64,000 nt of DNA from Stenotrophomonas indicatrix (GTDB lineage Bacteria; Pseudomonadota; Gammaproteobacteria; Xanthomonadales; Xanthomonadaceae), in NCBI GenBank assembly GCA_041545745.1, contig CP168152.1, positions 1,114,001 through 1,178,000 of the forward strand. The letters run 5' to 3'. Of the stretch, positions 1 to 64,000 are shown piece by piece (position 1 is the first letter of the stretch; every line of letters starts with the position of its first letter). Below the pieces are notes generated by a model, which did not search any database, was not told the origin of the DNA, and worked only from the letters and a program-made list of their open reading frames with translations. The position numbers and the translations under genes are program-made.

Positions 1-364
1 CCCGATCGAAACCCTGCTCAAGGCCGCGATGGACGGAACAGTGCCGATCCGCGCGTTCATGGAGGCCTTCGTCGCCTCCGAGGTGGTGCTGCTGACCGGC
101 AGCCTGGTCACCCCCGATGGCAGCGGCTTCGATCCGCTGCTGTTCGACAAGCAGGGCACCCTGCACGTGGCCGTGTTTACCGATCCTGCGCGGGTGGGCA
201 TCTACAGCCAGCAGGCCGAGCATCAGGTCCGCTGGCTGATGCTGGACGTGCTGCGTCGCGTGCCGGGCGGTTACGGCGTGGTGATCAATCCGGGCACCAC
301 GCTCGGCTTCGAGATCTCGCCCAGCGGTGTGGGCGAGATCCTGAAGGATTTCGCGCAGGGCTGA
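1..364 (+). CDS. SseB-domain protein, 3' part (5' end outside window)
   Basis: The reading frame is open from the first bases (PIETLLKAAMDG...), so the gene starts before the window and only about 120 C-terminal residues are seen. The pattern of short beta segments (VVLLTG, LLFDKQGTLHVAVFTD, GVVINPGTTLGFEISP) matches the SseB N-terminal domain found in small bacterial proteins of unknown role. The internal ATG at 29 has no reason to be the real start. SseB itself is a type III secretion translocator component, but this domain is widespread in non-secretion proteins and nothing nearby suggests secretion. Family assignment is by eye. Confidence 0.7.
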   Translation, partial: PIETLLKAAMDGTVPIRAFMEAFVASEVVLLTGSLVTPDGSGFDPLLFDKQGTLHVAVFTDPARVGIYSQQAEHQVRWLMLDVLRRVPGGYGVVINPGTTLGFEISPSGVGEILKDFAQG

Positions 365-454
365 CCGTTCTGTAGCGCCAAATCGTCGCTCGTCTGCTTC
401 CAATTGGCGGCCGTACGTGATCCTCTTGCACGACATAGGGATCGAGGCTTTGCC

Positions 455-919
455 ATGGAATTCAGGGTGCTATCCGCTGACGCGCCGGAAAGGCTGCAGC
501 TGGCACAGTGGTACAACGCGCAATGGGGCCGGGATGCCGGCGTGTCGCTGGAGCAGGAACTGCAGCGGCTCAACCAGCCGCAGGATGCGGAAGGCTTTCC
601 CCACCTGATCACAGCATTCGATGGCGGCCAGGTGGCAGGCGCCGTGCAGCTCAAGCGCCGGGAGATGCGGGCATTTCCACAGTACGAGCATTGGCTGGGC
701 AGTGTGTTCGTGGCCGACAGTCATCGCGGCCGCGGCCTGGCCAGCGGACTGGTCGAACAGGCTGCGGCGCAGGCGGTACGGATGGGCGTCTCGCATCTGT
801 ATCTGCAGACCGAAGCCCTGGATGGCGGCCTTTACGCGCGGCTGGGCTGGACGCCCCTGCAGGAAGCCGACAACCACGGCTATCGCGTACTGGTGATGGT
901 ACGGGAGCTGGGCGCATGA
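455..919 (+). CDS. GNAT family N-acetyltransferase
   Basis: A protein of 154 residues with the GNAT fold: an N-terminal helix region, central strands (AVQLKRREMRA), the acetyl-CoA pyrophosphate loop VADSHRGRGLASGLVEQA (the Q/RxxGxG/A motif around residues 86-104), and a C-terminal strand YLQTEALDGGLYARLGWTP typical of the family. The ATG at 455 is preferred over an upstream TTG at 404 because it has GAGG seven bases upstream and the fold begins there. Its stop overlaps the start of the next gene (ATGA), so the two are probably translated together. The substrate cannot be told from sequence. Confidence 0.85.
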   Translation: MEFRVLSADAPERLQLAQWYNAQWGRDAGVSLEQELQRLNQPQDAEGFPHLITAFDGGQVAGAVQLKRREMRAFPQYEHWLGSVFVADSHRGRGLASGLVEQAAAQAVRMGVSHLYLQTEALDGGLYARLGWTPLQEADNHGYRVLVMVRELGA

Positions 920-1221
920 CCGCCGCTTCGGAACACCATTCCCGTCTCGCTCTGGCCTTCCTGATCGGCGCCATCGTCGCAGCACTCATCGCCATGCCGC
1001 TGTTGCGTGCAGTCGGTTTCGTGCAGTGGCCGGTGTTCGTCATCGCCTGGCTGATCAACCTGGGGGCGGCCTGGCATCTGGGGCAGTGGGCGCGGCAGCA
1101 GGGCCGTTCAACCTGGGCGTTCGGGCTGCCGGCAGCGCTCGGTACCGTGGCGTCGATCGTGATCTACGTGCTGCTGGCGGTGCTGGGGCCGAAGGCCGGT
1201 TCGCAGAGCCCCGCAGCGTAG
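916..1221 (+). CDS. small inner-membrane protein, function unknown
   Basis: A protein of 101 residues starting with the ATGA overlap of the preceding acetyltransferase. Three hydrophobic segments are visible: LALAFLIGAIVAALIAMPLL (about residues 11-30), FVQWPVFVIAWLINLGAAW (about 35-53) and TVASIVIYVLLAVLG near the C-terminus, so it should be an integral membrane protein with a short charged loop (QWARQQGR). I do not recognise the family. The translational coupling suggests co-expression with the acetyltransferase but does not reveal a shared function. Confidence 0.7.
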   Translation: MTAASEHHSRLALAFLIGAIVAALIAMPLLRAVGFVQWPVFVIAWLINLGAAWHLGQWARQQGRSTWAFGLPAALGTVASIVIYVLLAVLGPKAGSQSPAA

Positions 1222-1248
1222 CTAAGGGCGTCAACGGGGAAGTGCGGC

Positions 1249-1314
1249 ATCCACGCATGGCGTGGATCTACTTCCGCCATCGCATCGTCCGGGCAGATCC
1301 ACGCCATGCGTGGA
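1249..1314. repeat. pair of SMAG-type hairpin repeats, inverted orientation
   Basis: Two copies of the hairpin ATCCACGC-atg-GCGTGGAT, the first (1249-1267) followed by CTAC and the second (1297-1314) in the opposite orientation. GTAG next to a short stem-loop is the signature of the SMAG repetitive extragenic palindromes known from Stenotrophomonas maltophilia. The pair lies between two convergent genes, where such elements usually sit, and could stabilise or end both transcripts. Confidence 0.8.
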
Positions 1315-1361
1315 CGCTTCCGCAAACGATGCCGGCCCGAAGGCCGGCACCATCACACACA

Positions 1362-4300
1362 CTACATCGTCACCTTGCGCCGATTGTCCTCGCTCACCCG
1401 GTCGATCAGCTTGTTGTACGGATCAAAGCCCGCCTCATCCGGCCTGGCATCCACCGTCACCGTGATCTTCGGCTCGGCCGTAGTGATGTGGTGTCGCTGC
1501 AGGTACAGGACCTTCTGGTCGCGTTCCTTGCCTGACGCGCCATTGGCGAACACACCGATCTCGACCCAGTCATCCATCGTGCCGGCGGTCTCCTTGCCCT
1601 TGCCATCGGCGTACTGCTTGCTGGCATGCAGGTCCAGAGTCACGTCGTAGCGACCGTCGGCACGCTTGCGCGCGCTGACGGCCAACACCCGGTTGTCGTA
1701 GAAGCTCATCTTCTCGAACAGATCGGTTACCAGCTGCTGGCGGCCGGCGGGCGTTTCGGCGCGGATGTAGGCCAGCAGCTCCCGCGAGGTGGTGTACGGC
1801 GGCTGCTGGTAGCCCTTGTCCTGCAGGAAGCGCTTCAGGGCACGGTTCAGCGCCTCCTCGCCGATTTCCTCACGCAGGCGGTAGAACACCAGCGAGCCCT
1901 TCTGGTAGTGGATGTACTGCTGGTTCTCCACACGTTCCAGCGGCAGCTCCTCGATGGCCTCACCTCCGCGCCCGGACAGGTAGCCATCCAGCTCGCGCTT
2001 GAGGAACTGGCGCATGTGCTGGCGACCGTATTCCTGCTCCATCACCATCAGTGCCGAATACTGCGACAGCGACTCGGACAACACGGTTGCGCCCTGTACG
2101 TTGGCGCCGATCACCTGGTGCGCCCACCACTGGTGCGCGACTTCGTGGGCGGTCACGTAGAACACATAGTCCACCTTGTCCGGGTCGCGCAGGTCGGCGA
2201 TGAAGCCGATCGACTCCGAATAGGGAATGGTGTTGGCGAAGGACTGGGCGAAGCGCTGGTAGCCCGGGAACTCGATGATGCGTACCTGGCGATGCTGGTA
2301 CGGAGTGAAGTTGGCTTCGTAGTAGGCCAGCGACTTCTGCACCGCGTCGATCATGCGGTCCACGTTGTAGCCGTGGGCAGGATCGAAATACACCTCGATC
2401 GGGATGTCCTTGTAGCTGGCACGGCGAACTTCCCAGCGTGCCGACAGGTAGGCGTAGAAGTTCAGCATCGGCCGGTCCATCGCATAGCTGAAGCAGCGCC
2501 GGCCGTCCGCCGTGGTCTCGTGCTGCAGGTAGCCCGGCGCCAGCGCCACCTGGTCGGGTGCCGTGCAGATGGTGCTGCGGAAGTCGAGCCAGTCGGCGTC
2601 GTTGGTGACGTAGTTGTTCGCGCGTGCGGCTTCGTCTTCCAGCTTGTGCATGCGCCGTGGCTCGCCGAGGTCACGCTTGCGACGCTCATTGCGGTCGCTG
2701 ATCTCAACGCCTTCGTTGTAGCCGAAGGACGGCAGTACGCGGCTGTTGAAGAAGCTGCCGTTGTCGACGATGTTGCTCGGCGCCTGATCTGCGGTGATGC
2801 CATGGGGCTGCTGCACCAGACGGAAATGGATGCGGCGCTCTTCGCCCGGCTGCAACGGCGTGGCCAAGCGATAGATGCGGTAGCCAAGGTCGGCGTCGTG
2901 CATCGACAGCGTCTGTCCGCCGAGGTCGACGGCCACCAGCTGTTTGTCGTCGGCCGTGGCCACGTGCACCTCCTGGATGGGCGCGGCATGGGTGTTGCGG
3001 ATCGTCCAGTTGGCGTCGATCACCATTGACTGGGTCTCGGGATGCAGATCCACCCGGTTGTCCACGGCGATGATGCGCGGCTGCGGCAGGTTGCGGTACT
3101 TCGACAGTTCGCGTTCGTAACGGGCCTGCAGGTCCAGCTGCTGGTCTGGTGAAAGGAAATCGTTGCGGATGTTGGTGCTCCAGTACAGCCAGCCGCCTAC
3201 CGCGATGAACGCGACGGCGGCCAGCGCTGCCATCGCGCCGGTCGGGCCACGCAGGCGTCGCCCGGCCAGGGCAAGCCGCTGGCGCAGGCCCTGGCTGACG
3301 CCGCGTACCCAGAACGCCGACGCCAGGCACATCAATGCCAGCAGGAACAGCGCCCAGTAGCCCTGGAAGGCCAACTGCCCGCTCAGGAAGTGGCCGTAGC
3401 CGTTCATGTCCGAATAGGGGGCGATCGGCCAGCTGCCGAAGTTGTAGATGTTCTGGGTGTAGTCGAGCATGCCCAGCACGCCCTGGCCGATCATCACCAC
3501 GATCAGCAGCGCGTAGCCGAAGAACTTGTTGTTGGTCAGCACCTGCAGTACCAGCGCCAGACCGCCCATCAGCACGTACACCACCGAATCCAGCGCAAGA
3601 CTGCGCAGGTACAGCAGCGGTTCGAGATGGGTATAGCCTTTGGCCAGCTGTACGGCCATGGCTGCCAGCGCGCCGGCCGCCTGGAAGCAGGCGATCACCG
3701 CCACCAGTGCGACGAACTTGGCCAGCAACGGCACCCAGTTGGGTACCGGCATCGCATCGTTCACCTCGTTGATGCGTGCACCACGCTCCTTCCACACCAG
3801 CTCACCGGCGAAGAACAGCACGATGATGATCAGCAGCCAGCTGAAGGCGCCCTGCAGGGCCATGATCATCTGCGAGGTGACCGGCCAGATGGAGGTGCCG
3901 TACAGCGTCTGCCGGAACAGCGCGGACGGCAGGAAATTGGCCAGGCCCAGCACCAGCAGCACGATGAAGGGCACGCTGCGCAGCACGCCGCGTGTATCGA
4001 AGCGCACCTGGCGCAGGAACTGCCGCCACGCGGTGCCTGCACCGAACACCGGCGTCACCCGCGGCAGCGTGGTCGTTGCCGGTCGCAGCGGCGCGGGATC
4101 GGCTGATGCCGCCGCCTGGCCGCGGCCCCAGCGCCGGCGGCCGCTGCCGCTGCGTTCGGTACGGAACAGGGCGAAGGTGGCTGCGAACAGCGCGGCGGCC
4201 ACGGTCAGCCACAGCACCCGGTTGGCCAGCAGGTAACCGGCCAGTTCCGGAATGCCGCTGTTGCGCTCTTCGGTGGACCAGTAGCGGATGGTGCGCGACA

Positions 4301-4946
4301 GCGCACGCATGCCCAATGGCTCGGTCAGCACCGCGATCCAGGTGTTGTCAATGTCGCGCAGCAGGGCGGCGCTGACCCCGTACAGCACGAAGTAACCGAC
4401 CACGCCGATGTACACCCACAGGATCGAACGGGTGGTTACCGCCAGCAGCGACAGCAGTGCCGTGGTGAACAGCAGGTTGGGAATGACCACCACCGCGAAG
4501 GTCCAGGCGTAGCCGGCCCAGCTGGTGGGCCCCAGGCGCTCGGTATCGACCCAGGGCATGAACTGCGCCACCAGTATGCCAATGGCGATCAGCACGTATA
4601 CCAGCAGGCCCGACACCAGCGCCGCACCGATGCGCCCGGCCAGATAGTGACGGCGTTTGATCGGGCTGGCGAAGATCAGTTCGGCCGTGCCCAGTTCGAA
4701 GTCACGCAGCAGCGCATTGCTGACAAACAGGGTGGACACCAGCATGCCAAGCAGGGTGAAGATGCCCAGCATCGAGGCGACGACGGTGGGTGCATTGCTG
4801 TGCACGTTGCCGCTGCCGCCCCCGATCTGCACCGCATCGCTGGACGCGGCGCCGAAGGCGAGCAGAGCGAACAGACCGGCAAACAGCCACAGCAGCGGGG
4901 AACGCAGCTGCTCGCGCAGCTCGAACCGGAAGAAGTCGAGGGTCAT
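1362..4946 (-). CDS. ABC-2 type permease fused to M1 family aminopeptidase
   Basis: A protein of 1194 residues. The N-terminal ~560 residues are an ABC-2-like membrane domain with about a dozen hydrophobic segments in two sets (for example LFAGLFALLAFGA, FIVLLVLGLANFLPSALF, LLIIIVLFFAGELVW). The C-terminal ~600 residues are an M1 metallopeptidase: HEVAH near residue 932 followed by a downstream Glu in SESLSQYSAL gives the HExxHx18E zinc site. It lies 12 bases downstream of an ABC ATPase gene, its obvious partner. The pairing suggests a transporter that handles peptides or releases them at the membrane, but the substrate is unknown. Fusions of this kind recur in Xanthomonadaceae and Bacteroidetes. 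No break is seen in the frame. Confidence 0.9.
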   Translation of the reverse strand: MTLDFFRFELREQLRSPLLWLFAGLFALLAFGAASSDAVQIGGGSGNVHSNAPTVVASMLGIFTLLGMLVSTLFVSNALLRDFELGTAELIFASPIKRRHYLAGRIGAALVSGLLVYVLIAIGILVAQFMPWVDTERLGPTSWAGYAWTFAVVVIPNLLFTTALLSLLAVTTRSILWVYIGVVGYFVLYGVSAALLRDIDNTWIAVLTEPLGMRALSRTIRYWSTEERNSGIPELAGYLLANRVLWLTVAAALFAATFALFRTERSGSGRRRWGRGQAAASADPAPLRPATTTLPRVTPVFGAGTAWRQFLRQVRFDTRGVLRSVPFIVLLVLGLANFLPSALFRQTLYGTSIWPVTSQMIMALQGAFSWLLIIIVLFFAGELVWKERGARINEVNDAMPVPNWVPLLAKFVALVAVIACFQAAGALAAMAVQLAKGYTHLEPLLYLRSLALDSVVYVLMGGLALVLQVLTNNKFFGYALLIVVMIGQGVLGMLDYTQNIYNFGSWPIAPYSDMNGYGHFLSGQLAFQGYWALFLLALMCLASAFWVRGVSQGLRQRLALAGRRLRGPTGAMAALAAVAFIAVGGWLYWSTNIRNDFLSPDQQLDLQARYERELSKYRNLPQPRIIAVDNRVDLHPETQSMVIDANWTIRNTHAAPIQEVHVATADDKQLVAVDLGGQTLSMHDADLGYRIYRLATPLQPGEERRIHFRLVQQPHGITADQAPSNIVDNGSFFNSRVLPSFGYNEGVEISDRNERRKRDLGEPRRMHKLEDEAARANNYVTNDADWLDFRSTICTAPDQVALAPGYLQHETTADGRRCFSYAMDRPMLNFYAYLSARWEVRRASYKDIPIEVYFDPAHGYNVDRMIDAVQKSLAYYEANFTPYQHRQVRIIEFPGYQRFAQSFANTIPYSESIGFIADLRDPDKVDYVFYVTAHEVAHQWWAHQVIGANVQGATVLSESLSQYSALMVMEQEYGRQHMRQFLKRELDGYLSGRGGEAIEELPLERVENQQYIHYQKGSLVFYRLREEIGEEALNRALKRFLQDKGYQQPPYTTSRELLAYIRAETPAGRQQLVTDLFEKMSFYDNRVLAVSARKRADGRYDVTLDLHASKQYADGKGKETAGTMDDWVEIGVFANGASGKERDQKVLYLQRHHITTAEPKITVTVDARPDEAGFDPYNKLIDRVSEDNRRKVTM

Positions 4947-4958
4947 GGTGTACTCCGC

Positions 4959-5858
4959 TCAGGCTGCACGGGCACGCGCCTGCAGGCGCAGGCGCTGGAA
5001 ATACACATCCTCGAGATCGGGTGCGACCGGCGCGAAGCCATCGCCCGGGTCGCTGGCGCTGTGCACGTGGATCACCGGACGGCCCCCCACCAGGCGCGAG
5101 GACAGCACCGTGTAGCGCGCCTCATGGTCAGCCAGTTCCGACGGATCCACCTGCTTGCGCCAGACCTGCTGCTGCAGCGCCTCGATCGCATCGGTGGGGC
5201 GGCCGGTCAGCAGCACCTGACCCTTGTTCATGATCGCCATGGTCGGGCACAGGTCGGTCACGTCCTCGACGATGTGGGTGGACAGGATCACCGCCACGTT
5301 CTCGCCGATGGCCGCCAACAGGTTGAGGAAGCGGTTGCGTTCTTCCGGGTCGAGCCCGGCGGTGGGCTCGTCGACGATCACCAGGCGCGGGTCGCCCAGC
5401 AGCGCCTGGGCGATGCCGAAGCGCTGGCGCATGCCCCCGGAGTAGGTGCCCAGCTTGCGCTTGCGTGCATCCCACAGGTTCACCTGCTGCAGCAGGCCAT
5501 CGACCACTTCGCGACGCGGGCCACGCTGGGTCAGGCCCTTCAGCACGGCAAAGTGCTCCAGCAGGTCCAGCGCGCTGACTTTCGGGTACACCCCGAAGTC
5601 CTGTGGCAGGTAGCCCAGGCGGCGGCGCACGGCGTCCTTGTCGCGCAGTACGTCGATCGGTGATTCACCCGGAATGCTCAGGGTGGCACTGCCACTGTCA
5701 GCCTCCTGCAGGGTGGCCAGGGTGCGCATCAGCGAGGATTTCCCCGCGCCGTTCGGGCCGAGCAGGCCGAACATGCCGCGGGGAATATCCAGGGTGACCC
5801 CGTTCAACGCGTGCACGCCGTTGGCGTACGTCTTGGACAGCGAATCGATCGTCAGCAT
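4959..5858 (-). CDS. ABC transporter ATP-binding protein
   Basis: A protein of 299 residues with all ABC ATPase motifs: Walker A GPNGAGKSS (about residues 34-42), signature YSGGMRQR, Walker B LVIVDEPTAGLD, and the H-loop His in ILSTHIVED. The ~80 residues after the NBD (LMTGRP-like region through the C-terminal RLRLQARARAA) are typical of ABC-2 exporter ATPases. It is the first gene of a two-gene unit with the downstream permease/M1 fusion, and would energise that membrane domain. Start is the ATG at 5858, just ahead of the first beta strand (MLTIDSLSKTYANG). Confidence 0.93.
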   Translation of the reverse strand: MLTIDSLSKTYANGVHALNGVTLDIPRGMFGLLGPNGAGKSSLMRTLATLQEADSGSATLSIPGESPIDVLRDKDAVRRRLGYLPQDFGVYPKVSALDLLEHFAVLKGLTQRGPRREVVDGLLQQVNLWDARKRKLGTYSGGMRQRFGIAQALLGDPRLVIVDEPTAGLDPEERNRFLNLLAAIGENVAVILSTHIVEDVTDLCPTMAIMNKGQVLLTGRPTDAIEALQQQVWRKQVDPSELADHEARYTVLSSRLVGGRPVIHVHSASDPGDGFAPVAPDLEDVYFQRLRLQARARAA

Positions 5859-5930
5859 GCGACGTACACCTTTCCGTGTGTTGATCTGCTGTTTATCGCG
5901 CTGAACGGCGGCGGCGTCATGCCCCTTTGG

Positions 5931-6395
5931 TCATGGTGCCTTTGGCCAGCGGTCCAGCTGCCAGCACCGCAGCACACCGTCCTCGGCATCCACGCGCTGG
6001 CCGACCGTGCGGAAACCGTTCCGGCGCAGCACTGCCTGCGAGGGCAGGTTGTCCACGGCGGTTTCGGCCGTCAGCACGTGTATGCGTGGCTGCGTCCACG
6101 CCCATTGCACGAACTCGGCCAGTGCGGCGCCGGCCAGGCCTCGTCCCTGGTGGGCTGGAGCGATGCCATAGCCAAGGGTGAGAACACCGGCCTGCGGCGC
6201 GCGGGTCAGGGACAGCAGGCCCACCGTGCGTGCCGCCTCGACGATCCGCCACGCGGCCGGAGAAAACTGCGGCTCGATGGAGGCGGTGAGGTCGGCCAGC
6301 ATGGCGATCACTTCGGGTGGGGCGACAGCGTCTTCAGCGGTATCGGTGCAGGACAGCAGAGCGCGCACGTCGTGTGCGGACGCAGGAATGAGCAT
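5931..6395 (-). CDS. GNAT family N-acetyltransferase
   Basis: A protein of 154 residues. The acetyl-CoA binding motif is clear in LGYGIAPAHQGRGLAGAAL (QxxGxG around residues 83-88), followed by helix EFVQWAW, strand HVLTAETAVDN and the LRRNGFRTVGQR segment characteristic of RimJ/RimL-like acetyltransferases. It reads away from the KaiC-like gene and toward the ABC operon but is separated from it by about 70 bases. The target (protein N-terminus, amine or antibiotic) cannot be predicted. Confidence 0.85.
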   Translation of the reverse strand: MLIPASAHDVRALLSCTDTAEDAVAPPEVIAMLADLTASIEPQFSPAAWRIVEAARTVGLLSLTRAPQAGVLTLGYGIAPAHQGRGLAGAALAEFVQWAWTQPRIHVLTAETAVDNLPSQAVLRRNGFRTVGQRVDAEDGVLRCWQLDRWPKAP

Positions 6396-6711
6396 GGGAA
6401 CCTCGACAGGGAGTTGCCCGGATGGGCATTGCCGGTGCGAGGGCAGGGCAGCGTGAGCCTCAGCCCAGGTGCAACTCGCCGTTTGCCGCCGTCACCGGTG
6501 CGGTGTGGGAACTGCTGGCGGAGGACAAAGGCCTTCTCCTGGCGGGAGGGAGTGCTGCGCGGAGCGCGCGCTCCTAGCGTACCTGCGGAATCGCCGGTGC
6601 GTTGAAGCCAGAGGCTGTGAAATGTTCCTGAATGCGCTGGTATCGGTGCGCTGGATCACACAATACGTCGACAGGTGCGCCGATACGCTCTGCCCCTCAT
6701 ACAGCAAGTCA
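6396..6711. other. intergenic region between divergent genes; no gene seen
   Basis: This stretch separates the acetyltransferase from the KaiC-like gene, which point away from each other, so it must carry both promoters. A reading frame in phase with the KaiC-like gene runs back to 6469, but its codons lack the conservation of a KaiC N-terminus and no good ribosome binding site supports it. A GC-rich imperfect hairpin lies around 6540-6580. No convincing -35/-10 pair was found by eye. Confidence 0.4.
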
Positions 6712-8208
6712 ATGCGAGCGCGCATGCGGATCACAACGGGAATTGAAGGGTTGGACGGCATTCTTGGCGGCGGGTTCCCGCAGGCCCGGGTGTACCTGCT
6801 GGAAGGGCCGCCAGGCTCCGGCAAAACCACGCTGTCCCTGCAGTTCCTGCTGGAAGGCCTGCAACGCGGCGAGCGCTGCCTGTACATCACCCTGTCCGAG
6901 ACCGCCGAAGAACTGAGGGAAGTAGCGTCGGCCCACGGCTGGTCGCTGGATGGACTGCACCTGTTCGAGCTGGGCTCGGCCGAGGGGGCGATGGGCAATG
7001 GCCGCCTGCAGTCGGTGCTGCACTCGTGGGAAATGGAGCTTGACGAGACGGTCAACCTGATCATGTCCAAGGTGGACAGCATCGGGCCGACCCGGGTGGT
7101 GTTCGATTCGCTGTCGGAGCTGCGCCTGCTGGCGCAGGATTCGCTGCGCTATCGTCGCCAGATCCTCGCGCTCAAGCAGTTCTTCGCGCCCAAGAGTGCG
7201 ACGGTCATTCTGGTGGATGACCTGACGTCCACCGGCGATGAACGCGATGGCCAACTGCACAGCCTGTGCCACGGCGTGCTGTCGCTGGAACGTCTCACCC
7301 TGGACTTCGGCCCCGCGCGCCGCCGGATGCAGGTGCAGAAACTGCGTGGCGTCGATTTCGTCGCCGGTTACCATGACATGGTGATCCGTCGTGGTGGGGT
7401 GCAGATTTTCCCGCGCCTGATTGCCTCCGAGCATCACGGCCGGTTCGTGGGAGCACCCATCAGCAGTGGGGTGGACGAGATCGACCGGCTGCTGGGCGGT
7501 GGTCCGCTGCGCGGTACCTCCACGCTGTTGACCGGCCCGGCCGGCAGCGGCAAGACCAACGTGGCGCTGCAGTACGTGTGGGCCGCCTGCGAGCGCGGTG
7601 AGCGCAGCTGCATCTTCGAGTTCGACGAGCGCGTGGGTACGCTGCTGGCACGCGCTTCGGCGCTGGATATCGATCTGGACAAGCATCTGCGCTCCGGCAT
7701 GCTGGAGATCCTGCAGATCGACCCGGCCGAAGTGTCACCCGGGGAGTTCTCCTGGAACCTGCGTAAGTCCGTAGAGGAGCGCAACTGCCGTGTGCTGGTG
7801 ATCGACAGCCTCAACGGCTACGTCACCGCCATGCCGCAGGAGAAACAGTTGATGCTGCAGCTGCACGAGATGCTGTCCTACCTGAACCAGAAGGGCGTGG
7901 CGACCTTCATGATCAACCCGCAGCACGGTCTGGTCGGCACCATGTCCACCGGCAGCCTCAACGTGTCCTACATCGCCGATGCGGTGGTGCTGTTCCGCTT
8001 CTTCGAAGCCAAGGGACGCATCCGCAAGGCGATCTCGGTGATCAAGAACCGCGGCGGTGCGCACGAAGACACCATCCGCGAACTGAAGATCGACGGGCGG
8101 GGTATCACGGTCAGCGCCGCGCTGGCCGATTTCCAGGGCATCCTTACCGGTACGCCCGAATTCGTCGGCGACAGCGCGGCGCTGCTGGGCCAGTCCAATG
8201 TCCGATAG
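6712..8208 (+). CDS. KaiC-like double-domain RecA-family ATPase
   Basis: About 498 residues forming two KaiC domains. The first has Walker A GPPGSGKTT (about residues 31-39) and the paired acidic residues of YITLSETAEEL; the second has Walker A GPAGSGKTN and FEFDERVGTL. In cyanobacterial KaiC the autophosphorylation pair Ser-Thr precedes ITDT; here the equivalent place reads Ser419-Tyr420 before IADA (aligned by eye). No kaiA or kaiB is in the window, so this is the non-cyanobacterial signalling type rather than a clock component. The gene overlaps the following hybrid histidine kinase by 11 bases, so the two almost certainly work together. Start chosen at 6712 (MRARMRITTGIEGLDG); 6724 is an alternative. 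Confidence 0.88.
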   Translation: MRARMRITTGIEGLDGILGGGFPQARVYLLEGPPGSGKTTLSLQFLLEGLQRGERCLYITLSETAEELREVASAHGWSLDGLHLFELGSAEGAMGNGRLQSVLHSWEMELDETVNLIMSKVDSIGPTRVVFDSLSELRLLAQDSLRYRRQILALKQFFAPKSATVILVDDLTSTGDERDGQLHSLCHGVLSLERLTLDFGPARRRMQVQKLRGVDFVAGYHDMVIRRGGVQIFPRLIASEHHGRFVGAPISSGVDEIDRLLGGGPLRGTSTLLTGPAGSGKTNVALQYVWAACERGERSCIFEFDERVGTLLARASALDIDLDKHLRSGMLEILQIDPAEVSPGEFSWNLRKSVEERNCRVLVIDSLNGYVTAMPQEKQLMLQLHEMLSYLNQKGVATFMINPQHGLVGTMSTGSLNVSYIADAVVLFRFFEAKGRIRKAISVIKNRGGAHEDTIRELKIDGRGITVSAALADFQGILTGTPEFVGDSAALLGQSNVR

Positions 8209-10252
8209 CGATGATGGCGGCACGGTTGTCCGAATCGTTGCCCCCTTCGGCCGCGATGCAGACAGCATCGCGTCGGTACTGGCCAGTGCGGGTCTGACAA
8301 CACGCATCGCGCCCGCGCTGGAGGTATTGGCCAGCCAGCTCGATGACCGCACCGGGCTGGTGGTGGTGACCCAGGAAGCGGTGGCGCGCGACAGCGAAGT
8401 ACTGCTGCAGGTGTTGCAGCAGCAGCCCACCTGGTCGGACATTCCGTTCATCCTGCTGCGCTCGGCGCGCTCCTATCGGCGTTCTACCCGCGAACCGTTG
8501 TTGCCCTGCTCGATCAACGTGGTGGAAATGGACCGGCCATTGGGCAGCATGTCGCTGCTCAGCGCTGTGCAGGGTGCGCTGCGTGCACGCGCGAAGCAGT
8601 TCGTGGTGCGCGACCAGGTCACCGCCTTGGCCGATGGCCGTGCGGCGCTGGCGCGTAGCGAGTCCGAGCTGCGATTGATCGCCGATGCGATGCCGGTGCT
8701 GATCGCATTCGTGGACCGCGCGCTGTGCTTCCGCTTCGCCAACAGGGCCTACGAAAGCTGGTTCGAACTGGCCACCGGCGAGGTCATCGGCAGGCACGTG
8801 CGCGAGGTCATCGGCGAGACGATGTGGCAGCAGCGTCGGCCGGCGATGGAAGCCGCATTGGCCGGGCGTGACGGCGTGTTCGAGATCGTCTGGCCACATC
8901 ACGTGTACGGGCGCCGGGACTGCGAAGTGCGTTACTCGCCGCGCCGGAATGCCGAGGGTCGCGTCGACGGCTTCCACGTGTTCGTCACCGATATCACCGC
9001 TGCCAAGCTGGCGCTTGCCAGCAGCCAACAGCACGCGCACGCGCTGGAGGCGATGGTGGCCGAGCGTACCCGTGAACTGGAAGCACAGATGGCGGCGCGC
9101 GAGGCCAGCGACGCTGCACTGCGGCAGTCGCAGAAGATGGAAGCGATCGGCCAGTTGACCGGCGGCATCGCCCACGATTTCAACAACATGCTGACCGGCA
9201 TCCTGTCTGCGCTGGATATCGTCCGGCTGCGCCTGGACATGGGCCGGGTCGACGACCTCGAGCGTTTCCTTGACACCGCCACGGCCTCGGCCCAGCGTGC
9301 CGCGGCACTGACCCAGCGCCTGCTGGCGTTCTCCCGGCGGCAGTCGCTGGATGCGCGTCCGGTGGAGCTCAACACGCTGCTGGTTTCGGTGCAGCACTTG
9401 CTGCACAGCACCCTGGGCGAAGCGGTGCGCATCCGCGCCGAACCCTCACCGCTGCCCTTGCACGCCACGCTGGATGCCAACCAGTTCGAGAGCGCGCTGC
9501 TGAACCTGGCCATCAATGCGCGAGATGCGATGCCGCACGGTGGTGATCTGACCCTGCGCGCATCGGCGGTGAGCGTACGCGAGGGTCAGTACACGGCCGT
9601 GCCCGCTGGCGACTACGCGATGGTGGCGGTGGCTGATACCGGTGCCGGCATGGCGCCGGAAGTGGTCGAGCGCGCGTTTGAGCCCTTTTTCACCACCAAA
9701 CCCATCGGCAAGGGCACGGGCCTGGGAATGTCGATGGTGTACGGCTTCATGCAGCAGTCCGGTGGCCACATCGCCATCCAGTCCAATCTGGGCCAGGGCA
9801 CGACCGTGCTGTTGTTCATTCCGTTGTCGGAAGCCGTGGTGGAGGACGAGCCTGCAGCCTCGCAGCCGATACGGCGGGGTGCCGGCCAGTCCATCCTGGT
9901 GGTGGAGGACGACGAGCAGGTACGCATGCTGGTGACGGTGGTGCTGGAGGACCTGGGGTATCACGCCCAGGTGGTGGGCGACGCCGATGCAGCCATCCCG
10001 ATCCTGGCCTCGGCGCAGACCATCGACCTGCTGGTCACTGATGTCGGACTGCCGGGGCTCAACGGCCGCCAGCTGGCGGAAATCGCGCGGCAATCGCGGC
10101 CAGCGCTGCCGATCCTGTTCATGACCGGCTACGCGGAAAAGGCGCAGGAGCGCGCGGCGTTCCTTGATGAGGGCATGGCGATGATCGCCAAGCCGTTCCT
10201 GCTGGATGAGTTCAGCATGGCGGTACGCACGGCCATGCCGGGCGGCGCGTAG
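8198..10252 (+). CDS. hybrid sensor histidine kinase/response regulator, KaiC-linked
   Basis: A protein of 684 residues with no membrane segment. Domains in order: a degenerate receiver-like region (1-150); a PAS domain (about 160-275, LIADAMPVLIAFVDRALCFRF); a coiled coil (AMVAERTRELEAQ); a HisKA domain with phospho-acceptor His326 in GGIAHDFNNML; an HATPase_c domain with N box LNLAINARDAM and G boxes DTGAGM and GKGTGLGMS; and a C-terminal receiver with Asp615 in LVTDVGLPG and Lys in AKPFLLDEF. The HDFNN form is that of the HisKA/NtrB-like cytosolic kinases. It overlaps the KaiC-like ATPase gene and probably reads its ATP or phosphorylation state. No separate output regulator is next to it. 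Confidence 0.9.
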   Translation: MSDSDDGGTVVRIVAPFGRDADSIASVLASAGLTTRIAPALEVLASQLDDRTGLVVVTQEAVARDSEVLLQVLQQQPTWSDIPFILLRSARSYRRSTREPLLPCSINVVEMDRPLGSMSLLSAVQGALRARAKQFVVRDQVTALADGRAALARSESELRLIADAMPVLIAFVDRALCFRFANRAYESWFELATGEVIGRHVREVIGETMWQQRRPAMEAALAGRDGVFEIVWPHHVYGRRDCEVRYSPRRNAEGRVDGFHVFVTDITAAKLALASSQQHAHALEAMVAERTRELEAQMAAREASDAALRQSQKMEAIGQLTGGIAHDFNNMLTGILSALDIVRLRLDMGRVDDLERFLDTATASAQRAAALTQRLLAFSRRQSLDARPVELNTLLVSVQHLLHSTLGEAVRIRAEPSPLPLHATLDANQFESALLNLAINARDAMPHGGDLTLRASAVSVREGQYTAVPAGDYAMVAVADTGAGMAPEVVERAFEPFFTTKPIGKGTGLGMSMVYGFMQQSGGHIAIQSNLGQGTTVLLFIPLSEAVVEDEPAASQPIRRGAGQSILVVEDDEQVRMLVTVVLEDLGYHAQVVGDADAAIPILASAQTIDLLVTDVGLPGLNGRQLAEIARQSRPALPILFMTGYAEKAQERAAFLDEGMAMIAKPFLLDEFSMAVRTAMPGGA

Positions 10253-10277
10253 CGGGGGCGGTGGAGACGAGCCGGTA

Positions 10278-11309
10278 CTACGCGCGCAGCGACGACTCGC
10301 GTACCACCAGCTTCACCGGAATGCTCTGGCCTTCCACCGGCTGCCGGCCGATCAGCGCCAGCAGCTTCTCCACCAGCAGCTGGCCGGCCTGCTTGGTGTC
10401 CTGCTGCACGGTGGTCAGCGGCGGCGACACCGAGGCTGCCAGCGGGATGTCGTCGAAGCCGGTCACCGCCACGTCCTGTGGCACCCGCAGGCCCTGCTCG
10501 CGCAGGGCGCGCACCGCGCCGATGGCAATCAGGTCGCTGGCCGCGCATACCGCATCGATGGAACGGTCCTGGGCCAGCAGCGCCAGGCAGGCCTCATGCC
10601 CGGATGCCTCGGTGGTGATCGCATCGTGCTGCAGCGCCGGATCGGCGGCCAGGCCGTGCGCACGCAGGGCTTCGACGTGGCCACGATAGCGCTCCTCGAA
10701 TTCCGGGTAATGGCTGGAGGCATGGCCGAGGAAGGCGATGCGGCGGCAGCCCTGTTGCAGCAGGTGGACGGTGATGTCATGCCCGCCCTGGAAATTGTCG
10801 CTGCCGATCGACACCCCCGGCTGGCCGGGCAGGGCCGCGCCCCAGCGCACGAAGTGCGTGCCCTGTTCCACCAGTCGCTGCAGACGGTCGCGTGACTCGT
10901 GGTAGTCGCCATAGCCGAGCAGGATGATGCCGTCGGCCTTGTTGCTGTCTTCGTAGTCGGCCTGCCAGTCGGTGGACAGCTGCTGGAAGGACACCAGCAG
11001 GTCCTGCCCGTGCAACGCACAGGCGCGGGTGATCGACCCCAGCATCGAGTGGAAGAAGGGGTTGATCAGCGAGTCGTCATTGGTCGGGTCCTCGAAGAAC
11101 AGCAGGGCCAGGGTGCCGGCGTTGCGCAGGCGCAGGCTGGAGGCGTTCTTGTCGACCTTGTAGTTCAGCTCGCGGGCGATGCGCAGGATGCGCTCGCGGG
11201 TCTCGGCATTGACCATCGGGCTGCCGCGCAGGGCCCGCGACACCGTGGGCTGGGAGACCCCGGCCAGGTGGGCGATGTCCAGGGAGGTGGCTTTGCCTTT
11301 GATGGTCAT
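10278..11309 (-). CDS. LacI family transcriptional regulator
   Basis: A protein of 343 residues. The N-terminal LacI helix-turn-helix is clear (TSLDIAHLAGVSQPTVSRAL, followed by the hinge-side sequence ELNYKVDKNASSLR), then a periplasmic-binding-protein-like effector domain ending in VTGFDDIPLAASVSPPLTTV, the standard LacI C-terminal signature. The frame extends further upstream, but the ATG at 11309 (MTIKGKATS) places the HTH at the usual distance from the N-terminus. It is a convergent neighbour of the hybrid kinase, with no sugar gene beside it, so its targets are not local; its ligand is unknown. Confidence 0.87.
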   Translation of the reverse strand: MTIKGKATSLDIAHLAGVSQPTVSRALRGSPMVNAETRERILRIARELNYKVDKNASSLRLRNAGTLALLFFEDPTNDDSLINPFFHSMLGSITRACALHGQDLLVSFQQLSTDWQADYEDSNKADGIILLGYGDYHESRDRLQRLVEQGTHFVRWGAALPGQPGVSIGSDNFQGGHDITVHLLQQGCRRIAFLGHASSHYPEFEERYRGHVEALRAHGLAADPALQHDAITTEASGHEACLALLAQDRSIDAVCAASDLIAIGAVRALREQGLRVPQDVAVTGFDDIPLAASVSPPLTTVQQDTKQAGQLLVEKLLALIGRQPVEGQSIPVKLVVRESSLRA

Positions 11310-11504
11310 TGCTGGGAACGGCGGGAACGACGACCTGCATGATGCCATGCGCCGCAAGATGTGGCGGATGCCCGAGGCCGCCCGGCGGGCAGCCAGAACA
11401 GTGCGCACCGCCCCAGACGCGGTCCCCGACGCTATCGACTGTAAGGTGCATGTCGCGCCATGATTGGCGGGCTCGGGCACGGTGCCTTGGCCAAAGGAGA
11501 AGTG

Positions 11505-11777
11505 ATGGCAGCCGGATCTGTGTGGGTATTTGTCGGCGAACGGGCGGGATTCCCTGCCGGCGTCTTCGCGGAGCTTGAGGAGGCCGAAGCCTGGATACGG
11601 ACCCACGCGCTAAGCGGTGTGTTGACCTTGTATCCGGTCGGCGAAGGGGCTTATGACTGGGCCATCCGTACGGACGCGTTCACCCCCAAGCCGGACAAGG
11701 TGATCGACGCCAGCTTCATTTCGCGGTTCTCAAGCGGTGCCATGCCCCACTTCCACTATGAGGATGGGGAGAAGTAG
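11505..11777 (+). CDS. small hypothetical protein (DUF7710-like)
   Basis: A 90-residue protein starting at an ATG preceded by AAAGGAG. Sequence features are the strand GSVWVFVGERAGFPAGVF, an acidic helix ELEEAEAWIRTH and the segment LTLYPVGEGAYDWAIRTDAFTPK. This resembles a small family of unknown function (I believe DUF7710) seen as single genes in many proteobacteria. It has no obvious partner; it stands alone upstream of ssb on the same strand, more than 260 bases away. Confidence 0.7.
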   Translation: MAAGSVWVFVGERAGFPAGVFAELEEAEAWIRTHALSGVLTLYPVGEGAYDWAIRTDAFTPKPDKVIDASFISRFSSGAMPHFHYEDGEK

Positions 11778-12040
11778 CCCCGGGTCGGAAGCGATCGTCG
11801 ACGACAGATGCCCCGTACCTTGGGCGCCCGGAGGGGCCCTCGCTCCCCTTGTCGGGTATGGCGGGAGGGGAATCCCGGTCTGCGTCGGGCGGAATTCCGA
11901 CAAGGTCGGGGCCGGTGGCAATGGTAAGATGTTGCCTTCTGGACCCCCCCATTTCACCTGGGGCAACCCCGCGTACCTGCAGCCCGCCCGGTGCTGTGTT
12001 ATGACTGCGGCCTGCCCTCGGACAACGGAAGAGCAACCCT

Positions 12041-12628
12041 ATGGCGCGCGGCATCAACAAAGTCATCCTGGTCGGCAACCTCGGCAACGACCCGGACGTG
12101 AAGTACACCCAGGGCGGTATGGCGATCACCCGCATCAGCCTGGCCACCACCAGCGTCCGCAAGGACAAGGATGGCAACCAGCAGGAGCGTACCGAGTGGC
12201 ACCGCGTGGTGTTCTTCGGCAAGCTCGGCGAAATTGCCGGTGAGTACCTGCGCAAGGGCAGCTCGGTGTACGTCGAGGGCAGCCTGCGCTACGACAAGTA
12301 CACCGGCCAGGATGGCGTGGAGAAATACTCCACCGACATCATCGCCGACGAAATGCAGATGCTGGGCGGCCGCGGTGAAGGCGGCGGTGGCGGCGGTGGT
12401 GGCAACTTCAGCGGCGGCGAGCGTCCGCAGCGCCAGCAGGCCCCGCGCCAGGAATACGGCGGTGGTGGTGGTGGTGGTGGCGGCGGCAACGCGCGTGGCG
12501 GCCAGGGCGGTGGTTACAACCAGGGTGGCAACCAGGGCGGCGGCTACGGCCAGCAGCGTCCGCAGCAGCCGCCGCAGCAGTCGGCCCCGCCGATGGATGA
12601 CTTCGCTGACGACGATATTCCGTTCTAA
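12041..12628 (+). CDS. ssb: single-stranded DNA-binding protein
   Basis: A protein of 195 residues. The OB-fold DNA-binding domain takes up about residues 1-112 ([18 protein letters not shown] start, [21 protein letters not shown]), followed by a long Gly-rich, Gln-rich disordered linker (residues ~113-180) and the acidic tip [10 protein letters not shown] that binds partner proteins such as exonuclease I, RecO and PriA. It coats ssDNA in replication, repair and recombination. The 264-base space upstream has room for a promoter; a strong terminator follows at once. This terminator is also the left edge of the genomic island, so ssb is the chromosomal landmark for its insertion. Confidence 0.97.
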
Positions 12629-12662
12629 GAAACACTTAAGTACTAACAGTTGAAATAAGCCA

Positions 12663-12700
12663 AGGAGGAGCCCTGTCTATGGGGCTCCTCCTTTTTTTTT
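12663..12700 (+). terminator. rho-independent terminator after ssb; left border of the island
   Basis: An 11-bp stem AGGAGGAGCCC / GGGCTCCTCCT with an 8-base loop is followed by a run of nine T. It lies 34 bases after the ssb stop codon and should end the ssb transcript. The recombinase operon of the island begins immediately after it. Confidence 0.93.
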
Positions 12701-12764
12701 GCGTTCTCGGGACGGCAAGAAAAAGAGCTATAGTCATACATACGTGAAATCAGGCGAGCAAGGG

Positions 12765-14096
12765 ATGAGCCCCAAGCTGTCGGTCCATGTGATGCAAGAC
12801 GGCGAGCGAGTTCCGATGCTCCACGACGAATCGGGCCTTCCGCTGTTCTATCCCACGTTGTACGCGACCTCGCAGCTGCGAAATGCTGGCGTGGCCGTCA
12901 ACACCATCCGCAACAAGCTTGCCGATCTGATCGTGTTGTTGCGATGGGAGGTTGCGAACTGTCGCAATTTGATTTCGGAGTTCCAGGATGGGAGCTTTCT
13001 GACCATCGCCGATGTGGTTTCGCTACGCGATTTCGCCAAGCTTGATATGCGGAACTGGAAATCCGATGGGCACTGCGCAGAGAAGCCAAGTATCCGTGTC
13101 CTGGGCTTTCTGGAGGCGAGGGTTGCCCCAAGCCGAGCTCGGGCCGCAATTGGCTCGCAACAACATTTCAATCGTCTAAGTACGATTGCCGACTATCTGG
13201 AGTTCACGGCAAGCGTCGTCACGCAGCACAACGGTTCTCACCAAATGGGACAAGAAATTGCTCGTATGGGGACTACCATCCGAAAGCACCGTCCGCGCGG
13301 TTTGACGAAGCATTTTGAGGAAGAGCCAGAACGTCGCTCCCCTCCGACCGACGTCGTGAATCACTTCATGGCAGTCGGATCTGAACGTGATTCAAGAAAT
13401 CCGTTCAAGCACCCGGATATCAGACTCCGCAACGCGATCATTTTCGGCCTGTTGAGACATACCGGCATGCGACGCGGAGAACTCTTAAGTCTTCGACTGG
13501 ATCAGTTTGACTTGGGCCACGAGCCCCTTGTTTGGGTTAGGCGCAACCAGGATGACAAGCACGATTCTCGACGCTATCAGCCTGTCGCTAAGACCAAGGA
13601 AAGACCTCTCCCGCTACCGGCTGAGCTCGCTGAGCAGCTCAGCCGATACATGCTGCAGGTCCGCGCTGGCATCCGTCCTGCGCGGCGGCACCCGTATCTT
13701 CTGATTTCGCATCGAAAGGGCGCTGGCTGGGGACAGCCACTCTCCATTTCTGCTCTCAACAGCCAGATCTTCGGTCGAATGCGGGCTGTGGACAGCGACT
13801 TTGAGCTGATCCATCCCCATGCGTTCCGACACCATTTCAACTATGAACTGTCCAGAAGCATTGATGAGCGCAACGCAGAGATTCAATCGGGCGCCACTGC
13901 TGAACACGCTGTACCAATCAGCGAGCATAGAGAACAGGATGTAAGGGCTTTCCTCAATGGTCACCGACATAGAGCCTCTGGCGCGGCATACAACCGCCGC
14001 CATATCCGCGAAGTCAGCGAAAAGGCCGCACGTCTGGTGCAGTCTGGGATGATGCGGAAGATCAATAAAAAAATGGCCGAAGAAGATGAAGACTGA
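12765..14096 (+). CDS. ginA: GInt tyrosine recombinase GinA
   Basis: About 443 residues, a tyrosine recombinase/integrase. An N-terminal SAM-like core-binding region is followed by the catalytic domain: box I Arg in RHTGMRRGELLSLRL (near residue 235), box II HPHAFRHHFN (His-x-x-Arg near residue 350), and the likely nucleophile Tyr in SGAAYNRRHI (near 408). The frame is open back to a TTG at 12699, but that lies in the T-tract of the terminator; a -10-like TATAGT at 12730 makes the ATG at 12765 the better start, with GTG at 12744 as an alternative. The stop overlaps ginB by 11 bases. In GInts all four gin genes are needed for integration and excision. Confidence 0.82.
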   Translation: MSPKLSVHVMQDGERVPMLHDESGLPLFYPTLYATSQLRNAGVAVNTIRNKLADLIVLLRWEVANCRNLISEFQDGSFLTIADVVSLRDFAKLDMRNWKSDGHCAEKPSIRVLGFLEARVAPSRARAAIGSQQHFNRLSTIADYLEFTASVVTQHNGSHQMGQEIARMGTTIRKHRPRGLTKHFEEEPERRSPPTDVVNHFMAVGSERDSRNPFKHPDIRLRNAIIFGLLRHTGMRRGELLSLRLDQFDLGHEPLVWVRRNQDDKHDSRRYQPVAKTKERPLPLPAELAEQLSRYMLQVRAGIRPARRHPYLLISHRKGAGWGQPLSISALNSQIFGRMRAVDSDFELIHPHAFRHHFNYELSRSIDERNAEIQSGATAEHAVPISEHREQDVRAFLNGHRHRASGAAYNRRHIREVSEKAARLVQSGMMRKINKKMAEEDED

Positions 14097-15627
14097 GCGA
14101 AGGCCTCTTGGAAGAGTCAAGCAAGCCGCGCTCAGCGCATTGTCAAAGGATGGCTATCCTTTCGATCCATCCAGCAACCAGTGGCGGTTAAACAAGGACG
14201 TCCAGCTCTCTCTGGTACTTCCGCACAGTATTGACCCTTCCGTCGAATCTGGCTTCCGCGCCACATTGCTTCGTTACGCTGAGGAAGCTTCGGGCCACCA
14301 TGCATACAACATGGAGAAAGGATTCAAGAAGTACCTCCGGGACACGGGGGCGTCGCACGTGTCGGTGGCTGAACTCATCAATTGGAGGGCCACCTTGGGC
14401 ACCCACGATCAATGGAAGCTCGGTGGATTGAAGGGGTTTTTGCTCGCATGGCATGACTATGGGTTTGATGGCGTCTCCACGGAGGTCGTCGATCTCCTGC
14501 AGGGGTGGCGGATTCAGGGCAACGAGAAGGGGGCGGCGGTTGCTAGCGGCTGTCCCGACAGCGGGCCGTACACCGACCTCGAGATGGCGGCCCTGCTGGA
14601 CTGGGCAAATCTGGCAATTACACGTAGGAACATTTCTCTAGAGGAATACGCGTACTTATTGGCGTTGGCAATGACGGCAAGACGCCCTGTCCAGCTCGCG
14701 GCACTTCGAGGTCGGGACCTGATCCGTGATAGCACAAGAGGGGTGGAGACCTTCAGGCTTCGAATTCCTCGTGCGAAGCAGCGTGGGATCAAGTTCCGCG
14801 GCGCGTTTCGCACGCTAGCTGTCATCGAAGACCTTTACCTGGTGCTTCAACAGCTGCACCAGCGTTCCGTCGCCTTGGCCAGCGAGACAGTAGAGCAAGC
14901 CATCGAGCCAGAATTGGCGGGCGAACTTCCAGTCTTTATCAATCGAGGGCGCCTGATGCAGGTGCGCAGCGTTCATGAAATGAAAGGGCTTCTAATGGGG
15001 GACGCACCAGACCGGTTGCATGCGACTACTTCCTCACTCTCATCGGCCCTGCGGCGCTGCGCGAGAGCGTCGACCGCTCGCTCAGAGCGGACCGGTGAGT
15101 TCATTCGGCTGTCCGCGACTCGCTTCCGACACACCCGGGGAACAAAGCTGCGTCGTGAGGGGTTCGGAGCCTTTGTGATCGCAGAACTGCTCGATCATTC
15201 TGATGTTCAGAATGTCAGCATCTATGCCAAGAGCACAGCGCAGGAGGCCGTTCTGATCAACGAGCTGGTTGGTGCCCAGCTGGCTCCTTTTGCGCAAGCC
15301 TGCCTGGGCAAGCTTGTCGCATCGGAGAGGGAGGCGATCCGCGGCGGCGATCCACGGAGCCGTGTAGCCAACGAGCGTCAAAACGCCGTTGGAACCTGTG
15401 GCAACTATGGGTTCTGTGCTAGTGGGTATCGTGCCTGCTATACGTGTAGTCACTTTCAGCCTTGGGTTAATGGACCTCACGAGGAAGTTCTGGCTGATCT
15501 TTACGCAGAGAAGGACCGAACTCGAGCTGCAGGATGTGCCGATGCGGTTGTGAATGCGAATGATCAACTGATACTTGCGGTTGAGCACTGTGTGGCAATG
15601 TGCAGAACCGCAAGGTCAACGGAGTAG
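14086..15627 (+). CDS. ginB: GInt tyrosine recombinase GinB
   Basis: A protein of 513 residues and the second recombinase of the operon. The catalytic domain shows box I LAMTARRPVQLAALRGRDL (near residue 198), box II ATRFRHTRGTKLRREG (near 346) and the Tyr nucleophile in HSDVQNVSIYAKST (near 379), where HSDV is the usual [LH]GH-like motif. After the catalytic domain comes a Cys-rich tail, Cys438, Cys444, Cys451 and Cys454, that looks like a small zinc-binding module and is unlike phage integrases. It overlaps ginA by 11 bases, consistent with translational coupling. Confidence 0.82.
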   Translation: MKTERRPLGRVKQAALSALSKDGYPFDPSSNQWRLNKDVQLSLVLPHSIDPSVESGFRATLLRYAEEASGHHAYNMEKGFKKYLRDTGASHVSVAELINWRATLGTHDQWKLGGLKGFLLAWHDYGFDGVSTEVVDLLQGWRIQGNEKGAAVASGCPDSGPYTDLEMAALLDWANLAITRRNISLEEYAYLLALAMTARRPVQLAALRGRDLIRDSTRGVETFRLRIPRAKQRGIKFRGAFRTLAVIEDLYLVLQQLHQRSVALASETVEQAIEPELAGELPVFINRGRLMQVRSVHEMKGLLMGDAPDRLHATTSSLSSALRRCARASTARSERTGEFIRLSATRFRHTRGTKLRREGFGAFVIAELLDHSDVQNVSIYAKSTAQEAVLINELVGAQLAPFAQACLGKLVASEREAIRGGDPRSRVANERQNAVGTCGNYGFCASGYRACYTCSHFQPWVNGPHEEVLADLYAEKDRTRAAGCADAVVNANDQLILAVEHCVAMCRTARSTE

Positions 15628-15647
15628 CCTCCTGGGAGCGAGTACTC

Positions 15648-17702
15648 ATGGGTGAAATCGTTCAGTTCGTGCCCCGCGCTGAGAAGGACGCAGATGCGAA
15701 TCTCATGGAGTTCATCCGGTTGACGAGGGAGGAGCTCACCGCTTTTGGAGGTGACGGCTCTTGGGTAGATGATAGATGGCAGGACGGGGCGACGACGGTC
15801 GTGTTTGCGACAAAGACGGCGCCGCTCGATCCCTATAGCTTCACTCCCATGGCTGAGCCATTCAAGCAGTTCGCCAAGGCTTATGTTCGTTACTCATGGA
15901 GCCACAGGCCCGTCAGAAATCTGTCCTTTATGATCCTGGCGCTCCGATGCGTAGAGGCCGGATTGCTCGCGGCCTGTGGGAGAGCGGATGTTGGACTTCT
16001 CGGCATTGCAGTTATGGACGTGTGCGCGAACAAGTGCGCTGAGTTCTGCGGCACCAAGCAGATTCAGTACTCGGTTGCTCGCCACATTCAATTGATCTTC
16101 GACTTTCTGCGTGAAAAAAGGCTTGTTCGATTCCTGCCGCCTTGGAAATCACCCTTCAAGAAGCCTGCGATCCTGACAGAGGGCGTGGGCGAAGCCGGAG
16201 CGGAATACCGTGCATCGAAACTTCCTTCCACACAGGTCATGCTGCAAGTTGCCGATCTCTTTGCAGTGGCGGACGACGTGGAGAGTCGCTACTTCAGCTC
16301 GCTGATGATTATTCTGATGGCCACCCCTAGCCGGATTTCCGAGGTGCTTCGGTTGCCGGTTGACTGTGTGCAATGGGAGTTGGATGAAGCCGGGCAGCCC
16401 CAGATGTACCTGCGCTGGAGAGCGGCCAAGGGCAAAGGGGGGATGAAGAAATGGGTTGTACCCGCAATGCATGAGGTGGTTCAGGAGGCCGTAAAGCGTC
16501 TTCTTGAGATAGGTCAACCTGCACGCGATGCAGCGAAATTCGCTTCGGCGAATCCGGGGCACTTCATGTATCACTCGGGCTGTCTGCGAGATACGAAAGG
16601 CGTCGATGAGACACCCCTCACCCCGGAGGAATTTTGTGCCGCTGTGAATGTTCGGTACCCGAGGCATAGGCCACGCGCCGGCCTCCGCGCCTGGCATGAA
16701 GTTCGCTTGGACAGCAGGTTGAAGGCTCTTGTTAATCAAGGAAGGACCAGCTACCGGGATCTAGCCGAACACGTGCTGAGCGAGTGCAGTGATGCCTATT
16801 GGCCGCACATCGACGGCGAGCGAGCTGTCCTGGCTTGGGATTCATTGTGCTTGCACAGGATCAATGAATTTCATATGGAGTTCGAGGCCAAACAGTTCTC
16901 GTGGCGGCTTCCCAACGCCAACGAAGTCAATAGCCGCCTCGGTAAAGCGGGCCGCCCGTCGTTGTTCGAACGAAAGGGGCTGAAGGGGGAGGGCGGGCGT
17001 GGGGTAAAGCTGACTACCCATCAGCTACGACATTGGCTCAGTACGATGTCTGAAAGGGCAGGAATGGACGATTTCACTCTCGCCCAATGGGCCGGGCGTG
17101 CGAGAGTTTCAGACAATAGGCACTACGACCATCGCAGCCCACAGGAGCGCCTGGCGGGTGCGCGAGAGCTCCTGCCCCTGCGCCACATATCGCTGTTAGA
17201 ACGCTTCAGTCAACGTGCGCCGGTCACCTATCAGGAGCTTGGTGTTGATCGGCTTGGAACTGCAAAAGCTACCCTCTACGGCATGTGTGTCCACGATTAC
17301 GCCATGGCACCTTGCCAGAAGCAGAGAGAGTGCATGACCTGCAAGGAGCATGTCTGTATCAAGGGAGATCATGTAACGCTTGAGCGAATCCGCTTGCTGG
17401 AACTGCAGACCGAAGCACTTCTCGCACGCGCGAGGAGAGCGCACTCTGCAGGTGACTTCGGCGCGGATCGCTGGGTCGATAGCCACAAGTGGAAGCTTGC
17501 ACACGTCAGGGCTATGAGGCTCGCACTCGAGCATCCTGAGGTTTCGTCAGGGGCTGTTCTTAGAATACCGGAGGGGCACGATCCCTCACCAGTTCGTAGA
17601 GCGTTGCTCGATCTTGGGTTGATAGAACATCCCGCCTCAGAATCACTCGACACCCTCAACATCACAATGCACGGGAGTACGGATAAGTGCCCAGAATTGT
17701 AG
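15648..17702 (+). CDS. ginC: GInt tyrosine recombinase GinC (large)
   Basis: About 684 residues, the largest of the three recombinases. Box I is ATPSRISEVLRLPVD (near residue 226), box II is TTHQLRHWLSTMSERAG (near 458), and the Tyr nucleophile lies in SDNRHYDHRSPQ (near 491). A C-terminal Cys cluster starting near Cys547 (CVHDY..APCQKQRECMTCKEHVC) resembles the zinc-finger-like tail of the large TnpB-type recombinase of Tn554-family elements. The ATG at 15648 has GGGAGCG ten bases upstream; a GTG at 15600 that would overlap ginB is possible. Its 3' end overlaps ginD by 16 bases. Confidence 0.82.
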   Translation: MGEIVQFVPRAEKDADANLMEFIRLTREELTAFGGDGSWVDDRWQDGATTVVFATKTAPLDPYSFTPMAEPFKQFAKAYVRYSWSHRPVRNLSFMILALRCVEAGLLAACGRADVGLLGIAVMDVCANKCAEFCGTKQIQYSVARHIQLIFDFLREKRLVRFLPPWKSPFKKPAILTEGVGEAGAEYRASKLPSTQVMLQVADLFAVADDVESRYFSSLMIILMATPSRISEVLRLPVDCVQWELDEAGQPQMYLRWRAAKGKGGMKKWVVPAMHEVVQEAVKRLLEIGQPARDAAKFASANPGHFMYHSGCLRDTKGVDETPLTPEEFCAAVNVRYPRHRPRAGLRAWHEVRLDSRLKALVNQGRTSYRDLAEHVLSECSDAYWPHIDGERAVLAWDSLCLHRINEFHMEFEAKQFSWRLPNANEVNSRLGKAGRPSLFERKGLKGEGGRGVKLTTHQLRHWLSTMSERAGMDDFTLAQWAGRARVSDNRHYDHRSPQERLAGARELLPLRHISLLERFSQRAPVTYQELGVDRLGTAKATLYGMCVHDYAMAPCQKQRECMTCKEHVCIKGDHVTLERIRLLELQTEALLARARRAHSAGDFGADRWVDSHKWKLAHVRAMRLALEHPEVSSGAVLRIPEGHDPSPVRRALLDLGLIEHPASESLDTLNITMHGSTDKCPEL

Positions 17703-18121
17703 TGACAAAGGCGGCTCTGCCAAAAATACTGCGTGAACTTGACCGCTGGGAGGGGAAGCTCACCTGGCCGTTGTTCTGCGCGCGAGTCGCATTGGTGCTG
17801 GGCGTCGGCTCAGTATCCAAGCACACCATGTACCTCTATCCCACGATCAAAGAGCGTTTCCAGCAACGCCAACGGGATTTGAGGGAGGCGAAGGATGCGC
17901 TTCCCAGGGACTTCACTCTGAGTGGAGCAGTCCGACGCATTGCAGATCTGGAGGCTCAGGTCCGCAGGCTCGAGGAAACGAACAACCTGTTGCTGAACCA
18001 ATTCCGTCGTTGGCAGTACAACGCCTATGCCAACAATGTTCGGATTGATCTACTGCAGCTAGATCGCCCATTACCATCATTGAGTCGTGCGAATCCCCTG
18101 CCCAGAGGGCACTCTAGGTAG
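17687..18121 (+). CDS. ginD: GInt accessory protein GinD, small coiled-coil protein
   Basis: A protein of 144 residues with a GTG start inside the end of ginC. It is rich in charged residues and strongly helical, with a heptad-like segment AVRRIADLEAQVRRLEETNNLLLNQF (about residues 84-110, shown only as its ends here: AVRRIADLEAQ ... LLLNQF). Size, position and coiled-coil nature match GinD of GInts and TnpC of Tn554, small DNA-binding helpers that influence the direction or efficiency of recombination. No enzymatic motif is seen. Confidence 0.75.
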   Translation: MPRIVVTKAALPKILRELDRWEGKLTWPLFCARVALVLGVGSVSKHTMYLYPTIKERFQQRQRDLREAKDALPRDFTLSGAVRRIADLEAQVRRLEETNNLLLNQFRRWQYNAYANNVRIDLLQLDRPLPSLSRANPLPRGHSR

Positions 18122-18200
18122 GGCAGGTAGAGGGCGAATTGTCCGTGATTTGCATCTGGATATTCGACGTGCAAGACGCGTGCCGCAGAGAACGACCTCC

Positions 18201-18392
18201 TCATCTCCGTCGAGTGACCTGCTTCCTGTAACACTTACTACTCGACTTATGAGGCCTCCGGGCGGACAGCCAGATTGCCCAAAGCGTGAACGAAATGGCT
18301 GAGACTGAGATGAAGATGCCAACGATTAGGATCGCCTGATCAGTCGCGTTCAATGGCGTTTGCTCCATCAATGGTTGAGATGAAGATGTCAT
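18201..18392 (-). CDS. possible small membrane protein of the island cargo
   Basis: A 63-residue frame reading against the gin operon. It has one clear transmembrane segment (AILIVGIFISVSAISFTLWAI, abbreviated: about residues 20-41) flanked by a polar Ser/Thr/Gln N-terminus and a basic C-terminal tail (SARRPHKSSSKCYRKQVTRRR-like), a plausible N-out/C-in arrangement. The ribosome binding site is weak. It may be a real single-pass protein or a chance frame; I do not recognise it. It lies in a 640-base region otherwise without a clear gene. Confidence 0.3.
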   Translation of the reverse strand: MTSSSQPLMEQTPLNATDQAILIVGIFISVSAISFTLWAIWLSARRPHKSSSKCYRKQVTRRR

Positions 18393-18542
18393 GTTATCTC
18401 AGGATCTCGATCGATAGTGCGGGCACGATGGCTGCATTCAGAGGATTCTAGGATCGATCTCCTATTTGAAGGCCTGAACTGCGGGCAGTATGGCTACATG
18501 TCACTTATGTCTACTGCCTGACTACACGCAGCAGAGGTCCTC

Positions 18543-18760
18543 ATGGAAGGAATCGAGTGCACATTTATGTGCCTGTATTCGGTAGGAGTTGGCACAACTC
18601 GTACCGAGGCCCAAGGGGGGGGGCGTTCGTCCAGACCCTTTCTATCTTCAGACGCAAGCTGCCTGCCAGGGGGGCAAGCAGACCATCGACGAGGCGATAG
18701 AACGCGTCGGAGACCCGGCGATCTCCGACTACTCTTATGAACCATGTCGCGGCGGCGCGG
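18543..18760 (+). pseudogene. possible small gene interrupted at a G9 tract
   Basis: An ATG at 18543 begins MEGIECTFMCLYSVGVGTT; this frame runs into a run of nine G at 18615-18623. Beyond the tract the better-looking coding sequence is in another frame (VRPDPFYLQTQAACQGGKQ, then a TIDEAIERVGDPAISDYSY segment). Eight instead of nine G would join the two into one protein of about 80 residues before it reaches the convergent gene at 18765. This could be a broken gene, a phase-variable one, a sequencing error in a homopolymer, or coincidence. No family was recognised. Confidence 0.25.
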
Positions 18761-18764
18761 CTGG

Positions 18765-19472
18765 CTATTGGGGTTGGCAGCGTACCCTCAGCTCATCGTT
18801 CACTGCGTTGCCGATTTTAAGTATCAAGTCCTCTTGCCGCTGATACTCGTATATCAGCGTCGAGCGAACCCATTTGGGTGGATAATCTGTCCCTTCGTAG
18901 GTGAAAGGATTGAATCGCAGGCCGTGTTCGACCGTGTCGGACTCGAAGTTCACCGAATAGGACACCTCGATGATGGAGCGATGCTTTGAGTGGTTACTCA
19001 GCGCCGCCAGATAGCTGAAGCCGGGATCGTCCAGTAGCGCTCTCAGCCCTTCCTTGATGGGGCCCTCGATGAGCCTCTTGTTCACCTTGGACCAGGTGAT
19101 GTCGCGCTCCTGCTCTATACGAGTGGTCGGATCCAAGTTGGCGCCAAGAACGTAATAAATGAAGTGGACCATGTTGTCGACGACGGCGTGCATGCTTTGG
19201 ACGCAGGCGACCGTGTGGGCATATGCCTGAAATCGTGCGGTACTGAACTGCCGATCGTCGGTATCAAATGCCCCCATGAGCGCGGCAGTCAACTCGAAGG
19301 TCTCTCGACCCTGGAGTGCATCCTCCATCCGGCTTCTCGCTTCGTTGAAGTGATACCGGCTGAATTCACGCCGGTCTCCTATCGTTCGGAGGCATTGGTT
19401 GATCGTACGAAGCTGTTCTTTGCCGAACAGGCGATTCGCGTGGTCCCGCAGTTCCCTCAAATTCCACTTCAC
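18765..19472 (-). CDS. hypothetical helical protein of the island cargo
   Basis: A protein of 235 residues predicted to be mainly helical, with no signal peptide or membrane segment. The stretch LAALSNHSKHRSIIEVSYSV near residues 165-184 has the Asn-x-x-Lys-His pattern seen in some HEPN-like helical proteins near conflict systems, but the catalytic Rx4-6H of HEPN RNases is not certain. It lies 228 bases downstream of the ATPase gene on the same strand and could be expressed with it or independently. I do not recognise the family; the defence link rests on location only. Confidence 0.6.
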   Translation of the reverse strand: MKWNLRELRDHANRLFGKEQLRTINQCLRTIGDRREFSRYHFNEARSRMEDALQGRETFELTAALMGAFDTDDRQFSTARFQAYAHTVACVQSMHAVVDNMVHFIYYVLGANLDPTTRIEQERDITWSKVNKRLIEGPIKEGLRALLDDPGFSYLAALSNHSKHRSIIEVSYSVNFESDTVEHGLRFNPFTYEGTDYPPKWVRSTLIYEYQRQEDLILKIGNAVNDELRVRCQPQ

Positions 19473-19700
19473 CCGCGTTCCTCCTGCTAGTTCTTTCGAC
19501 TACTCGGTGTCTGAGTACAATGACCTATCGCCTCTTGCTAGGGACAGACAACCGACGAAAGCCCCTGGCGCCAAGCCATACCGAGCAAGATCGCCGATTC
19601 CCCAGCAAAAATTCCTTCGTATGGTGCATGACCCTATATAGCCTGGCCCCGAAGAACGTCCCTCTACTGTGAAAGGAAAACGCTCCTCGATGAGCTATTG

Positions 19701-22700
19701 CTAGTGAAGGGGGGCGACTGATTCGCTTTGAGTTCTCTCGAGGTTGATGGCTCTGAATTCATCCCCCAAGAAACTCATCTTTCTGACAAACAGGTTAGCC
19801 AGCTTGTCGTCTGCAGTGGCGAAGAATATCTGCCTCGTGCCGGACTCCGCGACGTCGCCAAGATAGTCGAGTAACGCCAATGAGTTTATGTCATCAATGT
19901 GCGCAACGGGGTCATCAATTAGCATAAGCGGGGGTCCCGAATGTAGGGAGCCGTTAAGGGTCAGAAATACGCTAAGGACTAATGCAGCACGTTGGCCGGT
20001 GCTGATCTGAGAAAGAGTTGCGGTAGAGTTGTCGAAATTGCGGATTAGCTCGCAGCTGTTCAGGCTGGAAATTCGGAGTTCATTTGGTACATGAATTCTC
20101 TCGAATATGCTCTGAATCGAATCTAGGTTCGTGCGCAAGAAGTCCGATAGTCCTTGCTCAAGACTGTTTTCTGCGACTATGCCGTTAAGTGTTTCTTCGG
20201 CGGACGTAAAATTATCGAGCTCCTTCTGGGCTCGATCTCTGTCACTCAGGTGCTCCGCGAGTTCCCTGGTGAGATTATTGCGCTCCGCGTTCCTTGCCTT
20301 GCCAATGGAAATGTCTGCGCCAGCTTGAATGATCTGGGAATACGCTAAGCTTGCAACCTCAGAAAAAAGGCGAAGATTGCTGTCGGTGACATGCCGTACG
20401 GACTGGGGTAGTCGTGAGTATGCCTCCAAAAATTGTCTCTTCTCCCGCCTCCTCCTAAAGAGTTCCTCTCTTGCCTCGTCGGGATCACTATTTCCCGAGA
20501 CACTAATTGACAATTTCCCAAGGAGTAAATCATTGGCTCGAAGACGATCATGCGCATCGCTCAGCGATCGACGAAGTTCTTCCTGCTTCGCCGAAATTCT
20601 TTTGGAAGCCTCCATAAGTTCAATTTCCCCGTCAACTCCTTCATTCCATTCGATAGATGCTTCGGCAGAGCACCTGGAGGCAACTCCGGAGTACTCATTG
20701 TAGTTGAAGCCCTGTTGAATAAGGCTCTCAAGCTTGGCGGAAAACATCCTGCGCTCTGCATCGAAACTATCCTCAATCTCTCGCTGTCTTCTGCACTGCT
20801 CATCCAGTTCGGGAGTGCTAAGTGAGCTGATGTAGGGGAACTCCCGAATTATCGTGCTTAGAGATTGATGCGCTAGTCTTATTTCGGACAGCGACCGTGT
20901 AGTATCGAGATGTTTCTCTTCGATCGAGGCGAGGTGAGCATTTCCGGATTCAGTGAGAGAACGTTCAATCCTGAGAATTAGCTCGCCTTCCTCAAAGTGA
21001 GTATGACAAAGAGGGCAGCTGTCGTTGCGATGGTCAGAAAGAATCTTTCTGCCAATGGCTATTATCTGTGTTCGGAGAGATTCAAGTTCTTCCCGGCGAC
21101 TTCTTTCAGCGCCTATCTCCATTGAAATAATTTGGGCGCGGCTATGGAGATAATTGATCTGATCAGTCAGGTGTTTATGGAGGTCTTCAATCGTGCGGCT
21201 TATTGATTCTCCAGGTTGGGCTGGGTACGTTTGCTCCAGTTCACGCAGTACGGCGATTGCCTCTACTGAAGGCATCGGTCGAAGCGCCGCGCGGGCACTC
21301 AGCTCACTTACTTTCTTGTAAACTCCGTAGAATCCTACCCTATGATATTCCCTGAGTCGCTCCAGTGCTCGAAGTGTCGCTTCGGTGGCCTTTGAAGTGG
21401 TATTGATCTGGCTAATCGTGGCAACAGTCTCTCGCCTGCTTGACTCCGATGCTGAGATTGCATTAACTGTATCTTCAATATCGGTTAGTTGCTTCTTCAC
21501 TCCATAAATGGAACTCGGGGCGTCCGACGGGAGAGTGTCAATCGCCATCTTCAGTGGTGCTAGTGTCTCAAAGTACGATGGATCGGAAAGATCGTCGACC
21601 GATTCCGGCCAGCCAAGGAGGGCCAGAAGCTCATCTATCTGTGCAAGACGAGACGAGAGTTCCGGGCCTGGATCATCAAAGACAGATAGCCTGGATTCAG
21701 TCGAGGAGATCTGTTGGTCGAGACGTGCTATATCCCGCTTCAACGAAGATATCTGCGGCCTGATATCCTCTATGACTTTCTGGATTCGCTCCCATGCAAT
21801 ATTGGCATCGGGACCCAGGGCCACTCTCGAGAGAATGGTTGTTAGATCTTGCTGCTCCCTTTGTCTAGAAAAGTCAACGGGGGCGTCGGTATTTAGGAAG
21901 TTATATCGGGCGAATCCCTCAAATAGTCGATTGCCACGAGTCTTGCGCCCGTACCACTTCAGATCTCGCTGCTGGAAATATGACGCTGGCCGATCTCTGA
22001 ACGCTACACTTCTATCCGTGTTTCGGAACGACGCGGTCGCCCTGAGGGTCTCACTTTGGCCTTCGCCACGAGAAGTGCCACCGCAGAGGAAGTGTTCGAT
22101 CGCTTCTAGGAGCGATGTTTTCCCTGCTCCATTTGCGCCACGTATGAGGTTGACGCGCCCAAAGGAGAAGTTTCCTTTCAGTCGCCGTGTCCCGAATTCG
22201 TCAATTTTCAGATTAGTGAAGAACGCGTCCGGCTGAGTGTCAGAAACTGGCTTGATCGTTAATGGTGCAATTCGCTTTTGCCCGTTCCTGATAGATCGGA
22301 CTACTTCCGCTCTAGGGAGATCAGAAACTACTGCATCCAAATTTGCAGCCTGTAGGGCGTTGTTCCAGCGAAGCTGCAGGTCATTTGCATTGTGTGGTTG
22401 AGCCTGTATGGGCCAATTTCTTCTGCGGATGAAGTCGCTAAGTTGGTCGTCCGCAATGATCAACTTGCGCGCATAAGAAGTATCAGTTTCAATCTTCGCA
22501 AGCCGCCCTGGAGTTCGTTCTATCTCCGACGGGGGGACGAGAAAGATCAGGTAATGGTTCCATCTGCTGTCGTCTTGGGACGCAAAGAATGAAGGCGCAA
22601 TGACCGTGGACTGAATTGAATGGAGCTCGTCGTCCGTAGGTATGAACTGAGCCGATTTGATGAAATAGACACTGCGGACATTTTCTCCAACTCTATGCTC

Positions 22701-22781
22701 GCATCGCGCAAAACCACTCTCCAGTTCTTCGCAACTCTCAAAAGAAGCTGACAGCGTTGGCATCAGATCAGAAGTGTTCAT
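19701..22781 (-). CDS. SMC/Rad50-like ATPase with zinc hook and N-terminal extension
   Basis: A protein of 1026 residues. Residues 1-185 form a separate alpha/beta domain containing WNHYLIFLVPPSEIERTP and IETDTSYARKLII, which resembles the small 'middle component' proteins of ABC-three-component conflict systems, here fused (weak, from memory). From ~190 comes an ABC/SMC ATPase: Walker A GANGAGKTS (215-223), a long coiled coil interrupted by CPLCHTHF near residue 588 (zinc-hook-like), ABC signature STGQRAAL (near 925), Walker B PLMLIDDP with AHIDD D-loop (near 954), and an H-loop-like FFATADD where His is replaced. It follows the nitrilase-like gene by three bases. Such proteins usually sense or hold DNA and control a partner effector. 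Base composition is more A+T-rich than the flanks. Confidence 0.85.
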   Translation of the reverse strand: MNTSDLMPTLSASFESCEELESGFARCEHRVGENVRSVYFIKSAQFIPTDDELHSIQSTVIAPSFFASQDDSRWNHYLIFLVPPSEIERTPGRLAKIETDTSYARKLIIADDQLSDFIRRRNWPIQAQPHNANDLQLRWNNALQAANLDAVVSDLPRAEVVRSIRNGQKRIAPLTIKPVSDTQPDAFFTNLKIDEFGTRRLKGNFSFGRVNLIRGANGAGKTSLLEAIEHFLCGGTSRGEGQSETLRATASFRNTDRSVAFRDRPASYFQQRDLKWYGRKTRGNRLFEGFARYNFLNTDAPVDFSRQREQQDLTTILSRVALGPDANIAWERIQKVIEDIRPQISSLKRDIARLDQQISSTESRLSVFDDPGPELSSRLAQIDELLALLGWPESVDDLSDPSYFETLAPLKMAIDTLPSDAPSSIYGVKKQLTDIEDTVNAISASESSRRETVATISQINTTSKATEATLRALERLREYHRVGFYGVYKKVSELSARAALRPMPSVEAIAVLRELEQTYPAQPGESISRTIEDLHKHLTDQINYLHSRAQIISMEIGAERSRREELESLRTQIIAIGRKILSDHRNDSCPLCHTHFEEGELILRIERSLTESGNAHLASIEEKHLDTTRSLSEIRLAHQSLSTIIREFPYISSLSTPELDEQCRRQREIEDSFDAERRMFSAKLESLIQQGFNYNEYSGVASRCSAEASIEWNEGVDGEIELMEASKRISAKQEELRRSLSDAHDRLRANDLLLGKLSISVSGNSDPDEAREELFRRRREKRQFLEAYSRLPQSVRHVTDSNLRLFSEVASLAYSQIIQAGADISIGKARNAERNNLTRELAEHLSDRDRAQKELDNFTSAEETLNGIVAENSLEQGLSDFLRTNLDSIQSIFERIHVPNELRISSLNSCELIRNFDNSTATLSQISTGQRAALVLSVFLTLNGSLHSGPPLMLIDDPVAHIDDINSLALLDYLGDVAESGTRQIFFATADDKLANLFVRKMSFLGDEFRAINLERTQSESVAPLH

Positions 22782-22784
22782 TCT

Positions 22785-24509
22785 TTAGCCCGCCGTTATG
22801 CTTGTGGGGTCGCAGTCTGGATCTTGACTGATCAGAGGGGGAGTTGTGTCCATGTAGTCCTCTACGTCGCCGGCGTCATTACGGTATAGGATCGAAAGTA
22901 GAAGGATATCTTCTCCGCAATCAAATAGACGCTTTGACAGATTGTCCTTGGTTTTCTCTAGGACGGAGGTTGGTGGCGAGGATCCCAGATTAACAACAGT
23001 AGCTCGATTATCGCCAACAACTAGGTTCCTGTAGCGTCTAACCTGTGGCGACGGATTGTATGTGAGTGAAGGTTTCAATGAGCGGAAAGAAGCCAAGCGC
23101 GCTGGCAACTTCGTTGGGTTGTCTACGATCGCAACCAGGGAGTTAAACCTCCTCAAACACTCATGTCTATTCTGGCCACCCAGTCCGTCGTCGAACCAGC
23201 AAAGCTGGACTCGAGAAGGGGTGTCGTCGTCCTCCAAGTGAAATGACAACATTCCTTTCCAGTGGAATGCCTCGTCAGTCAGGATATTCCCAGTCGAAAG
23301 CTGTATGACTCTTTCCAAATCCATTGGCTGGGATTTGTAAGGCGTCAAATGAATGTCTGTGGCAGGCTTTCCTGCTAGATAACTTGCGAAGCTATTGTCA
23401 GCATGCTGAGTGCACGACACCCACTCGTTAGAGTCCCACTCGTAACGCGCGACCACCGCTATCCCAGTGGGTCTGGCTACGGCGGCCGCTCCGATCATGA
23501 GGGGCTTTGATATTTTGAGTTCGAAAACGTTCTCGTGAGGGTGGAAGACATAAGCCGCAGTTCTGTAGCGATGAAAATTGGTTAGATAGCAACCCTTCTG
23601 ATCGTTGCTAGTAATAGTTGTGTCGCTCTCATTGATGCCCTCCAAGGTTCGGTAATATATGCTCTTGGGTTGGAGTATGAGCGGAATCCGCCTGTCACCT
23701 TTAGCTATCGCCGTACCTTTTGCCCAATTGAGAGATAGTATTTCGACGGTTCTCGGGGCGGAGCAATTGAAATGGTCGCGGTAGGATCTGAATCCGGCAG
23801 CGGCCGGATCTGGATTCAATTGGAGGTGGGCGATTATTGTATTTTGTTTGACTTTCTCAACTACGTCGGGATGGAATTTGGGGTTGAGTGAGTCTGAGCA
23901 TATCAGACAGATAAGTCTATTTTCGTCGGCTTTGCCGAAGCGATAGATCACGGTTCCGCAAATTAACCCGTCGCGCTCGAAATCAATTCCGCCCATCGGC
24001 GCTGTCTTAGCTTGGAAGATGGCAATGGGTATCAAGTTTCCGTTGGAATCTCTGGCCCAAAAGAAGTGGCAAAGCAGGTTGATGAAGCTGCCGCCTGAGG
24101 CCGCCAGAACGGGTTCGATAACTGTGATCTTGTTATCCTTGAGAACTTCAATGACGCCACTGAGCTCATCGGGTTTTATGCTTTCGAAGCAGATCGACCA
24201 AAGTGCCCCCTGTCGAGGGTGAATTCCATTCTTTGCTGCTTCGACTAATGTTTGCCAAGGGAATAGGTATTCGGGTGCGGTCGCGAAGTCGATGTTTCTA
24301 AACCTGGCAAGCTTGAGGAAGGCAGTGGCTTTAAGGGCCAGACTTTCCCTGTCAACCGCATGGATGCCATCGTCTGATGTGATCAAGTCAGCGCAAGGCT
24401 GAAATATCAGGGATGATATCTTTTCAAAACCTGTTCCCAAAAACGTGAGGTATGCCTCTCCAATGTCAATCGCCCCTAGCGCGTCATTGGTGTCTACAAG
24501 ATCAACCAC
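22785..24509 (-). CDS. nitrilase-fold (carbon-nitrogen hydrolase-like) protein, partner of SMC-like ATPase
   Basis: A protein of 574 residues, otherwise hypothetical. Residues ~1-270 carry the three landmarks of the C-N hydrolase (nitrilase) superfamily in order: Glu80 in DFATAPEYLFPW, Lys168 in a strand after a DSNGN turn (LIPIAIFQAKTAP), and Cys204 in RLICLICSDSLNP. The Lys-Cys distance of 36 residues is normal for the family. The C-terminal ~300 residues are unassigned and without clear motifs. The gene is first in a two-gene unit with the ATPase three bases downstream. By analogy with other ATPase-effector pairs, the nitrilase domain would be the effector, perhaps cleaving an amide-bearing metabolite. 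No N-terminal signal is seen. Function is inferred, not known. Confidence 0.75.
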   Translation of the reverse strand: MVDLVDTNDALGAIDIGEAYLTFLGTGFEKISSLIFQPCADLITSDDGIHAVDRESLALKATAFLKLARFRNIDFATAPEYLFPWQTLVEAAKNGIHPRQGALWSICFESIKPDELSGVIEVLKDNKITVIEPVLAASGGSFINLLCHFFWARDSNGNLIPIAIFQAKTAPMGGIDFERDGLICGTVIYRFGKADENRLICLICSDSLNPKFHPDVVEKVKQNTIIAHLQLNPDPAAAGFRSYRDHFNCSAPRTVEILSLNWAKGTAIAKGDRRIPLILQPKSIYYRTLEGINESDTTITSNDQKGCYLTNFHRYRTAAYVFHPHENVFELKISKPLMIGAAAVARPTGIAVVARYEWDSNEWVSCTQHADNSFASYLAGKPATDIHLTPYKSQPMDLERVIQLSTGNILTDEAFHWKGMLSFHLEDDDTPSRVQLCWFDDGLGGQNRHECLRRFNSLVAIVDNPTKLPARLASFRSLKPSLTYNPSPQVRRYRNLVVGDNRATVVNLGSSPPTSVLEKTKDNLSKRLFDCGEDILLLSILYRNDAGDVEDYMDTTPPLISQDPDCDPTSITAG

Positions 24510-24897
24510 GTGCTGTCCCTACGCCCCCATGGATTTGGAGAGTGTAGCGACCTTGCGTCAAAAGTGTAATGGCGGAGGTTTCCGTCAACCTTGGCTGACG
24601 ACGATTGCGTCAGATTGCATGAGTCTTTGATCAACTTTCCGGCGCGCGGTCCGCAGTCTCCGTGAGGTCGTCGCGCGCGGGAGGGGGGGGGGCTGAGAAT
24701 CAAGCGGGTGCCGAGGCCGAACTCTGCGACGCGAGCCGTGGCACTGCGCGGACAGCACGCGGGAAGGCCGCGCCCAGGCGCCGGTCGGTGCGGCGCTTCA
24801 CCGTGTTCAAGCCAGTACCCAGAGTTCGCTCAACAACGTCGGGGTCATCTTTTCTTCCAAGTTGCCGATATAGAAGGCAACTCATTGGAGGGCAAGC
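24510..24897. other. intergenic region with G10 tract and GC-rich patch; promoter region of the cargo module
   Basis: This stretch separates the divergent nitrilase-like gene and membrane protein gene. It holds a run of ten G at 24683-24692 and, to its right, a G+C-rich patch (about 24,640-24,830) that stands out from the A+T-rich cargo on its left. Frames that cross the patch (such as one from 24662) have Arg/Gly/Ala-rich translations typical of non-coding GC-rich DNA. It must contain the promoter for the leftward nitrilase-ATPase pair. No convincing gene was seen. Confidence 0.5.
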
Positions 24898-25680
24898 ATG
24901 AACTGGCTGGACTGGGAAGTTCTCTATTGGAAATGGATACCGGTGTGGTCATGGATCTACATAGGCTCGCTGCTGTCTGTGGTTGCGCTGTTCGCATTCT
25001 GGGGAATAATCGAACGGCGCCAGGGGCGTGTGCGTTACTTGGTGACGCAGAGCGCAGCGATGACTTGGACGGTGGTCTGGAGCATTCTTGGTGTGACGGG
25101 ACTGGTTCTAAAGTCCGTCTCCGCTGGAATGAGCCCTTCGATGTTCCGAGCGGGAATGATGATGCTCCTGGCCCCGATTCTGCCAGTCGCAGTTTGGCTA
25201 CAGTGGCAGTGGAACGTGACCCGCGTGCTTGTACTGTCGAGTCCCGACCGTGGCCAGCCCGCCTGCGAGTGGAATCCTGCGTATCGCTATGTACTGGAGC
25301 CGATTGGATTCGGGAAGGTGCAGCTCCATGTAGTGAAGCGGTCGAAGTCTCGATTTATGCGATTGATTCGAATTCAAAAGTGGAAGCCCGAACAAACCTC
25401 CAATATAGGCGTGCTGGGCGGGAGAGCCGCGTTGGTGGGACTGCTCAATGGACTACTGCCTGGTGAGCAAATCGAACTCATCACGCCCAATGCTGGATTG
25501 ACGAAAGCCTTAGACAAGGCGGTGAAGAAAGGGCTTCCGGCTGAGTTCGCAGTGTCGCCGGCAGCGAGGAGGCTGGGGCATGTGGCGCTGCTTGGAGGAC
25601 GTTTGATGGGAGGAGGTTGGAGCTGGGCGTTCGCCATGCGCAATCCAGTGATTAGTGGCTACAGAATCCGACGCATGTGA
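24898..25680 (+). CDS. hypothetical membrane protein of the island cargo
   Basis: A protein of 260 residues with a good ribosome binding site (GGAGGG nine bases before the ATG). Three hydrophobic segments occupy the N-terminal half: WIYIGSLLSVVALFAFWGII, AAMTWTVVWSILGVTGLVL and MLLAPILPVAVWLQWQW. The C-terminal half is soluble and basic (VKRSKSRFMRLIRIQKWK, then ALDKAVKKGLPAEFAVSP). It reads away from the nitrilase-ATPase pair. I do not recognise the family. In defence modules a membrane protein nearby can be an effector, but there is no direct evidence here. Confidence 0.6.
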   Translation: MNWLDWEVLYWKWIPVWSWIYIGSLLSVVALFAFWGIIERRQGRVRYLVTQSAAMTWTVVWSILGVTGLVLKSVSAGMSPSMFRAGMMMLLAPILPVAVWLQWQWNVTRVLVLSSPDRGQPACEWNPAYRYVLEPIGFGKVQLHVVKRSKSRFMRLIRIQKWKPEQTSNIGVLGGRAALVGLLNGLLPGEQIELITPNAGLTKALDKAVKKGLPAEFAVSPAARRLGHVALLGGRLMGGGWSWAFAMRNPVISGYRIRRM

Positions 25681-26063
25681 TTGCACGATGAGTCGCCCCG
25701 CGGCTTGTTGCTCGGCGGGACCTCAGGCAGAACCAACGTGCATGCCGGGCGTGGAGGGGCTGCGTGGCACCGGTCCTGCTACCGCTGTTGGAGGTCCGAT
25801 GCCGAGTAGGCCGATTCTTTTCTTGTGCTACCAGGGCTTAGACAAGCGCCAGCGGCAGACGGCAGTTGCGCTCTGAAGGGCCGGGTCACGCGCTAGCGGG
25901 CTGGAAAATCTACTGAATCAGCTCGCATGGTTGAGGAAAATGTCTCCTAGCTTTCTCTTAAGCTATTGATTTAAAGGTATTTTTTCGTCCACTCGAGCGC
26001 TAGTCTGATTTACTCCTGTGTACACAACCGTTCTGATCGAACGCTTGTCAGCAGGAAGAACGA
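25681..26063. other. AT-rich right end of the island; no gene seen
   Basis: The first ~230 bases show nothing coding. From about 25,913 the sequence becomes clearly A+T-rich (AAGCTATTGATTTAAAGGTA and a T6 run near 25,981). This agrees with the short AT-rich 3' end described for GInts, where the element's right recombination site is expected. The region ends at the terminator hairpin at 26,064. Confidence 0.55.
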
Positions 26064-26093
26064 AAGCCCCGCCCATGCGGGGCTTTTCTTTTT
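26064..26093 (+). terminator. terminator hairpin at the right border of the island
   Basis: GCCCCGC / GCGGGGC stem (26066-26072 and 26077-26083) with a four-base loop, followed by TTTTCTTTTT. Its position just after the AT-rich end and its shared GGGGCT...TTTTT sequence with the terminator behind ssb make it a candidate for the second copy of the flanking imperfect repeat. It would also insulate the downstream catabolic operon. Confidence 0.8.
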
Positions 26094-26148
26094 CCAGAGA
26101 CTCCTGTCGACGTTGTGCCCCGCAGCATGAGATTTCTTGCACTGCGTC

Positions 26149-26178
26149 TTGCAAAAAAACAATTTCCTCCCCTATGGT
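26149..26178 (+). promoter_or_regulatory. putative promoter of the rightward catabolic operon
   Basis: TTGCAA (26149-26154) and TATGGT (26173-26178) are spaced by 18 bases and each match the sigma-70 consensus at four of six positions. The last bases touch the palindromic operator that follows, so a bound repressor would block initiation directly. By-eye assignment only. Confidence 0.4.
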
Positions 26179-26191
26179 GCAATCGATTGCA
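26178..26191. promoter_or_regulatory. LacI-family operator, copy 1
   Basis: The perfect 14-bp palindrome TGCAATCGATTGCA, with CG at the centre as in LacI/GalR operators. An identical copy at 34,843 lies in front of the leftward operon and next to the LacI-type gene at 34,922, which is therefore the likely repressor. Confidence 0.75.
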
Positions 26192-26241
26192 TTGCGGCGA
26201 AATCGTCAGTGTTTGATACCGGTTGGGAGGCCGGAAGGTGG

Positions 26242-27138
26242 ATGTCCATCCATTCGATCAGACCGTCCCCGGCCCCGGGGCTCACGCGGCGCGATGCGTT
26301 GCGCATCGCGGTTGCCGGCAGTCTTGGCCTGGGTGCTGCGGGCGTGCTGCCTGCGTTTGCAGCTACCGCGCCCCTCAAGGGCAACCTGAAGCACTCCGTT
26401 GCGCGCTGGACCTTTCCCGGGCAGTCGATGGCCCAGCTCTGCCAGACCGTGAAGGACATTGGCTTTGCCGCGATCGACCTGGTGGGCCCGGAGGATTGGC
26501 CCACGCTGAAGGCCCATGGCGTATACAGCTCGATGTGCAACGGCGCCGAGCTGGGCCTCACCAAGGGCTTTGCCGGCCGCGAGTTCCACGACCAGCTGGT
26601 GGAGCGCTATACGCGCCACATCGATCTGGTGGCTGATGCCGGCTATCGCAATCTCATCTGCTTTTCCGGCAACCGCAACGGCATGGATCCGCAGGAGGGC
26701 ATGGCCCATGCCGAGGCAGGGCTCAAGCGCATCCTTGGGCATGCCGAGAAGCGCGGCGTGGTGCTGGTGATGGAACTGCTGAACTCCAGGGTCGATCATC
26801 GCGACTACCTGTGCGACCACTCCGCCTGGGGCGTGGAGCTGTGCCAGCGGCTCGGCTCGGACAACTTCGGCCTGCTGTACGACATCTACCACATGCAGAT
26901 CATGGAGGGCGACATCATCGCCACCATCGGCAGGCACCACGCCTGCTTCAAGCACTACCACACCGCCGGCGTGCCTGGACGGCATGAGATCGGGGATCAG
27001 CAGGAACTCAATTACCCCGCCATCTGTCGCGCGATCCGCGACACCGGTTTCGATGGTTATCTGGCGCAGGAATTCATGCCTGCGGCACCAGATCCCGTCG
27101 GTTCGCTGCGCGAGGCCATCCGCCTCTGCGACGTCTGA
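26242..27138 (+). CDS. Tat-exported TIM-barrel sugar isomerase/epimerase (hydroxypyruvate isomerase-like)
   Basis: A protein of 298 residues. The N-terminus has a twin-arginine signal (LTRRDALRIAVAGSLGLGAA then AFA cleavage), so the enzyme should be folded before export to the periplasm. The rest is an AP-endonuclease-2-type TIM barrel: metal-ligand candidates are Glu in LVMELLNSRVDH, Asp and His in LLYDIYHMQ, His in ACFKHYHTAG and Glu in YLAQEFMP. These resemble hydroxypyruvate isomerase and IolE-type enzymes. It is first in a four-gene operon with the GMC dehydrogenase. The ATG at 26242 has GGAAGG in front. Probable substrate is a keto-sugar; exact reaction unknown. Confidence 0.82.
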   Translation: MSIHSIRPSPAPGLTRRDALRIAVAGSLGLGAAGVLPAFAATAPLKGNLKHSVARWTFPGQSMAQLCQTVKDIGFAAIDLVGPEDWPTLKAHGVYSSMCNGAELGLTKGFAGREFHDQLVERYTRHIDLVADAGYRNLICFSGNRNGMDPQEGMAHAEAGLKRILGHAEKRGVVLVMELLNSRVDHRDYLCDHSAWGVELCQRLGSDNFGLLYDIYHMQIMEGDIIATIGRHHACFKHYHTAGVPGRHEIGDQQELNYPAICRAIRDTGFDGYLAQEFMPAAPDPVGSLREAIRLCDV

Positions 27139-27164
27139 AACGATATCCACCAGGTGAGTGATCC

Positions 27165-28850
27165 ATGGCAGACAATCATTACGACGCCATCGTTGTTGGC
27201 TCGGGAATCAGCGGCGGTTGGGCGGCAAAGGAACTGACCGAGAAGGGCCTCAAGGTCCTGATGCTGGAACGCGGACGCAACATCGAGCACGTCAAGGACT
27301 ACGTCAATGCGATGAAGGAGCCGTGGGATTTCCCGCATCGCAACCGGCCCACACAGGCGATGAAGGCTGCCTTCCCGGTGCTGATGCGCGACTATGCGCT
27401 GGCCGAGAACCTGCAGGGAATGTGGGCCGACGAACAGGAGTCGCCCTACACCGAGACCCAGCGATTCGATTGGTTCCGCGGCTACCATGTGGGTGGTCGC
27501 TCATTGATGTGGGGCCGGCAGAGCTATCGCTTCTCCGACCTGGATTTCGAGGCGAACCTGAAGGACGGCATCGCCACCGACTGGCCGATCCGTTACGCCG
27601 ACATCGCACCCTGGTACGACCATGTGGAGAAATTCGCCGGTATCGCCGGCACGCGTGAAGGACTGGACGTGTTGCCGGACGGCGAGTTCCTGCCGCCGAT
27701 CCCGTTGAACATCGTCGAAAAGGACGTGGCCGCGCGGATCCAGAAAGCCTTCGGTGGAACGCGCCATATGATCCACTCGCGCACCGCCAACATCACCAAG
27801 CCCATGCCCGAGCAGGGCCGCGTCAACTGCCAGTACCGCAACAAGTGCATCCTCGGCTGTCCCTTCGGTGCCTATTTCTCCACCCAGGCGGCGACGCTGC
27901 CAGCGGCGATGAAGACCGGCAACCTGACCTTGCGGCCATTCTCCATCGTCAAGGAAGTGCTCTACGACAAGGACCGCAAGCGAGCGCGGGGCGTGGAGGT
28001 CATCGACGCAGAGACCGGGCAGACCTACCAGTACACCGCCAAGGTGATCTTCCTCAACGCCTCCTCCTTCAACTCGACCTGGCTGCTGATGAGCTCGGCC
28101 ACCGACGTCTGGGAAGGCGGGCTGGGCTCTTCGTCCGGCGAGCTGGGGCACAACGTGATGGACCATCATTTCGGTGCCGGCGCCTCCGGCCGGGTCGAAG
28201 GCTTCGAGGACAAGTACTACTTCGGCCGTCGTCCCTGCGGTTTCTATATTCCGCGGTTCCGCAACGTTGCTACCGACAAGCGAGGATACCTGCGCGGGTT
28301 CGGCTACCAGGGCGGTGCCAGCCGCACCGGCTGGTCGCGCGAGATCGCCGAACTCAACATCGGGGCCGATCTGAAGGAGGCACTGACCGTGCCGGGTGAC
28401 TGGCGCATCGGCATGACCGGTTTCGGCGAAATGCTGCCGCACCACGACAATACGATCCGCCTGGACCGGGACCGCAAGGACAAGTGGGGGCTGCCGGTGC
28501 TGGCGATGGACGTAGCCATGCGCGCCAACGAACTGGCGATGCGCAAGGACATGGCTGCCGATGCCGCCGAGATGCTGGAGGCGGCCGGCGTCAAGGACGT
28601 GGAGATGCACGACAACGACTATGCCCCGGGCAAGGGCATCCACGAGATGGGGACCGCGCGCATGGGCCGTGATCGCAGGACCTCCGTGCTGAACCAGCAC
28701 AACCAGGTCTGGGATGCACCCAACGTCTATGTCACCGACGGTGCCTGCATGACCTCCAGCGCCTGCGTGAATCCGTCGCTGACCTACATGGCGCTGACCG
28801 CGCGGGCGGCCGACCACGCCGTGCGCGAACTGAAAGCGGGGAATCTCTGA
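27165..28850 (+). CDS. GMC family FAD-dependent dehydrogenase, glycoside 3-dehydrogenase-like catalytic subunit
   Basis: A protein of 561 residues. The N-terminal FAD-binding motif is YDAIVVGSGISGGWAAKEL with the acidic residue in MLERG. Cys222, Cys228 and Cys232 (C-x5-C-x3-C) reproduce the 3Fe-4S ligand spacing known in the catalytic subunit of bacterial FAD-glucose dehydrogenase. The catalytic His-Asn pair is His493 (GIHEMGTARMG) and Asn536 (ACVNPSLTYM). It has no signal of its own; enzymes of this class are carried through the Tat pathway by the small subunit encoded next. Oxidation of sugar C3-OH with transfer of electrons to a cytochrome is the expected role, given the DUF1080 gene in the operon. 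Confidence 0.88.
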   Translation: MADNHYDAIVVGSGISGGWAAKELTEKGLKVLMLERGRNIEHVKDYVNAMKEPWDFPHRNRPTQAMKAAFPVLMRDYALAENLQGMWADEQESPYTETQRFDWFRGYHVGGRSLMWGRQSYRFSDLDFEANLKDGIATDWPIRYADIAPWYDHVEKFAGIAGTREGLDVLPDGEFLPPIPLNIVEKDVAARIQKAFGGTRHMIHSRTANITKPMPEQGRVNCQYRNKCILGCPFGAYFSTQAATLPAAMKTGNLTLRPFSIVKEVLYDKDRKRARGVEVIDAETGQTYQYTAKVIFLNASSFNSTWLLMSSATDVWEGGLGSSSGELGHNVMDHHFGAGASGRVEGFEDKYYFGRRPCGFYIPRFRNVATDKRGYLRGFGYQGGASRTGWSREIAELNIGADLKEALTVPGDWRIGMTGFGEMLPHHDNTIRLDRDRKDKWGLPVLAMDVAMRANELAMRKDMAADAAEMLEAAGVKDVEMHDNDYAPGKGIHEMGTARMGRDRRTSVLNQHNQVWDAPNVYVTDGACMTSSACVNPSLTYMALTARAADHAVRELKAGNL

Positions 28851-29425
28851 TGGACCGCCGCGAACTGCTGAAGATGATCGTCGCCGCCACCGGTGCGGCG
28901 ATGGTCGGACTGCCTGCGCTCGGTCAGGCACAGGCTCCTGCCGCAGGGGCGAAGACGCGCTTCTCCGACGCGGATGTCGGCACGCTGGACGAGATCGCCG
29001 AGACCATCCTGCCGCGCACGAAGACGCCGGGGGCGAAAGAAGCAGGCGCCGGTACGTTCATGGCGACGTTCGTCAGCGACTGCTACACCGCCCGGCAGCA
29101 GGCGACGTTCCGCGCCGGCCTGGCCGATATCGACAAGCGCGCCGGCGGCCGCTTCGTTTCACTTGCGCTGCAGGCCCGCACCGAACTGCTGCGGGCGCTG
29201 GATGCAGAGGCCAGGAAACACGCAGTCGAGGTGACCGAAACCGGCACCGCCGAGGAAGGAGAAGTGATGCCGCATTACTTCACGATGCTCAAGCAGCTGA
29301 CCATCTTCGGCTTCTTCACCTCGAAGGTCGGCGCGACCGAAGTGCTGCGCTATGTCGCGGTACCGGGGCGCTACGAAGGTGACCTCGCCTATGTTGCCGG
29401 TACGCCTGCGTGGGGGACCAGCTGA
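28850..29425 (+). CDS. gluconate 2-dehydrogenase subunit 3 family protein (small/hitchhiker subunit)
   Basis: A protein of 191 residues beginning MDRRELLKMIVAATGAAMVG, a Tat-type signal with the twin Arg, followed by an Ala-rich cleavage region. The mature part shows DEIAETILPRTKTPGAKEAG, diagnostic for the small subunit of GMC dehydrogenase complexes. Such subunits provide the export signal and stabilise the catalytic subunit. The start codon shares a base with the stop of the dehydrogenase gene (TGATG), as does its own stop with the next gene, showing tight coupling of all three. Confidence 0.9.
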   Translation: MDRRELLKMIVAATGAAMVGLPALGQAQAPAAGAKTRFSDADVGTLDEIAETILPRTKTPGAKEAGAGTFMATFVSDCYTARQQATFRAGLADIDKRAGGRFVSLALQARTELLRALDAEARKHAVEVTETGTAEEGEVMPHYFTMLKQLTIFGFFTSKVGATEVLRYVAVPGRYEGDLAYVAGTPAWGTS

Positions 29426-30183
29426 TGGACCACGCCATGAGGATCAAGCCGCTGTTGATCGCCGCCGGTGTGCTGGCCGCTGCACCTGCGTTCGCGCAGG
29501 CCGCTGCCGATCCTGCACGCGATCCGAAGAAAACCGAAGTGTGGGCGCCGGTGCCGGCGGTCGTGACTACGCCTCCGGGCAAGGCGCCGTCCGACGCGAT
29601 CGTGCTGTTTGATGGCAAGCACGTCTCCTCTTGGGAGTCGGAGCAGGGTGGACGCGTGCCTTGGACCGTGGCCGACGGGGCGCTGACCGTGGTGCCGGGC
29701 AGCAAGGGCATCCGCACCAGGCAACGCTTCTGCGACATCCAGCTGCATGTCGAGTGGCGCACGCCGATCGAAACCAAGGGCTTCGACGGCCAGAACCGGG
29801 GCAACAGCGGCATCTTCCTGCAGGAGCTGTATGAGCTGCAGGTGCTCGACAGCTACAACAACCCGACCTATGCCAACGGCCAAGCGGGCTCCATCTACAA
29901 GCAGGCCATGCCGCGGGTGAATGCCTCGCGTGCGCCGGGCGAGTGGCAGGCCTACGACATCCTCTGGAAGGCACCGCGCTTCTCGCCGGGTGGCGGGCTC
30001 ACCTCGCCCGCGCGCATCACCGTGCTGCACAACGGCGTGCTGGTACAGGACGATACCGTGCTGGCTGGCAAGACCGAGTACATCGGTGCGCCCTCGTACT
30101 CGCCACATGCGTGCGCGCCGATCTATCTGCAGGAGCATGATTCCAAGGTCAGCTACCGCAACATCTGGGTGCGCGAGTTGTAA
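29425..30183 (+). CDS. secreted DUF1080 protein, 3-keto-glycoside hydrolase-like
   Basis: A protein of 252 residues with a Sec signal ([20 protein letters not shown]) and a DUF1080 (3-keto-disaccharide hydrolase) beta-sandwich. Typical segments are [47 protein letters not shown] and [15 protein letters not shown]. Members of this family have been linked to cleavage of 3-keto-glucosides, the product expected from the dehydrogenase upstream, through an elimination-type mechanism. The Asn/Ser in GNSGIF and the Glu-Gln pair in YELQVLD are the conserved core. Coupled by TGATG to the small-subunit gene; the operon ends here, 10 bases from the convergent cytochrome gene. Confidence 0.87.
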
Positions 30184-30193
30184 CGGCTTCCTG

Positions 30194-30490
30194 CTACTTC
30201 GCCAGGAAACTGGCGATGTCATCGATTTCCTGTTGCGACAGCTGGGAGAAGGGCGGCATCAATCCGCCGCCCTTCCTGATCTTGTCCTTGATCTGCGCGG
30301 CATCCAGGCGCTTGCCGATGTCGGTGAGCGCGGGGAACGCGCCCGGCATGCCGGCGCGATCGGCGCCATGGCAGGCCATGCAGTTGGCGGTGTAGAGCTT
30401 TGCACCGGCTGCAGGGTCGTCCTTGCACCATGCCGTGGTTGCCAGCATCGCCCCGCACAGAATCACAGCCACTTTCAGCATCGTTTTCAA
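30194..30490 (-). CDS. small periplasmic cytochrome c
   Basis: A protein of 98 residues with a signal peptide (MLKVAVILCGAMLATTAW) and one class I c-type haem site, CMACH at about residues 37-41, with a likely axial Met in GGGLMPPFSQL. It fits a short, single-haem cytochrome like cytochrome c5/c551. It is last in the leftward operon of the same regulon and is the natural electron acceptor for the GMC dehydrogenase encoded by the facing operon. Confidence 0.9.
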   Translation of the reverse strand: MKTMLKVAVILCGAMLATTAWCKDDPAAGAKLYTANCMACHGADRAGMPGAFPALTDIGKRLDAAQIKDKIRKGGGLMPPFSQLSQQEIDDIASFLAK

Positions 30491-30508
30491 TCAGGACTCC
30501 TTCGGGCG

Positions 30509-31372
30509 TCAGCGCTGTGCGCTGGCGGGCAGGGTGACGGTCAGGTGTTCACGCAGGTAGTCCGCGCCGGTCTGGATGACCTTGGCCGGGTCGCGTGGCT
30601 GATCGTGCTCGACGATGTACCACTGCACGCCGGCAGCGGCCGCCGCCGGCAGGATCGCGTTCCAGTCGAGCACGCCCTGACCGACCGCTGCAAAACCGCC
30701 TTCGTCTTCGGCCTGGCCTTGGGGTGCGTTGTCCTTGGCATGGACTGCGAACAGCCGGCCGCGGAACTTGCCCAGCATCACCGCCGGGTTGTAGCCGGCG
30801 CGTGCCACCCAGGCAAGATCCAGCTCGGTCTGCAGGTCGGGCCCGGCCGCGGCAAACAGCAGTTCCAGGCCGGTCCTGCCATTGAAGTCGACCAGTTCGA
30901 AGTCATGGTTGTGGTAGGCCAGGCGCATGCCCTTGGCCCGTAACTGCTTGGCGATCGTGCCCAGTTCCTTGCCCAGCGCGGTCCAGCCTGCGGCATCGGT
31001 CGGCCGATCCTTCGCGTCCAGGTAAGGCACCACCAGCGTGGTGTTGCCGATCGACCGGTTGAAGGCCACCACGCCATCCAGGTCCTTGCGCAGCTCGGCC
31101 AACTGCACGTGCGACGAAACCGCCTTGATCGCGTACCTGTCCAGCAGCTGCTTGAGTTCGGCGGCGCTGACGCCCTGCGTGCCCACCGTCTCCACCGCAC
31201 CTACGCCCGCGTCATGGACGATCTTCAACTGCTGGTCGAGCGGGCCGGCGTTGCGCAGCGAGTACATCTGCACGGCGATGGGCTTCTGTGGGGGGGCGAT
31301 GTCGTGCGCGAAGACGGGCAGGGCAGCGAGTAGCAGGGCGAGGATTGCAGTTCCGCGAACAGAGGTGTTCAT
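30509..31372 (-). CDS. secreted TIM-barrel sugar isomerase/epimerase
   Basis: A protein of 287 residues with a Sec signal (GTAILALLLAALPVFAHD). The barrel has the strands of the xylose-isomerase-like superfamily: PIAVQMYSLRNAG, AVETVG, KAVSSHVQL, TLVVPYLDA, RLAYHNHDFELVDF (metal-binding His/Glu candidates), LDLAWVARAG, FAVHAKDNAPQG and WYIVEHDQP. Start is the ATG at 31372, where the signal peptide begins; the frame remains open upstream. It lies 19 bases after the Gfo/Idh gene. Family members act as epimerases or isomerases on keto-sugars, in keeping with the rest of the cluster. Confidence 0.85.
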   Translation of the reverse strand: MNTSVRGTAILALLLAALPVFAHDIAPPQKPIAVQMYSLRNAGPLDQQLKIVHDAGVGAVETVGTQGVSAAELKQLLDRYAIKAVSSHVQLAELRKDLDGVVAFNRSIGNTTLVVPYLDAKDRPTDAAGWTALGKELGTIAKQLRAKGMRLAYHNHDFELVDFNGRTGLELLFAAAGPDLQTELDLAWVARAGYNPAVMLGKFRGRLFAVHAKDNAPQGQAEDEGGFAAVGQGVLDWNAILPAAAAAGVQWYIVEHDQPRDPAKVIQTGADYLREHLTVTLPASAQR

Positions 31373-31391
31373 CAAGAGAGTCTCCTGGGAT

Positions 31392-32516
31392 TCAGCCGAT
31401 GGTGGTCCAGGCGCGTGTCCTGGCCGATGCAATGACGCGGTCGACGATCAGCGCCGAGCGCACGCCGTCTTCGAAGGTGGGCAGGCCCTGCGGCTGCTCG
31501 CCTTCGATGGCGCGATAGGTGTCGGCGACAAACGCCTCGAAACACTGTCCGTAGCCCTGCGCATGCCCGGCGGGCAACACCGACAGCCGGCGTTGTTCGG
31601 CACTGCCGCCGCCCGGCCCACGCACGAAGACTTCCTCGCGCTGATCGGGCAGGCCGATCCACAGCCGCTCGGCGTCTTCCTGGTTGAAGGCTACGCTGGC
31701 TTTGGCGCCATCGATCTCGAACCAGAGGCGATTGTGGCGTCCGGCCGATACCTGGCTGACCGTCAGCGACGCCAATGTGCCGGCGCCGGTCCGGAACATC
31801 GCCGCCGCCACGTCCTCGCTCGCAACCGCCTGCATCGCGCCACCGGCCACCGCTGTGGTGAAGCTCTGCCCGGTGTCGGTGCTGCGTTCGGTGATCACCG
31901 TGTCGAATGCCGCGCTGACCTCGGCGAAGCGCTCGCCACTGACCCATTCCACCAGGTCGCACCAGTGCGAACCGATGTCGGCGAACACGCGAGACGCGCC
32001 GCCCAATGCCGGGTCCACGCGCCAGTTGTTGCTGGCCGGGTCCAGCAGCCAGTCCTGCAGGTAGCTGCCATGGATCAGGTGCAGCGGCCCCAGGTCGCCC
32101 TGCGCGATGCGTGCGCGGGCCTCGCGGATCACCGGGTGGTAGCGGTAGACGAAGGGCACCGTGGCGACCAAGGCGTTCGAGGCGGCCAGTGCCGCCAGCG
32201 CCTGCGCATCCTCCAGCGTGGTCGCCAGCGGCTTCTCGCAGATCACGTGCTTGCCCGCTTCCAGCGCGGCCTGCGCCATGGGGCGGTGCAGATGATTGGG
32301 CGTGCAGACGTGCACGACCTGCACCTGTGGATCGGCGACCACGTCCTCGATGTCCCGGTAGGCATGCGGAACACCCCACGCCTGCGCCACGTCGCGTGCG
32401 CGTTGCGGTGACGAGGCGGCCACGCCGCGGATCTCCGCACCGGCCAGCAGCGCCGCGCGACGATGTACGGCGCCGATCATGCCGGTACCGACGATGGCGA
32501 TTCCAAGCTTTGGCAT
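31392..32516 (-). CDS. Gfo/Idh/MocA family NAD(P)-dependent oxidoreductase
   Basis: A protein of 374 residues. The Rossmann motif GIAIVGTGMIGAVH starts the N-terminal NAD(P) domain; VHVCTPNHLHRPMAQAALEAGKHVICEKPLA holds the conserved EKP with catalytic Lys near residue 100 (shown only by its ends VHVCTPNHLH and ICEKPLA for clarity), and the C-terminal beta-sheet domain has IGSHWCDLVEW with a His. No signal peptide, so it is cytosolic. A likely role is reduction of 3-keto-sugar to the parent sugar or the reverse reaction. It sits between the MFS carrier and the exported TIM barrel with 12- and 19-base gaps. Confidence 0.88.
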   Translation of the reverse strand: MPKLGIAIVGTGMIGAVHRRAALLAGAEIRGVAASSPQRARDVAQAWGVPHAYRDIEDVVADPQVQVVHVCTPNHLHRPMAQAALEAGKHVICEKPLATTLEDAQALAALAASNALVATVPFVYRYHPVIREARARIAQGDLGPLHLIHGSYLQDWLLDPASNNWRVDPALGGASRVFADIGSHWCDLVEWVSGERFAEVSAAFDTVITERSTDTGQSFTTAVAGGAMQAVASEDVAAAMFRTGAGTLASLTVSQVSAGRHNRLWFEIDGAKASVAFNQEDAERLWIGLPDQREEVFVRGPGGGSAEQRRLSVLPAGHAQGYGQCFEAFVADTYRAIEGEQPQGLPTFEDGVRSALIVDRVIASARTRAWTTIG

Positions 32517-32528
32517 CGGGTGGTGTCC

Positions 32529-33746
32529 TCAGGGCGTGGAAGGCGCGGCCGCGACCACCGGCCGGTCGCGGAACAGCAACAGGAAGGCGATCAGCACGAT
32601 CAGCGCGACGCCTGCGGGGAACAGCCAGATCTGCTGCCAGTCCGGTCCAGCTGCCGTGGTGAAGTGCTCCACCACCGCGCCGGACAGGAATGTGCCGATC
32701 AACATGCCCACGCCATAGGTGGCCAGGGTGATGAAGCCCTGCGCGCTGCTGCGCGCGGCCGGGCCGGCGTGCGCATCGGTGTAGATCTGGCCGGTGACGA
32801 AGAAGAAGTCGTAGCAGATGCCGTGCAGCACGATGCCGATCACCAGCAGCGAGAAGCCGCCGCCCGCATCGCCAAAGGCGAACATGGCATAACGCACTAC
32901 CCACGCGGCCATGCCTACCGCCAGCATCGTCTTCACCCCCAGTCGCACGAACAGGAACGGCATGGCCAGCATCAGCAGGACTTCGGAGACCTGGCCCAGC
33001 GACTGCAGGCCTGCTGCGCCACGCACACCGAGATCATTGAGGTACGGGTTGGTGAAGTTGTAGTAGAACGCCAGCGGGACGCAGATGGCGATGGACGACA
33101 GGAAGAACACGAGGTAGGAGCGCGACTTCAGCAGCCGCAGCGAATCCAGCCCCAGGATCTGCCCCAGCCCGGCATCGCGCTGCTGCGCCAGCGGCGGCGT
33201 GTGCGGCAGGGTGAACGCATACAGGCCCAGCGCCAGCGACGCCATCGCCGCCATCCGGAAGGTCAGCTCAAGCCGGTGTGCCTGCTCCCAGCCCAGCCAG
33301 CCGATCAGCACGCCCGCCACGATCCAGCCGACGCTGCCGGCCACCCGCACCAGCGGGAACTGTTTCTCGGGCGATTGCATGTGGCGCATCGCCACGCTGT
33401 TGGCCAATGCCAGCGTCGGCATGAACAGCAGCATGTAGCCCATGACGCAGGCGAAGAACATGCGGAAGTCGGTTGCCGTGGACGCCAGCCACATCAGCAC
33501 CGCGCCGGCCAAGTGCAGAACCGCCAGGATGCGTTGCGCCGCGAAGTAGCGATCAGCGATCAGGCCGACCAGGAAGGGGGCCACGATGGCGCCGATCGAT
33601 TGGCTGAGGAAGGCCGTCGCCACCTGGCTCGCACTGGCCTGCAACGGCCCCTGCACCAGGTAGGTGCCGAGGGTCACGAACCAGGCTCCCCAGATGAAGA
33701 ACTGCAGAAACATCATCGCGCCCAAGCGCGACATCGCGTGCGTCAT
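32529..33746 (-). CDS. MFS transporter, nucleoside:H+ symporter-like
   Basis: A protein of 405 residues with about 12 hydrophobic segments and a short cytoplasmic N-terminus. The sequence MFLQFFIWGAWFVTLGTYL and the following LSQSIGAIVAPFLVGLIADRYF, with an Asp-Arg pair between segments 2 and 3, are those of the NupG/XapB (nucleoside:H+ symporter) family, which also occurs in many sugar-acid and glycoside clusters. In this operon it should import the keto-sugar or glycoside breakdown product. Substrate is inferred from context only. Confidence 0.85.
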   Translation of the reverse strand: MTHAMSRLGAMMFLQFFIWGAWFVTLGTYLVQGPLQASASQVATAFLSQSIGAIVAPFLVGLIADRYFAAQRILAVLHLAGAVLMWLASTATDFRMFFACVMGYMLLFMPTLALANSVAMRHMQSPEKQFPLVRVAGSVGWIVAGVLIGWLGWEQAHRLELTFRMAAMASLALGLYAFTLPHTPPLAQQRDAGLGQILGLDSLRLLKSRSYLVFFLSSIAICVPLAFYYNFTNPYLNDLGVRGAAGLQSLGQVSEVLLMLAMPFLFVRLGVKTMLAVGMAAWVVRYAMFAFGDAGGGFSLLVIGIVLHGICYDFFFVTGQIYTDAHAGPAARSSAQGFITLATYGVGMLIGTFLSGAVVEHFTTAAGPDWQQIWLFPAGVALIVLIAFLLLFRDRPVVAAAPSTP

Positions 33747-33773
33747 GGCTTGCCCTCCCGGGGCGGTAATGGC

Positions 33774-34826
33774 TCAGATTCCCAGCATGCGGTGCAGTGA
33801 TTGCGGGTCCGTGCCGCTGTCGGCGAAATCATCAAAGGCGCGCTCCGTCACGCGGATGATGTGGTCGCGGATGAAGGGAGCACCCTCGCGCGCGCCGTCT
33901 TCCGGGTGCTTCAGGCAGCACTCCCATTCCAGCACTGCCCAGCCGGGGAAATCGTACTGCGCGAATTTCGAGAAGATCGCCTTGAAGTCGATCTGCCCAT
34001 CGCCGAGTGAACGGAACCGGCCCGGACGATCGATCCAGTCCTGGTAGCCGCCATAGACGCCACTGCTGGCACCGGCGTGGTACTCGGCGTCCTTGACGTG
34101 GAAGATGCCGATGCGCGCGTGGTAGCGGTCGATGAAGCCGAGGTAGTCCATCTGCTGCAGCAGCAGATGGCTGGGGTCATACAGGATCTTCGCGCGGGGA
34201 TGGTGGTCCACCACCTCGAGGAAGCGCTCGAAGGTCGCGCCGTCATGCAGGTCCTCGCCCGGGTGGATCTCGAAGCACAGGTCCACGCCGCAGGCATCGA
34301 AGGCATCCAGGATGGGGCGCCAGCGGCGACCGAGTTCGGCGAAGGCTTCTTCCACAAGACCAGGCGGGCGTTGCGGCCAGGGATAGAAGTAGGGCCAGGC
34401 CAGCGCGCCGGAGAACGTGGCATGCGCGGTCAGGCCCAGGCGCTGGCTGGCCTTGGCGGCCAGCAGCAGCTGCTCCACTGCCCAGGCCTGGCGGGCGGCA
34501 GGATCACCGCGTTTGTCCGGCGGCGCGAATCCGTCAAACAGCGCGTCATAGGCGGGATGGACGGCGACCAGCTGCCCCTGCAGGTGGGTGGACAGCTCGG
34601 TGATCTGCACGCCATGTCCGGCCAGCATGCCGGCGATGTCGTCGCAGTACGCCTGGCTGCTCGCCGCCTTGGCCAGATCGAACAGGTGGGGCGCGCTGGT
34701 CGGCACTTGTAGGCCAGAATAGCCCAGCCCCGCGGCCCATCCGGCCAGCGTGTCCAGCCGATCAAAAGGAGCTGTGTCGCCGATGAACTGCGCCAGGAAC
34801 AGCGCTGGACCCTTGAGCGTTTTCAA
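33774..34826 (-). CDS. cytosolic TIM-barrel sugar isomerase/epimerase
   Basis: About 350 residues, xylose-isomerase-like TIM barrel, no signal peptide. Metal-binding candidates are Glu and His in DLCFEIHPGEDLHDG, Asp and His in ILYDPSHLLLQQMDY, His in IGIFHVKDAEYH and Glu in AVLEWECCLKHPE. This HPGE/DPSH/HVKDAE pattern is typical of a group of epimerases found with Gfo/Idh enzymes. I choose the TTG at 34826 (GAGGG nine bases upstream) because longer starts would run into the operator at 34843. It is the first gene of the leftward operon. Confidence 0.82.
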   Translation of the reverse strand: MKTLKGPALFLAQFIGDTAPFDRLDTLAGWAAGLGYSGLQVPTSAPHLFDLAKAASSQAYCDDIAGMLAGHGVQITELSTHLQGQLVAVHPAYDALFDGFAPPDKRGDPAARQAWAVEQLLLAAKASQRLGLTAHATFSGALAWPYFYPWPQRPPGLVEEAFAELGRRWRPILDAFDACGVDLCFEIHPGEDLHDGATFERFLEVVDHHPRAKILYDPSHLLLQQMDYLGFIDRYHARIGIFHVKDAEYHAGASSGVYGGYQDWIDRPGRFRSLGDGQIDFKAIFSKFAQYDFPGWAVLEWECCLKHPEDGAREGAPFIRDHIIRVTERAFDDFADSGTDPQSLHRMLGI

Positions 34827-34842
34827 GATGATTCGCCCTCGA

Positions 34843-34856
34843 TGCAATCGATTGCA
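34843..34856. promoter_or_regulatory. LacI-family operator, copy 2, over the leftward promoter
   Basis: Same perfect palindrome TGCAATCGATTGCA as at 26,178. On the minus strand GATAAT (34856-34861) directly abuts it and is a good -10 element, so the operator covers the start of the leftward operon. It also lies 66 bases before the LacI-type gene on the plus strand, which may thus control itself. A second short palindrome CTTTCGAAAG lies at 34872-34881. Confidence 0.75.
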
Positions 34857-34921
34857 TTATCCTAGCAGGGGCTTTCGAAAGACCCGTTGTGCACTGCACA
34901 GCGGAAGGAAGAGGTAACGCC

Positions 34922-35929
34922 ATGGCCACCATCTACGACATCGCAAAGCACGTCGGCGTCTCTGCCGGGACGGTGTCGCGAGCACTTTCCCGGCCGGACA
35001 AAGTCCTGCCGGCCACCCGCACGCGCATCGAGCAGGCGGCCGCTGCGCTGGGCTATGTTCCCAACACCGTTGCCCGGACGCTCAAGACCCAGCGCAGCGG
35101 CAAGATCCTGGTCACTGTGCCGGACATTGCCAACCCGTTCTTCGCGCAGATCCTGCAGGGCGCGGAGGATGCGGCGCAGGCCGTCGGCTACGCCGTCCTG
35201 CTGGGCGATACCCAGAACCTGCCCGAGCGCGAGGAGCGTTACGCGCAGATGCTCCGGCGCAACGAGGCCGATGGCCTGATCGTGCTGGGGCATCGCCTGC
35301 CGCCGACGGCGCGCGATATCGTCGAGCAACGGGGTGTCGCCGCGCCGGTGGTCAACGGCTGCGAGTTCGACCCCGCGCTGGGCATTCCCAGCGTCCACAT
35401 CGACAACGCCGCCGCCGCGCGCGCGGTGATGGAACACCTGTACGGCCTGGGGCACGAGCGGATCGCCGTGGTAGGCGGGCCGCCCGACAATCCCCTGCAT
35501 ACGCAACGGCTGGAAGGGGTTCGCGCCGCTGGCAGGGCGCGTGGCCGTCTGCGCCACCTCAGCATCGTGCCGGGTGACTTCTCGGTGGAGTCCGGCCATG
35601 CGGCTGCGACGGCGCTGTTGACGGTCGCGTCCGCACCCACCGCGATCTTCTGTTTCAGCGACCAGATGGCGCTGGGGACGCTGGCGGCCTGCCGGGATCT
35701 GGGCATCCGCGTGCCCGATGACCTGTCCATCGTCGGCTTCGACGACCTGGCGTCATCGCGTTACCTGACGCCTCCGTTGACGACCATCAGGCAGCCGATG
35801 CGGGAGATCGGCGAGCGCGCGGTCAACCTGCTGCTGGCCATCATCGAACAGGTCGACGTGCCACGTCAGCAGACGCTGGTGTTCAGCTTGATGGTGCGGG
35901 GCTCGACGGCTGCGCCCAGACGCAGCTGA
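34922..35929 (+). CDS. LacI family repressor of the glycoside cluster
   Basis: A protein of 335 residues: an N-terminal LacI HTH (TIYDIAKHVGVSAGTVSRAL, hinge ALGYVPNTVARTLK) and a sugar-binding effector domain (ILVTVPDIANPFFAQILQGA ... SIVGFDDLASSRYLTPPLTT). The start ATG has GGAAGGAAGAGG upstream. The gene diverges from the leftward operon over the palindrome at 34,843, and an identical palindrome heads the rightward operon, so it is the likely regulator of the entire 26.2-34.8 kb block. The inducer is probably a keto-sugar or glycoside. Confidence 0.9.
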   Translation: MATIYDIAKHVGVSAGTVSRALSRPDKVLPATRTRIEQAAAALGYVPNTVARTLKTQRSGKILVTVPDIANPFFAQILQGAEDAAQAVGYAVLLGDTQNLPEREERYAQMLRRNEADGLIVLGHRLPPTARDIVEQRGVAAPVVNGCEFDPALGIPSVHIDNAAAARAVMEHLYGLGHERIAVVGGPPDNPLHTQRLEGVRAAGRARGRLRHLSIVPGDFSVESGHAAATALLTVASAPTAIFCFSDQMALGTLAACRDLGIRVPDDLSIVGFDDLASSRYLTPPLTTIRQPMREIGERAVNLLLAIIEQVDVPRQQTLVFSLMVRGSTAAPRRS

Positions 35930-35969
35930 GCGCAACGGCGAGGCGGCATGATGCCGCGCTTTCTCCGCC

Positions 35970-36362
35970 TCAGGGCTTCCCGCGCCTGGCGTCCACGCTG
36001 TAGCGGCCCGGTCCACTGCAGGCCAGCAGCAGGAAGCCGCCGGCGATGGCCAGATTCTTCAGGAACATGATCTGCTGCACCGGGTCGGCGAGCTGGTGGT
36101 GGAAGATGAAGGCCGTGACCAGGCTGAAGGCGGCCAGCACCGCGGCCACTGCCCGGGTCTGCAGGCCAAGCAGGATGCACAGCGCCGTGCCGATCTCGAA
36201 CAGGATGGTGGGCCACAGCAGGATGCCGGGAAGACCCATCGCCGCCATGTAGCCCTGTGTCGCTGCTGGGTCGGACTGCTTGCCCAGGCCGGATACCAGG
36301 AACAGCAGCATCAGCAGAACGCGGGCGGCCAGCTTCGCAAGGGAGTGAAGTGATGTGTCCAC
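35970..36362 (-). CDS. DoxX family membrane protein
   Basis: A protein of 130 residues with four hydrophobic segments: VLLMLLFLVSGLGKQ, PGILLWPTILFEIGTALCILLG, VAAVLAAFSLVTAFIFHH and FLKNLAIAGGFLLLACSGPG. The SGLGK near the N-terminus, FEIG in the middle and LKNLAIAGG are the DoxX signature. DoxX-like proteins are linked to quinone or redox stress roles, with no firm function here. The start is a GTG at 36362 with GAGG nine bases upstream. It converges on the LacI gene and is separate from the arsenic locus to its right. Confidence 0.85.
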   Translation of the reverse strand: MDTSLHSLAKLAARVLLMLLFLVSGLGKQSDPAATQGYMAAMGLPGILLWPTILFEIGTALCILLGLQTRAVAAVLAAFSLVTAFIFHHQLADPVQQIMFLKNLAIAGGFLLLACSGPGRYSVDARRGKP

Positions 36363-36548
36363 GGCAACGTCCTCAGGGTGGGCAGGGCGGGGGATGATCA
36401 ACAACCATGCAGGGCGGTATGCCCTTGCCCAACCGACCGGGCGCTGCAGCAGGATCTCCTGTCCGGCCATCGAATCCCATCACGGGTGAAGTGGGTGTTG
36501 AGAGCGATGGCGCCGGCAGCCTGCCGACCCGCGCGGTGCGTCCTTGCC

Positions 36549-37589
36549 TCAGCGCCGCTCGTACCAGCCGCGCGATGCATTGACGATGCGCACCACCGAC
36601 AGCATCACCGGTACTTCGATCAGCACGCCGACCACGGTCGCCAGCGCCGCGCCGGAATGCACGCCGAACAGGCCCACGGCGGTGGCCACGGCCAGTTCGA
36701 AGAAATTGCTGGCGCCGATCAGCGCCGAGGGACCGGCCACGCAGTGGGCGACGCCCAGGCGCCGGTTCAGCAGGTAGGCCAGCCCGGAGTTGAAGTAGAC
36801 CTGGATCAGGATCGGGACCGCCAGGATGGCGATGACCAGCGGCTGCCGCACGATCTGCTCGCCCTGGAAGCCGAACAGCAGCACCAGCGTCAGCAGCAGC
36901 GCCAGCAGCGAGACCGGCCCCAGCTTTCGCAGTGCGGACTGCAGGCCGGCCTCCCCGTTGCGGGCCAGCAGCCAGCGCCGCAACAGTGCGGCCACCAGCA
37001 CCGGCGCGATGATGTACAGCGACACCGACAGCAGCAGTGTGTCCCACGGCACGCTGATCGCCGACAGGCCCAGCAGCAGCGCCACCACCGGTGCATACGC
37101 CACCACCATGATCGCGTCGTTCAACGCCACCTGGCTGAGGGTGAAGTTGGCATCGCCGCGGCACAGGTTGCTCCACACGAACACCATGGCGGTGCAGGGC
37201 GCGGCTGCCAGCAGGATCAACCCGGCGATGTAGCTGTCGACCTGTGCGGCGGGCAGCGCATCAGCAAACACGTGGCGCAGGAAGAACCAGCCCAGCAGTG
37301 CCATCGAGAACGGCTTGACCGCCCAGTTGATGAGCAGCGTCACGCCGATGCCTTTCCAGTGCTGGCCGAGCTGGCCCATCGCACGGAAATCGACCCGCAG
37401 CAGCATCGGGATGATCATCAACCAGATCAGCACGGCGATGGGCAGGTTGACCTTGGCCACCTCCGCCGACGCCAGCGCAGCAAATGGCTGCGGCAGCACG
37501 TGGCCAAGCAGGGTACCTGCCACGATGCACAGCGCCACCCACAGCGTCAGGTAGCGCTCGAACAACCCCATCGGTGCCGGCGCGCTCAC
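36549..37589 (-). CDS. acr3: ACR3 family arsenite efflux permease
   Basis: A protein of 346 residues with ten hydrophobic segments. ACR3 features include LPIAVLIWLMIIPMLLRVDF, NWAVKPFSMALLGWFFL and the segment LILLAAAPCTAMVFVWSNL that contains the conserved Cys for arsenite. It exports As(III) across the inner membrane without an ATPase (no arsA here). Its start overlaps the arsC stop by four bases, so reduction of arsenate and export of arsenite are produced together. Confidence 0.93.
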   Translation of the reverse strand: MSAPAPMGLFERYLTLWVALCIVAGTLLGHVLPQPFAALASAEVAKVNLPIAVLIWLMIIPMLLRVDFRAMGQLGQHWKGIGVTLLINWAVKPFSMALLGWFFLRHVFADALPAAQVDSYIAGLILLAAAPCTAMVFVWSNLCRGDANFTLSQVALNDAIMVVAYAPVVALLLGLSAISVPWDTLLLSVSLYIIAPVLVAALLRRWLLARNGEAGLQSALRKLGPVSLLALLLTLVLLFGFQGEQIVRQPLVIAILAVPILIQVYFNSGLAYLLNRRLGVAHCVAGPSALIGASNFFELAVATAVGLFGVHSGAALATVVGVLIEVPVMLSVVRIVNASRGWYERR

Positions 37590-38092
37590 GCCTCGCCATC
37601 CTCGGGTTGCACGAAACCGATGCGATCCAGCGCGTCTTTCAACTGCCGGCGGTCGGACCAGGTCGCTGCGGGCAATGCCAGCAGTGCCAGCAACCGTGCC
37701 TTGACGATGGCATGGGCCTGCACGAACGCAGCCGCCTTGTCCTCCGCGCTGCCATCCACGGCAGCCGGATCAGGCAGGCCCCAGTGCGTACGCACGAAGT
37801 CGCCGAACACCACCGGGCACGCCTCGGCGGCCGCGGCATCGCAGACCGTGATCACCAGGTCCATGGGCGCGCCGTCAGCGAACTCGTCCCACGATTTGCT
37901 GCGCAGGCCTGCGGTGGCGATGCCCTCGGCCTGCAACTGGGCAAGGGCGAACGGATTGACCTCGCCGGCCGGCTGGCTGCCGGCGCTGAACACCTCGAAG
38001 CGATGGCCTGCCCACGCCCGCAGCGTGGCTTCGGCAAGAACACTGCGGGCGGAATTGCCCGTGCACAGGAACAGGACACGTTGAGTGGTCAC
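37586..38092 (-). CDS. arsC: arsenate reductase, LMW-phosphatase/thioredoxin type
   Basis: A protein of 168 residues with the P-loop VLFLCTGNSARS at the N-terminus (nucleophile Cys10, C-x5-R). Cys84 and Cys92 correspond to the pair that shuttles the disulfide to thioredoxin in the Staphylococcus pI258 enzyme, so the thioredoxin-coupled type is likely. It reduces As(V) to As(III) for export. It overlaps acr3 by four bases and lies 15 bases after arsR. Confidence 0.92.
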   Translation of the reverse strand: MTTQRVLFLCTGNSARSVLAEATLRAWAGHRFEVFSAGSQPAGEVNPFALAQLQAEGIATAGLRSKSWDEFADGAPMDLVITVCDAAAAEACPVVFGDFVRTHWGLPDPAAVDGSAEDKAAAFVQAHAIVKARLLALLALPAATWSDRRQLKDALDRIGFVQPEDGEA

Positions 38093-38107
38093 GAAGCGGA
38101 TCTCCGG

Positions 38108-38437
38108 TCAGCAGGCGCAATCAGGGGACGTCGGGCTGCAGGCCGGATCGGGCGAGCCTGCGCAGCAGTTGTGGGTGAGGTACTCGATCAGGCCGGTCAT
38201 GGCACTGAAGTTGGCGCGGTAGCAGACGTTGCGGCCCTGGCTCTCGCTCTCGACCAGCCCGGCCTGCAGCAACTCCTTCAGGTGGAAGCTGAGCGTGGCC
38301 GGCGGCACCTGCAGGGCGCCGCCGATGTCACCGGCCATGCGGCCGGCCGGGCCGGCTTCCACCAGCAACCGGAAGGCGGCCAGGCGGGTGGCATGGCCAA
38401 GGGCGGTGAGGGCGGCGATTGCATTTTTCGTTTCCAT
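38108..38437 (-). CDS. arsR: ArsR family arsenite-responsive repressor
   Basis: A 109-residue winged-helix repressor (LGHATRLAAFRLLVEAGP ... PPATLSFHLKELLQAGLVES). It lacks the ELCVCDL metal site of the E. coli-type ArsR; instead the C-terminus has a cluster of cysteines (NCC near residue 91 and several more after it), the arrangement used for As(III) in the Acidithiobacillus-type ArsR. First gene of the ars operon, 17 bases from the divergent arsH; the gap contains TTCTAGAA, a possible half of the operator. Confidence 0.9.
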   Translation of the reverse strand: METKNAIAALTALGHATRLAAFRLLVEAGPAGRMAGDIGGALQVPPATLSFHLKELLQAGLVESESQGRNVCYRANFSAMTGLIEYLTHNCCAGSPDPACSPTSPDCAC

Positions 38438-38454
38438 ATTTCTAGAATAGTCGA

Positions 38455-39186
38455 ATGAATGAATCCCTCGCAAGTCCCACCCTCCCGCATCTGGCCGAAG
38501 CCTCGCTTCTCCAGCCCGACCCGATCCTGCTGGGCACCGGCCGCGCGCACCCGCCGCGGATCCTGCTGCTGTATGGCTCGCTGCGCCCACAGTCGTTCAG
38601 CCGCAAGCTGGCGCTGGAGGCCGAGCATCTGCTGCGCCACCTCGGCTGCGAGACCCGGGTGTTCGATCCACATGCGTTGCCCATGCTCGACAGCGTCGGC
38701 GCCGATCACCCTGAAGTGCAGCGCCTGCGCGCGTGGTCGCAATGGTCCGAAGGCCAGGTCTGGATCAGCCCGGAGCGCCACGGCACGGTCACCGGCGTGT
38801 TCAAGAACCAGATCGACTGGCTGCCGCTGGAAGACGGCAGCGTGCGCCCGACCCAGGGCAGGACGCTGGCAGTGATGCAGGTCAGTGGCGGTTCGCAGTC
38901 GTTCAACACGGTCAACACGCTGCGCGTGCTGGGACGATGGATGCGCATGCTGACCATCCCCAACCAGTCTTCGGTGGCCAAGGCATGGCAGGAGTTCGAC
39001 GAGAACGGGCGGATGAAACCGTCGGCGTACTACGACCGGGTAGTGGATGTGATGGAGGAGCTGGTCAAGTTCACGCTGCTCACGCGGGATCGTTCGGACT
39101 ACCTGGTGGATCGCTACAGCGAGCGCAAGGGTGATCAGCAGGCGGCCGCATTGGCACGTGCGGCAGGGGCGGTGGCCGCACGCTGA
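38455..39186 (+). CDS. arsH: ArsH, NADPH-dependent FMN reductase/organoarsenical oxidase
   Basis: A protein of 243 residues with a flavodoxin-like FMN fold. [18 protein letters not shown] binds the FMN phosphate; [20 protein letters not shown] and [17 protein letters not shown] are diagnostic of ArsH. It oxidises trivalent methylated or aromatic arsenicals and has quinone reductase activity. It is divergent from arsR over 17 bases, so both share one control region. A second ATG four bases downstream is in another frame and is not the start. Confidence 0.93.
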
Positions 39187-39273
39187 GGGCAAGCGGAGCC
39201 GTAGGAACGCGCGCATGCGCGGACGCATCACCTCAATCCACTACCATGGGCCACCCCACCAGGATGTGCCCCG

Positions 39274-40299
39274 ATGTCCCTCGTCATCCCGACCCTGCCC
39301 AGGCCTCCCGCCGCACGCATCGCCGCCTGGCTGATGATGCTGCTGGGCATGTGGCTGGCACTGAAGCTTGGCCTGGTGGTGACCCTGCTGTCGGGCCTGC
39401 TGGTGTTCCAGTTGACCCATGTGCTGGCCTCCACCGTGGAAGGCAAGCTGCGTCCTGGGCGGGCACGGGCGATCGCGGTGATCGTGCTGTCGGCGGTGAT
39501 CATCAGTGCACTGGTGCTGGCCGGCATCGGCGTGGCCTCGTTCTTCCGCAACGAGACCGGTGGCCCGGACGTGTTGCTGGCGCGGTTGATGGACATCCTC
39601 AACACCTCCCGGCACCAGGTGCCGGCCCTGCTGCAGCCCTACATCCCTGAAGACCTGACGGCGCTGCGTGCGGCCGTCAACGAATGGGCCGCCGAGCACC
39701 AGCGCCAGCTGGGCGTGGCCGGTACGTCGGTGGTGCAGGTGGGGGTGCGGGTGCTGATCGGCATGGTGCTGGGCGCGATGATCGCGCTGTACGACGAACT
39801 GCCGCTGCCGAAGATGGGCCCACTGGCGCAGGAGCTGATCGGCCGCACCGGCCGCCTGGCCACCGCGTTCCGCCAGGTGGTGTTCGCCCAGGTCAAGATC
39901 TCGCTGCTCAACACCGTGTTCACCGCCATCTTCCTGCTGGGGGTGCTGCCGCTGTTCGGCGTGCACCTGCCGCTGTCGAAGACGCTGGTGCTGATCACCT
40001 TCCTGGCGGGCCTGCTGCCGGTGGTGGGCAACATCATCTCCAACACCATCATCGCCATCGTCGCACTGTCGGTGTCGTTCTACGTGGCCGTGGTTGCGCT
40101 GCTGTACCTGGTGGTGATCCACAAGCTGGAGTACTTCCTCAACGCGCGCATCGTCGGCGGCGAGATCCAGGCACGCGCCTGGGAGCTGCTGCTGGCCATG
40201 CTGGTGATGGAAGCGGCGTTCGGGCTGCCCGGCCTGGTGGCCGCGCCGGTGTTCTACGCCTACGTGAAGCGCGAACTGGTGGACCAGCGCTGGATTTGA
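39274..40299 (+). CDS. AI-2E family transporter (PerM/TqsA-like)
   Basis: A protein of 341 residues with about seven hydrophobic segments. The N-terminal pair (ARIAAWLMMLLGMWLALKL, VTLLSGLLVFQLTHVLAS), a soluble stretch (residues ~95-165), and the C-terminal block TFLAGLLPVVGNIISNTIIAIVALS are diagnostic of the AI-2E exporter family. Members include TqsA and Na+/H+ antiporter-like proteins, so the real substrate is unknown. It stands alone on the plus strand, followed by a separate diguanylate cyclase gene. Confidence 0.85.
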   Translation: MSLVIPTLPRPPAARIAAWLMMLLGMWLALKLGLVVTLLSGLLVFQLTHVLASTVEGKLRPGRARAIAVIVLSAVIISALVLAGIGVASFFRNETGGPDVLLARLMDILNTSRHQVPALLQPYIPEDLTALRAAVNEWAAEHQRQLGVAGTSVVQVGVRVLIGMVLGAMIALYDELPLPKMGPLAQELIGRTGRLATAFRQVVFAQVKISLLNTVFTAIFLLGVLPLFGVHLPLSKTLVLITFLAGLLPVVGNIISNTIIAIVALSVSFYVAVVALLYLVVIHKLEYFLNARIVGGEIQARAWELLLAMLVMEAAFGLPGLVAAPVFYAYVKRELVDQRWI

Positions 40300-40353
40300 C
40301 CCGCTTTCACGCGGGTGCAGCGCTACACTGCTCCGCACGCCGGGGGTACATCG

Positions 40354-42096
40354 ATGGGCCACAGGGCATCGCCAAACGGACTGCAGACCTGGCTCTGGAT
40401 CCTCGGTGGCCTGTTCGTGCTGTGCACGCTGCCACTGATGGCCATCGCGCTGGTGCAGGGCACGCAGCGTTACACCGAAGCCGAGGCCAACCTGGTCAGC
40501 TTGCAGCAACTGCGGCAGACCTTCGAACTGGCCAATCTGGTGTCGGCCGAGCGTGGACCGGCCAACAGCCTGCTCGGCGCCGACAGCACCGATGTGCAGG
40601 AGCAACGCCGACTGGCCGCGCAGCTGGCGGTCGCACGGCTGCGGGTGGACGCGGCGACGGAGCACCTGCAGAGCGTGTTCCAGAACGACCCGCGGGTGGT
40701 GGACGAAACGCCGCGCCTGCACGAAGCGCAGCGGCGGCTGCAGACCGCGCGCGCTGCGGTGGACCGCGTCGCCGCACTGCCCAGGGGCGAGCGCTCGGCA
40801 GAGGAGGTGGAGCACGCGATCAACAGCATGTTCGCGGTGTACGACCGGCTGCAGGCGCTGACGTCGGTGCAGATCAGCGACCTGGTCGCCGCCGATCGCG
40901 AAGCCGCGATTCCTGCCATGCAGGGGCAGATCCTGATCGACCTGCGCGAGCACGGTGGCCGCTTGGCATCCAACGTGATGGTACCGCTGGCGGTGCCCGG
41001 CGCATGGCGGGAGCCGCAGGTGCGCGCTGCGCAGCAGACCGAGGGCCGCCTGTTGGAGCTGTGGCGGTTGGCCGCCAGCCACGAATCGGTGTTCCGCAGC
41101 GAGCCGACGCTGTCCTGGCATTGGGACATGGCGCGTCGCCAGTTCTTCGGCCAGTCACTGCCGATGGTGGAACAGCTGATCGAAGATGGCCGGCGCGGCG
41201 TATCGCCACCCTGGACAGCGGCCGAGTTCACCACACGCTACGTGCCCACCCTGCAATCGCTGGAAGCGCTGCGCGATGGCTACCTCGGCGTTTCGATCGC
41301 ACGCTTCGAGCACGCCCGCAACAAGGAAGCGGTACGCCTGGCTGTCCTGAGCGCCACTGCATTGGGGACGTTGCTGCTGCTTGCGCTGGCGTTGCGTATC
41401 GCCCACGTGCAGATCCTGCGGCCGTTGCTGCAGGCGCAGGCGCAGGTGATCCAGATCGCCTCGGACACGCCGGGTGCCGAGCGGCACGCCACCCACCCGA
41501 TGGCGGAAATGCAGCGCCTGTTCGATGCCATCGAGATACTGCGGGCGAAGTCGCACCAGCGTTCGGCATTGACCCGTGAGCTGCGCGAACTGGCAGATAC
41601 CGATCAGCTGACCGGCCTGTTGAACCGGCGCTCGCTGGAGGAGCTGGTACGACAGCGGCATGCCGATGGAAGCATGCAGGCGGTGGTGATTCTGCTGGAC
41701 GTTGATCATTTCAAATCGATCAACGATGGGCAGGGCCATGCGGCCGGTGACGATGTGCTGGTGCAGGTGGCGCAGTTGCTGCGCAGCCACCTGCGCCGCA
41801 ACGACAGCGTCGCCCGTTACGGCGGCGAGGAATTCCTGGTGCTGCTGGCCGACGGCGATCTGGCCAGTGGCCGACAGCTGGCCGAGTCGCTGCGGGTAGC
41901 ACTGCGTGGCAACGACATCGTGTTGAGCAACAGCGACATCCTGCGGGTCACTGCCAGCTTCGGTGTTGCCCTGGGCACGCTCGACCCGATCGGCTGGCAC
42001 GCGCTGGTACGTGCTGCCGACACGGCCATGTACGCGGCCAAATCGCTTGGCCGCGACCGGGTGCAGGTGGCTACGGGTGGGCGTGCGGCACGCTGA
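40354..42096 (+). CDS. membrane-bound diguanylate cyclase (GGDEF)
   Basis: A protein of 580 residues. An N-terminal transmembrane segment (WLWILGGLFVLCTLPLMAIA) is followed by a ~300-residue helical periplasmic sensor region, a second TM segment (AVLSATALGTLLLLALALRI, near 330-350), a short HAMP-like linker and a GGDEF domain. The active site reads GGEEF (residues 490-494), and the inhibitory site RRND lies five residues before it, so both synthesis of c-di-GMP and product inhibition should work. The sensor resembles nitrate/nitrite-type helical domains but I cannot name the ligand. Confidence 0.88.
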   Translation: MGHRASPNGLQTWLWILGGLFVLCTLPLMAIALVQGTQRYTEAEANLVSLQQLRQTFELANLVSAERGPANSLLGADSTDVQEQRRLAAQLAVARLRVDAATEHLQSVFQNDPRVVDETPRLHEAQRRLQTARAAVDRVAALPRGERSAEEVEHAINSMFAVYDRLQALTSVQISDLVAADREAAIPAMQGQILIDLREHGGRLASNVMVPLAVPGAWREPQVRAAQQTEGRLLELWRLAASHESVFRSEPTLSWHWDMARRQFFGQSLPMVEQLIEDGRRGVSPPWTAAEFTTRYVPTLQSLEALRDGYLGVSIARFEHARNKEAVRLAVLSATALGTLLLLALALRIAHVQILRPLLQAQAQVIQIASDTPGAERHATHPMAEMQRLFDAIEILRAKSHQRSALTRELRELADTDQLTGLLNRRSLEELVRQRHADGSMQAVVILLDVDHFKSINDGQGHAAGDDVLVQVAQLLRSHLRRNDSVARYGGEEFLVLLADGDLASGRQLAESLRVALRGNDIVLSNSDILRVTASFGVALGTLDPIGWHALVRAADTAMYAAKSLGRDRVQVATGGRAAR

Positions 42097-42101
42097 GAGT
42101 G

Positions 42102-42608
42102 TTACCCGTTCCTGACATGTTCCCGTCGCAGCACGCGACCCACCATGTGCCGCGCCACCAACTGGGGAAGGGGCACTCCGCGCCAACGCATGGCCCCAAC
42201 CCGGAACGTGGCGGTGGCCGTCGCCAGCAACCTGCCACTGGGCGACGTCAAGCGCCCGCGGGTAAACACGATGCTGCCCTTGCTGTGCTCAATCTCACCC
42301 CAGCCGATGATGCGTCCCGGCCGTGCAGGACTGACAAAGCTGGTCTTCGATTCTACGGTCACTGCCAAGCGGTTGGGCGGCAGCGTCGCGTAGATGGCCG
42401 GGCCCATGCAGTCGTCCAGCATCGCTGACAGGAATCCCCCTTGGATGTTGCCCATCGGGTTGGTCAGTGCCGTGCCGGCATCGAACTCGACGTTGATCTG
42501 TCCACGCTCGGCGTCATGGCTGATGAACTGCCAGCCAAGCAGAAGGCCGGCTCTGGAGGGTGGAAGATCGCCGTTGATCACGCTGTACAGCAGGGAATGA
42601 GGATTCAT
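42102..42608 (-). CDS. PaaI-type hotdog thioesterase
   Basis: A protein of 168 residues with a hotdog fold. NPMGNIQGGFLSAMLDDCMGPA is the catalytic helix region (Gly-Gly-x-x-x-x-x-x-Asp at about residues 58-66), followed by strands TVESKTSFVSPARPG and GRLLATATATFRV. Such enzymes hydrolyse acyl- or aryl-CoA thioesters. Start is the ATG at 42608; the open frame upstream overlaps the neighbouring gene in a different frame and is not credible. Substrate unknown. Confidence 0.85.
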   Translation of the reverse strand: MNPHSLLYSVINGDLPPSRAGLLLGWQFISHDAERGQINVEFDAGTALTNPMGNIQGGFLSAMLDDCMGPAIYATLPPNRLAVTVESKTSFVSPARPGRIIGWGEIEHSKGSIVFTRGRLTSPSGRLLATATATFRVGAMRWRGVPLPQLVARHMVGRVLRREHVRNG

Positions 42609-42633
42609 TTGGGGATCCTGGAAGGGAAGGAGG

Positions 42634-43077
42634 TCAGGCAGGCTGTAACAGCGACAAAAGGGCAAGCAGGAAGCCCATGACGCACAGGACGACCACGGCG
42701 GCCCCGGCCGAAACCGGCGTCCGTGCACCGGTGCGCCGACGTACGCCGGAGGCGACAAGCACCGGTGGCAGCGTGGCGATCAGACAGAAAATCTGGAAGG
42801 CAATCAGTTGTGGCAGCGCGAAATGACCGCCGAAGAACACCAACCAGGCCAGCAGCACACCTGCGCCGGCCAGTGCGGTCCAAGCTGCTCCCACAACCCT
42901 GATCAGTGCCATCAGCAGCACCTGCATGCGTTGCTCGATCCTGCTCCATGGCATGCCCACGGCCTGGCCGTGGTAGGGCATGAACTCCGAACGTTTCAGG
43001 TAGGCAGCGGCAAACAGGAATACAACGGCGAAAGCCAGCAGGTAGCAGCCGAACGCAATCCAGGCAAGCAGGTCCAT
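42634..43077 (-). CDS. membrane protein of unknown function
   Basis: A protein of 147 residues with four hydrophobic segments: WIAFGCYLLAFAVVFLFAAAYL, LIRVVGAAWTALAGAGVLLAWLVFF, LIAFQIFCLIATLPPVLVA and AAVVVLCVMGFLLALLSLL. Charged loops contain EFMPYHGQAVGMPWSRIEQRM. The ATG at 43077 starts right before the first segment. It lies upstream of the thioesterase gene with a 25-base gap, so they probably form a unit. I do not recognise the family. Confidence 0.7.
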   Translation of the reverse strand: MDLLAWIAFGCYLLAFAVVFLFAAAYLKRSEFMPYHGQAVGMPWSRIEQRMQVLLMALIRVVGAAWTALAGAGVLLAWLVFFGGHFALPQLIAFQIFCLIATLPPVLVASGVRRRTGARTPVSAGAAVVVLCVMGFLLALLSLLQPA

Positions 43078-43464
43078 GATGGGTTTCCGAGGTGGAAGAG
43101 AGCGCCGCACTTGCGCCCACGCCGGAGCTCCGTTCCCCGCTGGCCCGCATGGTCTGCCAGATTTTCCGGGGCCTGCTGTTAGCGACACGTCCTTGTGCGG
43201 CGCTTCCTCCCTTCATGCGCTTTTAGCGGAAGAGTGAAAGAGAGAGGTTGGTCACGGCAGGGGTGTGATCCCACTCGCCATTCTGTGCATTGAACACATG
43301 ACAGCAGGGCATATGGATATCGCGGTATCGTCGAATCGTGCCTGCTACCGTTGCGTCCATCACAGTAGCGTGGCGTCGGCGGTGGCCATCGTTGATGCGG
43401 TCATTCATCGCTGTCGCACGCAACGCGTCCTAGACTGGCGCTCCTTCTGCCGCAGGATTCTGTC
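43078..43464. other. intergenic region between divergent genes; no gene seen
   Basis: 387 bases between the leftward membrane protein and the rightward lipoprotein. Short frames in it have no family features. The part near 43,300-43,460 is somewhat more A+T-rich (CATATGGATATCGCGG) and is the likely promoter region for the lipoprotein gene. No hairpin or repeat stands out. Confidence 0.4.
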
Positions 43465-43908
43465 ATGTCCCTACGTTCCGTTGTGACGAACACGCTGCTG
43501 GCAGGGTTGATCTCCGGCTGCGCCAGCGCCGCGCCGCAAGCCGATGCGATCGCCGATGCACCCCGCCATCCGTCGATCGCCGTCGATGCCAGCCCGGTGC
43601 CTGCCTTCACCGGCGGCGGTGTCGGTTGGTCCATCGAGATCGCCTCCACCGGCAAGGGAAGCCACGATGCCACGCTCACCGTTGCTGGCCGCAGCAGCGC
43701 CGGCACGCTGCGCTACCTCGGCCAGCCCGCCGGTGCGCCCAGTTCGTTGACGGTACTCAACGGTGAGCTGGGCAAGCAGCCGATCATCGTCGAGATCAAG
43801 CGCGAGCCCTGCCGCAATGCCGAAGGCGTGGATACATCGGCCAGCGTGCAGGTGACGGCTGAAGGCCAGCCACAGCGTCGCGGCTGTGGTTTCCTGGCCG
43901 TGTACTGA
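43465..43908 (+). CDS. putative lipoprotein
   Basis: A protein of 147 residues with a lipoprotein signal: a short hydrophobic core (VTNTLLAGL) and the lipobox LISGC with Cys19. The mature part is Ala/Ser/Pro-rich and then beta-like (GWSIEIASTGKGSHDATLTV, AGTLRYLGQP), ending in a Cys-containing segment CRNAEGV...RRGCGF that could form a disulfide. It resembles small secreted COG3650-type proteins but not strongly. Anchored to a membrane facing the periplasm; role unknown. Confidence 0.7.
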   Translation: MSLRSVVTNTLLAGLISGCASAAPQADAIADAPRHPSIAVDASPVPAFTGGGVGWSIEIASTGKGSHDATLTVAGRSSAGTLRYLGQPAGAPSSLTVLNGELGKQPIIVEIKREPCRNAEGVDTSASVQVTAEGQPQRRGCGFLAVY

Positions 43909-43919
43909 CCGATACACGC

Positions 43920-44420
43920 GTGATCGACATTCCGCTGCTGGAAACCCCCCGCCTGCGCCTTCGCGCGCAGCGCCTGGACGACTTCCCCGTGTATGCCGCA
44001 TTCCTGGCCTCGCCCCGCGCGCGCGGCATGGGCGGGCCGTTCGGTGAGGTTGCCGCGTGGGGACAGTTCTGCCACGACCTGGCCAGCTGGCATCTGTTCG
44101 GGCACGGCGCGTTGATGATCGAGCGCCGCGATACGGGCAAGTGCATCGGCCAGGTTGGCATCAACCATGGCCCGCTGTTCCCGGAACAGGAACTGGGCTG
44201 GTTGCTGTATGCCGGGCAGGAAGGGCAGGGGTTCGCCAGCGAGGCAGCGACGGCGCTGCGTGATTGGGCGTTCGTGGTGCGTTGCCTGCCGACCCTGGTC
44301 AGCTACATGGCAGCGGACAACCGCGCCTCGCAGGCCGTGGCGGTTCGCCTTGGTGGTGTGCTGGATGCGCAGGCGGTGCGCAGCGATCCGGACGATCTGG
44401 TGTTCCGCTATCCGCGTTGA
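43920..44420 (+). CDS. GNAT family acetyltransferase (RimJ/RimL-like)
   Basis: A protein of 166 residues starting at a GTG, 12 bases after the lipoprotein. IPLLETPRLRLRAQRLDDFP is the typical RimJ/RimL-type N-terminus; the acetyl-CoA loop is LGWLLYAGQEGQGFASEAA, followed by SYMAADNRASQAVAVRLGG with the conserved Asn. It could modify a ribosomal protein N-terminus or a small molecule. The close spacing to the lipoprotein is probably accidental. Confidence 0.86.
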   Translation: MIDIPLLETPRLRLRAQRLDDFPVYAAFLASPRARGMGGPFGEVAAWGQFCHDLASWHLFGHGALMIERRDTGKCIGQVGINHGPLFPEQELGWLLYAGQEGQGFASEAATALRDWAFVVRCLPTLVSYMAADNRASQAVAVRLGGVLDAQAVRSDPDDLVFRYPR

Positions 44421-44562
44421 CGGTGGATGGTCACTGCAGCGCGAGTGCGCTGAGCGCAGGAACGCCGCCGGCTCACCGCGTGAAGAAGCCGACAGCAGCC
44501 ATCCACGCTTCGGTCACTGCACTGGACAGAGGCTGGGCGCCCACCTGTTGAAGGAACTGTCC

Positions 44563-44994
44563 ATGACCACGCTCACCCTGCCTGAACTGGCCAAGAAGAT
44601 GGCCGGCATCGATTTCACCATGCTGCAGACCCATGCCGGTGGCCAGATTGCTGGGCGCCCGATGAGCAACAACGGCGATGTGGACTACGACGGCGACAGC
44701 TGGTTCTTCACCATGGAAGACACCGACATGGTGCGCGAGATCAGCGCCGACCCGAACGTGGCGCTGGGTCTTACCGGCAGCAAGTCGCTGCTGGGCAAGC
44801 CGCCGCTGTTCGTGCACGTGCAGGGCAGGGCAGCGCTGATCCGCGATCGCGGCACGATGGCCCAGCACTGGGTGAAGGACCTGGAGCGGTGGTTCGAACA
44901 GGGCGTGGATACACCGGGGCTGGTGCTGATCCATGTGCACGCCAGCCGTCTGCACTACTGGGATGGCGAGGACGAGGGTGAAATCGTGGTTTGA
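44563..44994 (+). CDS. pyridoxamine 5'-phosphate oxidase-like (general stress protein 26 family)
   Basis: A protein of 143 residues with the split-barrel flavin-binding fold. TMLQTHAGGQIAGRPMS, SWFFTMEDTDMVREISADPNVALG and FVHVQGRAALIRDR are diagnostic of the general-stress PPOX-like proteins, and WKDL-like WVKDLERWFEQG follows. Binds FMN or F420 in relatives; substrate unknown. The ATG at 44563 has AAGGAAC upstream. It is a single gene facing the convergent DUF2867-like gene. Confidence 0.85.
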   Translation: MTTLTLPELAKKMAGIDFTMLQTHAGGQIAGRPMSNNGDVDYDGDSWFFTMEDTDMVREISADPNVALGLTGSKSLLGKPPLFVHVQGRAALIRDRGTMAQHWVKDLERWFEQGVDTPGLVLIHVHASRLHYWDGEDEGEIVV

Positions 44995-45035
44995 TTGCGG
45001 AGGCCACACAGGGCCCCGTGCATTGCATCCATCGG

Positions 45036-46424
45036 TCAGGAGTGCGCTGGCGCGCCGGACCACGCTGCCAGTTCCGGCGCCAGCGCATGTTCCACTGCGC
45101 GGCGCAGCAGGGCCGGGGCCACGTAATGCCGATGCGCGCTGTCGATCATCGCCATGTAGAAGCGACCGAACGCATTGAGCGTCTGCACGCGCGAGCCCAG
45201 ACTGATTTCGACCTGTCCGTCCTCGTTGAACTGCACGCGTACGCTGCTGCGGAAGCGCAGATGACGGTCATCGGCACCGAGCAGCACTTCGGCACACCGG
45301 TCTTCCGCATCCACCTGCGCATCCAGTACCGGGAAACGACCACCGAAGACGCGGCTGCGGTCGCTGGACAGCAGTGACGACACCGGACAGCCCAGCGGCG
45401 AGGTGCGCAGATGCAGTGGTGCAACCAGACGATTGCGCAGGGCCATCAAGCGGCCGACGCCGGCTGGCGGGTTGCGCAGGAATCCGTCCAGTACGTCGGC
45501 CAGCAGTGCGGAGGCGGAGCGATGGCCGATCTGCCCGCCGTGCAGCGCCAGCGTGGTCGTGTCGTTGTAGTGACTGTGCGGCAGAGCGCTGGCAAGCATT
45601 CCCGCTGGAGGCGGCGATGCGCTGCTGCAGACCGGGTACGCCGGCGTCGCCCGTTCCACGAACCCGCGCAGTGGCTCCAGGCTGAAGCGGCGCAGCGGCC
45701 CGAGCAACGTGCGCGTCTGCGCGCACAGGCGCGCGCGCAGGCTGGGTGCCGCCGCCTGCAGTGACAACTGCAGCAACGGCGTGGCCGCCAGCGTGGTTGC
45801 GGTGGGCCAGTGCGCGGCAGGCAGCACGTCGGTCAGGCTGGGGATGTCTGCGGCGTTGGCCTGTGCCTGTTCGCGCGCCTGCTCGCTCATTGCCCCGGCC
45901 AGCTCATTGCTGTGGCACGAGAGCGCGAACAGGGCAGGGTGCGCCGGACTGTTCGAGGCGAACTGATGCCAGGTGCCACCACCGAAGCGCACGGTGAACA
46001 GGCAGTCCGGTGGGATGCGGACACGGCGCAGCGACCGCAGGAAGTGTGAGGGATCGTCCGCCAACTGCCCATCGGATGCGCTGGCAAACCGTAGTTCGGC
46101 ACCCGCACTGCCGGCGATGGCGGTGAACATGCGCGGCCCGGCATGGCGATGGAAGGGATGGCCGCCGGCAGCCACCATGAAGCTGTACAGCGATGACGCA
46201 TCGCCGTTCTGCAGGTGCATGCCGCCCAGCCGAGCGGAGGGCTCGTCCAGTGCATCGATGAAGGCCGGATGGTGGCGCTGGCGCTGGCTGGCATCGCTCA
46301 CCAGCGCGTCGCCGGCACCGAGGCCGAGCTGCGCGATCAGGGTGACTTCCACCGGGCCACCGCCGTCCTGTGCCGGAAGCTGGATACTCGGGAACGAACG
46401 GCTGGTGCGGGTCGAACCGGGCAT
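45036..46424 (-). CDS. cupin-like plus DUF2867-like two-domain protein
   Basis: A protein of 462 residues. The first ~180 residues hold a cupin-like stretch (FMVAAGGHPFHRHAGPRMFTA, RVRIPPDCLFTVRFGGGTWHQF) with several His that could bind a metal. The last ~150 residues resemble DUF2867 (LMALRNRLVAPLHLRTS ... HLRFRSSVRVQFNEDGQV ... TLNAFGRFYMAMIDSAHRHY). The middle is low-complexity. It is 11 bases downstream of an ArsR-type repressor gene and is presumably controlled by it. Function unknown; the domain reading is by eye. Confidence 0.65.
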   Translation of the reverse strand: MPGSTRTSRSFPSIQLPAQDGGGPVEVTLIAQLGLGAGDALVSDASQRQRHHPAFIDALDEPSARLGGMHLQNGDASSLYSFMVAAGGHPFHRHAGPRMFTAIAGSAGAELRFASASDGQLADDPSHFLRSLRRVRIPPDCLFTVRFGGGTWHQFASNSPAHPALFALSCHSNELAGAMSEQAREQAQANAADIPSLTDVLPAAHWPTATTLAATPLLQLSLQAAAPSLRARLCAQTRTLLGPLRRFSLEPLRGFVERATPAYPVCSSASPPPAGMLASALPHSHYNDTTTLALHGGQIGHRSASALLADVLDGFLRNPPAGVGRLMALRNRLVAPLHLRTSPLGCPVSSLLSSDRSRVFGGRFPVLDAQVDAEDRCAEVLLGADDRHLRFRSSVRVQFNEDGQVEISLGSRVQTLNAFGRFYMAMIDSAHRHYVAPALLRRAVEHALAPELAAWSGAPAHS

Positions 46425-46435
46425 CGCAGTGCTCC

Positions 46436-46747
46436 TCAGCGGGCGGGTGTCTTGCGGCGTGCGCGCGCTTCGCGCTTCAGCGGGCCGCCCACCGGACAGA
46501 CTTCGGCAGCCCAGGAAAACAGCGTGTTGGCCAGGCGCTCGGGCACCTGCCGGAAGTACACGAACTGGCCGCGCTTCTCGCGTTCGATCAGGCCGGCGTC
46601 TTCCAGGATGCGCAGGTGGCTGGAGAGTGCCGGCTTGCTGAAATCGAAGCGCTCGGCCAGCTCGCCCGCGCTGAGTTCGCCGGCGCTGAGGTAGGCCAGG
46701 ATCTGCCGGCGTGCGGTGGAGGCCAGGGCTTCGAAGATGCGGTCCAT
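46436..46747 (-). CDS. ArsR-type winged-helix regulator (SdpR/autorepressor-like)
   Basis: A protein of 103 residues, a compact winged helix: MDRIFEALASTARRQILAYL, then AELFDFSKPALSSHLRILEDAG (recognition helix) and LIEREKRGQFVYFRQV wing. There is no ELCVCDL or Cys cluster, so it does not look like a metal sensor. It belongs to the ArsR subgroup with DxxxALadptRrxIL start. It begins five bases from the palindrome TTAGTTAACTAA, which is its likely own operator, and precedes the DUF2867-like gene. Confidence 0.85.
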   Translation of the reverse strand: MDRIFEALASTARRQILAYLSAGELSAGELAERFDFSKPALSSHLRILEDAGLIEREKRGQFVYFRQVPERLANTLFSWAAEVCPVGGPLKREARARRKTPAR

Positions 46748-46751
46748 GGGA

Positions 46752-46763
46752 TTAGTTAACTAA
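46752..46763. promoter_or_regulatory. palindromic operator of the ArsR-type gene
   Basis: The perfect 12-bp palindrome TTAGTTAACTAA directly before the regulator start, followed by TTCGTTAATT, a further TTAA-containing half. Such (T)TAGTTAACTAA-like elements are typical ArsR-family autoregulation sites; it would cover the leftward promoter and also lies about 115 bases from the divergent gene. Confidence 0.55.
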
Positions 46764-46878
46764 TTCGTTAATTGATATTCTTCCTGGGGCTGGATGATGT
46801 CAAGCGCGGGCATGCCCGTTGCGTTCTGCCTCCCGGCTTTGCCATCCTCCCCGCTGTTTCCCGTTCCTTGGAGTTGCG

Positions 46879-47472
46879 ATGCGCCCTGCGCCCTGGCTGA
46901 TGGCTGGCCTGCTGCTGCCGATCGTGGTGATGGCCCAGCCCGCGCGTGCGCCGAAGGCACCGGCGCAGGATCCCTTCAGCGAACTGTTCGACACCGCCTG
47001 CATGCAGCACATCGGTGCACCGGCGCGGCTGCAGTCGCTGATGGATGCAAATGGGCTGACACCTCTGCAGCCGGCCGAGGCCGCCACGCTGCTGCAGGGC
47101 CAGCCGGGCATGGCGTGGATGGTGCCGTTGGCCAGTGGCCGTTATGCGGTCAGCTGGGCCGACGATGGCACCTGCACCGTGTACGCCGAGAAGGCCGATC
47201 CGGCGGTGGTGCAGAAAGGCTTCGCGCGGCTGATGCAGGCCGCGCCGAAGCCGCTGCAGATCCGCTCGCTGCCCTCGCGCGGTCCCTTGTCCGGTGACCA
47301 GGTGGCGATCCAGTACGGCTGGGCAACGCCGGGTGAAAGCAAGCTGCGCGTGCGCTTCCGGCTGGTTACCCGGCAGGCCGCCGAAGCGGGCGTGCAGGCG
47401 ATGGCCTCGGCCACGCCGGGCGAGGCGATGCGCGAACAGGCCGCGCCGCCCGCATCCGCACCCGCCCGGTAA
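46879..47472 (+). CDS. secreted protein of unknown function (NMCC_0638-like)
   Basis: A protein of 197 residues with a Sec signal (MRPAPWLMAGLLLPIVVMAQ then PARA). The mature part has LFDTACMQHIGAPARLQSLM and SWADDGTCTVYAEK, giving two Cys that may pair, and ends in an Ala/Pro-rich tail. The arrangement (D-TAC...C) resembles the NMCC_0638 family of periplasmic proteins, by eye. GGAG upstream of the ATG at 46879. Single gene. Confidence 0.65.
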   Translation: MRPAPWLMAGLLLPIVVMAQPARAPKAPAQDPFSELFDTACMQHIGAPARLQSLMDANGLTPLQPAEAATLLQGQPGMAWMVPLASGRYAVSWADDGTCTVYAEKADPAVVQKGFARLMQAAPKPLQIRSLPSRGPLSGDQVAIQYGWATPGESKLRVRFRLVTRQAAEAGVQAMASATPGEAMREQAAPPASAPAR

Positions 47473-47524
47473 CGGCGCCGGAGCGGAAGCGATTCAGCCA
47501 ACAGCCTGTGGATGTGATATATCG

Positions 47525-47536
47525 TTTATCGATAAA
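47525..47536. promoter_or_regulatory. AT-rich palindrome upstream of the DUF2975/HTH operon
   Basis: TTTATCGATAAA, preceded by ATATATCG, lies 42 bases before the start of the DUF2975 gene. The small HTH protein of the same operon is a candidate to bind it. It could equally be part of the promoter (TATAT elements). Confidence 0.4.
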
Positions 47537-47577
47537 TCCACCCCGGGGCGGCAGGGCCGCTCCTCATCGGAGGCTGC

Positions 47578-48126
47578 TTGACCGTTCGTCCCGCCCGCGC
47601 CCTTCCTGCGCGCGGCTTGTTCACCCTGGCCCAGACCGCCGTGCAGGCAGTGCGCGCGATGTGCTGGCTGGGCATCCTGGCCGCGCTGCTGGCAGTGCCG
47701 CTGGTGGCCTACGACCGTAGCTGGCTGCTGGACAGCGTGCGCGATGCGCAGGCGGCGGCCATACACGGTTCGTATCTGTTCCTGCATTTCTGCGTGGGCC
47801 TGGCCGCCATCGTGGCGCTGCTGGTGCTGTGCCTGGTGTTCCTGCGCCACCTGGCGCGGCTGCTGCGGTCTGCGGCCAACGAACGCCCCTTCACCCATGC
47901 CAATGCCGTGCGCCTGCAACGCATGGCCTGGCTGATGCTGGCGATGGAGGTGCTGTCGATCGTGATCGGCCTGTACGCCAGCTGGATGGGGCCGGACTTT
48001 GCCTGGATGGAGGTGGGCGGTGGCATGTCGATCACCGGCCTGGTCGCGGTGCTGATGCTGTTCGTGCTGGCGCGGGTGTTCACCGTCGGCGCAGCGATGC
48101 GCGACGATCTGGACACCGTGATTTGA
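47578..48126 (+). CDS. DUF2975 membrane protein
   Basis: A protein of 182 residues with four hydrophobic segments: AMCWLGILAALLAVPLVAY, FLHFCVGLAAIVALLVLCLVFL, WLMLAMEVLSIVIGLYASW and ITGLVAVLMLFVLARVFTVG. NERPFTHANAVRLQRMAW between segments 2 and 3 is the hallmark of DUF2975. The likely start is a TTG at 47578 with GGAGG in front. It precedes a small Cro/CI-like HTH gene by 13 bases; this pairing is very common and suggests a membrane protein that modulates its regulator. Confidence 0.85.
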   Translation: MTVRPARALPARGLFTLAQTAVQAVRAMCWLGILAALLAVPLVAYDRSWLLDSVRDAQAAAIHGSYLFLHFCVGLAAIVALLVLCLVFLRHLARLLRSAANERPFTHANAVRLQRMAWLMLAMEVLSIVIGLYASWMGPDFAWMEVGGGMSITGLVAVLMLFVLARVFTVGAAMRDDLDTVI

Positions 48127-48139
48127 TGAGCATGACCTG

Positions 48140-48364
48140 ATGGCGATCATCATCACCCTCGACCGCATGCTGCAGCAACGTGGCATGACCCTGTCCGAGC
48201 TGGCTGGGCGCATCGACATCACCTTGGCCAACCTGTCGATCCTGAAGACCGGCAAGGCGCGTGCGATCCGCTTTTCCACGCTCGATGCGATCTGCCGCGA
48301 ACTGCAATGCAGCCCCGGCGACCTGCTCGGGCATGACCCCACGCAGGCGCAGGATGCAGATTGA
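48140..48364 (+). CDS. small Cro/CI-type HTH regulator (YozG-like)
   Basis: A 74-residue protein that is almost nothing but a helix-turn-helix: ITLDRMLQQRGMTLSELAGRIDITLANLSILKTGKARAIRF ... CRELQCSPGDLL (ends shown only). The ALRFSTLDAICRELQCQPGDLL-like C-terminus is characteristic of the XRE-family regulators paired with DUF2975 proteins. It would act as a dimeric repressor, perhaps at the palindrome at 47,525. No sensory domain is present. Confidence 0.88.
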   Translation: MAIIITLDRMLQQRGMTLSELAGRIDITLANLSILKTGKARAIRFSTLDAICRELQCSPGDLLGHDPTQAQDAD

Positions 48365-48426
48365 CCTTCGCTGCGCCGCACGCCTGCACCGCGTCACTTT
48401 CCCCTTACTGACGAAACGGACCTGAA

Positions 48427-49965
48427 ATGGAATGGTTGGCTGACCCCTCGATATGGATGGGCCTTGCAACCCTGGTCGTGCTGGAGATCGTTCTCGGCAT
48501 CGACAACCTGGTGTTCATCGCGATCCTGGCCGACAAGCTGCCGCCGCACCAGCGCGACCGCGCGCGGGTGATCGGCTTGGCGCTGGCGCTGCTGATGCGG
48601 CTGGTGCTGCTGGCCGCGCTGGCCTGGATCATGAAACTGACCGAACCGCTGGTCACCCTGTTCGAGCACAGCTTCTCCGGGCGTGATCTGATCCTGCTGG
48701 GCGGCGGCCTTTTCCTGCTGTTCAAGGGCACGATGGAACTGCACGAGCGGCTGGAAGGCCGCGAGCATCATGAAAATGGCAAGAAGGTCTACGCCAGCTT
48801 CGCGATGGTGGTGGCGCAGATCGTGGTGCTCGATGCGGTGTTCTCGCTGGACTCGGTGATCACCGCTGTCGGCATGGTCGACAACCTCGGCGTGATGTAT
48901 GCGGCGGTGACCATCGCGATGGCGCTGATGCTGCTGGCCAGCAAGCCGCTGACCCGCTTCGTCAACAAACACCCGACCGTGGTGGTGCTGTGCCTGGGCT
49001 TCCTGCTGATGATCGGTTTCAGCCTGGTGGCCGAGGGCCTGGGCTACAAGATTCCGAAGGGCTACCTGTACGCGGCCATCGCGTTCTCGATCCTGGTGGA
49101 AACGTTCAACCAGTGGATACGTTTCAACCGCGAGCGCAACGAGCAGCGCCAGCCGTTCCGCCAGCGTACCGCTGATGCAGTGCTGCGCCTGCTGGGTGCG
49201 CGCCAGGCCAATGGCCACGATGAAGAACAAGCCGATGAACGCGGCAGTACCGAAGAACGCCTGCAGCCGGCCGAGCACGAGATGATCCGCAGCGTGCTGG
49301 GCCTGGCTGACCGCCCGGTGTCCAGCGTAATGACCGTGCGTGCCGACGTGCAGTGGATCGACATGGCGCGCGGTGACGACGACGTGGTCGCACGCCTGGT
49401 GGCGTCGCCGCATACGCGCATGCTGGTGAGCGAGGGTGACCTGGACAGCCTGCGTGGCGTGGTGCAAAGCCGCGACCTGCTGGCCGACCTGCTGCAGGGC
49501 AGGCCACTGCAACTGGAAGGCAACCTGCGCGAGCCGCAGTACGTGTTGTCCAGCGCCAGTGCGTTGCAGGCCTTGGAACTGATCCGCCGGCACCCGGTGC
49601 CGCTGGCAGTGGCGGTGGACGAATACGGCAGCGTGGAAGGCCTGGTGACTGCAAACGACCTGCTGGCGGCCATCGCCGGTGACCTGGCCGATACCCAGGA
49701 CGAGCGCTATGGCGTGGTCGCGCAGGGCGAGGCCTGCTGGGACGCCGACGGCGCGCTGACCCTGGACGACCTGCAGCGGCTGGCCGGCGTGTCGCTGCCG
49801 CGCAGTGCGGACTACATGACCATCTCCGGGCTGGTGCTGGAACAGCTGGGGCGCCTGCCCGACATCGACGACACGCTGGAGGTGGCCGGCATCCGCATCA
49901 CAGTGCTGACGATGGAAAAGCGCCGCATCACGCGTTTGCGGATGGAACGCTTGCCGGAGGCGTGA
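48427..49965 (+). CDS. TerC family membrane protein with CBS pair and CorC/HlyC domain
   Basis: A protein of 512 residues. The N-terminal ~235 residues have seven to eight hydrophobic segments with the TerC motif [18 protein letters not shown] and a second acidic motif [16 protein letters not shown] linker ([16 protein letters not shown]) leads to a CBS pair (about 290-420: [55 protein letters not shown]), then a CorC/HlyC domain (residues 430-510). This architecture matches YegH/YoaE. TerC proteins have been linked to manganese export during membrane protein synthesis. Single gene. Confidence 0.92.
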
Positions 49966-50035
49966 CGACGGTAGGGCCGAGCCCGTGCTCGGCTCTATCC
50001 ATTGCCATCTTCTGCCGTCACCATGGCGGGCCTGT

Positions 50036-51184
50036 TTGCCGTTCTGGATTGTCGTAGTGCTGAGTACGATTGGTTTTCTGATGGGCCTGTATGTGGCCTG
50101 GCGCCTGTTCTGGCCACTGCGCCTGCCCGTCTGGTTGAAGGTGGTGCTGTCCGTGCTGCTGGTGGGCATTGCCGTACAGCTGCGCATTGTCGCCAGCTTC
50201 TGGGGCACGATGGCCTCGCCGGAAATTCCGAAGATGGCCATCGCCACGTTGGCCACCGGCTCCACTGCGGTGCTGCTGCTGGCCCTGGCGCTGCTGGTGC
50301 TGGATGCCGGGCTGGTGGCTGCGCGCCTGGTGCGCGCACCGCGTGCCCTCTCTGCACTGCGCAGCCAAGCGCTACGCCCGTCGGCGGCGGTGCTGGCGCT
50401 GCTGCTCAGTGCCTTCGGTGTCAGCCAGGGCATGGCCATACCCAAGCCGCGGCAGATCGAGGTGGCCATTGCCGGCCTGCCGCAGGCCTTCGATGGCTAC
50501 CGCGTGCTGCAGCTCACCGACATCCATGCCAGCCGCCTGCTCACCGGCGACTGGGTGCGCCAGGTCGTGGCTGAAAGCAATGCACTGTCGCCCGATCTGG
50601 TGGTCATCACCGGCGACCTGATCGACGGCACGGTACAGGCGCGCCGCAACGATTACACACCGCTGGCTGACCTGCGTGCGCCGGACGGGGTGATCGCCAT
50701 CACCGGCAACCACGAGTACTACGCGCAGTACAGCGAATGGATGCAGGCGTTCCGCGCGCTGCACATGCAGGTGCTGGAAAACAGCCACACCCAGGTGCGC
50801 CGTGGTGATGCAGCGCTGACCATCGCCGGGGTGACCGACCCGGTGGCCTCGCGCTATGGCTTGCCACTGCCCGACCTGGAGGCCGCGCTGGCCGGTGCCG
50901 ATCCTGCCGCGCCGGTGATCCTGCTCGACCATCGGCCACGCAATGCGCGCGAAGCGGCTGCACGCGGGGTGAAGCTGCAGCTTTCCGGGCACACCCATGG
51001 CGGCCAGATCATCGGCATGGACCAGTTGGTGAAGCGTGCCAACGGCGGCTTCGTTTCCGGCCGCTATGCGGTGGATGGCATGACGCTGTACGTGAGCAAC
51101 GGCGCCGGCCTGTGGGCCGGGTTCCCGGCGCGCATCGGTGTGCCGTCGGAGATCACGTTGATCACCCTGCGCCGGGCACGGTGA
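50036..51184 (+). CDS. membrane-anchored metallophosphoesterase (YaeI/YkuE-like)
   Basis: About 382 residues. Three to four N-terminal hydrophobic segments (FWIVVVLSTIGFLMGLYVAW, VVLSVLLVGIAVQL, AVLLLALALLVLDAGLV, AVLALLLSAFGV) anchor a calcineurin-like phosphoesterase with metal motifs LTDIHASR, VVITGDLIDG, AITGNHEYY and LSGHTHGGQI. This is the organisation of the YkuE/YaeI group, some of which act on lipid or UDP-linked phosphates. The start is uncertain: the frame is open from a GTG at 49985; the TTG at 50036 precedes the first TM segment. Confidence 0.85.
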   Translation: MPFWIVVVLSTIGFLMGLYVAWRLFWPLRLPVWLKVVLSVLLVGIAVQLRIVASFWGTMASPEIPKMAIATLATGSTAVLLLALALLVLDAGLVAARLVRAPRALSALRSQALRPSAAVLALLLSAFGVSQGMAIPKPRQIEVAIAGLPQAFDGYRVLQLTDIHASRLLTGDWVRQVVAESNALSPDLVVITGDLIDGTVQARRNDYTPLADLRAPDGVIAITGNHEYYAQYSEWMQAFRALHMQVLENSHTQVRRGDAALTIAGVTDPVASRYGLPLPDLEAALAGADPAAPVILLDHRPRNAREAAARGVKLQLSGHTHGGQIIGMDQLVKRANGGFVSGRYAVDGMTLYVSNGAGLWAGFPARIGVPSEITLITLRRAR

Positions 51185-51190
51185 CACAGT

Positions 51191-51231
51191 GGGGTCGGGT
51201 CCCTTTGCGAACAGCAAAGGGTTCTGACCCC
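51191..51231. repeat. long inverted repeat (GGGGTC...GACCCC)
   Basis: Arms GGGGTCgGGTCCCTTTGC and GCAAAGGGttctGACCCC around a five-base loop, 6 bases after the phosphoesterase stop. This type of GGGTC/CCCTTTGC hairpin is a second common intergenic repeat in Stenotrophomonas, different from the SMAG elements next to it. It may act as a terminator-like structure, though no T-tract follows. Confidence 0.7.
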
Positions 51232-51251
51232 GTTTGCCACGGAGAGCGAGC

Positions 51252-51314
51252 ATCCACGCATGGCGTGGATCTACTGCTTTCCTTCCGGGGCATCCACGCA
51301 TGGCGTGGATCTAC
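51252..51314. repeat. two SMAG-type repeats in the same orientation
   Basis: ATCCACGCatgGCGTGGAT followed by CTAC occurs at 51252-51274 and again at 51292-51314, spaced 40 bases apart start to start. The sequence equals the copies near 1,250. The array lies between the phosphoesterase and the MFS carrier genes, both reading right. Confidence 0.8.
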
Positions 51315-51365
51315 TGCATCGTCACTGCCGCCGTGACACCCTTCGGCCATGATGGAAAGCACGCA

Positions 51366-52640
51366 ATGACCGCGGGGCGGCAGCGCTCGATGTGGGTGGC
51401 CGGCCTGTCCACGGTGGTGGAGTGGTACGACTTCACCCTGTACCTGTACTTCGCCACGGTGCTGTCGCGGGTGTTCTTCGGCGGCGGCCAGGAGGCGATG
51501 CTGGTTACCTTGGCCGGCTTCGCGGTGTCCTACCTGATGCGTCCGCTCGGTGCGCTGTGCTTCGGCCACCTGGGCGACCGGCTCGGCCGGCGTTGGATGC
51601 TGCTGGCCTCAATGGCGTTGATGGCCGCGGCCATGCTGGCCACCGCGTTGCTGCCGACGGCGGCGACCGCCGGTGCGACTGCTGGTGTGCTGTTGTTGAT
51701 CCTGCGCTGCGTGATGGCTTTTTCCGTGGGCGGCGAATACACCGGCGTGGTCGCCTATCTGCTGGAAAGCGCGCCGGCGCGACGACGTGGCCTGGTCACC
51801 TCGCTGGCCTCGGCGGCCAGCGAAGTGGGTGCGTTGCTGGCAGTAGCGATCTCCGCGCTCACCGTGGCGCTGCTGCCTGCGCCGCAGCTGGACAGCTGGG
51901 GCTGGCGGATCCCGTTCTTCTTCGGCGCGGCGCTGGCACTGGTGATCCTGATCGCGCGTTCGGGCATGCACGAATCGCCGGAGTTCGAACGGCAGCGGCG
52001 CGAAGGCAGCATTCCGGCCACGCCGCTGCGGCACGTGCTGCGCAACCATCCCGGTGCCGTGGCGCGCACGTTCGCGATTTCCGCACTGGGTTCGATCACC
52101 TACTACGTGGGCATCACCTATGTGCCGGCGTTCCTGCACGCGCAGGGACACGATGAAGGTGATGCGCTGTGGCTGTCGACGATTGCGGCGGTGGCGGTGA
52201 TCGCGATCACCCCGCTGTGTGGCGCGCTGTCCGATCGCTTCGGGCGGCGTCCGCTGCTGCTGGGGCTGACGGTGCTGGCGGCGCTGCTGCCGTTGTCGAT
52301 GTTCGGCTGGATGGCCTCTGCTGCGCCGTTGGGCATCGTGCTGGCAGCGGTGAGCCTGGCCTGCGTGGCCGGCGGTATCAGTGCGGTGGCGGCACCGGCC
52401 ACGGCTGAGCAGTTCCCCGGCGAGGGCCGGGTCAGTGGTCTGGCGCTGGGGGTGACCATGGCCACCGCAGTGTTCGGCGGGGCGACGCCGTGGTTGGCGC
52501 AATGGTGGGTGGAACGCAGCGGTTGGGCGGCGGCGCCGGGGGCGATGATCGCGCTGGTGGCGGTGCTGGTGCTGCCGGTGCTGTGGACGCTGCCGGAGAC
52601 CGTGCCGAAGACCCGCCCCGTGTCCCGGGGCGGGCCGTGA
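51366..52640 (+). CDS. MFS transporter, metabolite:H+ symporter (MHS) family
   Basis: A protein of 424 residues with about 12 hydrophobic segments. The N-terminus VAGLSTVVEWYDFTLYLYFA is the hallmark of the MHS group (ProP, KgtP, citrate/proline carriers), followed by FGHLGDRLGRRWMLL (MFS loop 2-3 motif) and RCVMAFSVGGEYTGVVAYLLE (GGEYTG instead of GGEWGG). It should carry a carboxylate, betaine or amino acid with H+. The start ATG at 51366 lies directly in front of the first conserved segment. The downstream nucleoside hydrolase is convergent, so they are not an operon. Confidence 0.88.
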   Translation: MTAGRQRSMWVAGLSTVVEWYDFTLYLYFATVLSRVFFGGGQEAMLVTLAGFAVSYLMRPLGALCFGHLGDRLGRRWMLLASMALMAAAMLATALLPTAATAGATAGVLLLILRCVMAFSVGGEYTGVVAYLLESAPARRRGLVTSLASAASEVGALLAVAISALTVALLPAPQLDSWGWRIPFFFGAALALVILIARSGMHESPEFERQRREGSIPATPLRHVLRNHPGAVARTFAISALGSITYYVGITYVPAFLHAQGHDEGDALWLSTIAAVAVIAITPLCGALSDRFGRRPLLLGLTVLAALLPLSMFGWMASAAPLGIVLAAVSLACVAGGISAVAAPATAEQFPGEGRVSGLALGVTMATAVFGGATPWLAQWWVERSGWAAAPGAMIALVAVLVLPVLWTLPETVPKTRPVSRGGP

Positions 52641-52644
52641 GCGC

Positions 52645-53592
52645 TTAGACCTTCAGGGTCTGCCCAATGTCGGCCAGCACCGCGGCCGCATCCACGCCGA
52701 TGGCGATGGACTGCAGCACCTGGCCGTCCCACACGCTGGGGCCGAAGCCCATGCCTTCCGGCTTGGGAATGGTCATGCCACGGGCGACGCCGTCGGTGGC
52801 CACGCGCACGCTGGCGCGCTCGAACTGGAACAGCTCCGGGCGGGTCAGGGCGATGCAGGCGCAGCAGTCGTGCACGACCATGCCCTTGTGGCCGGCCTGC
52901 AGATAGAAGTCGACGTAGTCCTGCGACAGGGCGCGGACCAGTTCGGCATCGGCGCCACCGATGGCGGCCAGTTTGTCCAGGCCGTCACGGTCCATTTCCA
53001 CGCGGGTGGTCACGTCCAGGCCGATGGCGGTCACCGGCCAATTGGCGGTGAAGACGATGTCAGCCGCTTCGGCATCGCCCCAGATGTTGGCCTCGGCCGC
53101 CGGCGTGATGTTGCCGTTGACGTGGAACGCACCGCCCATCAGCACCACGCCACGCACCAGTCCGGCGATGTCCGGGGCCTGCTGCAGGGCCAGCGCCAGG
53201 TTGGTCATGCGGCCGACCGCCACCAGGGTCACTTCGCCCGGATGGGCGCGCACCAGGTCGATGATCAGCTGGTGGGCCGGGCGGCTGTCGGCAACCACAT
53301 CCAGCGTCTCCGGCACCGGGTGGTTGCCCAGGCCGTTGTGACCATGGATGTGCACCGGCCAGGCTTCCGGGGTGGCTTCGGGCTGCAGCGGGCCTTCAGC
53401 GCCGCGCGCGATCGGGGCGGTGAAACCCCAGACCTGCTTCAGGTACAGCGCATTGTGTGTGGTGGACGCCACCGAGGCATTGCCGAAGGTGGTGGTGACG
53501 CCGATCAGGTCGATCTGCGGATGCTTGTGCAGATACAGCAGCGCCAACGCGTCGTCGACGCCCGGGTCGGTATCGAAAATGACTTTCAGCAT
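52645..53592 (-). CDS. inosine-uridine preferring nucleoside hydrolase
   Basis: A protein of 315 residues. The N-terminal VIFDTDPGVDDALALLYL contains the calcium-binding Asp cluster (Asp9, Asp13, Asp14) of the IU-nucleoside hydrolase family; other marks are GNASVASTTHNA, LVAVGRMTNLALAL, VLMGGAFHVNGNITPAAEANIWGD (Asn and Asp that bind the ribose and metal) and the catalytic HDCCACIAL near residue 240. It splits purine or pyrimidine ribosides into base plus ribose. It is a single cytosolic enzyme, convergent with the MFS gene. Confidence 0.93.
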   Translation of the reverse strand: MLKVIFDTDPGVDDALALLYLHKHPQIDLIGVTTTFGNASVASTTHNALYLKQVWGFTAPIARGAEGPLQPEATPEAWPVHIHGHNGLGNHPVPETLDVVADSRPAHQLIIDLVRAHPGEVTLVAVGRMTNLALALQQAPDIAGLVRGVVLMGGAFHVNGNITPAAEANIWGDAEAADIVFTANWPVTAIGLDVTTRVEMDRDGLDKLAAIGGADAELVRALSQDYVDFYLQAGHKGMVVHDCCACIALTRPELFQFERASVRVATDGVARGMTIPKPEGMGFGPSVWDGQVLQSIAIGVDAAAVLADIGQTLKV

Positions 53593-53746
53593 GTTGTTGT
53601 TCTTCTTCTTCCGTGTGGTGCAGGGGGGCCGGCGGCCCCGAGGGCAGGCCGGCGCGCCCCACATTGTCCCATCTTCATGACAGCCAGGGCGAACCGGCGG
53701 CAGTGGTATCGTCTGCGGGCCCGAACCCGTCGCAAGGAGCTGCGCC

Positions 53747-54100
53747 ATGCTGGCTGTGACCCTCGTCCTGATTGCCCTGGTGCTGGGGCTGAACCTGGTG
53801 GCCAGCTTCGTGGTGCTGGGGCGCGACGACCTTCCCGTCAGCAGCCGCGCCGGGCAGCTGCTGGTGGTGTGGCTGCTGCCGCTGGTCGGCGCGATCGTGT
53901 GCATGGCGATGGCCACCGCCGATGGCTCACCCGCTCGGGGCGATGGCAGTGGCGGGGGGGCCGCCGATTTCTCCGGCGGCTATTCCGGCGACAGCAACAG
54001 CCACCACAGCTACAGCCACCACAGCTACAGCAGCTCGGACTGCAGCAGCGGCGACAGCGGTGGCGGGGGTGACGGCGGCAGCTGCGGCGGCGGCGATTGA
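53747..54100 (+). CDS. small membrane protein with Ser/His/Gly-rich tail
   Basis: A protein of 117 residues: two hydrophobic segments (TLVLIALVLGLNLVASFVVL and LLVVWLLPLVGAIVCMAMA) and then a low-complexity tail made of Gly, Ser, Asp and His, with HHSYSHHSYSSSD and two Cys in DCSSGDSGGGG and SCGGG. The tail begins near residue 60. Similar proteins with a PLDc_N-like two-helix part and a Gly-rich end exist in other proteobacteria. The His-rich stretch could bind metal, but this is unproven. Confidence 0.7.
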   Translation: MLAVTLVLIALVLGLNLVASFVVLGRDDLPVSSRAGQLLVVWLLPLVGAIVCMAMATADGSPARGDGSGGGAADFSGGYSGDSNSHHSYSHHSYSSSDCSSGDSGGGGDGGSCGGGD

Positions 54101-54115
54101 CGTGAGCTTCCTGGT

Positions 54116-54179
54116 TGCCGGCCAGCGGCCGGCACTACCAGGGACGTGACCTATCGAGGTTGCCGGCCAGCGGCCGGCA
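54116..54179. repeat. two SMAG-type repeats (TGCCGGCC form)
   Basis: TGCCGGCCAGCGGCCGGCA occurs at 54116-54134, followed by CTAC, and at 54161-54179. These are SMAG hairpins of the TGCCGGCC sequence variant, between two convergent genes. The ones at 54,930 are the same variant in the opposite arrangement, so the GntR gene is bracketed by a pair on each side. Confidence 0.8.
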
Positions 54180-54190
54180 ACCCCATGAAC

Positions 54191-54910
54191 TCAACTTCCG
54201 CCTTCGGTCGGCAACGGCGCGGGCACGTTCAACAATCCGCCGCTCGCCACGTACGCGGCCAAGGCCTGGCCCTGGCTGAGCAGGTGGCGTTCCATCGTGC
54301 GCTCGGCGGCCGCGGCATCGCGCTGGCGAAAGCACTCCATCAGTTCGCGGTGTTCGGCCAGCGACTGCGCGGTGCGCCCCGGGGCCAGCAGCTGGCGCCC
54401 GCGATGCATCTTCAGGATGCGGTGCAGGTCGTGGGTGATGCGGATCAGCCACGGGTTGCCGGCGTAGTGCTGCACGGTCTCGTGGATGAGGTAGTTGTTG
54501 CGGTAGTACTCGGCGATGTTGCCGTCTGCGGCCGCCGTTTCCATCGCCGCGTGCAGATCTTCCAGCTGCTGCACGCCGGCGTCGTCGATGTGCTTGACCG
54601 CTTCATGCGCACAGCGGCCTTCCAGCATTGCCATCACCGGGAACAGCTGGTTGAGGTCTTCCAGCGTCAGCCGGGTGACCCGCGCACCGCGGCCCGCATC
54701 GATCTGCACCAGGCCTTCGGCAGCGAGCAGCTTCAGCGCTTCACGCAACGGCGTGCGGCTGATGCCCAGTTCCCCGCACAGCGCCGGTTCGTCGATCCAT
54801 TCGCCCGGGGGCAGGCGGTAGTCGTAGATCCGCTCGCGCACGTGTTCGGCCACCTCTTCATACAGAGGGGCGCGCTTCTTCGGAGTACGCGGAGCGGGAG
54901 CGATGGCCAT
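54191..54910 (-). CDS. GntR family (FadR/FCD subgroup) regulator, probably of malonate use
   Basis: A protein of 239 residues. N-terminal winged helix: LYEEVAEHVRERIYDYRLPPG (EHVRERI), EPALCGELGISRTPLREALK (recognition helix), GLVQIDAGRGARVTRLT (wing). C-terminal FCD helical domain with metal/ligand residues Asp, His and His (YLIHETVQHYAGN, RILKMHRGR, AEHRELMECF). Located at the 3' end of the mdc locus on the same strand, after the MatC-type carrier and two SMAG repeats. The likely operator is the inverted repeat ATAATTA-n5-TAATTAT upstream of mdcA. Malonate or malonyl-CoA is the probable ligand by context. Confidence 0.85.
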   Translation of the reverse strand: MAIAPAPRTPKKRAPLYEEVAEHVRERIYDYRLPPGEWIDEPALCGELGISRTPLREALKLLAAEGLVQIDAGRGARVTRLTLEDLNQLFPVMAMLEGRCAHEAVKHIDDAGVQQLEDLHAAMETAAADGNIAEYYRNNYLIHETVQHYAGNPWLIRITHDLHRILKMHRGRQLLAPGRTAQSLAEHRELMECFRQRDAAAAERTMERHLLSQGQALAAYVASGGLLNVPAPLPTEGGS

Positions 54911-54929
54911 GCGGAAAGTGTAACGCCAG

Positions 54930-55005
54930 GTAGTGCCGGCCGCTGGCCGGCAACCTCATGAAGCCATCCAGCGATCATGGGTTGCCGGCCAGCGACCGGC
55001 ACTAC
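54930..55005. repeat. pair of SMAG-type repeats, inverted orientation
   Basis: GTAGTGCCGGCCGCTGGCCGG (54930-54954 in full, ending GCAAC) and the inverted copy at 54981-55005 ending CACTAC (with one base change, AGCGACC). Together they form a dimeric SMAG element in the space between the carrier gene and the regulator gene, where they may stabilise or attenuate read-through. Confidence 0.8.
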
Positions 55006-55014
55006 CGCAGGCAT

Positions 55015-56382
55015 TTACATCCAGCCCGGCACCACGAACACCAGCCAGGCCAGCAGCGGGCCGAAGGCCACCACCAGGCCGCTGTAGACCAGGAAGCGGC
55101 GGAACAGCGTTTCGCGTTCTTCCTTCGCGGCCGAGGCCACTACCAGTGCGCCGTTGGTCGAGAACGGACTGACATCGACGATGGTGGAGGACACGGCCAG
55201 CGCGCAGATCACGCCAGCGGCGCTGAGATGGCCCTGCATCAGGAACGGCACCGCCAGCGGAATGGTGGCACCCAGCACCGCTGCCGACGAGGCGAACGCG
55301 GAGACGATGCCACCCACGTAGCAGACCAGCAGTGCGCCCAGCAGCGGGATGCCGATGCTGGAAACACCGTGGCCGATGAAGTCCACGGCACCGGCATGTT
55401 CCAGCACGCCGATGTAGGTGACCACGCCGCAGATCAGCAGCACGGTGGACCAGCTGATGCCATCCACCGCACCCTTCTGGCTCTGCGGCGACAGCAGTGC
55501 CAGCACCACCGCAACGGTGATCGAGACCAGGCCGACGTTGAGGTTGTAGATCAGCGCGGCCACGCCCAGGCCGAGCAGGCCGATCAGGGTGAACAGCCGC
55601 TCGCGGGTCAGGCCCACCGCATCCAGTGCCACCGGGTCGTTGGACAGGGTGCCACCACCGGCCGCGACCAACGCACCGTGGCCTTCAATGGCGAACTGCC
55701 GCGATGAGGCCTGCGGACCACCGGCCATCGCCAGTTCCGCGGTGCCGACCGTGCCCGCCGCAGTGATCGAACCGCGACGCAGCAGCGCGATGCCGCCGAA
55801 GGCGAAGAAGCAGATCGTGGCCATCATGAAGTTGAAGCCGAGGCTGGTCAGGAACACGGCCATCTCGGTGACTTCCAGCCCGGCCTTCTGCACCACGCCG
55901 TTGGTGATGCTGCCGTACACGCTGATCGGCGAGAATCCGCCGGCCTGCGCACCGTGGATCACCAGCAGGCCCATCATCAATGGGTTGATGTTGTACTGCA
56001 TGGCAAAGCGCAGCGCGACCGGGCCGATGATCGCCACCGCGGCCGGGCCCAGCGCACCGAAGGCGGTCAGCACGGCGGTGATCACGAACATCACCCACGG
56101 GATGGCGACGATATGGCCGCGTACCGCTTTCACCGCCCAGTGCACCAGCAGGTCGATGGTGCCGTTCTTCTGCGCGATGGCGAACAGGTAGGTGATGCCG
56201 ACCAGGGTCAGGAACAGGTCACCCGGGAAGCCAGCGAGGACTTCCTTGCCCCCCATGTCGACCCAGAGACCGCCGACGATGAAGGCCAGCGCGAAGGCGA
56301 CGGCACCCATGTTGATCGGCATCGCGGTGGCGACGATGAACATGATCACCAGACCGATGATCGTTGCAATTTGTGGAGTCAT
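55015..56382 (-). CDS. MatC-type malonate transporter (SLC13/DASS-like)
   Basis: A protein of 455 residues with 11-13 hydrophobic segments. It starts MTPQIATIIGLVIMFIVATAM and has MGAVAFALAFIVGGLWVD, GVLEHAGAVDFIGHGVSS and SAAVLGATIPLAVPFL, as in MatC dicarboxylate/malonate carriers (MatC N-terminal domain plus dicarboxylate permease). The soluble insertion around residues 215-250 is Gly/Ala-rich. In this locus it takes the place of the MdcF or MadLM carriers of other malonate loci. It lies ~117 bases after mdcH, so probably within the same long transcript. Confidence 0.87.
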   Translation of the reverse strand: MTPQIATIIGLVIMFIVATAMPINMGAVAFALAFIVGGLWVDMGGKEVLAGFPGDLFLTLVGITYLFAIAQKNGTIDLLVHWAVKAVRGHIVAIPWVMFVITAVLTAFGALGPAAVAIIGPVALRFAMQYNINPLMMGLLVIHGAQAGGFSPISVYGSITNGVVQKAGLEVTEMAVFLTSLGFNFMMATICFFAFGGIALLRRGSITAAGTVGTAELAMAGGPQASSRQFAIEGHGALVAAGGGTLSNDPVALDAVGLTRERLFTLIGLLGLGVAALIYNLNVGLVSITVAVVLALLSPQSQKGAVDGISWSTVLLICGVVTYIGVLEHAGAVDFIGHGVSSIGIPLLGALLVCYVGGIVSAFASSAAVLGATIPLAVPFLMQGHLSAAGVICALAVSSTIVDVSPFSTNGALVVASAAKEERETLFRRFLVYSGLVVAFGPLLAWLVFVVPGWM

Positions 56383-56448
56383 GCGCCCTCCCAGACACCT
56401 GATTCGCGTACTGCACGGATGGAAGCCCGCCATCCCGGGGTATGGCCT

Positions 56449-56499
56449 GTTACGTACTGCGCGTTACGTACTGCTCAAACCCGCTACTGCTCAAACCCG
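56449..56499. repeat. short tandem repeats at the end of mdcH
   Basis: GTTACGTACTGC occurs twice (56449-56460, 56463-56474) and TACTGCTCAAACCCG occurs twice (56469-56483, 56485-56499); they overlap and form a stepwise tandem array ending at the mdcH stop codon. Such repeats arise by slippage and could shorten or lengthen the mdcH-carrier spacer. Confidence 0.6.
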
Positions 56500-57420
56500 T
56501 TACCGCAGCCGTTGCAGCGCGCTGCGGACCCACGCCGCCGCGCCGTCCAGGCTCTGGAATTCCTCGATGGCGCGTACCTCGCAGCATGGATAGGCCGGCG
56601 CGATCATGCGTGCCAGTGCGTTGCCCGGGCCCAGCTGCAGGAACACCCGCGCGCCGCGCTCGAAGGCCTGGCGCATCACCTGTGCCCATTCGATGGTCTG
56701 CGCCAGCTGCGCGGACAGCGTATGCACCGTCGTCGTGGTGTCGCGCACCGGTCGTGCATCGATGCCAGCCAACAGCGGCAGGCAAGGGGCATGCAGGGTG
56801 GTGGCCTGCAGCGCAGCAGCAAACGGTTCGACTGCCGCCGACAGCAGTGGCGTGTGTGCCGGCACATGCACCGGCAACGGGCGGACCTCCGCGCCCTGTG
56901 CGTGCGCGGCAGCGGCCAGAGCATTCAGTGCCTGCTGCGTGCCGCCGATGATGAAATGATCTGCGCCGTTGGCGATGGCCACGTGCGCGCCGTGCGTGTC
57001 GCACAGCGGCTGCAGCGTCTGTCGATCCAGGCCGAGGATCGCCTGCATGCCCGCACCGGCGGGACTGGCAGCATCCATCAGGCGCGCGCGCTGGGCCGAC
57101 AGCGAAAGGCAGGTGCTGGCGTCGAAACTGCCGGCGATGGCGTGCGCCGCCAGTTCGCCGATGCTGTACCCGGCCAGCACGATCGGGCTCGGCAGGGTGT
57201 CGCGGAGGACATGCCATTGCGCAATGCTGGCGGCGCACAGCAGCGGTTGCGCCTGCGCGTTGTCGAAGCGGTCGTCGGCGGCTGCGGCAGCGAACACGTC
57301 GCGTTCCAGCACATCGCCCGCCGCATCCAGTACCGCGCGTGCAGCGGCGATGCCACGCACGCGGTCGAACATCGCCGGATGCTGCGCACCTTGTCCGGGG
57401 CAGAGCAGGGCCAGGCTCAT
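56500..57420 (-). CDS. mdcH: malonate decarboxylase epsilon subunit (malonyl-CoA:ACP transacylase)
   Basis: A protein of 306 residues with the FabD fold: CPGQGAQHPAMF at the N-terminus, the catalytic Ser86 in AGYSIGELAAHA, Gln and Arg positions in SAQRARLM and the His-containing PLPVHVPAHTPLL. It primes the decarboxylase ACP by transferring malonyl from malonyl-CoA. It overlaps mdcB by four bases and is the last mdc gene. Confidence 0.93.
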   Translation of the reverse strand: MSLALLCPGQGAQHPAMFDRVRGIAAARAVLDAAGDVLERDVFAAAAADDRFDNAQAQPLLCAASIAQWHVLRDTLPSPIVLAGYSIGELAAHAIAGSFDASTCLSLSAQRARLMDAASPAGAGMQAILGLDRQTLQPLCDTHGAHVAIANGADHFIIGGTQQALNALAAAAHAQGAEVRPLPVHVPAHTPLLSAAVEPFAAALQATTLHAPCLPLLAGIDARPVRDTTTTVHTLSAQLAQTIEWAQVMRQAFERGARVFLQLGPGNALARMIAPAYPCCEVRAIEEFQSLDGAAAWVRSALQRLR

Positions 57421-58274
57421 GCATCCTCCTGCTGCAGCAGGAACCAGGCGCAGGCCAGCAGATCGGCACTGCCACCTGGGCTGAGCCGACGCATCACGAA
57501 GGCATCGCCGATGGACTGCAGGCGCATACGCCAGTCCGGCGCGAAGGCGCCGCCCGAGGAAAGGAATGCGCTCGCTTGTTGCTGTGCCCAACGCAGGCCC
57601 TCGGCGCCACCACGGTGCAGCAGGTTCAGATCGTCCACCTGTGCCACCAGCTGCATCAGCGTGTGGCACAGCGCGGCATCGCGCGGCAGTCCGCTGTCCA
57701 GTGCGTGGCGCATGGCAGGCAGGGCCAGCTCGCGCAACACCGGGTAGCCGGCGGCAGCCTGTTCGCGTACGCCGCAGACGCTGTGCCGCGCGCGCGCGCG
57801 CTGTCCCGGGCTGTGTGGGTCCAGTGGCGCAGCGATGAGCGCGTCTTTCCATTGCTGGACCGCCAGACACACCTGCGCGGCAGATGCGGCCTGGCCATGC
57901 ACACGCCTGCGCTCAGCAGCGGCGGCCACCAGCAGGCCAAGGCTGAAGATCGCACCGCGATGGGTGTTGATGCCGGCGGTGGCGGCCAGCATGGCCGCTT
58001 CAGCGGCAATACCGTGATCGCGCAGCACCGTGAAGGGGGCACCCGCGGCACCGGCCCTGGCCACCGCAGTGAAGTAGTGGCGCAGGGCGAACAGACTGCG
58101 CAGGAAGGTACCGGCATCCATGTCGTCATGGCTGCCGCTGTCGAACGGCGTGACCAGGCCAGGCTTGGGGGCGCACGCCAGCTCGGCGTGCAGGCTGGCA
58201 ATGGCCAGCCGTCCCAGGCGAGCGCTGTCGATCACCGTGCCGTGTGCAGGCAACTGCTTGCGGGCGGCAATCAT
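57417..58274 (-). CDS. mdcB: triphosphoribosyl-dephospho-CoA synthase
   Basis: A protein of 285 residues of the CitG/MdcB family: LGRLAIASLHAELACAPKPGLVTPFDSGSHDDMD (motif ends: SLHAEL, PKPGLVTP, GSHDDMD) and GINTHRGAIFSLG are the diagnostic motifs. It joins dephospho-CoA with ATP to make the precursor of the prosthetic group of the mdcC acyl carrier protein. The ATG at 58274 overlaps the mdcG stop by four bases; a longer upstream frame runs through mdcG and is spurious. Confidence 0.93.
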   Translation of the reverse strand: MIAARKQLPAHGTVIDSARLGRLAIASLHAELACAPKPGLVTPFDSGSHDDMDAGTFLRSLFALRHYFTAVARAGAAGAPFTVLRDHGIAAEAAMLAATAGINTHRGAIFSLGLLVAAAAERRRVHGQAASAAQVCLAVQQWKDALIAAPLDPHSPGQRARARHSVCGVREQAAAGYPVLRELALPAMRHALDSGLPRDAALCHTLMQLVAQVDDLNLLHRGGAEGLRWAQQQASAFLSSGGAFAPDWRMRLQSIGDAFVMRRLSPGGSADLLACAWFLLQQEDA

Positions 58275-58921
58275 GCGATCGCCTCGCGCGTGGCAAACAG
58301 CGCATCGCGCGCTTCCAGTGCGGCTCCGTCCAGACGTTTCACCAGCACCTGCCGACTGCGGCCGGCAAGTTCGCGCCAGTTCACCGCGCCACCATCGGGC
58401 AGGCACAGTTCGCCATCGAGACGATGCGGATGGCGGGTCTCCCATGCCAGCAACTGCGCGATCAGCGCCTCGGTCTGCGCAGCATCGGTCACCTGCCATA
58501 GCAGGTCGATGTCCGAACGCTCATGCACGTAGGGCAGGGCGGTCAGCCATTGCCAGGCGAAGGCGCCGAACACCCGGGCCGGGGCCAGTGACTGCAGGTC
58601 GTGAAGTGATTCCCGCCACGCCTGTGGAACAACGGCGTCGCCCGCTGCCAGCAGCTCACTCAATGCCGGCGGCGCGTGCATGCGAGCAACGTCGCGCAAC
58701 GGCACGCGCAACGACAGGCGCTGCTTGCCTTCGGTCGGTGGCAATGGAATGCCCAGTCGCAGGCGCGGATCGGCATCATCCGCGGCACGACGCGCCACCA
58801 CCGCAGGCAGGTCCTGCGCCAGCCATGCGGCAAGGCGCGGCTCGTACGTGGCCACGTCGGCCCGCCAATCGGCATCGGCCGACAGCCAGACCAGCGTGTG
58901 CCGGGCCGGCCGCTCAGGCAT
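58271..58921 (-). CDS. mdcG: phosphoribosyl-dephospho-CoA transferase
   Basis: A protein of 216 residues. The nucleotidyltransferase-like motif HERSDIDLLWQV (two Asp that bind metal) near residue 137 is characteristic of MdcG, which attaches the prosthetic group to the Ser of MdcC. It starts eight bases inside the end of mdcE. N-terminal RPARHTLVWLSADADW is typical of the family. Confidence 0.92.
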   Translation of the reverse strand: MPERPARHTLVWLSADADWRADVATYEPRLAAWLAQDLPAVVARRAADDADPRLRLGIPLPPTEGKQRLSLRVPLRDVARMHAPPALSELLAAGDAVVPQAWRESLHDLQSLAPARVFGAFAWQWLTALPYVHERSDIDLLWQVTDAAQTEALIAQLLAWETRHPHRLDGELCLPDGGAVNWRELAGRSRQVLVKRLDGAALEARDALFATREAIA

Positions 58922-59624
58922 TGCCGTGGCTCACAGCGGTGGCCACCTGCGCAGCCAGCGTACGGCCACCGCGTTCGGCGCCCAGCGCCGCGCGATGGTC
59001 ACCGTCGACGGGTGCACGTAGTGCTTCCAGCAGGTGATGTGCCAGATCGCCGTCCCACAGCGTTTGCACTGCGCCCATCGCCACATAGTTCTCCACGCCC
59101 GGTGCGAACACCGGCGAGGTCAGGCTCAGCGCCTGCAGTTTTTCCAACGGCTGCTTGGTCACCCGTGCCATCGCGCGCAGGTCCATCACCCGCACCTGCG
59201 CATCGGGCAGGGCATGGATGTGGTCGGCCATCAGCCCGAACGACAGGAAGCCACCGCTGACCGATTCGCCGTAGACCAGCGTGACCAGGCGCGCACCACG
59301 ACGGCGGGCCAGGTCCAGGGTCTGTGCGAGGTGGGCGAAGTAGCCGTTGATGCCCAGCAGCTCATCGCGGCGCGCCAGCCGCTGGCCGGCGGTATCGACC
59401 AGCATCACGATCGGACGCTGCGGATGTGCAGCGGTGCTGGCCAGCACGGTATCAGCCAGCACCAGGGCGTGATCCACGCCCACTTCGATCCTGTCGGTGG
59501 TGCCGATCACGGTCACCTCGCCGTCGTCGGTGGTTGCCGTTCCGGTCAGTACCGAATCGTTCACCGCGACTGCATGGCCACGCGGGAACAGCGCATCCAG
59601 CAGTGTATTCAATGGCAGGCTCAT
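58914..59624 (-). CDS. mdcE: malonate decarboxylase gamma subunit (codecarboxylase)
   Basis: A protein of 236 residues with the crotonase/carboxyltransferase fold, covering the second half of the malonyl-S-ACP decarboxylase. It contains VMLVDTAGQRLARRDELLGINGYFAHLA and VTLVYGESVSGGFLSFGLMAD (ends given), the oxyanion-hole region GGFLSFG. It pairs with the beta subunit MdcD encoded immediately before it, overlapping by four bases. Confidence 0.93.
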   Translation of the reverse strand: MSLPLNTLLDALFPRGHAVAVNDSVLTGTATTDDGEVTVIGTTDRIEVGVDHALVLADTVLASTAAHPQRPIVMLVDTAGQRLARRDELLGINGYFAHLAQTLDLARRRGARLVTLVYGESVSGGFLSFGLMADHIHALPDAQVRVMDLRAMARVTKQPLEKLQALSLTSPVFAPGVENYVAMGAVQTLWDGDLAHHLLEALRAPVDGDHRAALGAERGGRTLAAQVATAVSHGNA

Positions 59625-60529
59625 GGCAGGCTCCGGTGTGCGGTGGCGGCAAGGAAGGCATCGGTTTCCAGCAGCGCCAGGCGTTCTGGGTCAGCAATGC
59701 CCTGGCGTGCCCAGATCTGAAGTCCATCGTTGCAGTCGCCCCACGCCGCCACGCGCGCTTTCAATCCGGCGTGGCGTGCCTGCAGCGCGGCCAGCGCCGC
59801 GTCGGTGTCGGTGCTTGCGGTGTCTGGCTGCAGCGCATCAAAGGCCGCCTGCGCAAACGCGCCGATCGCATCGGGCACCAGCACCTGCGCCTGGTCGATC
59901 AGGTAGCGGTGCTTGCCACCGGTCACCCGCCACACCAATGCGCGGTCGCGCGAATCGAACTCCTCCACGCCGCGCACGGTCTCGATCACTTCCGGGCCGG
60001 ACAGCGACAGCCGTCCTTCTTCGGACATGATCACGGTGCTGCAGCAGCGGGCGACGATACCCATGCCGCCGAAGGCGCCGTTGCCACTGCCGATCAGCGC
60101 AACTACCGGTACGCCGGCGGCCCGCGCGCCCAGGGTGGCGCGCATGATTTCGGAAATGGCGATCAGGCCGGCGTTGGCTTCATGCAGGCGCACACCGCCG
60201 GTATCGAGCAGCAGCAGCACGCCGTCGGGATGGGTGTCTGCCGCGCGGCGCAGCAGGCCGGTCAACTTGGCGCCATGCACCTCACCCACGCCGCCGCCCA
60301 TGAATTCACCCTGCTGCGCGGCCACCAGCACGCGCTTGCCGCGCAGGCGTCCTTCGCCGACGACGATGCCATCGTCAAAGGCGGCCGGTTGGTCCAGCTG
60401 CGCCAGATGCGGGCTGATGGCACGCTGGGCTGGACCGAGAAATTCGCAGAACGATCCGGCATCGAGCAGGCCGGCGATGCGCGCGCGGGCATCGGCTTCG
60501 TAATAGCTGTTGCGCTGTGCGAGCGTCAT
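59621..60529 (-). CDS. mdcD: malonate decarboxylase beta subunit
   Basis: A protein of 302 residues with the acyl-CoA carboxylase-like fold. Marks are SYYEADARARIAGLLDAGSF at the N-terminus, GGGVGEVHGAKLTGLLRRA, DTGGVRLHEANAGLIAISE and IGSGNGAFGGMGIVARCC. Together with MdcE it decarboxylates malonyl-S-ACP to acetyl-S-ACP and CO2 without ATP or biotin. The ATG at 60529 overlaps the mdcC stop by four bases; the longer frame upstream lies inside mdcC. Confidence 0.94.
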   Translation of the reverse strand: MTLAQRNSYYEADARARIAGLLDAGSFCEFLGPAQRAISPHLAQLDQPAAFDDGIVVGEGRLRGKRVLVAAQQGEFMGGGVGEVHGAKLTGLLRRAADTHPDGVLLLLDTGGVRLHEANAGLIAISEIMRATLGARAAGVPVVALIGSGNGAFGGMGIVARCCSTVIMSEEGRLSLSGPEVIETVRGVEEFDSRDRALVWRVTGGKHRYLIDQAQVLVPDAIGAFAQAAFDALQPDTASTDTDAALAALQARHAGLKARVAAWGDCNDGLQIWARQGIADPERLALLETDAFLAATAHRSLP

Positions 60530-60846
60530 GTCCAGTCTCCGGCACGCAGGGTCTCTACCGCCTGGTCCAGGCGCAGGCTGACCACGGCCGGTGTGGCGCC
60601 GGCATCGTTGATCGACACGCGTACATCGCGCAGGGGGTGACGCTGGGCGAAGTCGGCGATCACGGCCTGCCATACCGTGCCGAAGCCACGTGCGGCGGTG
60701 ATGATGCGCACCGTCATCGCACCATCCAGGTCGGCCGGTTCCAGCAGGATTTCCAGGTTGCCCGAGGCCAGCACGCCCACCAGCACTGCATTGGTGGGGA
60801 AGCGCACGGGCGTCGTGCCGTCGAATCGATAGTCGAGGGTTTCCAT
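60526..60846 (-). CDS. mdcC: malonate decarboxylase acyl carrier protein (delta subunit)
   Basis: A protein of 106 residues. The attachment Ser for the 2'-(5''-phosphoribosyl)-3'-dephospho-CoA group is Ser28 in GVLASGNLEILLEP. The short protein with ITAARGFGTVWQAVIADFA at the centre is standard MdcC. It carries the malonyl/acetyl thioester between MdcA and MdcDE. Four-base overlap with mdcD and an 10-base gap after mdcA. Confidence 0.93.
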   Translation of the reverse strand: METLDYRFDGTTPVRFPTNAVLVGVLASGNLEILLEPADLDGAMTVRIITAARGFGTVWQAVIADFAQRHPLRDVRVSINDAGATPAVVSLRLDQAVETLRAGDWT

Positions 60847-60856
60847 GGCGTGCCCC

Positions 60857-62500
60857 TTACCAGTTGCGGAAGCGCTTCGGCGGGTCGTACAGACCGCCGG
60901 ACCAGCGCACCAGGTCTTTCACCGAACGCGCGGCAAGAAGATCACGGCTGGCATCGCGTACGTTGATGCCGAGATCGTCCGGGCGGCGGATCACCCCGCG
61001 GTCGCGCAGGTTTTCCACCATCGCGCGGTCGCGACCCCTGCCGACGGCGGTGTAGCCGGCCACGCCGCGGATCGCCTGCTCGCGTTCTTCCGGGCTGCGG
61101 CACAGCAGCAGGTTGGCGATGCCTTCCTCGGTCAGCACATGGCTGACGTCGTCGCCGTAGATCATCACCGGCGGCAGCGGCATGCTCGCGCGTTCGGCCA
61201 GTTCCCAGGCATCGAGGCGATCGACGAAGGCCGGCGCCATGTGCTCGCGGAAGGTTTCCACCATCTGCACCACCAGCTTGCGCCCACGCGGCATCTCGCC
61301 CGGTCGCGCGGCCTGCTGGCCGGCCTTGATCCAGGCGTCGCTGGCATGGCGACGGCCACGTGCATCCGAGCCCATGTTGGGCGCACCCCCAAAGCCGGCT
61401 ATACGGTCACGCGTTGCGGTGGAGCTGTTGCCCTGCAGATCGATCTGCAGGGTGGAACCGATGAACATGTCGCAGGCATACAGCCCTGCGGTCTGCGAGA
61501 ACGCGCGGTTGGAGCGCATCGAACCATCGGCACCGGTGAAGAACACATCCCCGCGCGCGGCGATGTATTTCTCCATGCCCAGTTCCGAGCCGAACGAGTG
61601 CACCGATTTGACGAAGCCCGATTCGATGGCCGGAATCAGCGCCGGGTGTGGGTTGAGCGCCCAGTGCTGGCAGATCTTGCCTTTCAGCCCCAGCGATTCG
61701 GCATAGGTCGGCAGCAGCAGTTCGATCGCCGCGGTATCGAAACCGATGCCGTGGTTGAGCCGGTTCACCCCGTACTCGGCGTAGATGCCCTTGATCGCCA
61801 TCATCGCCATCAGCACCTGGATCTCGGAGATCTGCGCCGGGTCGCGGGTGAACAGCGGTTCGATGTGGTTCGGGCGCGGCGCTTGCACCACGAAGTTGAC
61901 CCAGTCGGCAGGAATGTCGACGCGGGGGAGGGTGTCGACGATCTCGTTGACCTGGGCGATGACGATGCCGCCACCGAATGCGGTGGCCTCCACGATCACC
62001 GGCGTGTCTTCGGTGTTGGGGCCGGTGTAGAGATTGCCGTGGCGGTCGGCGGCCTGCGCTGCCACCAGTGCCACGCGCGGGGTGAGGTCGATGAAGTAGC
62101 GGCCGAACAGTTCCAGGTAGGTATGGATGGCGCCGATCTGGATGCGCCCTTCGGCCACCAGGTTGGCCAGCCGTACCGACTGCGGCCCGGAGAAGGAGAA
62201 ATCCAGCCTGGAGGCGATGCCGCGCTCGAACACATCCAGGTGCGAGGGCAGCGACAGCACCGACTGCACCATGTGCAGGTCATGCACCCTTGCCGGATCG
62301 AGGTCGGCCAGCGCTTGGGCGAGGAAATCGGCCTGCTTCTGGTTGTTGCCTTCCAGGCAGACCTTGTCGCCCGGTTCCAGCAGCGCGTGCAGCAGCTCGG
62401 CGACATCGCCGGCGGCCACCTCGCGGCCCCTGGCCCATGGCGCGGCGCGTTCCAGCCGCGCCTGGCGGCCCCGCTCCAGCGTGTCCCAGCTCGGGTTCAT
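60857..62500 (-). CDS. mdcA: malonate decarboxylase alpha subunit (acetyl-S-ACP:malonate ACP transferase)
   Basis: A protein of 547 residues, CoA-transferase-like. Diagnostic segments include LEGNNQKQADFLAQALADLD, HLDVFERGIASRLDFSFSGP, VALVAAQAADRHGNLYTGPN, YGVNRLNHGIGFDTAAIELL, FGSELGMEKYIAARGDVFF and GFGGAPNMGSDARGRRHASD. It exchanges acetyl for malonyl on MdcC. First gene of the operon mdcACDEGBH. The start MNPSW at 62500 has GGAAGTCC upstream; the open frame further up crosses the operator and is not real coding. Confidence 0.95.
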   Translation of the reverse strand: MNPSWDTLERGRQARLERAAPWARGREVAAGDVAELLHALLEPGDKVCLEGNNQKQADFLAQALADLDPARVHDLHMVQSVLSLPSHLDVFERGIASRLDFSFSGPQSVRLANLVAEGRIQIGAIHTYLELFGRYFIDLTPRVALVAAQAADRHGNLYTGPNTEDTPVIVEATAFGGGIVIAQVNEIVDTLPRVDIPADWVNFVVQAPRPNHIEPLFTRDPAQISEIQVLMAMMAIKGIYAEYGVNRLNHGIGFDTAAIELLLPTYAESLGLKGKICQHWALNPHPALIPAIESGFVKSVHSFGSELGMEKYIAARGDVFFTGADGSMRSNRAFSQTAGLYACDMFIGSTLQIDLQGNSSTATRDRIAGFGGAPNMGSDARGRRHASDAWIKAGQQAARPGEMPRGRKLVVQMVETFREHMAPAFVDRLDAWELAERASMPLPPVMIYGDDVSHVLTEEGIANLLLCRSPEEREQAIRGVAGYTAVGRGRDRAMVENLRDRGVIRRPDDLGINVRDASRDLLAARSVKDLVRWSGGLYDPPKRFRNW

Positions 62501-62525
62501 CGACGGACTTCCGAATGGCGTTGGA

Positions 62526-62544
62526 ATAATTACGCCATAATTAT
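62526..62544. promoter_or_regulatory. operator of the mdc operon
   Basis: The perfect inverted repeat ATAATTACGCCATAATTAT (7-bp arms, 5-bp spacer), 25 bases before the mdcA start and the only AT-rich island in a GC-rich stretch. The form is typical for a GntR/FadR-family dimer, and the GntR gene of the locus is the obvious candidate. The arms also contain TAATTAT, a possible -10 on the minus strand. Confidence 0.65.
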
Positions 62545-62571
62545 GGAGGGGTGTGCAACCCGCAGCGCAGC

Positions 62572-62600
62572 AAAGAAAAGGCCCGCGCGAAGGCGGGCCC
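62572..62600 (-). terminator. rho-independent terminator of the TonB receptor gene
   Basis: On the minus strand the stem GGCCCGC / GCGGGCC (62580-62586 with 62593-62599) is followed by TTTTCTTT. It lies about 85 bases after the receptor stop codon and before the mdc operator, so it isolates the two transcription units. Confidence 0.8.
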
Positions 62601-62611
62601 ATTCAGGTGGG

Positions 62612-62666
62612 CCACGACCGTGGGTCGTGGCGGAGCGTCAGAAGCGTGCCGACCAACGGTCGGCAC
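62612..62666. repeat. two adjacent hairpin repeats (SMAG-like variant)
   Basis: CCACGACCgtgGGTCGTGG (62612-62630) and GTGCCGACCaacGGTCGGCAC (62646-62666) are consecutive inverted repeats in the 3' region of the receptor transcript. The second resembles the GTGCCGAC... class of Stenotrophomonas repetitive palindromes. The GTAG box is not clear in either copy. Confidence 0.6.
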
Positions 62667-62684
62667 CCACCATTTCCGGGTTGC

Positions 62685-64000
62685 TCAGAACTTCCAGCGC
62701 AGGCTGGCCGCCACGAAGCGCGGCTCGCCGTAGTTGTTGTAGTCCAGGTTGGCCCAGTAGGTCTTGTCCAGCGCGTTGCGCACGCTCAGCGTCGCCGTCC
62801 AGTTGTCGCTGATGCGGTAGTTGGCGTTGAACTGCACCAGCGCATACGCGGGCTGGTTCACCGTCACTGTGGTGCTCACGCCCACCGGGTAGGGGATGTT
62901 GTAGCCCTGCACCTTGCTCTGCCACTGCACGCCGGCACCCACGCTCAGGCGCTCCAGCGCGCCGCGCAGCTGCAGCTGGGTGTTGAGCTGCAGCAGGTCT
63001 TCGGCCGGGTTGGCGTACAGCAGGTCGGTGGCCGCACGGGTCACCTTGACGTGGGTATAGCCGGCATTGACCGTCCAGCCCGGCAGGATCTCGCCGTTGA
63101 TGTCCACTTCCCAGCCACGCGCCTTGGTGCCGTTGACGCCGATGTAGGCCGAGCTGCCGTCGCTGAGTGAGCCTTCCGGCACGCTCATGTCGCGCACCGC
63201 GTAGTTGTCCTGCTTGGCTTCGAACACCGCCGCGTTGGCGGTCAGGCGACCGTCGAACCATTGCGTCTTCAGGCCCGCTTCCAGGTTGGAGCCCTGCACC
63301 GGCGCCAGCAGGTTCTCGTTGCGGTCCTTGTAGTTCTGCGGGTTGAAGATCTCGGTGTAGCTGGCATAAGCCGCCACGTTCGGGGTGATGTCGTACACCA
63401 GGCCCACGTATGGGGTGACTTCATCGCTCACCTTGTACGCGCCGCTGGTAGCGGTGTAGCTGCCGGCGGCGTTGTAGGCACGGGTCTGGGTCTGCCAGCG
63501 GCTCAGGCGTGCGCCGGCAATCAGCGCCAGCGGATCGGCCAGGCGCAGGCGGGTGGCGAGGTAGAAACCGCTCTGCGTGGTCTTGGCCACGCGGCGTGCG
63601 CCGGTAAGGGTGTACGTCACTTCGGAGATGTCGCCATCCCAGGTATGCACGTTGGGGATGTAGTAGCAGCGCTCGCGGCCACACGTCGCCCAATCGCGCG
63701 GATAGTTCAGCGCAAGGGTGTTGGTGGTGCCTTCCAGGTCGGCCCATTGCGCGCCCACGGTCACGTCGTGCTCCTGGCCCCACAGGCTGAAGGTGCCGGT
63801 CAGGTAGGCGTCGACGTTGCGGCGGGTGTCTTCCGAATCGCCGGCGGCGGTGCGCAGGTAGATGCCCGCGCCGGTCACCGGGTCGGGATTGCCGGTGCCG
63901 TACAGGCGCATGTTCTGCACGTTGCCACGGGTGTAGGCGGTGTTGATCTTCAGCAGCCAGTTCTCACCGAAGCGCTGTTCCAGGTTGGCGAATACCGTGC
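62685..64000 (-). CDS. TonB-dependent siderophore receptor, C-terminal part (5' end outside window)
   Basis: The frame is open to the right edge of the window, giving about 438 C-terminal residues of a beta-barrel receptor. The strands alternate (ATRLRLADPLALIAGARLSRW, YTEIFNPQNYKDRNENLLAP, GSNLEAGLKTQWFDGRLTAN, YTHVKVTR, FNANYRISDNWTATLSVRNALDKTYW) and the protein ends in a terminal Phe (RWKF), as needed for outer membrane insertion. EIFNPQNYKDRNENLLAPVQG and AVRDMSVPEGSLSDGSSAYI resemble FhuE/FpvA-type receptors for hydroxamate or pyoverdine siderophores. The plug and TonB box are outside the window. Confidence 0.9.
   Translation of the reverse strand, partial: TVFANLEQRFGENWLLKINTAYTRGNVQNMRLYGTGNPDPVTGAGIYLRTAAGDSEDTRRNVDAYLTGTFSLWGQEHDVTVGAQWADLEGTTNTLALNYPRDWATCGRERCYYIPNVHTWDGDISEVTYTLTGARRVAKTTQSGFYLATRLRLADPLALIAGARLSRWQTQTRAYNAAGSYTATSGAYKVSDEVTPYVGLVYDITPNVAAYASYTEIFNPQNYKDRNENLLAPVQGSNLEAGLKTQWFDGRLTANAAVFEAKQDNYAVRDMSVPEGSLSDGSSAYIGVNGTKARGWEVDINGEILPGWTVNAGYTHVKVTRAATDLLYANPAEDLLQLNTQLQLRGALERLSVGAGVQWQSKVQGYNIPYPVGVSTTVTVNQPAYALVQFNANYRISDNWTATLSVRNALDKTYWANLDYNNYGEPRFVAASLRWKF

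What the first reader, a model, noticed from the sequence alone, without database searches (positions are those of the whole stretch)
19701..24509. Two-gene module pairing a nitrilase-fold protein with an SMC/Rad50-like ATPase on a mobile island
Seen: the genes are three bases apart on the same strand, A+T-rich against their surroundings, and carried as cargo by a recombinase-driven island. The ATPase has Walker A, a coiled coil with CPLC hook, an ABC signature and Walker B; its partner has a Glu80-Lys168-Cys204 arrangement of a C-N hydrolase. Known: SMC-like ATPases coupled to an enzymatic effector are a recurring design in anti-phage and conflict systems (for example Lamassu and ABC-three-component systems). 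Inference: here the effector is a nitrilase-like amidase/hydrolase, which I cannot match to any named defence system, so this may be a new one. It could instead be a DNA-repair or plasmid-exclusion module.
Basis: partly seen in the sequence, partly recalled or inferred. Interest (0 to 1): 0.88.

Follow-up and report, generated by a model that had tools for sequence, protein, structure and literature searches.

The report
Nitrilase–Rad50-like ATPase gene pair
Two neighbouring genes on a mobile DNA island look like a bacterial immune module in which a Rad50-like DNA sensor controls a nitrilase-type enzyme; it appears to be a distant, untested member of a known kind of defence system rather than a wholly new one.

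Summary
The 574-aa protein has a nitrilase (C-N hydrolase) fold: the 50 Foldseek rows printed (of 980) are all that superfamily. Glu80-Lys168-Cys204 is invariant in 31 of 31 aligned proteins. The 1026-aa partner is a Rad50/SMC-like ATPase with a CPxC hook and an ABC-three-component "middle component" domain at its N-terminus. The pair is a unit: 27 of 28 loci from a genome-collection scan have the ATPase directly downstream, in Proteobacteria, a Holophagae MAG and haloarchaea. It is cargo of a 13.4-kb island at the end of ssb, with empty sites in 4 of 15 same-genus relatives, matching published "GInt" islands.

The "new system" claim is only partly right. The ATPase matches Lamassu LmuB (E 1e-32). 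A review lists "C-N hydrolase" among LmuA effectors. The one genome found (of 299) with PADLOC LmuA model PDLC03850 has the same layout, its ATPase frame interrupted. I read the pair as a divergent nitrilase-effector Lamassu/ABC-3C module; trigger, substrate and abortive infection are inferred. The substrate of the DRT1 defence nitrilase is an open question, which keeps this interesting.

The parts
22785..24509 (-). Effector gene: 574-aa protein, N-terminal nitrilase/C-N hydrolase domain (about aa 26-340 in the profile alignment) plus a C-terminal region of unknown fold
24270..24272 (-). Glu80 of the E-K-C triad
   Evidence: 31 of 31 invariant; in register with the Glu of 30 canonical C-N hydrolases
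24006..24008 (-). Lys168 of the triad
   Evidence: 31 of 31; the only invariant Lys
23976..23978 (-). Glu178, candidate second Glu of the nitrilase tetrad
   Evidence: 31 of 31; 10 residues after Lys168; its role as second Glu is inference
23898..23900 (-). Cys204, predicted nucleophile (CSD motif)
   Evidence: 31 of 31; the only invariant Cys
19701..22781 (-). Sensor/ATPase gene: 1026-aa Rad50/SMC-like ABC ATPase, LmuB-like
   Evidence: PADLOC LmuB E 1e-32; AAA_23 4.3e-8 above cut-off, SMC_N 1.5e-8 below cut-off; Rad50 chains best in the PDB profile search
22431..22580 (-). Middle Component 1-like stretch (ATPase aa 68-117) at the N-terminus
   Evidence: PF20289 30.4 bits, cut-off 27.3; reached by 9 of 31 members at E <= 0.01
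22113..22139 (-). Walker A (aa 215-223)
   Evidence: N217, G218, G220, K221, T222, S223 31 of 31
21006..21017 (-). CPLC hook motif (aa 589-592)
   Evidence: CPxC 31 of 31
19992..20003 (-). ABC signature STGQ (aa 927-930)
   Evidence: S, G, Q 31 of 31
19908..19925 (-). Walker B (aa 953-958); Asp956 invariant, next residue Asp in 24 and Glu in 7 of 31
12627..26034 (.). GInt-like genomic island carrying the pair
   Evidence: empty sites in G005, G001, G010, G011
12620..12626 (+). Left 7-bp direct repeat overlapping the end of ssb
26028..26034 (+). Right 7-bp direct repeat
12699..14096 (+). Tyrosine recombinase 1 (GinA-like by position)
   Evidence: PF00589 E 9.2e-12
14086..15627 (+). Tyrosine recombinase 2 (GinB-like by position)
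   Evidence: PF00589 E 1.1e-6; NF041502 588.7 bits, cut-off 350
15600..17702 (+). Recombinase-like protein 3 (GinC-like by position)
   Evidence: PF00589 25.6 bits, just under the cut-off of 27.1; homologue in the G008 trio
17687..18121 (+). Small 144-aa ORF (GinD-like by position)
   Evidence: position; 75% identical to its counterpart in G008

Best explanation
The pair is a two-gene immune module of the Lamassu/ABC-3C kind. The Rad50-like ATPase, with the usually separate middle component fused to its N-terminus, is the sensor: its heads and hooked coiled coil would clamp foreign or abnormal replicating DNA of phages or plasmids. On binding it would change state or oligomerise and release or assemble the nitrilase-fold partner, docked through its C-terminal region. 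The active nitrilase would then use Cys204-Lys168-Glu80 to hydrolyse a C-N bond in an essential small molecule (an amide or similar), stopping growth before phage or plasmid spreads. Shown here: fold, conserved catalytic residues, linkage, domain make-up, relation to LmuB, mobility. Inferred: DNA sensing, docking, activation, substrate, abortive infection.
For: Nitrilase fold: the 50 Foldseek rows printed (of 980 at E <= 10; 100 at E <= 1e-3) are all C-N hydrolases, best E 2.8e-8, probability 1.00. Triad 31 of 31, in register with canonical enzymes. LmuB match 1e-32; ABC-3C middle component PF20289 above cut-off. Linkage in 27 of 28 scan loci and in four plasmid records. Members weakly match PADLOC LmuA (3 of 31, best E 2.2e-4) and RT-nitrilase (5 of 31, best 8.5e-4); profile match of the family to the LmuA protein of L040 89%, E 2.4e-6. 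The Polaromonas copy lies about 4 kb from genes annotated HamA (Hachiman) and DEAD/DEAH helicase. Sporadic: 0 of 40 relatives. A sister island at the same site carries type I R-M genes. C-N hydrolase is a listed LmuA effector domain.
Against: No activity has been tested. PADLOC has no hit for the window's 574-aa protein at E <= 1, and 28 of 31 family members miss the LmuA model; of ten scanned singly only L020 reached it, at E 0.028. The middle-component model is reached by only 9 of 31 ATPases, and the model of aa 1-192 matched no PDB chain at E <= 1e-3. The LmuA of L040 has no Pfam match at E <= 0.01 and, as a single sequence, did not match the canonical C-N hydrolase or RT-nitrilase profiles (0.4% each), so its nitrilase nature rests on its alignment with this family. 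The family itself matches canonical C-N hydrolases only weakly by profile (24.7%). The neighbourhood survey had no background control. One scan locus (L034) has an effector fragment and no ATPase. The effector was not found in phage records or viral contigs. The mirror-tree r of 0.985 mostly reflects joint inheritance.
Confidence: 0.72

Rival explanations
1. Anti-plasmid or plasmid-competition module: the same machinery, but the trigger is incoming or replicating plasmid DNA, as with DdmABC, so it serves the island or plasmid that carries it. (Overlaps with the best explanation in mechanism.)
For: Four copies lie on plasmids; the Lamassu system DdmABC acts on plasmids according to the review passages seen.
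Against: 26 of the 31 aligned pairs come from genome contigs whose replicon type was mostly not determined; no trigger was tested.
Confidence: 0.14
2. DNA repair or maintenance module: a Rad50-like ATPase with a metabolic amidase partner that serves the host or the island.
For: The best solved relatives of the ATPase by profile are Rad50 chains; the Natronorubrum copy is followed by genes annotated PD-(D/E)XK nuclease and DNA helicase.
Against: Sporadic: 0 of 40 relatives and 0 of 396 other genomes of a phylum sample (few candidates per genome were scored); carriage on mobile DNA; LmuB is a far stronger profile match.
Confidence: 0.07
3. The nitrilase makes a toxic product or a signal rather than depleting a metabolite; the ATPase is still the sensor. 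(A variant of the best explanation.)
For: The DRT1 authors consider toxin generation for their nitrilase (PMC13275509, passage seen).
Against: Nothing here tells it from depletion.
Confidence: 0.12

Closest known systems
Lamassu (LmuA/LmuB/LmuC), ABC-3C, with a C-N hydrolase effector
   Same: SMC/Rad50-like ATPase with LmuB homology; effector gene adjacent; CPxC hook; middle-component domain; C-N hydrolase is a listed effector class; the PADLOC LmuA locus in G277 has the same gene order and a middle-component stretch at the start of its ATPase
   Different: Window effector has no hit to the LmuA models; no separate LmuC gene; ATPase 1026 aa against about 650 for LmuB in the review; Walker B Asp-Asp or Asp-Glu rather than the Glu-to-Gln change described there
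DRT1 (RT-nitrilase; PADLOC RTasNitrilase)
   Same: Nitrilase domain in a phage-defence protein; substrate not known to its authors; weak profile similarity (50%, E 1.6e-4)
   Different: Nitrilase is part of a reverse-transcriptase protein and is controlled by protein-primed DNA synthesis, not by an SMC-like ATPase
Canonical nitrilase superfamily (formamidase AmiF, Nit2, aliphatic amidase)
   Same: Fold and E-K-C triad
   Different: 10-15% identity in the Foldseek rows; about 230 further C-terminal residues; encoded beside the ATPase in 27 of 28 scan loci
GInt genomic islands (ginABCD)
   Same: Three recombinase genes plus a small ORF, then cargo; insertion at the 3' end of ssb; short flanking repeats (PMC5385486; abstract and passages seen)
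   Different: Exact repeat of 7 bp here; the paper reports imperfect repeats of 10-17 nt. No direct comparison with published Gin proteins was made

Membership tests
Lamassu / ABC-3C | SMC/Rad50-like ATPase LmuB | tested here: met
   PADLOC LmuB E 1e-32, best stretch aa 439-1000
Lamassu / ABC-3C | Effector LmuA recognised by current models | tested here: inconclusive
   Window protein 0 hits; 3 of 31 family members, best E 2.2e-4; profile comparison with the LmuA protein of L040 89%, E 2.4e-6
Lamassu / ABC-3C | Middle component, as a separate gene (LmuC) or a domain | tested here: met
   No separate gene in the pair; PF20289 at ATPase aa 68-117, 30.4 bits against 27.3; 9 of 31 members; structure search gave nothing at E <= 1e-3. 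The review says some systems lack LmuC
Lamassu / ABC-3C | Zinc hook CPxC | tested here: met
   31 of 31; present in many but not all LmuB
Lamassu / ABC-3C | Walker B Glu-to-Gln change, described as general in LmuB | tested here: not met
   Residue 957 is Asp in 24 and Glu in 7 of 31. The review says 'generally', so I do not treat it as strictly defining
Lamassu / ABC-3C | Anti-phage or anti-plasmid activity needing both genes | not testable with these tools
   no bench test
C-N hydrolase (nitrilase) superfamily | Nitrilase fold | tested here: met
   AlphaFold2 model, pTM 0.79, mean pLDDT 73.8; Foldseek best E 2.8e-8
C-N hydrolase (nitrilase) superfamily | Glu-Lys-Cys triad | tested here: met
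   31 of 31, aligned with the canonical residues. Their distance in the model was not measured
C-N hydrolase (nitrilase) superfamily | Pfam PF00795 match | tested here: not met
   Window protein none; 2 of 31 members at E <= 10, best 0.0064
GInt island | ginABCD: three tyrosine recombinases and a small ORF | tested here: met
   the third is just under the Pfam cut-off; no direct comparison with published Gin proteins
GInt island | Site-specific insertion with flanking repeats, often at the end of ssb | tested here: met
   Four empty sites, 7-bp repeat
GInt island | Excision as a circle | not testable with these tools
   no bench test

The most novel reading that the evidence does not exclude
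A distinct, cross-domain (bacteria and haloarchaea) branch of SMC-type immunity in which DNA sensing licenses a nitrilase that destroys an essential amide metabolite, a chemistry reached separately in DRT1. Sensor, middle component and a dedicated nitrilase form a closed two-gene unit whose effector PADLOC-DB 2.0.0 mostly does not recognise.
Probability: 0.4. Interest if true: 0.75.

Novelty: new member of a known kind. Interest (0 to 1): 0.5.

Why it matters
[quoted passage not shown] This family would put the same fold under a different control device, with 30 related pairs from bacteria and archaea beside the window's, so features shared by the active sites could point to the substrate. It also shows a gap in annotation: 28 of 31 effectors have no hit to the LmuA models of PADLOC-DB 2.0.0 at E <= 1.

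Tried and rejected
Sequence-level identification failed first: Pfam, NCBIfam and PADLOC gave nothing useful for the 574-aa protein, and hmmsearch of the PDB with 31 homologues reached a nitrilase only at E 2.1. The predicted structure settled it.

Viral origin: no relative of the effector in viral contigs or phage records. The ATPase alignments gave nothing and one match of 48 residues around Walker A (L009), not pursued; the ATPase was not searched in phage records.

Common host gene: rejected, 0 of 40 relatives; in the phylum samples only the window's own genome matched, 1 of 397 each (at most 3 and 2 candidates per genome were scored in the rows shown).

RNA element: no Rfam match in 10000-30000. 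tRNA insertion site: no tRNA in the window. Repeat search did not show the 7-bp repeats, being set to 16 or more.

Recombinase trio as a fixed partner of the pair: rejected, no tblastn match at 1e-8 in L001, L005-L007 or L010-L037. phmmer of the first recombinase in the PDB: nothing.

Active nuclease in the ATPase N-terminus: the model shows a restriction-enzyme-like order of elements, but no hit at E <= 1e-3 and no D-(D/E)xK pattern conserved in all; not claimed.

Relatives of the L040 LmuA in plasmids: none.

Defence neighbours: 137 flanking proteins scanned with PADLOC at E <= 1e-10. They are up to three per side, 150 aa or more, of 24 loci or so among L010-L036; open-ended ORFs, the four plasmid records, L034 and L037 were left out, and two very long proteins of the 139 listed were dropped. 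In the first 70, 12 families hit, each in one member, among them LmuA, LmuB and candidate systems. In the other 67, 225 families hit and the 25 shown are mostly GajB/UvrD helicase models, with IetS and RTasHel, two members each. Pfam on the first 70 showed a mix of metabolic, transport and mobile-element domains. No background control, so I give it little weight.

Literature limits: Krishnan 2020 and Millman 2022 are not held, so whether they describe this clade or the fused middle component is unknown to me. Full-text searches for Lamassu + nitrilase, ABC-three-component + nitrilase, ABC-three-component + Middle Component and carbon-nitrogen hydrolase + antiphage returned no paper of that library.
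Full report
What is there. The two ORFs are as described: 22785-24509 (-), 574 aa, and 19701-22781 (-), 1026 aa, three bases apart, in blocks of 49-51% G+C within a chromosome that is mostly 64-70% outside the island.

The effector. No Pfam, NCBIfam or PADLOC family matches the 574-aa protein usefully. Homologues were found first on a Polaromonas plasmid (29% identity) and three haloarchaeal plasmids, then by the one scan of the genome collection (28 loci). In 31 aligned proteins E80, K168 and C204 are invariant. The scan pattern covered only the H-x-Q-x-N-P-x-P region, so conservation of that region is partly by construction; conservation of the triad is not. K168 is the only invariant Lys of 26 and C204 the only invariant Cys of 13; 23 of 26 invariant residues lie in the first 300. 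An AlphaFold2 model from 28 sequences has pTM 0.79, mean pLDDT 73.8, with ten-residue means of 80-97 over aa 1-170; much of the region after about 405 is below 70. Foldseek gives 980 PDB matches at E <= 10, 100 at E <= 1e-3; the 50 rows printed are all C-N hydrolases, best formamidase 5g3p at E 2.8e-8. Profile alignment to 30 canonical C-N hydrolases is weak (24.7%, E 8e-4) but puts all three catalytic residues in register; a control, canonical against RT-nitrilase, gave 95%.

The ATPase. Walker A, CPxC hook, SxGQ signature and Walker B Asp are invariant in 31 of 31; the residue after the Walker B Asp is Asp in 24 and Glu in 7. Rad50 chains are its best PDB relatives by profile. PADLOC's best family is LmuB, E 1e-32. 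At aa 68-117 it matches PF20289, the ABC-3C Middle Component 1, above the cut-off; 9 of 31 members match at E <= 0.01. A model of aa 1-192 (pTM 0.58) found no PDB match at E <= 1e-3; its top, weak matches are restriction endonucleases, and no nuclease motif is conserved in all.

Linkage. Of the 28 scan loci, 27 carry the ATPase gene directly downstream on the same strand. By the mechanical start calls of that script the two frames overlap by 4 bases in 13, by 1 in one, abut in one, and overlap by more in 12, where the longest possible start was taken. One of the 27 (L037) is the same record as a plasmid already found (L005). The exception, L034, has only a 106-aa effector fragment and no ATPase hit in its 20 kb. 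The window, four plasmid records and 26 scan loci give 31 distinct pairs (L034 and L037 left out), in 24 clusters at 90% effector identity and 7 at 50%. Taxa by record title: Burkholderiales and other Betaproteobacteria, Pseudomonas, Xanthomonas, Rhodanobacter, a Gammaproteobacteria MAG, a Holophagae MAG and haloarchaea. Distance matrices of the two proteins correlate at r 0.985 against a maximum of 0.26 in 2000 shuffles; this shows joint inheritance, not interaction. In three groups of close relatives the coiled-coil part of the ATPase is less conserved than its heads and N-terminal domain.

The island. In 4 of 15 same-genus genomes (G001, G005, G010, G011) the left flank matches up to window 12626 and the right flank from 26028, and the two overlap by 7 bp; the same 7 bp stand at 12620-12626 and 26028-26034. 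Seven others (G002, G003, G006, G008, G009, G013, G014) have both flanks with other stretches between them or a shortened flank, and four (G004, G007, G012, G015) had no match to the right flank. The island is thus about 13.4 kb, inserted at the end of ssb (12041-12628). Its left end carries three recombinase-like genes and a small ORF, 12699-18121. This matches the GInt islands of Bardaji et al. 2017 (PMC5385486; abstract and passages seen), which have ginABCD, variable cargo often including restriction systems, and repeated insertion at the end of ssb. Relative G008 carries a homologous trio plus small ORF (64-75% identity) at the same site with type I restriction genes as cargo; G009 carries a remnant of the first recombinase.

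Relation to known systems. A 2023 review (PMC10586767; passages seen) groups Lamassu with ABC-3C, describes an effector LmuA, a middle component that some systems lack, and LmuB, and lists C-N hydrolase among LmuA effector domains, citing papers that I could not read. Searching 299 genomes with PADLOC LmuA model PDLC03850 found one. There the LmuA gene stands upstream of an ATPase whose first piece carries PF20289; the frames of the LmuA end and of the ATPase are interrupted. Our family aligns to that LmuA at 89% probability, E 2.4e-6, with its Glu, Lys and Cys in register; on its own that LmuA had no Pfam match and did not match the canonical profile. Three of 31 family members touch the LmuA model and five the RT-nitrilase model of DRT1, all weakly. 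In DRT1 the nitrilase domain is activated to give abortive infection and its substrate is open (PMC13275509; passages seen).

Conclusion. The pair is best read as a divergent nitrilase-effector Lamassu/ABC-3C module with the middle component fused to the ATPase. The kind is in print as a predicted effector class; this clade is mostly missed by the PADLOC effector models. Defence function, trigger, activation and substrate are inferred, supported by relation to LmuB, mobility, sporadic distribution, a Hachiman neighbour on one plasmid and restriction cargo in a sister island. The broader neighbourhood scan had no control and is not counted.

Noticed in passing
L104 (G008) 8189-14931: A GInt-like island at the same ssb site in a relative carries type I methylase, specificity and restriction genes, so the ssb 3' end is a recurrent landing site for such cargo.
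   Followed up: yes
L103 (G009): About 7.5 kb insertion at the same site with a remnant of the first recombinase; four of its ORFs had no PADLOC match.
   Followed up: partly
L106 (G006): About 2.3 kb of other sequence at the same ssb site; contents not examined.
   Followed up: no
L040 (G277) 5706-12455: A PADLOC LmuA gene related to this family, followed by an ATPase with a middle-component stretch; the reading frames are interrupted.
   Followed up: partly
L005 12731-16684; ORFs of 862 and 953 aa also in L033, L036, L037: Downstream of the pair in several haloarchaea lie genes annotated PD-(D/E)XK nuclease and DNA helicase (annotation seen in L005 only; the others by ORF length; L037 is the same record).
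   Followed up: no
window 22206-22781 (ATPase aa 1-192): Predicted order of elements resembles a degenerate restriction-endonuclease core, with weak Foldseek matches to MspJI and R.BspD6I; no catalytic motif conserved in all.
   Followed up: partly
ATPase coiled coil, aa about 360-840: Less conserved than heads and N-terminal domain among close relatives, as expected of a coil but also of a sensor under selection.
   Followed up: partly
window 24708-25680: Unidentified overlapping ORFs (252 and 260 aa) in the right part of the island; the 260-aa one has no significant family match, the other was not scanned.
   Followed up: no
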